The notes beneath the pieces were generated by a model. The model was not told where the DNA came from. It was given only the letters and a program-made list of their open reading frames with translations, and did no database searches. Positions 1 to 33,327 of a stretch of DNA of 33,327 nt are shown here, in pieces (positions within the stretch are counted from its first letter, which is position 1; the number at the start of each line of letters is the position of its first letter). The stretch is taken from the NCBI GenBank assembly GCA_023150835.1, contig JAKLKB010000072.1, positions 1 to 33,327 of the forward strand. Reading direction: 5' to 3'. The translations under genes and the position numbers were made by a program. Source of the stretch: Myxococcota bacterium. Its GTDB lineage: Bacteria > Myxococcota_C > UBA6777.

Positions 1-18
1 CTGTTCCTTTCACGTTGA

Positions 19-1419
19 TCATTTCTGATCGACGAGGGGTAATTCGCTCTCCGTTGATGCTCCGTCCGAGCGGGGGATAGATATGCAACTGGAGTCTTGG
101 TTGGACAGTCTCAACCGTTTGAGAAACTGCTCGGTTCTTTCTTGCAAGAGCTCTTTCACCTGTGGATACGGCATGAATAACCTTATCTCAGGCTCCTCTA
201 ACCTTGCCAGAATATTTCGAGCCGCATTGATGTCTGCATCCAATACCACCCCGTCGAAACAGTAAAATGAATCGCCTTTACGGGTTCCCAACAAGATCCC
301 ATAACGACTATCCATTTGCGAGGTATAGGCACACGACACCAAACAAACAGACGCCCCGCGTCTGCGAGAAACTGCGTACAAAGCGCGACCCATCAAACCC
401 TTTACCCACCCCGACAATCTTCGATTCTGCGAAGCTCCCAAAGACCGGCTTTTGCTCACAAATGATAAGTCTTCCGCTGCTATCGTCCCCGCCTTGTCCA
501 CCACGTCATGAACTGCTCGATAAATCACACTCTCTACCTTCGCCCGATGTTTTCTTTGGCGTTCGTCCAGCTTTTTCCTTCCCAGATTGAACTTCCGTAT
601 GCGGTCGCGCTTGTGCGGTTTTTTCTCTGCGATGGCTGACAGCTTGTTGCGACGCTGATATTTTTCTTTCAATCCATCGGATTCTTTTGTCAGTAAGTCC
701 CCGAATCCCAAACCATGTCGTTGCCCATCAGAGTCTGTAAACACTTCGCTGTAGCCTTTGTCTAGGCCGACCACAAGACTCCCACAAGGCCGCACGCTAC
801 AGACTCTTTCTTCTTCGACCGCATAATGGAGCTCGACGCGTCCGCCGCGTAGAATCAAGCGTAACGTTCCTGACGGCGCTCGATTTGTCGATAGCGGAAT
901 CGCCAGCCTTTGACGAGATTCCAAACTCATCATCTCAATCCAAGCTCGTCCTCTGTCCACAAATGCCTTATAACAACAGGGGTCGAGAATGATTTGGTTG
1001 CGTACTCGCGTATGACCGTGTTTGTAGTGACGGCGCATCAAACGCCGCAAGTAGTTATCTTCAGTCCACCGTGGGGAGGCCAACAAGTCGAACAGTCGTT
1101 TTTTCTCTTCGCTTGGGATGTCGCGTTTTTGCAAGGCGGCCCGAACTTTGACCTTGGCGGATTCGCGATAAGCCTGAATATCCTTGAAGACATCGCGCAA
1201 GGTTTCTTTCCATAAGCGGGCAGGGACATCAAACTCCCGCTGTTCTTTCAGCCATTGGTCACGGACTTCTCGGTGGTTGGTCCCTACCCCCTTGAGCGAA
1301 CCGAACTGCTGCCATACCTCCGAACGCAGCAAGCCTAAACGACGTGCCAGTTCTTCTAATCTCTTGTATTTCGAGACCGTCAAATCGTCGCTGTATGCGA
1401 TTCGGGTCACTTGACTCAT
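19..1419 (-). CDS. tnpB: TnpB-like RNA-guided nuclease of IS607 element, degenerate zinc finger
   Basis: A 466-residue OrfB/TnpB protein. TnpB proteins are RNA-guided DNA endonucleases, ancestral to Cas12, that help IS200/IS605 and IS607 elements persist. The three RuvC-like acidic residues are visible: D220 in VVGLDKGYSE, E316 in IAAEDLSF and D396 in LDADINAARNI. The usual four-cysteine zinc finger between the second and third acidic residues is missing: where most TnpBs read TSQTCSRCG this one has TSQMDSRYG, and the following CxxCG is FYCFDG. Similar zinc-finger-less TnpBs are known, as I recall, from cyanobacterial IS607 elements, so this is probably a subfamily trait and not damage. The ATG overlaps the tnpA stop by 4 bp (ATGA), implying translational coupling. 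The stop lies inside a TGATCA motif. Confidence 0.9.
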   Translation of the reverse strand: MSQVTRIAYSDDLTVSKYKRLEELARRLGLLRSEVWQQFGSLKGVGTNHREVRDQWLKEQREFDVPARLWKETLRDVFKDIQAYRESAKVKVRAALQKRDIPSEEKKRLFDLLASPRWTEDNYLRRLMRRHYKHGHTRVRNQIILDPCCYKAFVDRGRAWIEMMSLESRQRLAIPLSTNRAPSGTLRLILRGGRVELHYAVEEERVCSVRPCGSLVVGLDKGYSEVFTDSDGQRHGLGFGDLLTKESDGLKEKYQRRNKLSAIAEKKPHKRDRIRKFNLGRKKLDERQRKHRAKVESVIYRAVHDVVDKAGTIAAEDLSFVSKSRSLGASQNRRLSGWVKGLMGRALYAVSRRRGASVCLVSCAYTSQMDSRYGILLGTRKGDSFYCFDGVVLDADINAARNILARLEEPEIRLFMPYPQVKELLQERTEQFLKRLRLSNQDSSCISIPRSDGASTESELPLVDQK

Positions 1420-2033
1420 TGCTCTGGCCTCGTCACGGCTTCTTTGATTCGCTTTTTGTAACTTCGTAATCCATACAATCGAGAACTAAAGCAATGCACT
1501 ATCGACATCAAATCTTCAACCATCTCCCGTTCTGGAGAGAGTTTTTCTTGGTTGACCACGGTCACTTGACAACGGTGCTTTTCAGCGAACCACTGAAAAA
1601 AATCAAAACCAAATCTTATCAGCCGATCCTTGTGTGCAATGAGTAAATGGGCAATCTGTCCCTGTTCGATCCTTTCCATAAGCGATAAGAATTCTTTTCT
1701 CTTGAAGTTTAACCCCCCCCCGATTTCTTCAATCCATTCAGATACGACAATTTCGGATGCCAAACAAAAGTCTTTCATCGAATCGACTTGGGCTTGAAGA
1801 TCGGTTTTTTGATGGCTTGAAGAAACCCGACAATACACAACCGTTTTCCTGTCATCTGTGGGGTGGGCTTCGAGCCCCAACGCTTTGTGAAGATCCGACT
1901 CTTCGTAATATCTTTGGCCACCCAAAACTCTTTTGGCCGGAAGTGTTCCGTCTCTGTCCCATCGACGGAGAGTTTGCGTTGATCTGTTGATCTCTTTGGC
2001 GAATTGTCCGATGGTATATCTTTTCTCTGTCAT
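1416..2033 (-). CDS. tnpA: IS607-family serine recombinase transposase TnpA
   Basis: A 205-residue recombinase. The N-terminus (about 5-50) is a MerR-type helix-turn-helix (YTIGQFAKEINRS, then RRWDRDGTLPAKR), which binds the element ends. From about residue 64 it is a serine resolvase domain with VVYCRVSSSHQKTDLQAQ; S71 is the expected nucleophile, followed by the conserved Q and D/LQ residues. The length fits IS607 TnpA (about 200-215). It is followed by tnpB with a 4-bp overlap. The protein should catalyse excision and insertion of the element. All recognisable motifs are intact, so the gene may be functional. Confidence 0.93.
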   Translation of the reverse strand: MTEKRYTIGQFAKEINRSTQTLRRWDRDGTLPAKRVLGGQRYYEESDLHKALGLEAHPTDDRKTVVYCRVSSSHQKTDLQAQVDSMKDFCLASEIVVSEWIEEIGGGLNFKRKEFLSLMERIEQGQIAHLLIAHKDRLIRFGFDFFQWFAEKHRCQVTVVNQEKLSPEREMVEDLMSIVHCFSSRLYGLRSYKKRIKEAVTRPEQ

Positions 2034-2420
2034 CTGCTCTCTCGATCACATAAAAATCCTCAACTGTGATCAACTCTCATCACTTGTGATCAAAAAAGCA
2101 AGACCTAGAGTAAGCTCCACACGATCCTAAACCAAAAGCTCTCTTCCGTACAACACCAAGCCCCATCACCAACGCTCGCAAGCGCGCTCAACGATCGCGC
2201 ACAACCACCGCTTCTTTCGCACAACAGCATAAGAGACTGAATTGCAAAAGAAAACAAAAAAAACAATTTTCTCGTAACACCTCGCTTCGCTCCTGCGACC
2301 TATGCAACGAATCACCCAAGCGAACTCACCCCACATCACACGATGGAGGACGCTTGGGATAGTGTGCGCCTCGTCGCACTTCCTCTCTTTATGCAGCAAG
2401 AATCCAAAAAGGAGTGTTCG
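2034..2420. other. Intergenic region between tnpA and the bufferin operon
   Basis: About 390 bp separate the divergent tnpA and bufA genes. The first 60 bp carry the TGATC motifs of the IS end. The stretch 2240-2275 is very A-rich, and the bufA promoter and leader should lie between there and 2420. Open frames here look like shadows. A candidate ECF-type promoter is described separately. Confidence 0.5.
2274..2299 (+). promoter_or_regulatory. Candidate ECF (SigF-like) promoter upstream of bufA
   Basis: GTAACA at 2274-2279 and CGAC at 2296-2299 are separated by exactly 16 bp, downstream of an A-rich stretch. In Caulobacter the ECF factor SigF controls bufferin operons from a promoter I recall as GTAACC-N16-CGAA. 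The match here is five of six and three of four with the same spacing. Transcription would leave a leader of about 115 nt before the bufA ATG. No sigF gene is seen in the window, so this is a suggestion only. Confidence 0.35.
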
Positions 2421-2684
2421 ATGAACAACGTATTCAAAGGTGCCATCATCGCTTCTGCCGTCGCTGGTCTTCTCGCAACCACCGCTTGCGGTACCCCCAC
2501 CAATACCACCACGCAATCCGTCAAGTGCAGCGGGATCAACGAGTGCAAAGGTCAAGGTGCCTGCGGTGCCAAAGACGGCAGCCACGACTGCGCGGGCAAA
2601 AACGAGTGCAAAAGCAAAGGCTGGGTCAAAAAAACCGAAGCCGAATGCAAAACCGCTGGCGGCACCAACCTCGGCCCAGCCTGA
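2421..2684 (+). CDS. bufA: Bufferin precursor peptide, BufA2-like (RiPP precursor)
   Basis: An 87-residue secreted, Cys-rich precursor. The ATG has a strong AAGGAG site 8 bp upstream. Residues 1-22 form a signal peptide (MNNVFKG, then a hydrophobic stretch ending LLATTAC). The core has six regularly spaced cysteines, C36, C42, C48, C57, C63 and C76, in repeated KCSG/NECKG/CAGKNECK motifs, which is the BufA2 pattern; a seventh, C23, sits at the signal cleavage region and could be lipidated, though TTAC is a poor lipobox. In known bufferins the MNIO enzyme converts core cysteines to thiooxazoles or related heterocycles and the periplasmic product sequesters copper. The following MNIO and DUF2063 genes support this assignment. 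The exact modification here is inferred. Confidence 0.87.
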   Translation: MNNVFKGAIIASAVAGLLATTACGTPTNTTTQSVKCSGINECKGQGACGAKDGSHDCAGKNECKSKGWVKKTEAECKTAGGTNLGPA

Positions 2685-2780
2685 TCCCCACCGCGAACGC
2701 CTCCATCCTTCGGGATGGATCGACGTTAAGCGCACCACAAGCGTGCAGATACGAACCCCCACCTCTTTCTCACGCACAGA

Positions 2781-2822
2781 CCGCGATGCAGCACCCCACG
2801 GCGTTCATCGCGGTTTTTTTTT
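2781..2822 (+). terminator. Rho-independent terminator/attenuator after bufA
   Basis: CCGCGATG at 2781-2788 pairs with CATCGCGG at 2806-2813 around a 17-nt loop and is followed directly by nine T residues (2814-2822). It lies between the precursor gene and its modification genes. This would give abundant short bufA transcript with partial read-through into bufBC, a common layout in RiPP operons. Confidence 0.85.
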
Positions 2823-2840
2823 GTGGAGTTTCACTTTATT

Positions 2841-2965
2841 TTGTGGGGTTTCACCCCAGACCCCACAAGGGAGCGCGGCTCCCTTGACCCCGTATCGGCG
2901 AAGAGATCACAGGTTTTCCAAACAGACAGCTCTTTCGCTTGAGGAGATCGAACACGGCTTTTTTT
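2841..2965 (+). repeat. Dispersed repeat family A, copy 1
   Basis: A copy of a ~125-bp dispersed element. It starts TTTGTGGGG with a short GTGGGG...CCCCA stem, then CAAGGGAG...CTCCCTTG as a second hairpin, then ACCCCGTATCGGCGAAGAGATCAC, and ends at GAACACGGC. It lies between the bufA terminator and bufB, so it would be part of the read-through transcript. Other copies are at 5161, 5987 (minus), 23239, 24039 (minus) and 27199. Confidence 0.85.
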
Positions 2966-3052
2966 GGCAACTGCGTAACTCCTATTCGAGAAACACGGCT
3001 TGATCGAATGAGCCGCACAGTTTCGAGGAAGAAAGATGGAGAGTTCTGATCG

Positions 3053-3931
3053 ATGACCAGCACACCTTATCTCGGACACGGAATCGGCCTACGCACCGTC
3101 CATTTTGACTATCTCCTACAACACCCGCCTGATGGGGTCGACTGGTTCGAGATCATCTCCGAAAACTACCTAGAACCCGGGGGCCGCCCGTGGGCCGTGT
3201 TGGAAAGGGTGCGCGCCCATTGCCCTGTCGTGATGCACGGAGTCTCCCTTGGGATCGGCAATACCGACGCTCTCTCTATCGAACACCTCCGCGCACTCAA
3301 AGCCCTCAAACAGCGCCTCCAACCTGCGTGGGTCTCGGATCACCTGTGCTGGGGCGCATTCGGTGGACACAACAGCCACGATCTCCTGCCCCTCCCCTAC
3401 ACCGAAGAAGCCATCCGCCACATCGTCCCTCGCGTCCAACAAGTCCAAGACACCCTCGGATGCCAGATCCTGCTCGAAAATGTCTCTAGCTACGTCACTT
3501 TCCCCGAAAGCGAACTCACCGAATGGGACTTCTTGCGTGAGATCTCTGAGCGCGCCGACTGCAAGATCCTCTTGGATGTCAACAACATCTACGTCAGCGC
3601 CTTCAACCACGGCTTCTCGATCGACACCTACCTCCAAGCCATCCCTCTCGATCGTGTCGGCCAATTCCATCTCGCTGGACACACAAACTACGGCGAATAC
3701 ATCATCGACACGCACATCGGACCTGTGATCGACGATGTGTGGGCTGTTTACCGCAAAGCCCTTGACCGCTTCGGCCCCATCTCCGCGCTCGTCGAATGGG
3801 ACGAAGATATCCCACCCTTCGCAGACGTCCTCCAAGAAGTCCGACGCTCCCGCTCCATCGAAGCTACATGGCGCGCACAAACCAACAACACCTCCACATC
3901 CCCCAAGGAGGCTCGCCATGCCCTCGCATAA
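3053..3931 (+). CDS. bufB: MNIO (DUF692) multinuclear iron oxidase, bufferin maturase BufB
   Basis: A 292-residue DUF692/MNIO protein of typical length. These TIM-barrel enzymes carry two or three iron atoms and oxidise cysteines of RiPP precursors. Likely metal ligands are visible along the chain: H62 in MHGVSLGIG, H97 in SDHLCW, E142 in LLENVSSY, D175 and N178 in LLDVNNIYV, H206/H210 in FHLAGH, D219 and H221 in IDTHIG, and E248 in VEWDEDIP. The N-terminal LGHGIGLR and the ISENYL motif are also family hallmarks. GGAGAG lies 9-14 bp upstream of the ATG. It follows the bufA precursor and overlaps bufC by 14 bp, so BufB and BufC are probably made together and act as a complex on BufA in the cytoplasm before export. 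Confidence 0.94.
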   Translation: MTSTPYLGHGIGLRTVHFDYLLQHPPDGVDWFEIISENYLEPGGRPWAVLERVRAHCPVVMHGVSLGIGNTDALSIEHLRALKALKQRLQPAWVSDHLCWGAFGGHNSHDLLPLPYTEEAIRHIVPRVQQVQDTLGCQILLENVSSYVTFPESELTEWDFLREISERADCKILLDVNNIYVSAFNHGFSIDTYLQAIPLDRVGQFHLAGHTNYGEYIIDTHIGPVIDDVWAVYRKALDRFGPISALVEWDEDIPPFADVLQEVRRSRSIEATWRAQTNNTSTSPKEARHALA

Positions 3932-5105
3932 CACCGAAGACAACCGCGCACTCCTCCATCCTGCCCATACAACCGACAAAACCGAGCCACCACACCATCT
4001 CGCTCATACCCCCGAACAAACCAATCCAACACACCATCACGCCCATACTTCCGAACAAACTGATCCACCATACCATCTCGCTCATACTTCCGAACAAACT
4101 GATCCACCATACCATCTCGCTCATACTTCCGAACAAACCGATCTCTGGACGCATCCACCGCTTCATATCGGACGCCTCCCCGAAGAACAGATCTATGCGA
4201 TCTTTTGGCAACAAGTCGGCGACCTTGGCAACGCAGGAGCAGAGCACACCGCCCCAAACTTGCGCAAACTGCAAGCCCGTTTTATGGCTCACATCCGACA
4301 TCCCGAAGGCCCCGAGATCGCCAAAGCCCACACCGCTGGCCTCGATCCCGAACTCCAACGCCTCCAAAACTGGATCGCCGCACCCAACGAAGACTTCGCC
4401 ATCCAACGCTTTTCGATCTACGCCAACGCCTACTTTACCCGTCTCTACGATATTTTACGCGACTTCTTCCCTCGTCTCGTCGAAGCACTCGATGAAGACA
4501 GCTTCCAAAACCTGATCGTGGACTATCTGATCGTGTACCCCTCGACCCATCCTTCCGCCCATCTGATCGGCGAACATCTCTCCGACTTCTTGCGCGCCTA
4601 TCCACGCCCCAACGCCCCGCACTGGCTCCCCGATCTCGTCGCTCTCGAATGGGGCCGCCTTGAACAGTTCTGCAAACCCGACCACCCGATCCTCACCCAA
4701 GCCGAACTCGCGGCGTATCCCCCCGAATCATGGGGCGAGATGCGCTTTGGCCTCAGCCCTGCCTGCGCACTCCTGCACCTTCAATCCCCCGCCTACCGCA
4801 TCTGGCTCGCGCTCCACGACAAAACTCCACTTCCTCCCATCCCTCACCAAGAATCCCCAACCCTCGTCTGGCGCTCTGGCTTTTCTCTCAGCCACGAATC
4901 TCTTACCTCTTCCGAAGCCTCCGCTTTTCAGATGCTTCAATCGGGCGCTGACTTCAACACCTTCTGCGGATGCTTCCTTGCCGACGAAGCTGGCGAACAA
5001 CAAGAACTCACCCAAGAGATCCTCCAACGCACCATCCAAAAAGCCTACACCTGCTTCGGTCGCTGGCTTGGCTACGGCCTCTTCACCGAGATCCTCCCCG
5101 CCTAA
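3918..5105 (+). CDS. bufC: DUF2063 RiPP maturation partner BufC with His-rich N-terminal repeats
   Basis: A 395-residue protein. From about residue 90 it is a DUF2063 (MNIO partner) protein, with LRKLQARFMAHIR, RFSIYANAYFTRLYDIL, FFPRLVEALDED and, further on, PDLVALEWGRLEQF, all hallmarks of the family. Such proteins recognise the precursor and hold it for the MNIO enzyme. The start is the ATG at 3918, with AAGGAG 8 bp upstream, inside the end of bufB. Unusually, residues 24-75 are four 13-residue repeats of the type PPYHLAHTSEQTD, two or three His per unit, encoded by perfect to near-perfect 39-bp DNA repeats. Ordinary DUF2063 proteins of about 250-280 residues lack this extension. The region could bind metal, but it could also be a neutral minisatellite expansion. 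Confidence 0.9.
   Translation: MPSHNTEDNRALLHPAHTTDKTEPPHHLAHTPEQTNPTHHHAHTSEQTDPPYHLAHTSEQTDPPYHLAHTSEQTDLWTHPPLHIGRLPEEQIYAIFWQQVGDLGNAGAEHTAPNLRKLQARFMAHIRHPEGPEIAKAHTAGLDPELQRLQNWIAAPNEDFAIQRFSIYANAYFTRLYDILRDFFPRLVEALDEDSFQNLIVDYLIVYPSTHPSAHLIGEHLSDFLRAYPRPNAPHWLPDLVALEWGRLEQFCKPDHPILTQAELAAYPPESWGEMRFGLSPACALLHLQSPAYRIWLALHDKTPLPPIPHQESPTLVWRSGFSLSHESLTSSEASAFQMLQSGADFNTFCGCFLADEAGEQQELTQEILQRTIQKAYTCFGRWLGYGLFTEILPA
3987..4142 (+). repeat. 4 x 39-bp in-frame tandem repeat in bufC
   Basis: Units begin at 3987, 4026, 4065 and 4104. The last two are identical over most of their length and the first two diverged. The period is a multiple of three, so the frame is kept; each unit encodes a PPYHLAHTSEQTD-like peptide. 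Confidence 0.92.
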
Positions 5106-5160
5106 TACATCCCCACACCGCACACACCGCATCGCATCGGACAAATGATGGGTTTTTGAT

Positions 5161-5286
5161 CTTGTGGGGTGCCACCCCACACCCCGCAAGGGACTGTCGC
5201 CCCTTGACCCCGTATCGGCGAAGCGATCACAGGTCTTTCAAGACAACGACTCTGTCGCTTGGGCGTTCGCGAACACGGGTTTTTTG
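5161..5286 (+). repeat. Dispersed repeat family A, copy 2
   Basis: It begins CTTGTGGGGTGCCACCCCAC, continues with CGCAAGGG...CCCTTGACCCCGTATCGGCGAAG, and ends GCGAACACGGG followed by TTTTTT. It lies 55 bp after the bufC stop. Together with the inverted copy at 5987-6111 it brackets the minisatellite region. Confidence 0.85.
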
Positions 5287-5618
5287 AACACGCGAGATGG
5301 GCAGAAAATTCGCGATGTTCTTACCCCGCACCCCCTGCCCCCTCTCCCCGCGACGCTACACTGCGGAGGCGAGGGGGAGAAGAAAAAGCCCAAAAGAACG
5401 GGGGATCGTGACAACCTCGACGCAGACGGAAACAAAGTGTTGTTCGCTGCTGTGTCTCACTAATTAGCCGCTGCGTTCGCTTGGGTTCCCCTCGCCTTGC
5501 AGCGAGGCTTTGCAAGCGTCGCAGGGAGAGGGGTGTCGCGAAGCGACGGGGTGAGCGTCACACGTTTTGTACCCTTGTAAGCCCCTACCCCAATTGAATG
5601 CAAAAAGCTTTTAAATAC

Positions 5619-5911
5619 ATCCGAAAGCAGAGCATCCACATCTGAAAGCAGAGCATCCACATCTGAAAGCAGAGCATCCACATCTGAAAGCAGAGCATTC
5701 ACATCTGAAAGCAGAGCATCCATATCTGAAAGCAGAGCATTCACATCTGAAAGCAGAGCATTCACATCTGAAAGCAGAGCATCCACATCTGAAAGCAGAG
5801 CATCCACATCTGAAAGCAGAGCATCCACATCTGAAAGCAGAGCATTCACATCTGAAAGCAGAGCATCCACATCTGAAAGCAGAACATTCACATCTGAAAG
5901 CAGAGCATCTG
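5619..5911. repeat. 21-bp minisatellite, about 14 units
   Basis: ATCTGAAAGCAGAGCATCCAC is repeated about 14 times with a C/T variant (ATCCAC or ATTCAC) and rare other changes. On the minus strand the array reads as a heptapeptide (ALLSDVD or ALLSDVN) in one frame and CSAFRCG in another. No ribosome site, signal peptide or homologous flank supports translation, so it is treated as non-coding. Confidence 0.95.
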
Positions 5912-5986
5912 CATTTTACTCTAGCTCTACACCTAAAGAATACACAATTTTGCATAGAATAAGGATTACGCGATTAAACCCAAGAT

Positions 5987-6111
5987 CCCCCGTGTTCGCA
6001 CCCATTCAAGCGGAGCCGTTGCTGGTTTGGAAAACATCTGCTCGTCCCGCCAACATGGGGTCAAGGGGCCATCGGTCCCTTGTGGGGTGTGGGGTGAAAC
6101 CCCACAAAAAC
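5987..6111 (-). repeat. Dispersed repeat family A, copy 3 (inverted)
   Basis: On the plus strand it starts CCCCGTGTTCGC and ends with ACATGGGGTCAAGGGG...CCCTTGTGGGG and GGGTGAAACCCCACAAAAA, the reverse complement of the family consensus. Its outer end lies 25 bp beyond the stop of the protease gene, so the hairpins may also work as its transcription end. Confidence 0.83.
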
Positions 6112-6136
6112 CATCCCACCGCGCAAGTTCTATTCG

Positions 6137-7702
6137 TTAAAGCGCGGAACGGAGAGAGCGGGTTCTTCGCTTGTAGCCCCAAGCGAGGGCGAGGAAGAGC
6201 ATCCACCATGCGAATCCAGAGGGAGAGACGGGATGGCTTTGGCAACCGATGCCTTGTTTGGGTTCGCGGCATGTTGGGACACATTGACCTGCTGCGTTGC
6301 AGACGTTGTATTGTTCGGAGGGAGGGCAAGGGAGGTTTCCTTGTGGGCCACCTTGTGGGGGATTGGGGTTGGACGGCGGAGTGACGGGAGGCGTTGGGTT
6401 GGACGGCGGAGTGACGGGAGGTGTTGGAGGTATCGGGTTAGAAGGTGGAGTGACGGGAGGTGTTGGAGGTGTCGGAGGCGTCGGGGGTGTTGGAGATGTT
6501 GCACCTTCGCGGCAGTAGCTGATTTGACTGCTCAAGGTCTCGCAGCCGAATCCTGCGCCACAGGATTGATCGGGGCGGCAGCCACAGAGGGAGATTTTTT
6601 CGCTCCCGTGCTGGGCATCATAACGGCAAGCACCTTTGGAGATCGAGCAAGGATCGGCTTGATCTTTTTTACAGGCTTCAAAGCAGATCGTTTTTTCTTT
6701 TGTGCCGCCACAGAGCAACCCGGGCGCACAAGGCGCGTCGATGGAACAAGATTCACCGTATTTTTGAGTGCCTGCTGGAGAACAAAAACAAGCAGCGCTT
6801 CCTTGTTGGCAAGGCGAAAGCAACGGAGCGGCCCCTGCATAGCATCCCTCTCCCGAAGAACATTCGCTGTCCTTACGGCAGGACGTACTTTTTCCCATGA
6901 CTTGATAGATCCAAGGAAGATAGCGATCGACGCGTGTATGCACGCTTGCAGAATCGCAGTACGTCGATCCATCTGGATGCTTCGTCGGGTTGTCTCCTCG
7001 GGAGGTCACGCCAACGACAACAAGATACTGTTCGAGAGCGATCGCTGGTCCACCTGAATCGCCATGACAAGCGTCTTGCGTGTCACCTTTGAGGAGAAAA
7101 TCAAGGTCGCGAATCTCTTTGACTTTCAACATTGCGCTTCTTTTGTACTCGTCTGCGATCTGCTTCGGGTTTGTTGTGTAAAAGCCATAACCCGCAACGT
7201 AAAGCTCTTTCCCGACCCATGAGCGGTTAAAGAAGGAAGGTGTGGGTAAAGCAACGTGTTTTAACGGGATATCCTCGCCAAAAACAACCAACGCGATATC
7301 ATACCTCAATTCGCTTTTATCATACAAAGGGTGCATGATCGTCTGTTTGATCGCATAGTAATGGCGTGCGTATTGTTTGCCGTCCTCGCTTAACACATCA
7401 AAGCGGATCTCCACAGTGCCTTCCTCCTTGTCCAAACCATCCACGCAATGCGCCGCAGTCAAAAAATGGCGCGGGCCGATCAAGGTTCCCGTACAAAAAG
7501 CTCTATCCGAACGATTGATTACAAATCCCCCTATAGCAGGATAGCTTAAGTCGATGGTGCCGTTGATGATGGGCTGTTTTTTTACGGTGGCGTCGTTGGA
7601 TTCGTTGGGTGTGTTGGGGTTTTGTGCGCACGCCACAAGCGAAGCGCAAACAAGCAAAGAACTCAAATAAGAACGGGTCTTGGTTGAAACATATCGGAAC
7701 AT
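6137..7702 (-). CDS. Secreted trypsin-like serine protease with lipobox and MYXO-CTERM-like tail
   Basis: A 521-residue S1-family (chymotrypsin fold) protease. The chosen ATG is 6 bp from an AAGGAG site; an upstream ATG touches that site directly. Residues 1-25 are a lipoprotein signal with lipobox SLVAC (C25). PIINGT at 44-49 resembles the activation site; the catalytic triad is H85 (TAAHC), D135 (RYDIAL) and S216 (HGDSGGP). A Cys-rich segment (about 300-430), a Pro/Thr repeat linker (TPPTPP, VTPPSNP) and a C-terminal tail follow. The tail has GC, a hydrophobic stretch (FAWWMLFLALAW) and KRR, as in MYXO-CTERM sorting signals of Myxococcota. A secreted, surface-anchored peptidase is likely. 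Having both a lipobox and a C-terminal sorting signal is uncommon. Confidence 0.9.
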   Translation of the reverse strand: MFRYVSTKTRSYLSSLLVCASLVACAQNPNTPNESNDATVKKQPIINGTIDLSYPAIGGFVINRSDRAFCTGTLIGPRHFLTAAHCVDGLDKEEGTVEIRFDVLSEDGKQYARHYYAIKQTIMHPLYDKSELRYDIALVVFGEDIPLKHVALPTPSFFNRSWVGKELYVAGYGFYTTNPKQIADEYKRSAMLKVKEIRDLDFLLKGDTQDACHGDSGGPAIALEQYLVVVGVTSRGDNPTKHPDGSTYCDSASVHTRVDRYLPWIYQVMGKSTSCRKDSECSSGEGCYAGAAPLLSPCQQGSAACFCSPAGTQKYGESCSIDAPCAPGLLCGGTKEKTICFEACKKDQADPCSISKGACRYDAQHGSEKISLCGCRPDQSCGAGFGCETLSSQISYCREGATSPTPPTPPTPPTPPVTPPSNPIPPTPPVTPPSNPTPPVTPPSNPNPPQGGPQGNLPCPPSEQYNVCNAAGQCVPTCREPKQGIGCQSHPVSPSGFAWWMLFLALAWGYKRRTRSLRSAL

Positions 7703-8069
7703 CGCCATCTCCTTTTGTTGACGGGTTGATTCGTGCGACGCCCCTTTTCTCAAAAACAAAGCCAGCTTTTCATTTTCCAGCAAGCCATTGAAATCAAAGC
7801 CAAAAGCCCCCCATCCTCAAAGCGGCCCCTCCCAAGACCAAGCGCCACAAAGCAAAGACTGTCCAACAACCAAACAACGACACCGTTCAAGATCTGAACG
7901 CTCTGGCAACGGGCCGCGCAGGCCCAAAAATGTGAAAAGCAACAGACCGCCCAAAAAAAGCTCGCTGCTCAAGAGAATTGCTCTAGATAGACTCTATACC
8001 GCGTTGTGTTGTACAAAAGCGTTTGTAAGGGCGAGTGTTCGTCGACGCATTCACCGAGGAGCATCAATC
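7703..8069. other. Divergent intergenic region, protease / DUF4365 module
   Basis: About 370 bp between divergent genes. An open plus-strand frame runs into the DUF4365 gene but its first 94 codons are Lys/Arg/Pro-rich with no family resemblance, so I treat them as untranslated. Promoters for both directions should lie here; no specific box stands out. Confidence 0.45.
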
Positions 8070-8573
8070 GTGGATACGAAACAACGCAAGGAGCAATTCA
8101 GCCAAGCTTTTGTTCAAGCAATCGCAGCTTGCGCCGGTTTTGCTTGGAGCAAACCAAGCGTAGATGAAGATAGCGTCGATATGATGTTGTCCAAAAAGGG
8201 AGGAAGCGGGACGCTTCGCTCCCCGAGGCTCGAATTGCAACTGAAATGCACCGAAAAAGAAGCTATGATCGCAAGTGACGGAACGTTCAGTTATTCTATT
8301 CCATTGAAGAACTACGATGATCTGAGAGATACAAGTCTACACATACCGCGCATATTGGTCGTCGTTTTCGTACCCGCACAACAAGAGGAATAGCTATCAC
8401 AAAAGGAAGACGAACTTGTTTTGCGGCGTTGTGGTTTCTGGATGAATCTTCGCGGCCAAGCAGAAAGCCAAAACGAGCGCGGCCAAACCGTCCGTATCCC
8501 ACTCAACCAAAGGTTGACCGTTGACGCCTTGCAAGACATCATGGAACGCATCGGTCAGGGAGGACAACCATGA
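8070..8573 (+). pseudogene. DUF4365 (PD-(D/E)XK-like) protein interrupted by in-frame TAG
   Basis: The reading frame from the GTG at 8070 (GAGGAG about 8 bp upstream) to the TGA at 8571 is 168 codons with a single TAG at 8391-8393 (codon 108). Before it are the N-terminal features of DUF4365: AIAACAGF, a DxxSVD acidic motif and RLELQLKCT, which matches the QxK core of Mrr-like nuclease folds. After the TAG the same frame continues with KEDELVLRRCGFWMNLRG, then VRIPLNQRLTVDAL and ERIGQGG, exactly the expected end of the family. Family members usually have Trp at or near this point, so TGG to TAG is the likely change. It could be a true null allele, a sequencing error or a read-through codon. 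The final ATGA overlaps the next gene, so coupling is disturbed if translation stops early. Confidence 0.8.
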
Positions 8574-9697
8574 CAACAACCACCTCAAAAAAAGAAATGT
8601 ACCAAGCGCTCCGCCCCACCGATATCGCGCTGTACTTACGCGCTAAACACTGGACACAAGACGCACAACACAAAACGCTTTGGTTTCTGGGTGAGGAGGA
8701 AGTATTGCTTCCAACGAATCAAGAAGCCGGTGATTATGCTCTGCGTATCGGGGATTTGTTGGAGGCGCTTGCGATGGTAGAACAACGCAATCCGTCTCAA
8801 GTGTACGAAGATCTACAGACGATCGGCTTTGATACGCTGCGCATCCGCATCGCCGACACAGAGATGTCCGATGGAACACTTCCGATTGAACAACACACGC
8901 AAATTGCTCAAAAGACAAGGGAACTGGTTCTTTCAGCTGCTTGTGCGGCCATCGAAAAGCGAGCCTTTTGGCCAACCCGCAAGCCGACGAAAGCGACGGA
9001 ACATATACGGCGTGTGCGCATCGGGCAGAGCGAAAGAGGAAGTTACATCGTGACGGTTCTTTGCCGCGTCACACCTTTGCTGCACACCCCCACAAACCCC
9101 TCATCCGCCGACTCCGAAGAGACCTTCGAACGACAAGTCACTTTGATGTTGGCGCATTCGCTCCGAGCGCTTGAACATGCGTCCAGAGAAGCGGCCCTCC
9201 AACAAGAACTCGCGGCTTTTTCACAAGCGATCCCCGCAGGCGTAAGCGCCAATCTTTGTGATGCTGTCGCAGGTTTTTGGGGAGATGAACACGCCCAACG
9301 AAAAGTAGACTTCCTCTTTTCTTGGTCACCGAACCGACCTGTTATCGCGGAACCGATATCGAAGGTTTCTTTTTCTTCCGATCGCGTGCCGTTTCTACGC
9401 GCAGCAAGTATCCAATTACGCGACACGGGACATCCTTCGGACATCGAGATCACAGGCCCCGTTGTCAAGTTCGAACGCTCCGAAGGTGCCGAGAAGGGCA
9501 AAGCGACATTGTACTGCCACGTCGAAGAACGGCCCCTTCGGGTGGTGTTCGAATTAAGCGAGCCAGACTACAACATGGTGACCAACGCGCACCGAGACGG
9601 TTGCCTTGTGACTGTAAGCGGAAGCCTTCAAAAAGAAGGCCGCAGCTTCTCCTTGAAAAATCCGCACCATTTGATCATCGAAAGCAACGAGTCCTAA
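8570..9697 (+). CDS. Uncharacterised partner of DUF4365 protein
   Basis: A 375-residue soluble protein with no signal peptide or membrane segment. The start ATG overlaps the DUF4365 stop (ATGA) and has GGGAGGA just upstream. Features seen are RPTDIALYLRAKHW at the N-terminus, a LLPTNQEAGDYALRIGDLLEALA motif (about 46-65), the segment RIRIADTEM.DGTLPIEQ, and RRVRIGQSERGSYIVTVLC (about 147-165). The C-terminal 100 residues (GPVVKFERSE...KGKATLYC...) look like a beta-rich, OB-like domain. From memory, similar proteins recur next to DUF4365 genes in Actinobacteria and Proteobacteria, which suggests a two-gene module, perhaps in phage defence. No function is proven. Confidence 0.82.
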   Translation: MTTTTSKKEMYQALRPTDIALYLRAKHWTQDAQHKTLWFLGEEEVLLPTNQEAGDYALRIGDLLEALAMVEQRNPSQVYEDLQTIGFDTLRIRIADTEMSDGTLPIEQHTQIAQKTRELVLSAACAAIEKRAFWPTRKPTKATEHIRRVRIGQSERGSYIVTVLCRVTPLLHTPTNPSSADSEETFERQVTLMLAHSLRALEHASREAALQQELAAFSQAIPAGVSANLCDAVAGFWGDEHAQRKVDFLFSWSPNRPVIAEPISKVSFSSDRVPFLRAASIQLRDTGHPSDIEITGPVVKFERSEGAEKGKATLYCHVEERPLRVVFELSEPDYNMVTNAHRDGCLVTVSGSLQKEGRSFSLKNPHHLIIESNES

Positions 9698-9721
9698 ACA
9701 AGAGAGAAGACAGGAGAGCGG

Positions 9722-9988
9722 ATGTTACGAGAGAATCCCAAGCAGATGGCCAGCGAGATCGCGGATGGATTGATCTTTTTCACGCCGCATCATCTCAAGA
9801 AATTCACCCCCGCCGAGTTGCAGGTGATCGAAGGTCATCTCCAACACCTCTTGGTTGAGGTGCGCGGCGAATTTTGTGCCCCCGACGATTTCCGCGCAAC
9901 CCAACACAAACACCAAAAAATGCAACGCATCCAAGCAGCCATGCGGATGCTCCAAAGCTTCCGCCACCACCACAATCCCCACGAATGA
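9722..9988 (+). CDS. Small hypothetical protein, possibly third gene of the DUF4365 module
   Basis: An 88-residue basic, His-rich soluble protein. It begins 24 bp after the previous stop, with AGGAGAGC 5-12 bp before the ATG, so co-transcription is likely. The middle is predicted helical (FTPAELQVIEGHLQHLLVEV) and the C-terminus ends HHHNPHE. I do not recognise a family. It could belong to the preceding pair or be an independent small regulator. Confidence 0.6.
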   Translation: MLRENPKQMASEIADGLIFFTPHHLKKFTPAELQVIEGHLQHLLVEVRGEFCAPDDFRATQHKHQKMQRIQAAMRMLQSFRHHHNPHE

Positions 9989-10072
9989 TCCTCCGATCTG
10001 ACAAAAGCAGCGCGTCTCGCGTCTTGAAAGCTTCCGCCCCCCACAAAAGCAAAACCACCCGCGCAAGCCCCG

Positions 10073-11275
10073 TTAGATATTGACGATGGTATAACCGACA
10101 GTTCCGGGGTTTCCGTTGGTGTTAAGGTCGCGCCAAAAGCGGCTCCACTCGCTCGAAGAAAAGGTCTGACAGCCCGCAGAACCCGTGTTGGTGTTCCCGC
10201 CTTTGTGGAAAAGCATACTGTAGCCGGAGTCTCCGAAGCGACCGTCGCGGAAAAAGCCATCGTGATTGGTATCGCGTTCGGCGTTGATGGTGTTGGTGGG
10301 ACGGAGGATATCACCAAAGCGAGAGCTTCGACTGCGGCTGTATTCGTAGTAACCAGCGGGGACACGGCCCAGATCGCGCCGTCCATCACCATTTACGTCC
10401 GTACCTTGGCGTCCTTCGTATTGAGCGCTCGGCTCGGTATTTGCGGTGTATTCGCGAACACGTTTGTTGCCTTGGCTGTCTTTCCAAACCATCACCATCT
10501 TGTCGTCATAAACGCCGCGTCCGCCATTGGTGTGTGTGTTGGTTTCTGTGCGAAGAGCAAGAAGATTTCGCTTGTTGGTGCCGTTGTTGAATCGTCCGCC
10601 GCCGTCTTCGATCAGCCCTTTGTAATAGTCGTACTTTTGGCCCTCTGTCATCCGCGAGGTGTTCTGGAGCGCGACAGGCCCACGTACAGGAGCGGGTTGG
10701 ACGGGCGTGGGCAAGTTGGGTGTCGGCGTAGAGGGAGGGGTCGGTTGGGAAGGCGGCATCGGTTGGACGGGGGCAGGGGCAGGCTGTGTGTTCGGGCGAA
10801 GGGGCGCGTTTCGATCTTGGGTGAGTTCACCGAGGCGGAGTCCGTGACGTTGGGCATCACGATCTGCGGCAGCCCAATTGTTTTGGTTGCGGCGCATAAA
10901 GAAGTTGACGGCATCTTGTTTGGTGCGGATCTGCGGGTTGCTTTGTAGGAGCGTGTCAAGGCGGTCGTTGGGAGAAGGGGCTTGCGATGGAGACAACGGC
11001 TCCGACGAGCGTTCGAGGGCTTGTTTGAGGTGCAGGGAATGGCTGTTGTTGTTGATATCAAGGGTGTTTCGATCGCCGTCGTTGTCGAAGTGATCGACCT
11101 TTTCAAAAAGGCGGCTGAGTTCGTTGGAGCCTTGGATAAAGCCATCGCCGTTGATATCAGCTTGAACAAGTTTGTTTTTTTGCGTGGTGGATATCTCGCT
11201 GTCTCGGCGCAGATCCGCGACATCGATTTTTTTGTTGGAGAATTGTTCGACGAATTGAGCCTTGGTGATGCGCAT
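10073..11275 (-). CDS. EF-hand protein with YkuD-like C-terminal motif
   Basis: A 400-residue protein read from the ATG at 11275. A CAGG lies immediately upstream but the ribosome site is weak; the frame stays open 47 codons further up through a 20-bp repeat, which argues against an earlier start. Residues 40-50 (DINGDGFIQGS) are a canonical EF-hand loop and DHFDNDGDRNTLD is probably a second; DVNGDGRRDLG and DTNHDGFFRDG further on are calcium-loop-like. A Pro-rich linker spans about 200-240. The C-terminal domain ends with H357 and C369 in LFHKGGNTNTGSAGC, resembling the H...SxGC signature of L,D-transpeptidase (YkuD) folds. No signal peptide is seen, so a lytic or released role (phage-like, toxin or secretion-system effector) is possible. 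Function is not established. Confidence 0.75.
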   Translation of the reverse strand: MRITKAQFVEQFSNKKIDVADLRRDSEISTTQKNKLVQADINGDGFIQGSNELSRLFEKVDHFDNDGDRNTLDINNNSHSLHLKQALERSSEPLSPSQAPSPNDRLDTLLQSNPQIRTKQDAVNFFMRRNQNNWAAADRDAQRHGLRLGELTQDRNAPLRPNTQPAPAPVQPMPPSQPTPPSTPTPNLPTPVQPAPVRGPVALQNTSRMTEGQKYDYYKGLIEDGGGRFNNGTNKRNLLALRTETNTHTNGGRGVYDDKMVMVWKDSQGNKRVREYTANTEPSAQYEGRQGTDVNGDGRRDLGRVPAGYYEYSRSRSSRFGDILRPTNTINAERDTNHDGFFRDGRFGDSGYSMLFHKGGNTNTGSAGCQTFSSSEWSRFWRDLNTNGNPGTVGYTIVNI

Positions 11276-11622
11276 CCTGCGTACCTTTTTGTGCAAGGGT
11301 TGAGAGATCTGTGATGGTTCCGCTTTCCTTCGTGTGGTTCCGCTTTCCTTCGTGTGGTTCCGCTTTCCTCCGATGGTTTCGCCAAGCAGAGACTCAGCGA
11401 GACCCGATCTGCCCAACGATTATCATCGGTGCGGAAAGAGCAGGCGTTTCGTCTTTTATGTCATTTTTATGCAGCGAGTGTAGTGGGCTGTAAGGTCGAT
11501 GGCTGTTTGGCTCTTATCGGGCAAGGTGAATCTTTTGACGGCACCGAACCAGCGTTTCGCAGCGAAGAAAAAAGAAGAGGGTGGTGATGCGATCGACGAA
11601 ACCCCCCTGTGCTCGCGTACGT
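11276..11622. other. Intergenic region with 3 x 20-bp repeat
   Basis: GGTTCCGCTTTCCTTCGTGT is repeated at 11316, 11336 and 11356, the last copy diverging at its end. On the minus strand it lies just upstream of the EF-hand gene. The rest of the interval to the ybaK stop at 11623 shows no gene I can support. Confidence 0.6.
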
Positions 11623-12087
11623 TCAATCTCGGGCAACATCGACCCATTCAGCAGAGGCGGCTTGGGCGAGGCGTTCGGGTTCCATGCCCAAGAGCAGACC
11701 GCGTCGTCCGCCGTTAAAGTAGACGTTGGGGACATCAAGCAGAGAGATATCAACATAAACAGGCAACGGTGTACGCGAACCAAAAGGACCGATACCACCG
11801 GGCTGATAGCCTGTCAAACGCAAGATATCGCGTTCGTTCGCCATCTCCGCGCCTTTGACATCGAGATGCCGCGCAAAGTGACGCAGCGACACCGCTCGAT
11901 CTCCCCGCGCCATCAGGAAAACAAAGCGGCCATCCGAAAGCTCGATCACCAACGTCTTGACGGTCTGTTCGATCGGAAGGCCAAGCGCTTCGGCAGCAGC
12001 TTCGGCCCCTTTTTGCCGATAGTCATACGGATGCAAAGTGAAGGTATAGCCGCGTTGTTGTAGATCTTTTTCTCCCAAACTGGACAT
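11623..12087 (-). CDS. ybaK: YbaK/EbsC-family aminoacyl-tRNA deacylase
   Basis: A 154-residue YbaK-type protein, normal for the family. These enzymes hydrolyse mischarged Cys-tRNA(Pro) or related aminoacyl-tRNAs, guarding translation fidelity. K44 in QTVKTLV is the conserved lysine, followed by FVFLMARGD, GGIGPFG (98-103) and GGRRGLLLGM (126-135). The ATG at 12087 has GGAGG 8-12 bp upstream; a TTG two codons earlier is less likely. It stands alone between oppositely oriented or unrelated genes. The exact tRNA substrate cannot be told from sequence. Confidence 0.92.
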   Translation of the reverse strand: MSSLGEKDLQQRGYTFTLHPYDYRQKGAEAAAEALGLPIEQTVKTLVIELSDGRFVFLMARGDRAVSLRHFARHLDVKGAEMANERDILRLTGYQPGGIGPFGSRTPLPVYVDISLLDVPNVYFNGGRRGLLLGMEPERLAQAASAEWVDVARD

Positions 12088-12267
12088 ACACAAACCTCCG
12101 AAAGCAAGGAGACAAGGGTCTTTGTTTGCGCCAAAAAGACGTCGGATGCAAGAGCAAAGGTCGCCTCTTGTCGATCCGATGCTTTTGTTTCATGCTTGCG
12201 CCGCTTTTTTGTGCGAAGGTATCGAGTGATACGATATCCGAGTGATGTACACAACAAAGGACAGTAC

Positions 12268-12310
12268 GTAGACGCCCTATTCTTGGGCAGCAACAGGAGG
12301 CTGCCTCTAC
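12268..12310 (+). repeat. Dispersed repeat family B, copy 1
   Basis: GTAGACGCCCTATTCTTGGG followed by CAGCAACAGGAGGCTGCCTC and TAC. GGGCAGC and the later GCTGCC can form a hairpin. A second conserved block, ACGATATCCGAGTGATG, lies about 35 bp upstream at 12231, as it does near copies at 20605 and 29352. It sits in the intergenic region between ybaK and the pseudouridine synthase gene. Confidence 0.82.
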
Positions 12311-12371
12311 ATCTCCACGCACAAAACGGGCGGATCTCGTATGACTTGGTTTGGATGGGAGAAAAAGAGAG

Positions 12372-13103
12372 ATGCGGATCTTGTACGAAAGCGCGGAGTG
12401 CGTGGCACTCGATAAGCCCGCAGGCATCGCCTTTCATGGACGCGATGAACAAGAAGGATTTGTAGAGCAGGTTCGCCGCTTGATGGCCGAAGGAAGGCTG
12501 CCTGCGTGGGGGCCCTTGTATCCGGTGCATCGGCTTGATGCGGTGACTTCGGGGATCTTGTTGCTTGCACGAAGCCTCGAAGCAGCGAGGGTTTTGGGAG
12601 AGGCATTTGCGAAGCGCCAAGTGCAAAAGCTTTATCTGGCGCTTTCGCAGCACAAACCCTCCAAAAAACAAGGCCGCATCATCGGGGATATGGAGCGCAG
12701 CCGACGCGGAGCGTGGAAGCTGTTGCGAACGACCGAATCACCCGCCATCACGCGATTTTTGAGCCAACACGTCGCTGAAGCCCAGCCTCCGTTGCGTTTG
12801 TTTTTGCTCAAACCCGAAACGGGGAAGACCCATCAGATCCGCGTCGGCATGAAAAGTCTGGGATCGCCGATCCTTGGCGATGCGTTGTACAGCGGAGGTG
12901 GAGAGAGGCGAGTGGACGAAGTCTCGGGGGAATGTGCCGAGGTTCGCACCTATTTGCATGCGTGGCGTGTAGAGTTCGATCTGTTCGGGGCATCGGTCTC
13001 GATCGTCGCCGAACCGATGGAGGGGGCACGATTTCTCCAGCCCGCGATACAAGAAAAGCTGGTGCAGTGGCGAGAACATACGATCGACTCGTTGTTTCCG
13101 TGA
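12372..13103 (+). CDS. RluA-family pseudouridine synthase
   Basis: A 243-residue synthase that isomerises specific uridines in rRNA or tRNA to pseudouridine. The family signature HRLD lies at 53-56 within PVHRLDAVTSGILLLA, with D56 as the catalytic aspartate. KLYLAL, GKTHQIRVGMKSLGSPILGD and the C-terminal LHAWRVEF complete the RluA pattern. There is no S4 domain, so it resembles the short TruC/RluA-type enzymes and the site of modification is unknown. The ATG is preceded by GGGAGAAAAAGAGAG. The last codons of the gene (IDSLFP stop) are part of a 73-bp tandem repeat that continues downstream. Confidence 0.92.
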   Translation: MRILYESAECVALDKPAGIAFHGRDEQEGFVEQVRRLMAEGRLPAWGPLYPVHRLDAVTSGILLLARSLEAARVLGEAFAKRQVQKLYLALSQHKPSKKQGRIIGDMERSRRGAWKLLRTTESPAITRFLSQHVAEAQPPLRLFLLKPETGKTHQIRVGMKSLGSPILGDALYSGGGERRVDEVSGECAEVRTYLHAWRVEFDLFGASVSIVAEPMEGARFLQPAIQEKLVQWREHTIDSLFP

Positions 13104-13248
13104 GGTCACCGCGTTCTCTGTCTAGTGGAAAATGTCGGACATGAGCGAACACACGATAGACTCGCTGTTTCCGTGAGGTCACCGCGTTCCCTGTCTAGTG
13201 GAAAATGTCGGACATGAGCGAACACACGATAGACTCGTTGTTTTCGTG
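13080..13248 (+). repeat. 73-bp tandem repeat overlapping the 3' end of the pseudouridine synthase gene
   Basis: Units start at 13080, 13153 and 13226 (the last about 23 bp only) and are nearly identical. Each begins with the bases for the last residues IDSLF and the stop, so the gene terminus has been copied in tandem into the spacer before the next gene. The second unit has GATAG where the first has GATCG. Confidence 0.93.
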
Positions 13249-13261
13249 AGGTTGTTTTGGA

Positions 13262-14296
13262 TCATCGGCGAGGCAGTAGCGGAAGATCGTGACTGAAGAG
13301 CCATATCTGCTCGGGATAACGGGCCTCCTCAGCGAGTACAGAAAGCGACACGAGTTGTTGAAGGGTGGTGTTGCGGCGTGCTGACTTTTCTACGAAGAAA
13401 AACAGCCGCTTCTGATCGGGAAAGATCTCTTTTAATTTCACCAAGCAACGGGAAATACAGGCTTCTGCATCTTTCAGCAGACAAGTCGGGAGGGGATGGG
13501 CGCGAAGTTCTGCTCGCGTTGCGATCTGTTGGCGCAGATCGCACCCTCGGGCGAACGGCGTGTCGACAGACAACCAGATCCCCTTGGTCGTCACGCGCAC
13601 GATCCATTTTCGGGCAAGACGATTCTGACGAGATCGATCATCGGGACGTGTAGAAAGGCCGAAAACAAGATTGGCGACAAAAAGGCGGGTAGGATCGAAC
13701 GAACTGGAAGCTGCGGGAGTGGGCATCGTTGCGGCGACAGGGGAAGGAGCCTGTTGCCTTGCCAACAAAAGCTGCACACCGACGGCGTCTTTCGCTGGCC
13801 AATGGAGACCAAACCGCCGTGGCGTCCCTAACAAAAGCAGGCTCCGCATGGGTTGCCAAAGAGATCGCATGGAAGACTTTGCATCCAACACCAGCAACAG
13901 CGGAGAGACGGGGGGCGGAGAAGAAGTAGGCGCATGGCGGTAATGAGACTTCATCTCTTTCAACGCTTGGCGGCTGGTCTTGCTTTGCCCGTTGAGAAAC
14001 CATTTTCCGTCCCGATTCACGGCCAAGATCATCTGCTGGGGTTTTGGAGTCCAAGGCATACGGCGCAAAGAAGATGGAAAAGTCGGCATGGACGGAAAGA
14101 AAGGCTTGACCTGATCGTGAAGAGTTTGCGCAAAAGCAGAACAAGAGAACGCCGACGTAAGACTCAAAACAAAGCAGCAAACCACAAGAGCAGGAAAGGA
14201 AGCCCGCATCCAAACGACAAAGTTCGAAGCGAAAGAGCACAAAACATTACGCCGAAAAGGCGTCGAGATATCCAAAAAAGAAGCGGGTCTTTTCAT
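13262..14296 (-). CDS. Secreted protein of unknown function, weak ExbD-like middle
   Basis: A 344-residue exported protein. The ATG at 14296 has AAGGA about 10 bp upstream; the ATG at codon 30 starts a cleaner signal peptide (MRASFPALVVCCFVLSL, then AFAQ) but has no ribosome site, so the longer form is listed. Residues about 88-180 (ILAVNRDGKWFLNG, then LLLVLDAKSSMRSLWQPM) resemble the periplasmic domain of ExbD/TolR-type proteins, though without the ExbD membrane anchor and motif, so the likeness is weak. The C-terminal half is Arg/Lys-rich with several Cys. Neighbours give no context. Confidence 0.75.
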   Translation of the reverse strand: MKRPASFLDISTPFRRNVLCSFASNFVVWMRASFPALVVCCFVLSLTSAFSCSAFAQTLHDQVKPFFPSMPTFPSSLRRMPWTPKPQQMILAVNRDGKWFLNGQSKTSRQALKEMKSHYRHAPTSSPPPVSPLLLVLDAKSSMRSLWQPMRSLLLLGTPRRFGLHWPAKDAVGVQLLLARQQAPSPVAATMPTPAASSSFDPTRLFVANLVFGLSTRPDDRSRQNRLARKWIVRVTTKGIWLSVDTPFARGCDLRQQIATRAELRAHPLPTCLLKDAEACISRCLVKLKEIFPDQKRLFFFVEKSARRNTTLQQLVSLSVLAEEARYPEQIWLFSHDLPLLPRR

Positions 14297-14658
14297 AGTT
14301 TTCTGTTCCTTGCGAACGGAGAAGACTGGAAAACAGCACGAACGCGAAGTCTACTGCAAAAGCCCCTCGCGAGTTCAATAGCCACGCATCCCACGGTAGG
14401 CTTCTTTGCTTCCAACGACGTTGCTGATCGCATACAAACGCGCAGCCCGCATGAGATCGAGCATGTGCTGCGTTTGCGTGAGATCCGTGCTTGGGCTTCC
14501 AAACCGATAGTCATCTAGCACGCAATCCGCACCATAGCAAGAACCAAAAGGGCCTTGTGATGTGCGTTGTGTGCGGTAGTCTATCGGGCTTGTGTCGATT
14601 CGTTGCGTGGGTTGATTTGAGTGCGTGTTGCCCTGCAAAGCAAGGAGGAGCCGAGAGG
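14297..14658. other. Intergenic region with a possible small minus-strand frame
   Basis: About 360 bp between divergent genes. It should hold the promoter of the DUF3089 gene and of the minus-strand secreted protein. A protein-like minus-strand frame is listed separately. Confidence 0.4.
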
Positions 14659-14677
14659 ATGGGAAAAAGAGCGTCAT
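14375..14677 (-). CDS. Possible small protein or gene remnant
   Basis: A 100-residue frame whose C-terminal half (YGADCVLDDYRFGS, then a helical DLTQTQHMLDLMRAARLYA) looks like a real protein end. The first 45 residues are low-information and overlap the start of the DUF3089 gene on the other strand, and the ATG has no clear ribosome site. It could be a short genuine gene with a later start, or the tail of a decayed gene. No family recognised. Confidence 0.3.
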   Translation of the reverse strand: MTLFFPSSRLLLALQGNTHSNQPTQRIDTSPIDYRTQRTSQGPFGSCYGADCVLDDYRFGSPSTDLTQTQHMLDLMRAARLYAISNVVGSKEAYRGMRGY

Positions 14678-15795
14678 GGAAGCGATGGGTCGTGGGGCTT
14701 GTTTTGGTGATGGCGATCGCCGCGTTGCTGTGGGTGTGGATCGGACAGCGTGGGCAACAGGCTTTGTTGGTGCGCTTCCTCAAACCTGCGAAAGGCTTTG
14801 CTCATTACACGCCGCCCAAAGCACCCGATTATGCGAAAGAAGAGGCTTGGGCTGCACATTCCAAGAAAAACTCGTATGCGAATCTATGGGCGAAAGGACT
14901 AGAGCCATCGAAAGATCCGCAGGCGGATGTGTTTTTTGTACATCCGACGACTTATCTCAGCGGCAAAGGATGGAACGCACCGATCGAGGACAAAGAAGCA
15001 ACAAGGCGCGTGGACAAAAGTGTGATGAAATACCAAGCGAGCGCTTTTTACGGATGTTGTCGGGTGTTTGCGCCACGCTACCGACAAGCCACGCTGTATT
15101 TTGCGATCGCACGCAACCAAGACGCTTGGAAGGCGATGGATCTGGCCTTTGGGGATGTGAAACGAGCTTTTCGGCATTTTTTACAACACCACAACCAAGG
15201 CCGTCCGATCTTTCTTGCGGGGCATAGCCAAGGTTCGATGCACGCGCTGCGTTTGTTAGAAGAATTTCCTGACGAGGGAGGATGGCGCAAGCGCTTGGTG
15301 GCTGCGTATCTGGTGGGGATCAACATCCCGCTGGATAAGTTTCAGCGAACGATCCATTGGTCACGCCCTTGCAAAAACGCCGAAGATACGGGCTGTGTCA
15401 TGGGGTGGACCACTCTTGGGCGCAAAGCCGAACCACGCGGTTGGGCAGACATGAAGGTGTATTATCCAAGCGGATACGAATCAAGCGCCGGCAAACCAAG
15501 GCTGTGCAGCAATCCGCTGACATGGAAAACGGAAGAAGAGAAGATCACAAAAGACCAACACAAGGGCGCTTTGCCTTATGGAAAAGGGCGCGAGATGGCG
15601 GCGATCCGCCCTGCGCTGATCGCTGCGCAGTGTCGTGCGGGTGCGCTGTGGATCGATACGCCGCCTTCGAGCTTTCAGCGGCTGATGCTGCGCCCCCATG
15701 ACTACCACGTCTACGACTACAACTTGTTTTATGCGGATATCTGGCACAATACCTTCCGGCGGCTCGCTGCATTTCAAAAAAAGCGCTTGCGGTAA
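14659..15795 (+). CDS. DUF3089 alpha/beta hydrolase-like membrane-anchored protein
   Basis: A 378-residue protein. A strong AAGGAGGAG site precedes the ATG by about 10 bp. Residues 10-28 form an N-terminal membrane anchor (VVGLVLVMAIAALLWVWI). DUF3089 hallmarks follow: DVFFVHPTTYL (90-100), AFYGCCRVFAPRYRQA (129-144) and the nucleophile elbow AGHSQGS with S190. The family has an alpha/beta hydrolase fold and probably acts as an esterase or lipase-like enzyme, with the substrate unknown. The active-site serine is present, so it may be catalytic. It is not visibly in an operon. Confidence 0.9.
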   Translation: MGKRASWKRWVVGLVLVMAIAALLWVWIGQRGQQALLVRFLKPAKGFAHYTPPKAPDYAKEEAWAAHSKKNSYANLWAKGLEPSKDPQADVFFVHPTTYLSGKGWNAPIEDKEATRRVDKSVMKYQASAFYGCCRVFAPRYRQATLYFAIARNQDAWKAMDLAFGDVKRAFRHFLQHHNQGRPIFLAGHSQGSMHALRLLEEFPDEGGWRKRLVAAYLVGINIPLDKFQRTIHWSRPCKNAEDTGCVMGWTTLGRKAEPRGWADMKVYYPSGYESSAGKPRLCSNPLTWKTEEEKITKDQHKGALPYGKGREMAAIRPALIAAQCRAGALWIDTPPSSFQRLMLRPHDYHVYDYNLFYADIWHNTFRRLAAFQKKRLR

Positions 15796-15837
15796 GCTTT
15801 GCTGCTGAGTTTCAGAGCGAGGTGAGGGTGCCGACAA

Positions 15838-17022
15838 TCACCGTAAAATATCCGATTCTCCTGCCGATTTCGCTTGGACTAAGCCCATCTTTCGCAAGTA
15901 ATTTTGCGCGGGCATCTCGATATATCGAAAACTCAAGAAGCAAGCAAGCACGAGCGCAGCGAAAAACAACAGCATCAACCACGGTGAATAATAAACCGAA
16001 TGGTCGCTCGTAAGGCTGGAGACGATCGCAGAAAATAAAATTTGCATAGGGAAATGAAGCAAATAAGAGGAATACGAGATATCGCCGAGAAAGGACAGTC
16101 TTTTTGCGAGCAAACCGCGATGCGTTTCGAAAAGCGCCAGAGACAGAATCGTTAGTGGGAAAACGACCAAAACGGGCCAGAAGACAAGCACTTTCTGTAT
16201 ACTCCGATCAAAAAATGCCTCGTAGCGCGGCGAAAATGAAGTCGTATAAGCAATTAAGAGTCTTATATCTATTCCCTGCTGCACGATAGCGATCGTTACA
16301 ATCCACACATTGGCCGTCAAAAGTATCACCCATCTTGTAAGAACAGCCGAACGTTCAGAGGAGAGAATCGCCTTATACGCGAAAAAGACACAACCACCAA
16401 AGAAAAAGGAACCGATACCTCGGCCCATCGGTGGATAAAGTTTCTGTACAAAAAGAAACCCGACCAGCGAAAGAGCAGCCAAGAGAAGCGCCCGCACGGG
16501 CAGAAAACGAGAACAAAAAAAGAAAATGACGTACAACAATACTTCTACCGAAACGGACCAGACAGGCCCGTTAAATGAATGGCCCCGCTCAAATCCCCAT
16601 GAAGAAGCAAACAGGAGATGAAGGAGAAAATGTTTACCATCATTGTTCGGATAAACAAAATAGCGCCCCGACGCATGGATCATCCAAAACTGAGCGACAG
16701 CGACAAAAAGAAAAGTCGCGAGATGCAAAGGATACAGCCTTGAAAATCTCAGCAAAGCAAACTTGCTTGGGGAGATTTCGCCTTGATAGATCGGTGTTGA
16801 GTAAAGCCAGTAAAAAATAAAACCGGACAGGCAAAAAAACAAATCAACGGCCAACCAACCTTTTGTATAGAAGACGAACATCCACTCGGAGAACGGAAGT
16901 CGTGCGGTGTCGAACGTTTCGGGCTTCGTTCCAGAGAAGAAAAAATGTGGCCAATGCCAAAACACAACGCTGAGAGCTGCGAAGCCTCTTAGCACGTCGA
17001 GAGAATAAAAACGTTTGACCAA
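15838..17022 (-). CDS. Acyltransferase 3 family membrane protein (OafA/YrhL-like)
   Basis: A 394-residue integral membrane protein of the acyltransferase-3 family, which transfers acyl groups to sugars of lipopolysaccharide, peptidoglycan or secreted glycans. It begins FYSLDVLRGFAALSVVFWHW, with the conserved R and H, then LAVDLFFCLSGFIF and LLRFSRLYPLHL, then about ten hydrophobic helices. The only in-frame start not behind a stop is the TTG at 17022, with AGGATGG about 14 bp upstream. The acyl donor and acceptor cannot be inferred. It faces the DUF3089 gene tail to tail with a 42-bp gap. Confidence 0.92.
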   Translation of the reverse strand: MVKRFYSLDVLRGFAALSVVFWHWPHFFFSGTKPETFDTARLPFSEWMFVFYTKGWLAVDLFFCLSGFIFYWLYSTPIYQGEISPSKFALLRFSRLYPLHLATFLFVAVAQFWMIHASGRYFVYPNNDGKHFLLHLLFASSWGFERGHSFNGPVWSVSVEVLLYVIFFFCSRFLPVRALLLAALSLVGFLFVQKLYPPMGRGIGSFFFGGCVFFAYKAILSSERSAVLTRWVILLTANVWIVTIAIVQQGIDIRLLIAYTTSFSPRYEAFFDRSIQKVLVFWPVLVVFPLTILSLALFETHRGLLAKRLSFLGDISYSSYLLHFPMQILFSAIVSSLTSDHSVYYSPWLMLLFFAALVLACFLSFRYIEMPAQNYLRKMGLVQAKSAGESDILR

Positions 17023-17327
17023 GTGATTGGGTCCATCCTATCGGGGCAAGCGACGGCGTTGTGATGTTTCGCGAAAGGATCGTGATGACATCCGACCAAA
17101 GAACACCGAGCAAGTTTTGGGTATAACGAACCAGATCAGCAGCGTCAAGGGCCACCCGCACCGCTCCCAACAAGAGAAATCGTCCGAAAGTCCCAACAAA
17201 AGAAACCGCTTGGAAGAAAGAACTCTGAGGCGTCCTCAAAGATAAAGATTTTCGATACGATCACGTCACAGATCAACAAGACCTCTCGTCAGGTGGGCGC
17301 AAACCCAAAGGACAAGGAGGTGCGGAG
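17023..17327. other. Divergent intergenic region (acyltransferase / oxidoreductase)
   Basis: About 305 bp. A minus-strand frame runs through it but is not recognisable as a gene. The plus-strand promoter for the oxidoreductase-sigma operon is at 17264-17290. Confidence 0.5.
17264..17290 (+). promoter_or_regulatory. Candidate ECF41 sigma promoter of the oxidoreductase-sigJ operon
   Basis: CGTCACA at 17264-17270 and CGTC at 17287-17290 are separated by exactly 16 bp. The ECF41 consensus, as I recall it, is TGTCACA-N16-CGTC; only the first base differs. It is 38 bp upstream of the first gene of the operon that encodes an ECF41-type sigma factor, so autoregulation is expected from the family pattern. 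Confidence 0.75.
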
Positions 17328-18581
17328 ATGTTGATCCAGAACAAGAAGCAAAAGTCGTATGTGGTGGTTGGTGGCGGATACGCGGGTCGGATGGCGGCGT
17401 TGCGTTTGCGCACGCGAGATCGAGCAGCGCGGATCGTGGTGGTGGAACCTTCGTCGGTGGTGGTCGAACGAGCGCGTTATCACGAAGTACTGGGCGGTTG
17501 GCGACAATGGAAGATCCCGATGGCTCAGGCATTGCCGCGTGATGGTGAGCATTGGCAAGGATGGGTGGAGGCGATCGATGCCACAAATCGCGTCGTGACA
17601 GCACGAATCGACGGAGAAGTGCGACGGATCGAGGCGGATGGGATCGTGGTAGCATTGGGCAGTCGGGCGCGTGGGATCGAAAGCATCGACGCCAAGATAC
17701 CCGTGTTCGGAGCAGAAGAGCCTGAAACAGCGGGAGTTGTAGGTGGATCGTACACCAAGGATGCTCCGTTGGTGGTGGTCGGAACAGGTTTGACGGGGAT
17801 CGAGATCGCGACGGTGCTTGCACAGCGGCATGGTGCGGGACGCGTAGTGTTGGTTGGAAGTGAAGAACCGGGTTCGGGTCTTTCAGAGGGCGCAAGGGCC
17901 TATACGCGGGCGTTTATGGAGCGAGTGGGGCTGCGCTTTGCGCTTGGTCGAGTCGAGCGCGTGGAAGGGGATACGTTGTTCTTTGCAGGGGACGAGCGAT
18001 GGCGCGCAGGTGCGGTGTTGGGATGCGCGGGTTTTCGTGTATCGCCTTTTGCGAAAGAGATGGGTTGGCCTGTCGATGCGCAAGGACGGGCGCTTGTGAC
18101 ACCAACGCTGGCACTCCCGAACACAGAAGGTATTTTTGTGGCAGGGGATCTGGCTGCATGCCATCAAGGAAACGCGCAAGGTCCGTTGTATCGGTCTGCA
18201 TGCGCAACCGCGATGCCGATGGGGTGCCATGCCGCCGAACAGATCATCCGATCAGCGCAAGGTCAAAAGGCGCTGCCCTTTTCGCTTGGCTATTTAGTGC
18301 AATGTGTAGCGCTCGGGCGTCGGGATGGTGTATTGCAATTCGTAGCGTCGGATGATCGGCCCACACCGCGCTTTTGGACAGGTTGGCGTGCTGCGTGGAC
18401 CAAAGAAGCGATCTTGCGTATGACATGGCAAGCCCCTGCGTTGGAACGATGCTTGCGCGTTCCTGTATTCCGCTGGGCGTCCTACCAAGCATCAGAGAGC
18501 AAGGCAGAGCAAACACCGCAGAACAAGGCAGAGAGAATGTCGGAGAGCAAGACAGATGGACACACAAAGCCTGCTGTTTGA
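17328..18581 (+). CDS. FAD/NAD(P)-dependent oxidoreductase (NDH-2 / pyridine nucleotide-disulphide family)
   Basis: A 417-residue flavoprotein. The ATG follows AAGGAGGTG by about 7 bp. The N-terminus has the dinucleotide-binding VVVGGGYAGRMAAL (about 13-25), a second Rossmann motif VVVGTGLTGIEIA near 144-156, and the FAD-binding GIFVAGDLAA near 266-275, as in NDH-2-like NADH dehydrogenases and related oxidoreductases. The last ~30 residues are low-complexity (SKAEQ, NKAER repeats) and overlap the sigma gene start by 26 bp. It is the first gene of an operon with an ECF41 sigma factor; ECF41 factors are typically linked to carboxymuconolactone decarboxylases, oxidoreductases or epimerases, so it is probably their target. 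The substrate is unknown. Confidence 0.9.
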   Translation: MLIQNKKQKSYVVVGGGYAGRMAALRLRTRDRAARIVVVEPSSVVVERARYHEVLGGWRQWKIPMAQALPRDGEHWQGWVEAIDATNRVVTARIDGEVRRIEADGIVVALGSRARGIESIDAKIPVFGAEEPETAGVVGGSYTKDAPLVVVGTGLTGIEIATVLAQRHGAGRVVLVGSEEPGSGLSEGARAYTRAFMERVGLRFALGRVERVEGDTLFFAGDERWRAGAVLGCAGFRVSPFAKEMGWPVDAQGRALVTPTLALPNTEGIFVAGDLAACHQGNAQGPLYRSACATAMPMGCHAAEQIIRSAQGQKALPFSLGYLVQCVALGRRDGVLQFVASDDRPTPRFWTGWRAAWTKEAILRMTWQAPALERCLRVPVFRWASYQASESKAEQTPQNKAERMSESKTDGHTKPAV

Positions 18582-19449
18582 ACAGCATCGGCGGAGAATG
18601 TTTGGCATCGCATACCGAATCCTCGGAAGCATCGAAGAAAGCGAAGATGTCGTACAAGAGACATGGTTGCGTTGGCGCGAAGCTTCGGAGATTCGGGAGC
18701 CTGCGGCGTGGTTGACTCGTGTGGTTGGGCGGCTTGCGCTGGATATCTTGCGTTCGGCCTACAAACGACGCGCCGTGTATATCGGGCCTTGGCTACCCGA
18801 ACCCGTCGAATCATCGGCCTTGAACGAAGATGCCCATGATCCTGTGCGTGCGCTGATCTTACGAGACGCAGCCTCCACCGCATTTTTACGGATGATGGGC
18901 TGCCTTTCACCTGCGGAACGTGTCGCTTTTGTGATGCGCCAAGTCTTCGATCTACCCTACGAAGAGATCGCCCTGATGCTCGAACGCACCGAAGAGGCCT
19001 GCCGCCAACTGGTCTCACGCGCCACACGAAAGCTCGGCACTTCCGAGCCCCCCACCCTCGACCACGAAGACAACCATCAAATGTTGTTATTCTCTTTTTT
19101 GCAGGCGCTCCAACAAGCCGATATACCGGCATTACAGCGCATCCTTTCGCAAGAAGTCTCTCTCTACAGCGATGGCGGCGGAGAAGTCTCTTCTGCACGC
19201 AGACCGTTGTTTGGCTTTCATCGCGTTTCGCGCTTTTGTTTGGGCCTCGCCCGAAAGAGCGATCCTTCCGACCGCGCCGAACTCGTTTCCCTCAACGGAA
19301 ACCTCGCTGTCTTGATCTGGCGGCACGATCACCCCTTCACCTTGATATCGATCACTTGCCACAACGACACCATCCACGAGATTCAGATGATCCGATCCCC
19401 CCGAAAGATCCGCAAAGTCTGCGCTCTCCTCGCTACCTCCGCTCCATAA
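18556..19449 (+). CDS. sigJ: ECF41-type (SigJ-like) RNA polymerase sigma factor with SnoaL-like C-terminus
   Basis: A 297-residue extracytoplasmic-function sigma factor. Region 2 spans FEQHRRRMFGIAYRILGS, EESEDVVQETWLRW and onward; region 4 is LSPAERVAFVMRQVFDLPYEEIALML and on. Between them GPWLPEPV (about 77-84) matches the WLPEP motif of group ECF41. The C-terminal SnoaL-like extension carries YSDGGGEVSS, corresponding to the DGGGKV motif that helps regulate activity in this group, so it needs no separate anti-sigma factor. GGAGAGC lies 12-18 bp upstream of the ATG, inside the oxidoreductase gene. The match of the promoter at 17264 to the ECF41 consensus supports autoregulation. The signal it responds to is unknown. 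Confidence 0.93.
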   Translation: MDTQSLLFEQHRRRMFGIAYRILGSIEESEDVVQETWLRWREASEIREPAAWLTRVVGRLALDILRSAYKRRAVYIGPWLPEPVESSALNEDAHDPVRALILRDAASTAFLRMMGCLSPAERVAFVMRQVFDLPYEEIALMLERTEEACRQLVSRATRKLGTSEPPTLDHEDNHQMLLFSFLQALQQADIPALQRILSQEVSLYSDGGGEVSSARRPLFGFHRVSRFCLGLARKSDPSDRAELVSLNGNLAVLIWRHDHPFTLISITCHNDTIHEIQMIRSPRKIRKVCALLATSAP

Positions 19450-19826
19450 AAACAACCCCGTTTCCGACTCGCGCAAGACCTCCCTCGTGTTCGCGCTGCT
19501 CCTTGCGGCAGAGTCGTAACAATTATTTTTGCAAAGAACTTGCGATAAGAAAGCGTGGTTTGGCGCGGATGCTTGCGTTGCAAGGTGGATCGGCGCATAC
19601 AAAGGACGTTGACAAGCCGACGAACGGTCGCTATAGCACTCGATCGTGTGGGCGAAAAAAGCGACACACAGAGAGGCTGTTCGATACCTCGCGTTCTTCG
19701 CCATGTTGGAGACGCAACCCCACCGAGAACGGAACCATTCGGATCATGCGACACCACCCACCAACACCCAAACACGCCTGTTTCTGGCTTGTTCAGAACG
19801 GTTTAAGCAGAAGCCTAGAACGCAAG
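19450..19826. other. Spacer upstream of the TonB-related locus
   Basis: About 375 bp with no gene I can support. An AT-rich stretch at 19515-19550 (CAATTATTTTTGCAAAGAAC, then GATAAG) stands out and could hold the promoter of the next gene set; GCAA and TTGC at 19531-19543 form a short imperfect palindrome. I see no convincing Fur, Zur or CopY box. Confidence 0.35.
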
Positions 19827-20255
19827 ATGCGTATTTTGGCGCTGTGGTGCATCGGGTTGGTGTGGTTCATACAATCCGCAGGATGGCTCGCAGGAGCGGG
19901 CACTCAAACGCAGATCGCGCACCGCGCTTGCCATCATCTGGTGCATCGCCTTCACGACACTTCACAAATCCCCGCCTATTCGGTCGAATCGGCCTCTACA
20001 CACCAACGTTCTTGGGAACCCTCACACGAGCGCTTCTTTCCTGACCCAGCGTTCGAGTGCGTTTCTTCTTCTTTTTCTCTACCTTCCTCTTTTACCGTGC
20101 TTTCTTCGGAGCGTTCATTCCACAAAAGCACGCCCTCGCGGTTCTTTTCGCAGCGCCGACCACCACCCTATCCGATCGATCGACTTCGCCTCGCCCCCAA
20201 ACAGTCCCCACCATATGCCTCTGTAACCACACAAACAGCCACCGTACACCCATAA
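19827..20255 (+). CDS. Small secreted His/Cys-containing protein upstream of TonB receptor
   Basis: A 142-residue frame opening MRILALWCIGLVWFIQSAGWLA, a good signal peptide. It is followed by IAHRACHHLVHRLHD, a Cys with four nearby His, which resembles a metal-binding patch. The rest is Ser/Pro/Arg-rich with no family. Similar short, exported His-rich proteins are common before metal TonB receptors (general knowledge, not a match). The ribosome site is poor (CGCAAG just before ATG), so the frame could be fortuitous. Confidence 0.45.
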   Translation: MRILALWCIGLVWFIQSAGWLAGAGTQTQIAHRACHHLVHRLHDTSQIPAYSVESASTHQRSWEPSHERFFPDPAFECVSSSFSLPSSFTVLSSERSFHKSTPSRFFSQRRPPPYPIDRLRLAPKQSPPYASVTTQTATVHP

Positions 20256-20399
20256 CGCGTTTTGCGCTCCGAATTCTTTCGGGCTTCAACAACTTATGCT
20301 CTTGGCGCGATGTCAAGGTGCGTGCGTCTTTTCCGTTCGCAACGCATTTGCTCCCCCTCGAAAGACAAGGTTGTTGGCAAACGTAAAGAAAGCACACTC

Positions 20400-23213
20400 T
20401 TGATCCAGCGTTGGTTTTTCGGCTTGTTTTTGGGAATATGTTTGGGGCCCTTTGGAAGAATCGGAGAGCAGCTTCTGTGCGCTGAAACGCCCAGAAGACG
20501 GCCTGTTTTGGGCAGCCACAGGGGGCTGCCCCTACGTTTTACGATCTCACAACAAGCGGATCTCGGATCGCACCCCTCCCGCTCACTCGCACAAAAGCAC
20601 CCGCCTCGCGCTTACGATCTCCGAGTGATGCGCACGCAAAGCATCGTTCGCAGACGCCCTGTTTTGGGCAGCCACAGGGGGCTGCCCCTACGTTTTACGA
20701 TCTCACGACAAGCGGATCTCGGATCGCACCCCTCCCGCTCACCCGCACAAAAGCACCCCTCTCGCTTGGTTGCACAAGAGCTTCCTTCCGTCGAAGAGAT
20801 CAAAGAACTCAAGCAGAAGTCTTCTCCGACAACGCGTCCGACACTTCCACCCCACAAAACACCGACATCTCCACAGCCCGCTGCACCACAAACACCGACA
20901 TCTCCACAGCCCGCTGCACCACAAACACCGACACCTCCACAGCCCGCTGCACCACAAACACCGACACCTCCACAGCCCGCTGCACCACAAACACCATCCC
21001 TCCCCCAATCGATCCGCCAAACGTCGGCACCTCCGAAACCTGCTGCATCACAAACATCGACACCTCCGCAGCCTGCTGCACCACAAACGCCGCCACGTCC
21101 GAAACAACCTCAACGCGATGTGACGCTAGACGATGCGACCGTGTTGGGAAAGCGCCAACAACGCAGCGATGCGGCCTCACGTTTTCAGATCGAACTGGGG
21201 GCGTTGCAGATCATCCCGCGAAAAGATGTCACCGAGCAGCTGATGTTGGCTCCGGGGGTGTTGACCATCAATCACGGCGGAGAAGGGCACGCGCAAGAGA
21301 CCTATATGCGGGGATTTGCAGCAGGTGAGGGGCAGGACATCGAGTTTTTGGTCGACGGTGTTCCGCTCAACGAGGTCAGCAATCCACACGGTCACGGTTA
21401 TACGGATCTGTATTTCATACCACCCGAATTCGTGCGATCGCTCGATATCACAGAAGGCGTCTTTGAGGCGAGCCAAGGGGACTTTGCTTTTGCAGGGACG
21501 GCGCATTATCGGCTCGGTGTAGAAGAACGCGGAGCGCGGCTTTCGTATCGTGGCGGGATGTGGAACACCCATCGCTTGGTGCTGATGTACGCGCCACCGT
21601 CTGAACCTGCCGAGACGTTCGCTGGTTTTGAGCTGTACCGCACAGACGGCTACGGTCAAAATCGCTCGGCACAACGGGCTTTGGGGTTGGGACGTTATCT
21701 GTTGCGCGACACAGGAACCTTTCGGATGGCCTTTTCTGTCTATGCTTACGCTGCGCGCTTTGATCAAGCAGGCGTGATCCGCCAAGATGACTTTTTGGCC
21801 GGACGGATCGGCTTCTTTGAGACCTACGATCCGAACCAAGGCGGAGAGAGCAATCGTTTGTTGTTATCGGTCGATACGGCCTTTGGCCCACGAGAGCAGC
21901 GCTTTCAGATGGTGGTATTTGCGGGGTATCGGACGATGCGCCTCCGAAATAACTTTACGGGGTGGCTCAATGACCTCAAGATCGACCCCGACGGGACACC
22001 TGTCACGAAACAGCGCGGCGATGGAAACGAGATGCGTTATGGTGTGTTAACGGCGGGTTCACGGGGTGATTACACGCTCACGCTCAACATCGCAAAGCAA
22101 CAACAGATCGTCTCGATGGGTTATGCGCTGCGCGTCGATCATGGTGATTCCTCGATATCGCGTTTGCGCTCTGTGACGGCGATCCCGTATCGACGGATCT
22201 TTGACTTTGGTTTTACCACCCTGAATATCGCGGGCTGGATGCAAGGGCAGCTTCGATTTACCACGTGGTTCGGACTGCGTGCAGGGGTGCGGATCGACAC
22301 GTTTGGTTTTGGTGTGTTGGATCGCAACCAACCCACCGCCGATCGCGAAGGCCGTCGGCTCTCCGATCAAAGCAGCCAAGCCTTTGGCTTTGCGATCAAT
22401 CCTCGCGCTACGTTGGACTTTCGCTTGTGGCCTGCCTTGCATCTGTTGATCAGCTACGGTCAAGGAACCCGATCCACCGAAGCAGCCGCCCTCTCCGACA
22501 ACGAGACCGCTCCTTTTGCCCGCGCCCAAGTCGCCGATATCGGCCTTTCGTACACCTATGGCCGCCAAGGTGCGGGGATCTTTCTCAAATCCCAACTCAG
22601 CTATGTTTTTTCTTACGTCGACAAAGACTTGATCTTTGACGAAGAAGTCGGACGCAACGTCCTCACCAGCGCTTCGATGCGACATGCTGTCTTGTTGGGC
22701 GTACGGATGAACTACAACCGCTGGCTTGATGCCTTGGTCAACGTGGGATGGGCGCACGCAACGCGCCTTGATACGGGCGAATTATTCCCTTACATCCCGC
22801 AATGGGTGGTGCGTGCAGATATCGCCGTCAATGGGCCGCTGTTTGGTTGGAAAGTCGGTGGACGCCCTGTCTGGGGCCGCGTCGGTCTTGGATTCACCTT
22901 CGTTCCGGGGCGGCCCTTGCCCTACCAAGAATGGGGCGATCCATTTTATTTGTTGAGCCTTGGGGGATCGATGCGCTTTTGGCATATCGAATTGGGCGTC
23001 GAAGCGCGCAATCTGCTCGGGTTTCAGTACCGACAAGCCGAATTTTCTTACACAAGCAATTTCGCAGGCCCAACCGCCATCCCGCCCCGCTTACCCGAAC
23101 GGCACTTTGCCGCAGGCGAACCGCTTACGATCATGGCGAACTTGACGCTGCATCTCGAAGAGATGTTGGTGCAGCTTCAAACAGCCACAAGAGAAGAAAA
23201 GAGGAAAAAATGA
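20400..23213 (+). CDS. TonB-dependent outer-membrane receptor
   Basis: A 937-residue receptor read from a TTG at 20400, which begins a good signal peptide (MIQRWFFGLFLGICLG, up to LLCAE); an ATG at 20310 would add 30 residues. The segment up to about 130 holds two copies of repeat B in frame, then a run of 11-residue repeats (TPTSPQPAAPQ), about 150-235, as a flexible spacer. The plug follows: QIIPRKDVTEQLMLAPGVL, MRGFAAGEGQDIEFLVDGVPLN and NPHGHGYTDLYFIP. The remainder is a beta barrel that ends around residue 920. The receptor imports a substrate with energy from TonB-ExbB-ExbD, encoded downstream. His residues in the plug (NHGGEGHAQ, NPHGHG) hint at a metal or metal chelate, but this is inference. 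The gene ends with an ATGA overlap. Confidence 0.92.
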   Translation: MIQRWFFGLFLGICLGPFGRIGEQLLCAETPRRRPVLGSHRGLPLRFTISQQADLGSHPSRSLAQKHPPRAYDLRVMRTQSIVRRRPVLGSHRGLPLRFTISRQADLGSHPSRSPAQKHPSRLVAQELPSVEEIKELKQKSSPTTRPTLPPHKTPTSPQPAAPQTPTSPQPAAPQTPTPPQPAAPQTPTPPQPAAPQTPSLPQSIRQTSAPPKPAASQTSTPPQPAAPQTPPRPKQPQRDVTLDDATVLGKRQQRSDAASRFQIELGALQIIPRKDVTEQLMLAPGVLTINHGGEGHAQETYMRGFAAGEGQDIEFLVDGVPLNEVSNPHGHGYTDLYFIPPEFVRSLDITEGVFEASQGDFAFAGTAHYRLGVEERGARLSYRGGMWNTHRLVLMYAPPSEPAETFAGFELYRTDGYGQNRSAQRALGLGRYLLRDTGTFRMAFSVYAYAARFDQAGVIRQDDFLAGRIGFFETYDPNQGGESNRLLLSVDTAFGPREQRFQMVVFAGYRTMRLRNNFTGWLNDLKIDPDGTPVTKQRGDGNEMRYGVLTAGSRGDYTLTLNIAKQQQIVSMGYALRVDHGDSSISRLRSVTAIPYRRIFDFGFTTLNIAGWMQGQLRFTTWFGLRAGVRIDTFGFGVLDRNQPTADREGRRLSDQSSQAFGFAINPRATLDFRLWPALHLLISYGQGTRSTEAAALSDNETAPFARAQVADIGLSYTYGRQGAGIFLKSQLSYVFSYVDKDLIFDEEVGRNVLTSASMRHAVLLGVRMNYNRWLDALVNVGWAHATRLDTGELFPYIPQWVVRADIAVNGPLFGWKVGGRPVWGRVGLGFTFVPGRPLPYQEWGDPFYLLSLGGSMRFWHIELGVEARNLLGFQYRQAEFSYTSNFAGPTAIPPRLPERHFAAGEPLTIMANLTLHLEEMLVQLQTATREEKRKK
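20493..20535 (+). repeat. Dispersed repeat family B, copy 2, inside receptor gene
   Basis: GCCTGTTTTGGGCAGCCACA followed by GGGGGCTGCCCCTAC. It is read in frame within the receptor's N-terminal extension (RRPVLGSHRGLPLRF) and pairs with copy 3 156 bp further on. Confidence 0.85.
20650..20691 (+). repeat. Dispersed repeat family B, copy 3, inside receptor gene
   Basis: GCAGACGCCCTGTTTTGGGC followed by AGCCACAGGGGGCTGCCCCT and AC. With copy 2 it forms a tandem duplication of period 156 bp (52 codons), so the protein repeats RRPVLGSHRGLPLRFTIS and QADLGSHPSRS. Confidence 0.85.
20862..21100 (+). repeat. 33-bp Pro-rich tandem repeat in receptor gene
   Basis: Units of about 33 bp encode TPTSPQPAAPQ; four are near-perfect and later units diverge (SLPQSIRQTS, PPKPAASQTS). 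The period is a multiple of three, so the array grows or shrinks without frameshift. It probably spans the periplasmic spacer between the signal peptide and the plug. Confidence 0.88.
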
Positions 23214-23238
23214 ACATAGCAATCGCGCCGATGGGCTT

Positions 23239-23371
23239 GTTTTGTGGGGCGTTGCCCCACACCCCACAAGGGAGCATCGCCCCCTTGACCCCATGTCGGC
23301 GAAGAGATCGCCGTTTTTCACTCCCACAACTCTGTCGATTGAAAGGGCGCGAACACGGGGGGAGTTTTGGC
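23239..23371 (+). repeat. Dispersed repeat family A, copy 4
   Basis: TTTTGTGGGGCGTTGCCCCA, CAAGGGAG...CCCTTGACCCCATGTCGGCGAAG and GCGAACACGGGG match the family. It starts 29 bp after an ATGA start codon that overlaps the receptor stop, and its frame is open from that ATG. Confidence 0.85.
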
Positions 23372-23452
23372 CGAAGTGTCACTCCGATCCACAGCGGCCT
23401 ACATCCGAGGAGAACGCGAACACAAGGCAGAAGGATTGGAAACTGCGCAGCA

Positions 23453-23953
23453 ATGGTCAAAAGAGGGATTGCGCTTTGGGGTCTCGCTGTTTTGGTCGTG
23501 GCAACCCTCCGATGCGACGGGCAAAATAGCGAGTTTGCGTGCGGCCTAAACCAAAATGGCTGGCAGCGCTGCGTAGACAACAAGATCCGCTATTGTCACG
23601 CAACCACCGAAGAAGACGGTCATTTTCACTGGGGGCAAAAGTGCGTCGATCAAGGCTTGCTCTGCGAGATCGTCGGCGAACGCAAAGCCGCCTGCATCGA
23701 CAAAACCAAAGCCTGTCAAGCCAACGAAGCCAAGTGCGAAAACAACACCGTTTACACCTGCATCAACGGCTTTTTTTCGGTGACTCCCTGTGGTACGGCC
23801 AAGACCTGCACCGTAGAAGGCGGATCCGCCCAATGCAAGAGCAATAGTGGCCCTGCGTGCAACGGACACGGCGATATCTACGACGGAAAGTGCGAATGCA
23901 ACAAAGGCTACAAAGTCGATGCGTCCGATGCGACGAAGTGCATCGCAGAATGA
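23453..23953 (+). CDS. Secreted Cys-rich protein with EGF-like C-terminus
   Basis: A 166-residue exported protein. The listed ATG starts a signal peptide (MVKRGIALWGLAVLVVATLRC); an alternative ATG at 23210, overlapping the receptor stop as ATGA, would add 81 residues encoded mostly by repeat A. The mature part has about 16 cysteines. The C-terminal segment CNGHGDIYDGKCECNKGYKV resembles an EGF-like module. TLRC is a poor lipobox, so lipidation is uncertain. A surface or periplasmic binding role near the receptor is likely. The ribosome site is only GGATTGGA, and the start remains unsure. The gene is framed by repeat A copies in opposite orientations. Confidence 0.8.
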   Translation: MVKRGIALWGLAVLVVATLRCDGQNSEFACGLNQNGWQRCVDNKIRYCHATTEEDGHFHWGQKCVDQGLLCEIVGERKAACIDKTKACQANEAKCENNTVYTCINGFFSVTPCGTAKTCTVEGGSAQCKSNSGPACNGHGDIYDGKCECNKGYKVDASDATKCIAE

Positions 23954-23991
23954 GGCCGCTCTATCCGATGCGACGAAGTGCATCGCAGAAT
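23924..23991 (+). repeat. 40-bp tandem duplication of gene 3' end
   Basis: A 28-bp sequence, TCCGATGCGACGAAGTGCAT plus CGCAGAAT, occurs at 23924-23951 and again at 23964-23991. The first copy contains the last codons of the EGF-like gene; the second is non-coding after the stop. Confidence 0.9.
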
Positions 23992-24038
23992 AATTCGGAA
24001 AAAAAGCGTACGACAAAAAAAGGAGCATCGCGTTGGCC

Positions 24039-24168
24039 CAAAACCCCCGTGTTCGCGTCATGTCGAGCGGCTGTGCTGTGGGTCTGAAAAACACCTGCTC
24101 GCTCCGCCGATACGGGGTCAAGGGGGCCGAGACCCCTTGCGGGGCGTGGGGCAGCGCCCCACAAAACC
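24039..24168 (-). repeat. Dispersed repeat family A, copy 5 (inverted)
   Basis: On the plus strand: AAACCCCCGTGTTCGC, CCGATACGGGGTCAAGGGGG, CCCCTTGCGGGGCGTGGGGC and AGCGCCCCACAAAA. With copy 4 it forms an inverted pair around the EGF-like gene. Confidence 0.85.
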
Positions 24169-24241
24169 ATTCAAAGGCTTAATTCCTCAAAGAGTCGGAA
24201 AAGACATCCGATAAAAAGTAGGGATCGAGGAGAAGAAGAAG

Positions 24242-25006
24242 ATGCGTTGGTATGGATGGCTGTGTTTGATTGTGGGATTGTGGGGTTGTGAGGCGAAGAC
24301 AAGCGGTGTCAAGATCCAGTTTCAGGCGTCGGTGGTGGGAGCGATGTCCGATGGAAAGCCTGTGGGGGTCTTTGAAAATCGGCAGGGCTGGAAAGTGACG
24401 TTGGAGAAGGCACACTTTCTTTTCGGTCCTGTGGTCTTTTACGAAGGCAAGCCGCGTGTAGCGTGGTGGCGAGAGTTGCCACGATGGGGATCGGCGTATG
24501 CTGATCCCGGCCATGTGACGGTCGATAACCGCAAAGTGCTTGCGGAGGTGCGTGGGCAATATGTCTTGGATCTGTTGAAGGGCGAGGCGCTTGATCTCGG
24601 AAAAAACAGCGGGATCGAAGGGACGTTGCAATCCGTCGAGTTGCAGTTGTTACCGCCCGCAGGTGGAGTGATCGGAACGGTGGCCGAGATGGAAGGAGCG
24701 ACTTTTTCGGCACTTGGTCAAGCAGAAAAAGCTGGAGAGATCAGAAGATTTCATACGAAGCTGACGATCCCTGACGGCGGAACGCAGCGACTGGTGCAAG
24801 GGATCGAAGCGGAAGTTGCTTTGTCAGCAGCGAAGGTGGGGACGGGTCGGCTGGAAGTGCGGATCTTTGTGGATCGGTTGTTGGGGAGCGTCGACTTCGG
24901 GGGTTTGAGCGAAAAGGAGGGAGAGCGTTATGTGTTGAATGAAAAAGACGGCGGGATCGTGCAAGGGATACGGTCGCGTTATTCGTACGGCGTGGTCTGG
25001 AGGTAA
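24242..25006 (+). CDS. Lipoprotein of unknown function, TonB locus
   Basis: A 254-residue lipoprotein: residues 1-16 end in GLWGC, a lipobox with C16. The ATG follows GGAGAAGAAGAA. The motif GWKVTLEKAHFLFGPVVFY near residues 46-65 resembles GWKLKFTKLLIVVGDVALV in the next gene, so the two are probably relatives. A DPGH element (YADPGHVTVD), DLLKGEALDLG and IEGTLQSVELQLLPP follow. I do not recognise a named family. Position between a TonB receptor and TonB genes suggests an outer-membrane or periplasmic accessory for substrate capture. The next gene starts 2 bp after its stop. Confidence 0.85.
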   Translation: MRWYGWLCLIVGLWGCEAKTSGVKIQFQASVVGAMSDGKPVGVFENRQGWKVTLEKAHFLFGPVVFYEGKPRVAWWRELPRWGSAYADPGHVTVDNRKVLAEVRGQYVLDLLKGEALDLGKNSGIEGTLQSVELQLLPPAGGVIGTVAEMEGATFSALGQAEKAGEIRRFHTKLTIPDGGTQRLVQGIEAEVALSAAKVGTGRLEVRIFVDRLLGSVDFGGLSEKEGERYVLNEKDGGIVQGIRSRYSYGVVWR

Positions 25007-25008
25007 GG

Positions 25009-25953
25009 ATGCGGGATCTGCGTTGGTTTGTGTGGTTTGTGTGCGGGGCGTGCTTGGTTTGGGGTGCGTCGGCTTGTACAGGCGAAGACTTCGCTGGCAA
25101 GGGAACGGTGGCCTTGTCGCTGAGTGGTGGAGAAGCTTTACGCGAAGGATTTCCACACAAGGAGAGCGGTACAGAGCGATCATTTGTGGATGGATGGAAG
25201 CTCAAGTTTACAAAACTGCTGATCGTGGTGGGTGACGTCGCGTTGGTGCGGCCCGAAAAGAAGGATGTGGCGGCCTCTTGGAAAGGTCCGCTTTTGGTGG
25301 ATATGATGGCCGAAGCCGTCCAAGGTGGCGGAACACAGGGGACATTGGAGTTTGCGGAGATCAAGGACGTTCCGGCCTTGCGCTTGAATGTGGGATTTTC
25401 GGTGCTTCCCGCAACAGCAGGGGTCGAAAAGAGATACGCCACAGAAGCCGACGCCAACGAGATGATCGCAAAGGGTTGGTCTTTTTTGTTTGAAGGAACC
25501 GCAAACAAAGAAGGGACGGCAGAGATCAAGTTTCGTTTGGGGCTACCGCTACATCTGCGCTATTCGGAGTGCAGCAACGGCAAGGACTCGACCTTGGGCT
25601 TGGCGGTAGAGAGCAACAAAAAGACAGGCGCGTTGATCTACTTGCATCCGATCCATCTGTTTTGGGATTCCTTGGGCGAAGGCAAAAGCAAGCTGCGCTT
25701 TGATGCGTTTGCAGCGGTGGCAGGTGACGATAAGCTCGTTGTATCGGATGAGTTGGCGACCCAAGACCTCACAAAACTCAAAGGACTCAATGGAGAGCGA
25801 CTCAAAGGAGCAGACGGCGCGTTGGTGTACTACGACGACAACGGACTTTTACCACCCGATCAGTTGAATCTACTGGCCTTTTTCCAATTTGCGGTGCGAG
25901 ATAGCATCCATTTTAACGGGTTGGGGCTGTGCAGATCCGAGCGGATCCGATGA
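25009..25953 (+). CDS. Second lipoprotein of unknown function, related to the preceding one
   Basis: A 314-residue lipoprotein with signal sequence ending GASAC (C23). It begins 2 bp after the preceding gene, with GGAGGTAAGG across that junction as its ribosome site. DGWKLKFTKLLIVVGDV near residues 62-78 and the later DVPALRLNVGFSVLPA are shared in style with the 24242 product. It contains ECSNG and a hydrophobic GALIYLHPIHLFWD segment. The closing DSIHFNGLGLC is reminiscent of a beta-sandwich end. No family is recognised. It most likely acts at the outer membrane with its neighbour and the receptor. Confidence 0.85.
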   Translation: MRDLRWFVWFVCGACLVWGASACTGEDFAGKGTVALSLSGGEALREGFPHKESGTERSFVDGWKLKFTKLLIVVGDVALVRPEKKDVAASWKGPLLVDMMAEAVQGGGTQGTLEFAEIKDVPALRLNVGFSVLPATAGVEKRYATEADANEMIAKGWSFLFEGTANKEGTAEIKFRLGLPLHLRYSECSNGKDSTLGLAVESNKKTGALIYLHPIHLFWDSLGEGKSKLRFDAFAAVAGDDKLVVSDELATQDLTKLKGLNGERLKGADGALVYYDDNGLLPPDQLNLLAFFQFAVRDSIHFNGLGLCRSERIR

Positions 25954-26118
25954 GGTGGTGTATGTGGCGGATCCGATGAGGTGGTGGATCCGATGAGGTG
26001 GTGGATTCGATGAGGTGGTGTATTCGATGAGGTGGTGTATTCGATGAGGTGGTGTATGTGGTGGATTCGATGAGGTGGTGTATGTGGCGGATTCGGTGAG
26101 GTGGTGTATGTGGCGGAT
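25935..26118 (+). repeat. Degenerate 17-26 bp minisatellite
   Basis: GATYCGATGAGGTGGTG, often followed by TATGTGGCG, is repeated about nine times between the lipoprotein stop and the next gene. The unit contains GAGGTGG and ATG and could be mistaken for repeated ribosome sites. Confidence 0.88.
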
Positions 26119-26317
26119 TCTTTGTCGTGGATGGGAGAGAGGCACAAGGCCGAGCAAAGCAGCAGCGTTCGGCTGTCGATGGCTGTTTGCTTGCGGGCGA
26201 TCTACGTATGCTTGGTTGCGGGCGGCTTTTGATGCCTTGGCGACGAAGCCATCGTTAGAGGCGGCTTTTTCTGACTTGGCTACGGGGGCTTGGTGGACGG
26301 GCTATCTTGCTTTGGCT

Positions 26318-27178
26318 ATGGGGGCTTGGTTGTGGGTGGTTTGTTGTACCTCGGTGGTGTGGGCGGAGCCACCCTTGCCGCGAGAAAATCGCCCGCAGCG
26401 ATGGGCCGATCAGCCCGTTTTGGTCCGAAAAAAAGGCGAACGAAAGCCGCGTTCCAAAGCCCCGTCATCACGGCAGTTGCAGCGATGGTCTGCGGAGCTT
26501 GTGCGTCTGCGAACAGAAGTCGATCGCGTCTCTTCGCAGATCCGCATCGAACGGGAGCAATCGCTGTTGGCCTTGCGCGGATTGGAAAGTCGTCGGGCGC
26601 AGTTGCAGAGCATGGTGGATCAAGAGCGATTGCGATTCCAGCGGTGGATGGGGCAGGTTGAGCGATTGAAACAGCAGTTACAAAGCCGCAGCATGGCGCA
26701 ATCGGCGATCCACGACGCTTTGTTGGATGCCTTAAAAAGTGTCGAGCAAGCGATCGAAGGCAGTCTGCCTTACCGGCGCAAAGAGCGATGGGAACAAGTG
26801 CAAAAGATCCGAGTGCGGATGAAAGCGGGTCGAATCGACGCAGAACAAGGTGTTGCGGCGCTTTGGCGGATATTAGAAGACGAATTGCGTCTAACAGCAT
26901 TGGTGGAACGTGCGGAGCTTCCGCTTGAACTGCACAAAGGAAAGCCGCCGCGCCTTGTAAAAGTCGTCCGCGTCGGGATGATCGCGATGTTTGTGTTGGA
27001 AGGAAAAGGACGGTACGGTCGGATGGTTCGGGATGCGAAAGGTGGGTGGGTGTATCTCTTGGCCCGCTCACTCGAAGACAGGGAGCAGATCGCGTTGTTG
27101 TTTGAAAACCTTGAGCGACAGATCCGCGAAGGCTTGTATCGTTTGCCGCTGTTGGCTCCGAAAGGAGGGCAGCGATGA
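26318..27178 (+). CDS. DUF3450-family periplasmic coiled-coil protein
   Basis: A 286-residue protein. The ATG at 26318 begins a short signal peptide, MGAWLWVVCCTSVVWAEP; the frame stays open upstream to 26075 through the minisatellite, so the start is not secure. The next ~90 residues form a coiled coil (LQRWSAELVRLRTEVDRV, ERLKQQLQSR). The family pattern LPYRRKERWEQVQKIR, then LWRILEDELRLTA and a beta-rich end with GGWVYLLARS fits DUF3450, which precedes the ttpC-exbB-exbD-tonB genes in Vibrio-type TonB2 systems. It is probably periplasmic and aids energy transfer. The stop overlaps an ATG of the next gene region (ATGA). Confidence 0.82.
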   Translation: MGAWLWVVCCTSVVWAEPPLPRENRPQRWADQPVLVRKKGERKPRSKAPSSRQLQRWSAELVRLRTEVDRVSSQIRIEREQSLLALRGLESRRAQLQSMVDQERLRFQRWMGQVERLKQQLQSRSMAQSAIHDALLDALKSVEQAIEGSLPYRRKERWEQVQKIRVRMKAGRIDAEQGVAALWRILEDELRLTALVERAELPLELHKGKPPRLVKVVRVGMIAMFVLEGKGRYGRMVRDAKGGWVYLLARSLEDREQIALLFENLERQIREGLYRLPLLAPKGGQR

Positions 27179-27198
27179 GAAGAGTGAAGCGGTTGAGA

Positions 27199-27335
27199 TC
27201 GTGTGGTGGGGCGCGGCCCCACGCCCCGCAAGGGAGTGCGGCTCCCTTGACCCCGTGTAGGCGGAACGAACAGACATTTTTCAAACAAACGACGGAACCG
27301 TTTGGAATACCGAGAACACGGGGAAATTTTGTCAA
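27199..27335 (+). repeat. Dispersed repeat family A, copy 6
   Basis: GTGTGGTGGGGCGCGGCCCC, GCAAGGGAG...CCCTTGACCCCGTGTAGGCGGA and GAACACGGGG. It lies 24 bp after an ATG that overlaps the DUF3450 stop. The frame from that ATG is open through the repeat and joins the TtpC gene. Confidence 0.83.
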
Positions 27336-27363
27336 AAGCGGGGCTGCGAGGACAGGCTTTTGC

Positions 27364-28749
27364 TTGAAAAGCGGATGGTACATCGCTTTGTGCGCATTGG
27401 TTTTCTCTCCGATGCGCGCTCGTGCCGAAGAGAAGGGTATCTTGCCTTCTTTTGAACAAAGCTATCGACAAGAAAAACGAGAACTAGAACAGACCCTTGC
27501 AAGCATGAAAGAAACGTTGCGCCAAGTCCAACAGGATGGAACACAGCGTAGGCTCCGATTAGAAGGACAGATCCGCCAATTGACAGGCGAGATGACGGGA
27601 CTGCGAAAAAAAGCCGAAGAGATGGAAGATCGTCTGCAAGGACTCAAGCAGCGTTGGTCTTCTGTGCGCGAATACAAGGAGCTTTTGAAGGGTACGTTGC
27701 AGATGGGGACTCGCACCCTACGCGAAGAGATCCCAAGTTTGCGTCTTGAAGGAGAAACACCGCAACAGATCCGCAAGTTGTTCGCAGAGGGAGCGCAGTA
27801 TCTACGGCAACGGGCTTCGGTGCATGAGACCTCGGGTGACTTTTTCGATCTAGAGGGGCATCAAGTCCGAGGTCGGATCGTACATGTGGGCGAGATCGCA
27901 GCGTTGGGTGTCGGCGGCGGAAAGGCGGGGGTATTGCGCCGATTGTCGGGGGGCGGCCTGCGGCTGATCCCCCCACAGGAAGGGCATATCGAAGCAGCCA
28001 AGTCTTTGGTGGTGGGGCGCTTGATGGAGAGGATTCCTGTCTATCTGTTTGATCCATTGAGCAAAAGTGGAGATCCTGCTCCTGTTCGGACAGCGTTGGC
28101 GACCGTCGAAGCGGGTGGGCCGATCGCTTGGGTGATCTTGGTGTTGGGGATGTTTGGGGTGTTGTTGTTGTTGGAGCGCTTGTGGACACTTTCACGCGAA
28201 ACGGTGGGACGAGAGACCCGATGGGAAGAAGTCTTGGGGTGGGTGCGTGTAGGGCAGACAGAGAAAGCGTTAAAGTCTGTGCGTCGGATGGGACTGGCTG
28301 GACCTGTCTTGGGCGTGTTGATCGAGGAGCGCGAGCGGTCGCGGGAGGTCTTAGAACAGCGGGCAAGTGAGGCGTTGTTGGAGCAGATGCCGCTGCTGGA
28401 GCGTTCGACGGCGTTGTTGGGGGTGTTGGTGACGGTGGCTCCGCTGCTTGGGCTTTTGGGGACAGTAACAGGGATGATCTCGACCTTCGATGTGATCACC
28501 ACACACGGAACAGGAAACCCGCGACTGCTCTCTCAAGGGATCTCGGAAGCGCTCATCACAACGGAGCTTGGACTGGCGGTCGCGATCCCGCTGCTGTTGG
28601 CCAAAAGCTTTTTTGTGCGGTGGGCGGATCGGCTTTTGGAAACAACGCAACGAAGGTCGTTGGCTTTGCTTTATACACTAAAAGGCATCGAAGAAGCGCA
28701 TCCATCGGACGAACCAGAAGACAAGAGGAACTCGGATGTTCTGGCGTGA
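27364..28749 (+). CDS. ttpC: TtpC-like MotA/TolQ/ExbB protein with periplasmic coiled coil
   Basis: A 461-residue protein from the TTG at 27364, which has GAGGA 11 bp upstream and gives a clean signal peptide (MKSGWYIALCALVFSPMRARA). An upstream ATG at 27175, coupled to the DUF3450 stop, would add 63 residues coded mostly by repeat A. Residues 30-100 are coiled coil, 105-245 a periplasmic domain, then TM helices near 254-273, 347-372 and 398-418. The core has APLLGLLGTVTGMISTF and EALITTELGLAVAIPLLL, typical of MotA/TolQ/ExbB. TtpC proteins of Vibrio connect the TonB2 energy complex to the DUF3450 protein. The C-terminus overlaps a short frame. Confidence 0.9.
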   Translation: MKSGWYIALCALVFSPMRARAEEKGILPSFEQSYRQEKRELEQTLASMKETLRQVQQDGTQRRLRLEGQIRQLTGEMTGLRKKAEEMEDRLQGLKQRWSSVREYKELLKGTLQMGTRTLREEIPSLRLEGETPQQIRKLFAEGAQYLRQRASVHETSGDFFDLEGHQVRGRIVHVGEIAALGVGGGKAGVLRRLSGGGLRLIPPQEGHIEAAKSLVVGRLMERIPVYLFDPLSKSGDPAPVRTALATVEAGGPIAWVILVLGMFGVLLLLERLWTLSRETVGRETRWEEVLGWVRVGQTEKALKSVRRMGLAGPVLGVLIEERERSREVLEQRASEALLEQMPLLERSTALLGVLVTVAPLLGLLGTVTGMISTFDVITTHGTGNPRLLSQGISEALITTELGLAVAIPLLLAKSFFVRWADRLLETTQRRSLALLYTLKGIEEAHPSDEPEDKRNSDVLA

Positions 28750-28822
28750 TCAAGAATACCGGTATGGCGCAAACCATAAGCAGGTCGAGGTCGCGCACAG
28801 CATGGCGCGATGGAGGGTGTAG
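28736..28822 (+). CDS. Possible 28-residue ORF linking ttpC and exbB
   Basis: ATG at 28736 overlaps the ttpC stop by 14 bp, has AGAGGAA about 6 bp upstream, and ends 3 bp before the exbB ATG. The peptide is charged (MFWRDQEYRYGANHKQ...) and has no membrane helix. It may only serve to couple translation; a real protein is unproven. Confidence 0.3.
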   Translation: MFWRDQEYRYGANHKQVEVAHSMARWRV

Positions 28823-28825
28823 CCG

Positions 28826-29347
28826 ATGCTCGGAGGTTGGGAAAGCAACGCGATCTTGCGGATGATGTGGGCGGGTGGATGGATGATGTGGCCGCTGGCG
28901 TTTGTGGGAGTATGGGTGTTGTATCTGCTGCTGCTGCGAAGCCTTGAGCTGTGGCAAGTCTGGTGGTGGATGAACAGATGGATCACCGAAAAACCCCGTT
29001 CGGGCGGTGAAGTGGAACGAAAGATGGCGCTTGTCGAGTGGCGGATGACGCTGATGCGGATACCCGTCTTGACGCAAACCCTGATCTCCTCAGCCCCGTT
29101 GATGGGGTTATTGGGAACGGTCAGCGGGATGATCACCACCTTTGAGGCGTTGGCGGATGGCGCATTGCACCAGCCTTCGGGCGGTATCGCAGGTGGGATC
29201 GCACAGGCATTGTTGACAACGCAGTTGGGCTTGAGCATCGCGCTACCTGCTTTGTTGTGGCAGCAATTGTTGGGGCGTTGGGCCTCGCGTTTGGTGTACC
29301 GATTGGGCGCGCTGCAGATCACGAAAATAGCGGCATCTTCGCGGTGA
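28826..29347 (+). CDS. exbB: ExbB-type biopolymer transport protein
   Basis: A 173-residue inner-membrane protein with three helices near 18-40, 84-105 and 130-150. The signature APLMGLLGTVSGMITTFEAL and the ALLTTQLGLSIALPALL segment identify the MotA/TolQ/ExbB family. With ExbD it uses the proton gradient to drive TonB. The ATG has GGAGG 10 bp upstream. It is separated from exbD by 177 bp carrying repeat B; otherwise the order ttpC-exbB-exbD-tonB is intact. Confidence 0.93.
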   Translation: MLGGWESNAILRMMWAGGWMMWPLAFVGVWVLYLLLLRSLELWQVWWWMNRWITEKPRSGGEVERKMALVEWRMTLMRIPVLTQTLISSAPLMGLLGTVSGMITTFEALADGALHQPSGGIAGGIAQALLTTQLGLSIALPALLWQQLLGRWASRLVYRLGALQITKIAASSR

Positions 29348-29400
29348 TGGATGGTACGATATCCGAGAGATCTGTGATCGCAGGATGGATGCGTTCCGCC

Positions 29401-29440
29401 GTAGACGCCCTGTTCTTGGGCAGCAACAGGGGGCCCCTAC
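29401..29440 (+). repeat. Dispersed repeat family B, copy 4, between exbB and exbD
   Basis: GTAGACGCCCTGTTCTTGGG followed by CAGCAACAGGGGGCCCCTAC. An ACGATATCCGAGAGATC block lies about 45 bp upstream. The element separates two genes that are normally tightly linked, so it probably inserted into the operon. Confidence 0.82.
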
Positions 29441-29524
29441 ACATTGCGATTGCACGTTGAGCGGATGATTCGGAGGATTTCGATGGGCCTGAGAGCTTTG
29501 GATTCGGAGGATTGGAGGTGATGG

Positions 29525-29938
29525 GTGTTGCGATTGGGAGAGGTGCGTCGATCTTCGGCATCGCAAGAAGGCATTGATATTGGGCCATTGATCGATATCG
29601 TCTTTATTTTGCTGATCTTTTTTATGGTGAGTACAACCTTTTCGCGGAATCTCGAAGTGCCGCTGGAGCGCCCAAGTGCGAAAAGCGCCAAGAACGCGGA
29701 TACACGGTCGATTCGGATCACGCTAACACGAGAAGGAAATCTGTTTTTGGAGGGAAGCCCTTTGCAACCTTGGATGCTGCAAGATCGCGTGCGTCAGCTT
29801 CTGCAATCGGGACCGAGCCGCCCTGTCTTGATCTCTACGGATAAACGGGCCGAATCAGGCTTGCTGATCGAGTCTGTCGATCAATGCCGATTGGCGGGGG
29901 CAAAGCACGTCGCTGTCGAAACCGAAAAAGCCCGATAG
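29525..29938 (+). CDS. exbD: ExbD-type biopolymer transport protein
   Basis: A 137-residue protein with one N-terminal helix, IDIGPLIDIVFILLIFFMVSTT, and D24, the conserved proton-carrying aspartate. The periplasmic domain reads RSIRITLTREGNLFLEGSPL and PVLISTDKRAESG. The GTG at 29525 with GGAGGTG 6-12 bp upstream is the probable start; a TTG one codon later is possible. It completes the ExbB-ExbD motor. Confidence 0.93.
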   Translation: MLRLGEVRRSSASQEGIDIGPLIDIVFILLIFFMVSTTFSRNLEVPLERPSAKSAKNADTRSIRITLTREGNLFLEGSPLQPWMLQDRVRQLLQSGPSRPVLISTDKRAESGLLIESVDQCRLAGAKHVAVETEKAR

Positions 29939-29948
29939 AGGAGAGCCG

Positions 29949-30638
29949 ATGTTGTGTTGGAAGCACCACCTTGCAGCTTTTTTGATCGCGTGTGGGTTGA
30001 ATGGGATGTTGTTGTGGGTGATGACATGGCTGCATCGGCCTTTGGATGCAACACCGGCGGTGATTACAAAGACCGTCCCACCGGCGTTTGCAAAGGTGCG
30101 CCTGTCTCCTCCGCAAGAAGCTCTCCCCACCACTCCCACTCTCGAAAACAAGGGGTCGTCTGCTCCTGCCCCTTCGTTGTTGCCAGCGCTTGCGCTTCCC
30201 TCGGCGATCCCGCTTCCTCATGTCTCTTCGCTCTCGCAAGAAGAACACGACCCTCTTTTGCATCCGAGCCGTCGGGGCGAATCCGCAAACGGTCGCGGAG
30301 TAGGTCGAAGCGGTCAAGGTGTCGGTGGTGCGAAAGGAACGTCGTTGATCTTGACCGAAGCGATGATCGATCGGCCTGTTCGGATCTTGGTGCGCATCCC
30401 GCCCAATTATCCGCCACACGCAGAAACCAGCAACATCGAAGGCGAAGTGCAGATGCGCTTGTTGGTAGGTTTGGCGGGAGAGGTAGAGCGCGTCGAGATC
30501 GTCGAAAGCCGTCCCACACGGGTCTTTGATAACGCAGCACGCATCGCTGCGCAACAATGGCGGTTTGAAGCTGCACGTTTTCGTGGTACACCTGTTCGCG
30601 TCTGGGTGCGCCAACGTCTTGCTTTTCGCTTGCGTTGA
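29949..30638 (+). CDS. tonB: TonB energy-transducing protein
   Basis: A 229-residue protein: an inner-membrane anchor (about 8-28), a Pro-rich periplasmic stretch (about 50-95), and the C-terminal TonB domain at 140-229 with IPPNYPPHA, EGEVQMRLLVGLAGEVERVEI, FDNAARIAAQQWRFEAA and VRVWVRQRLAFRL. It spans the periplasm and contacts TonB receptors such as the one encoded upstream. It starts 10 bp after exbD with GAGGAG as ribosome site, so all three are cotranscribed. The short length and the domain order fit the TonB2 type. Confidence 0.95.
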   Translation: MLCWKHHLAAFLIACGLNGMLLWVMTWLHRPLDATPAVITKTVPPAFAKVRLSPPQEALPTTPTLENKGSSAPAPSLLPALALPSAIPLPHVSSLSQEEHDPLLHPSRRGESANGRGVGRSGQGVGGAKGTSLILTEAMIDRPVRILVRIPPNYPPHAETSNIEGEVQMRLLVGLAGEVERVEIVESRPTRVFDNAARIAAQQWRFEAARFRGTPVRVWVRQRLAFRLR

Positions 30639-30673
30639 GACGTGTTGCAAACCAATCGTTTCGGAGCGAAAAA

Positions 30674-31615
30674 ATGCCAAAATTGACCGACATTCTTTGT
30701 TTTGGGCTGACACTTGTGATTTTTTGCTTATCGCATCGCCCGCTGTTTGCGTGCTCTTGCATAGAAAGGCGTAGAACGACGCAAGAAGGGTGGGGAGCCT
30801 ATGCGATTCCAAGCGACGGTCAGAAAAATGTTCCATGCAACCCCCTTTTCATCCTCCGCTCCTCGCGTCTTTGGGGATGGTCTATCGCAACAGCGAGTTC
30901 TTCCCACACAACGGAAAAATACAACAGCGTGATCGAACTCCGTTCTGGGCAAACGATGGTTCCCTTGCGTCAGTCAGCCTCTTTTGCAGAAAATGACACG
31001 ACTTCTTTTTTTCGGGCCGTCCAACAGCTTCAACCCCGCAGCCGATATCAACTTGTACTGACGCTTCGTTCGATTGATGCTCCGACGAAATCTCGAACAA
31101 AGAGCCTTTCTTTCTGGACAGGAGCTTGCAAAAAAGTACGCCCCAAAAAAGCGCCTCTTGCACAACTTTATTCGGGAAAGATCTTCGTTGGCGAATCGAT
31201 CCCTCCCGGCCCAAGTTGCGGAACAGGGCACGCGTTTGTAAGCTTGCGACTCCACTCTGCAAGAAAGACGCGATTTCGACCGGTTATCCATGCGATCTAC
31301 GTGACCAAAACCAACAAAGCCTCCGAATGGAACAAGCTCCCTCCCTTGAAGCTGAATTTCAAGAAGCCCTCCACCGTTTCACCCGTCCAAAAGCAATACA
31401 GTGATACCGTTCAAGAAAAATGGCCTGTCGCTTATGTTTTCGGATCTCAAGAACTCGGATTTGGACGTCGAAGTTATTGCGATGATAGAAGTTCAGCCGA
31501 TGCCTTGCCGTCGGGACAACATCTTCGCTTTGTCATCGAATCCATCGACATCGAAGGGAATCGCTCAAAACCTCGATTGTCTCGATCTTTCTGGGTGCCA
31601 CAAAGATTTCGATAA
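30674..31615 (+). CDS. Secreted protein with possible Ig-like (SbsA-type) segment
   Basis: A 313-residue exported protein. The ATG at 30674 is preceded by GGAG and begins a signal peptide (MPKLTDILCFGLTLVIFCL, then FACSC). The segment AIPSDGQKNVPCNPLFIL resembles the first strand of bacterial Ig-like SbsA domains. The rest has many basic residues and scattered cysteines. It is not a standard part of TonB systems and the family is not recognised. Located 36 bp after tonB, so it is probably cotranscribed. Confidence 0.8.
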   Translation: MPKLTDILCFGLTLVIFCLSHRPLFACSCIERRRTTQEGWGAYAIPSDGQKNVPCNPLFILRSSRLWGWSIATASSSHTTEKYNSVIELRSGQTMVPLRQSASFAENDTTSFFRAVQQLQPRSRYQLVLTLRSIDAPTKSRTKSLSFWTGACKKVRPKKAPLAQLYSGKIFVGESIPPGPSCGTGHAFVSLRLHSARKTRFRPVIHAIYVTKTNKASEWNKLPPLKLNFKKPSTVSPVQKQYSDTVQEKWPVAYVFGSQELGFGRRSYCDDRSSADALPSGQHLRFVIESIDIEGNRSKPRLSRSFWVPQRFR

Positions 31616-31643
31616 GATTATTCAAAAAAATCGTACGATCAGG

Positions 31644-33023
31644 ATGGACAGGGTGAGTTCAACGAATCGATCAGGATACCGACTTTTTTCCATGCAGCGA
31701 TCTCGCTCTCTTTGCAAACGAGTTTTGAGCGGAGGGATGGGGCTTTGGATCGCGTTGGTATTGAGCGGCTACACATGGAAAGGCAAAGGCAAGCCACCCA
31801 ACGAACAAGCTCCGCCACCCTACCTGTTGTTGGCGCGTCAAGCCCTGCAATCTCGCGATACCAAGGCCGCCCAACGTGTTCTCGAAGCTGCGCGACTTTG
31901 TTGGTCCAAACACAAACAAGCCTGCGGTTTTTCAAGGCAGAACTACTTGATCACAGCAGGCATCTTCTTGTTGGAAAGCGGCCAGCCTCAACGAGCGATC
32001 GCCTTGTTCCAAGAGGCCCAAACCATCGCAGCGCTCCTACCAAAGCAAGATATCTCGAACTTTTTTCATCCAAAATCCCTATCCTCAAAGCAAAAAAACA
32101 CGCGAGACAAAGAGTCAAAAGAACGTCCTACACAAGAAGAACAGCGTTACACCGCGCTGTCTTTGTGGTTTTATCTCGGGCAAGCCTTGTATCGCGTGGG
32201 TCGTTTTCGTGAATCAGCCGAGGCGCTAGAGCATGCCGAGGGCTTGGGACGAGGTATCTCGGGCTTTTATCGCTTGTGGTCGCGTGCATGGTCGCGTGCA
32301 GGAAAAGTCGAGCGCGCCCGCCAGATCCTCGAAAAGGGGCTGAGATGTTCTCCGCAAGATATCGGCCTTTTACGCGAAGCTGTCGTGTTGTACGCAGAGG
32401 CTGGTTTTTTCCAAGCTGCGACACAGACCGCCCAGAAGCTTGCACGCCTCAACGAAGCCGAGGGCGCACAAACGTGGCTGATGTTGTTGGATCGGATGCG
32501 TACCACCTCAGCAAGCCCGCAGCGACTGGAGTTGCTCGAAGCCTTGCGCCTGCGTTTCCCCCGCAACGACGGGATCTTGGTGCGGCGTTGTGTGGCTTGG
32601 GCAACTTCGCAAGCGCATCGCGCCGCAGCAGCTTGTTTTGCACAGATGGCCCACAAGATGCCTGAGATGGCCTATTATGCGGCAGCAGCGTACCTCCAAG
32701 CAGGGGATCTCTTTCAGGCCCTACGCTGGAACCAACACGTCCCCTCCGAACCACAGCGCACACGACAACGTGCGGCCTTGTGGTTGTCCCAACGCGCCTA
32801 CGCACAAGTCTTCGCCCTACTCTGGCCGATGTGGGAGAAACGCAAACTCCAAGAAGTCGAACGCTATCGACTGGCCTATTCAGCCCTACAGATCGGGCGC
32901 TACAAAGAAGCAAGTGCCCTGCTACAATCCTTGCGCAAAACTCCGATGGGTGCGATGGGACAAGGACTGGAAGCCGTCTTGGTACAATGCCAACAGGCTC
33001 CTTGGTTGTGCGTTGCGCATTAA
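31644..33023 (+). CDS. TPR-repeat protein at the end of the TonB locus
   Basis: A 459-residue protein, exported or membrane-anchored: a hydrophobic segment GGMGLWIALVLSGYTW lies near residues 30-45. The ATG at 31644 is listed; ATG 31692 gives a more usual signal peptide (MQRSRSLCKRVLSG...), and a GTG at 31653 is also possible. The rest is built of helix-pair repeats of TPR type: LLARQALQSRDTKAAQRVLEAA, LGQALYRVGRFRESAEALEHA, WSRAGKVERARQILEKGL, and LAYSALQIGRYKEASALL. In Vibrio TonB2 operons a TPR protein also follows tonB; here the identity with that protein is inferred from position and repeats. It probably binds other periplasmic partners. Confidence 0.85.
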   Translation: MDRVSSTNRSGYRLFSMQRSRSLCKRVLSGGMGLWIALVLSGYTWKGKGKPPNEQAPPPYLLLARQALQSRDTKAAQRVLEAARLCWSKHKQACGFSRQNYLITAGIFLLESGQPQRAIALFQEAQTIAALLPKQDISNFFHPKSLSSKQKNTRDKESKERPTQEEQRYTALSLWFYLGQALYRVGRFRESAEALEHAEGLGRGISGFYRLWSRAWSRAGKVERARQILEKGLRCSPQDIGLLREAVVLYAEAGFFQAATQTAQKLARLNEAEGAQTWLMLLDRMRTTSASPQRLELLEALRLRFPRNDGILVRRCVAWATSQAHRAAAACFAQMAHKMPEMAYYAAAAYLQAGDLFQALRWNQHVPSEPQRTRQRAALWLSQRAYAQVFALLWPMWEKRKLQEVERYRLAYSALQIGRYKEASALLQSLRKTPMGAMGQGLEAVLVQCQQAPWLCVAH

Positions 33024-33327
33024 AAGAGAAGAAGTTGCAACCAAGACGTTTCTCGTAAGCCAGTCATCTGGTCCGTCATACGAAATCCGCCCATAGTGTT
33101 ACCGTAACGGTGTAGGGGCAGCCACACCTGTCACTTGGACCAACTCATGCCATTCGTTTGCGATCATCATTCCTACAATATCCGTCGAAAGCGTATCCAT
33201 AAGCGTCGATGCGGTTTGTTGTAAACGCCCTGTGATTGGGCAGCCACACCTGTCTGCCCCTACTTTTTCACGTACTTCACGGACGGAACTCGTAGAAACT
33301 GTTTGCTTTGAAAAAAGCAGCCGTCAA
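33024..33327. other. Intergenic end of window, with repeat B
   Basis: About 300 bp without a gene I can support. A fragment GTAGGGGCAGCCACACCTGT (33112-33131) and a fuller copy (33221-33263) of repeat B are present. Confidence 0.6.
33221..33263 (+). repeat. Dispersed repeat family B, copy 5
   Basis: GTAAACGCCCTGTGATTGGG followed by CAGCCACACCTGTCTGCCCC and TAC; more diverged than the other copies but with the same ends and the GGGCAG/CTGCCC hairpin. Confidence 0.78.

Follow-up and report, generated by a model that had tools for sequence, protein, structure and literature searches.

A Buf2-type bufferin operon with a terminator between its precursor and enzyme genes in a barely sampled bacterial phylum

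We identified, on the forward strand of the window (the whole 33,327-nucleotide stretch of DNA analysed here), three genes predicted to encode a bufferin precursor, an MNIO-family maturase and a partner protein. Each gene is preceded by a plausible ribosome-binding site, and bufC overlaps bufB by 14 nt. At the level of sequence, the comparisons presented below confirm bufA2, bufB and bufC as a three-gene Buf2 bufferin operon. All three predicted proteins match their families above the cut-offs, in agreement with the first-pass annotation, which had described a complete operon of precursor, MNIO enzyme and DUF2063 partner. That annotation did not mention the precursor's lipobox, the His-rich repeats of BufC, the dispersed repeat or the sigma-F-like motif. 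The locus has the following features:

2274–2298, forward strand: sigma-F-type (ECF) promoter-like motif GTAAC-N17-CGA, 147 nt upstream of bufA2
2421–2684, forward strand: bufA2, bufferin precursor; ATG at 2421, Shine-Dalgarno sequence AAGGAG, 87 amino acids
about 2780–2823, forward strand: intrinsic terminator or attenuator in the bufA2-bufB gap, from the fold of 2775–2826, with a T run at its end
2836–2935, forward strand: dispersed repeat element of about 85–100 nt, in the bufA2-bufB gap behind the terminator; shared with genome G001 at this place
3053–3931, forward strand: bufB, MNIO-family bufferin maturase, 292 amino acids
3918–5105, forward strand: bufC, PME-type-1 partner (DUF2063 plus RRE-like domain); ATG at 3918, Shine-Dalgarno sequence AAGGAGG, 395 amino acids
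3918–4178, forward strand: His-rich N-terminal extension of BufC (residues 1–87), largely 39-nt/13-amino-acid tandem repeats

The genome of the window (G000) was compared with the other four genomes of its phylum, G001 to G004 (in the locus set, L034 is G004, L031 is G002 and L002 is G003). BufA2 was found in all five genomes and BufB in four. The genome without BufB is G001, with a completeness of 86%; its contig stops 319 nt past bufA2, after the terminator. The gene order bufA-bufB-bufC is identical in G004 and G002. No second MNIO enzyme or second BufA2 was detected in the genome of the window.

BufB scored 362 bits against the NCBIfam model NF050167 (MNIO_BufB; cut-off 310) and matched Pfam PF05114 with an E value of 2e-105; its nearest solved structure is that of Histophilus somni, 3BWW. 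Whether BufB groups with bufferin-type MNIO enzymes had been set in advance as a check on the annotation. In a maximum-likelihood tree, it falls with Buf2-linked enzymes, in a clade (support 99/94) that contains the enzymes of three other genomes of the phylum and of one Myxococcota genome, and 17 of 18 Buf1-linked enzymes form a clade apart from it. Two rows of the tree, L002 and L006, are labelled Buf2 by kinship only, because no bufA2 adjoins bufB in the available DNA. Replacement of N175, D242 or H244 abolishes the activity of HvfB (PMC13419390). The equivalent residues of BufB (N178, D219 and H221) are invariant among the aligned relatives, as are H62, H97, E142, D175, H206, E248 and D250; the enzyme has its iron-site residues, in accord with the probable metal ligands first ascribed to it.

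Other assignments were considered and rejected. The HvfB/oxazolin type scored 246 bits against a cut-off of 360, and the precursor contains no EGKCG motif; MbnB, for methanobactin, reached 65 of the 325 bits required; and the Buf1 domain DUF2282 gave 11.6 bits (cut-off 22.4). The NCBIfam models for ApyH and ChrH also remained under their cut-offs, as did those for HvfB and MbnB.

The precursor was recognised as BufA2 by NF050166 (Cu_RiPP_BufA2) at 61.2 bits for a cut-off of 60, a margin of about 1 bit. Its six core cysteines (C36, C42, C48, C57, C63 and C76) align with those of other Buf2 precursors, bearing out its initial description as a BufA2-like peptide with six core cysteines. The locus thus shares with the published Buf2 type (Buf_6/12Cys; BufA2/BufB2/BufC2) a six-Cys precursor with a Sec signal, an MNIO enzyme, a DUF2063 partner and the order bufABC (PMC12452194). 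Functional likeness and family membership concur in identifying it as a Buf2 bufferin. BufA2 contains two N-x-C-K motifs, the second of which is CKS (CKT in G001) instead of CKG, so one of the two CKG motifs is degenerate in comparison with Buf2 (PMC12452194). The first motif is altered in G004 (CSG) and G002 (CSA), and only G003 has CKG at both sites. Across the phylum, precursors therefore show alternate loss of one CKG motif, the first in G004 and G002 and the second in G000 and G001.

The N-x-C-K motifs of the precursor and the catalytic Asp (D250) of BufB are also found in the ‘Cys-Lys’ group of the captophorins. In Cys-Lys enzymes, the residue following the catalytic Asp is proposed to be an Asp that contacts the substrate lysine, whereas BufB has Glu251 at this site, which is equivalent to FonB-Phe250 (PMC13097082). 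Because the site is occupied by D, E, A or G among the Buf2-linked enzymes in our sample, an Asp at this position is better seen as a tendency than as a strict criterion.

A seventh cysteine, C23, lies within the signal peptide of BufA2, in the lipobox LATTA|C23G, which has Gly at +2. The signal peptide previously noted is indeed present, but it is most likely a lipoprotein signal, and this alters the expected location of the product. The lipobox is weak at −3, where Thr stands in place of Leu, Val or Ile; we take TTA|C with Gly at +2 to fit a relaxed PROSITE-type lipobox rule. The phylum's five genomes all retain the lipobox cysteine, between differing flanks (FAVSAC, VMTVGC, FATTGC and LATTAC), and the mature bufferin is therefore probably a lipoprotein anchored by its lipid. 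Alternatively, signal peptidase I may cleave the precursor to yield a soluble periplasmic bufferin, the cysteine near the cleavage site being accidental. The Thr at −3 would fit this alternative, as would the observation that the majority of Buf2 precursors are not lipoproteins (PMC12452194). We nevertheless regard a soluble product as improbable, given that Gly/Ala-Cys occurs at the site in every genome of the phylum, even where the signal otherwise differs, and that the cysteine is also found in relatives from Myxococcota (L011), Bdellovibrionota (L013) and Thiothrix (L039). The proteobacterial relatives L003, L004, L005, L007, L008 and L010 do not have this cysteine. A lipoprotein is predicted for about 16% of Buf2 precursors (PMC12452194), and a lipid-anchored BufA2 would thus belong to a known sub-type. 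A predicted lipobox on an MNIO substrate is likewise a feature of the RiPP-lipoprotein hybrids, which comprise DybA, NedA and some bufferins; BufA2 belongs to a precursor family other than those of DybA and NedA, and its lipidation and envelope location are predictions (PMC12636315).

BufC matched Pfam DUF2063 (PF09836) at 61.3 bits (cut-off 27.2) and scored 47 bits against NCBIfam HvfC, below the cut-off of 142. Its AlphaFold2 model resembles TglI (8hi7_A and 8hci_A) and NGO1945 (3dee), with E values below 1e-4, and RRE proteins appear further down the list of structural matches. The assignment as a DUF2063 partner therefore holds, and outside its extension the modelled BufC is a full DUF2063-RRE partner. 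At 395 residues, BufC exceeds the 250–260 residues that are the norm for PME-type-1 partners, including those of Buf2 (PMC12452194), a norm that describes size and not a required feature. Most of the excess is an N-terminal extension: the first 112 residues include 17 His, and nearly all of residues 3–87 are predicted to be disordered (pLDDT <50). A start at the TTG near 4259, past the extension, was rejected, as it lacks a good ribosome-binding site, whereas the ATG at 3918 has AAGGAGG.

We found no counterpart of the extension in 15 relatives, three genomes of the phylum among them, and the His-rich repeat occurs in a single copy in the genome. It likely arose by repeat expansion from a minisatellite, since the window contains several others. 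Downstream of bufC, a 21-nt unit is repeated in 14 head-to-tail copies that are 95% alike (5617–5909), and further minisatellites lie at 13074–13252, 20852–21100 and 25941–26120. It is conceivable, but very unlikely in our judgement, that the extension binds cytoplasmic metal and gates or feeds BufB-BufC, rendering the maturation of a lipid-anchored Buf2 bufferin metal-responsive. If true, BufC would be a metal-sensing RiPP partner protein, of a kind that we did not find described in the literature surveyed.

The bufA2-bufB gap is 368 nt long, longer than in relatives, and contains the strong terminator that had been proposed to separate the precursor gene from the enzyme genes. Its existence is well supported: the hairpin at 2780–2823 is far more stable than shuffled sequence, the stretch 2775–2826 folding at −23.8 kcal/mol (z −5.7), with none of 200 shuffles as stable. 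A simple promoter and terminator pattern scan did not detect this terminator because its stem is interrupted. In the sister genome G001, the same terminator and repeat element are present at 93% overall identity up to the contig end. G004 and G002 have strong terminators at the same position that are unrelated in sequence (for G002, one shuffle out of 20 was slightly stronger). Each of the phylum's three linked operons thus has a terminator, the sequences differing, and such conservation by position and not by sequence, as judged from these comparisons, favours selection. Published Buf2 clusters (PMC12452194) differ from this operon in the terminator within the bufA-bufB gap. In a post hoc search of a small sample, comprising the loci collected for comparison and plasmid operons, a gap terminator was found in 6 of 13 Buf2 operons (the window, L034, L031, L010, L003 and L011) and in one of 13 Buf1 operons (L012), many Buf1 gaps being too short for one. 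The layout of bufA, terminator and bufBC is recurrent in Buf2, and is neither universal nor special to this operon. We infer that this layout would lead to overproduction of the peptide.

Instead of attenuating, the terminator may simply end a monocistronic bufA2 unit, with bufBC transcribed from a separate promoter in the gap. The length of the gap would accommodate such a promoter, and the dispersed repeat could carry one. In G003, moreover, the precursor gene and bufBC lie on different contigs and are apparently unlinked, and bufBC can therefore be expressed independently. On the other hand, a simple scan limited to sigma-70-like types revealed no such promoter in the gap, and linkage together with a gap terminator is kept in three genera, as expected under read-through control. 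We consider a separate bufBC promoter a tangible but lesser possibility, and favour partial read-through of the terminator. The repeat behind the terminator belongs to a dispersed family of about 85–120 nt with internal inverted repeats, located in the window at 2836–2935, 5156–5280, 23237–23359 and 27199–27322 and matched at least 41 times across the genome (40 of 694 candidates scored).

The motif upstream of bufA2 resembles one recognised by the sigma-F factor of C. crescentus, GTAACC-N16-CGAA, which was mapped at two Buf1-type precursor genes and searched allowing two substitutions (PMC3511200). GTAACA-N16-CGAC at 2274 corresponds to this published motif with two substitutions. The motif was first seen in the window, and GTAAC-N16/17-CGA was then tested at other loci. 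It is present upstream in G001, G004 (−163) and G003 (−106) and absent upstream of the G002 operon, so that, with the window counted, three of the phylum's four independent lineages have it; its frequency in dinucleotide shuffles is ≤0.006. As positive controls, six plasmid Buf1 operons and L012 have the motif upstream, and five of these six plasmid operons have a sigma-factor gene in the examined stretch. Upstream of ten Buf2 operons outside the phylum the motif is absent. A simple promoter scan yielded no credible promoter, and a stricter promoter pattern applied genome-wide for a regulon returned a single further match, which does not precede any obvious gene. The anti-sigma gene NrsF was not detected in the five genomes of the phylum, in a search whose control found it in Caulobacter, and the search for a sigma-F orthologue returned only distant generic ECF factors and no clear orthologue. 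The operon thus shares with the sigma-F regulated Buf1 operons of Caulobacter the motif upstream of the precursor gene, but differs in its Buf2-type precursor, in the absence of a linked sigma gene and in belonging to a phylum without NrsF (PMC3511200). Buf2 clusters are reported to have no sigma-factor genes (PMC12452194), yet a sigma-F-like motif is present here.

Directly upstream of the operon, on the reverse strand, is an IS607-type element (19–2033). It carries an IS607 family serine transposase (NF033518, 216 bits) together with a TnpB-like gene whose score of 90 bits falls narrowly short of the cut-off (100). Further downstream, a gene group at 20262–30638 encodes a TonB-dependent receptor, two ExbB-type proteins, TonB and two unassigned putative lipoproteins (24242 and 25009), and resembles an uptake system for which no substrate was recognised. 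The TonB receptor and lipoproteins at 20–26 kb, considered as copper-related neighbours, matched no copper family. Scanning the window for Rfam families and tRNAs gave no match. Among plasmid records, 312 carry an MNIO relative of BufB (E value of 1e-50 or better), of which 114 are predicted to be conjugative; they include plasmids of Escherichia, Klebsiella and Salmonella.

By analogy with its family, the product is probably a modified peptide that would bind copper. The operon may instead serve another metal or oxidative stress. No copper gene adjoins bufABC; on a Rhodanobacter plasmid (L041, 1157–3795), merT and merP come immediately after a Buf1 operon, consistent with bufferins related to mercury; bufferin-like operons occur as MerC fusions (PMC12452194); and the sigma-F factor of C. 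crescentus acts in heavy-metal stress and has been studied with dichromate (PMC3511200). Yet the characterised bufferins and captophorins are associated with copper (PMC12452194, PMC13097082), and we find a role other than copper unlikely.

Given the analyses presented above, we propose that the locus is a Buf2-type bufferin biosynthetic operon in which copper is the metal bound, and to this identification, taken jointly with the following scheme of expression, maturation and export, we assign a probability of roughly 75%. Transcription probably starts from an ECF-type promoter upstream of bufA2. The terminator that follows bufA2 would stop most transcripts, the remaining minority reading through into bufBC, so that the precursor would be in excess over the enzyme. 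In the cytoplasm, a BufB-BufC complex would recognise the precursor, including its signal peptide, and oxidise the cysteines of the N-x-C-K motifs to 5-thiooxazoles, the modification expected from the family. The modified peptide may then be exported by Sec, lipidated at C23 and cut by signal peptidase II. Held in the envelope, probably at the outer membrane given Gly at +2, the lipidated peptide would tie up excess copper. The cysteines chosen for modification, the metal specificity, the ratio of read-through and the sigma factor involved are presumed in this scheme.

Buf2 bufferins are already known, and the operon described here is well founded and unexceptional as a type; its local features are worth testing. 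A complete Buf2 bufferin system is thereby documented in a barely sampled phylum, of which five genomes were examined. Two testable points were not found in the published surveys consulted: in the Buf2 operons examined, a terminator often splits the precursor gene from the enzyme genes (6 of 13), and a sigma-F-like motif can occur on Buf2 operons in genomes that lack NrsF.
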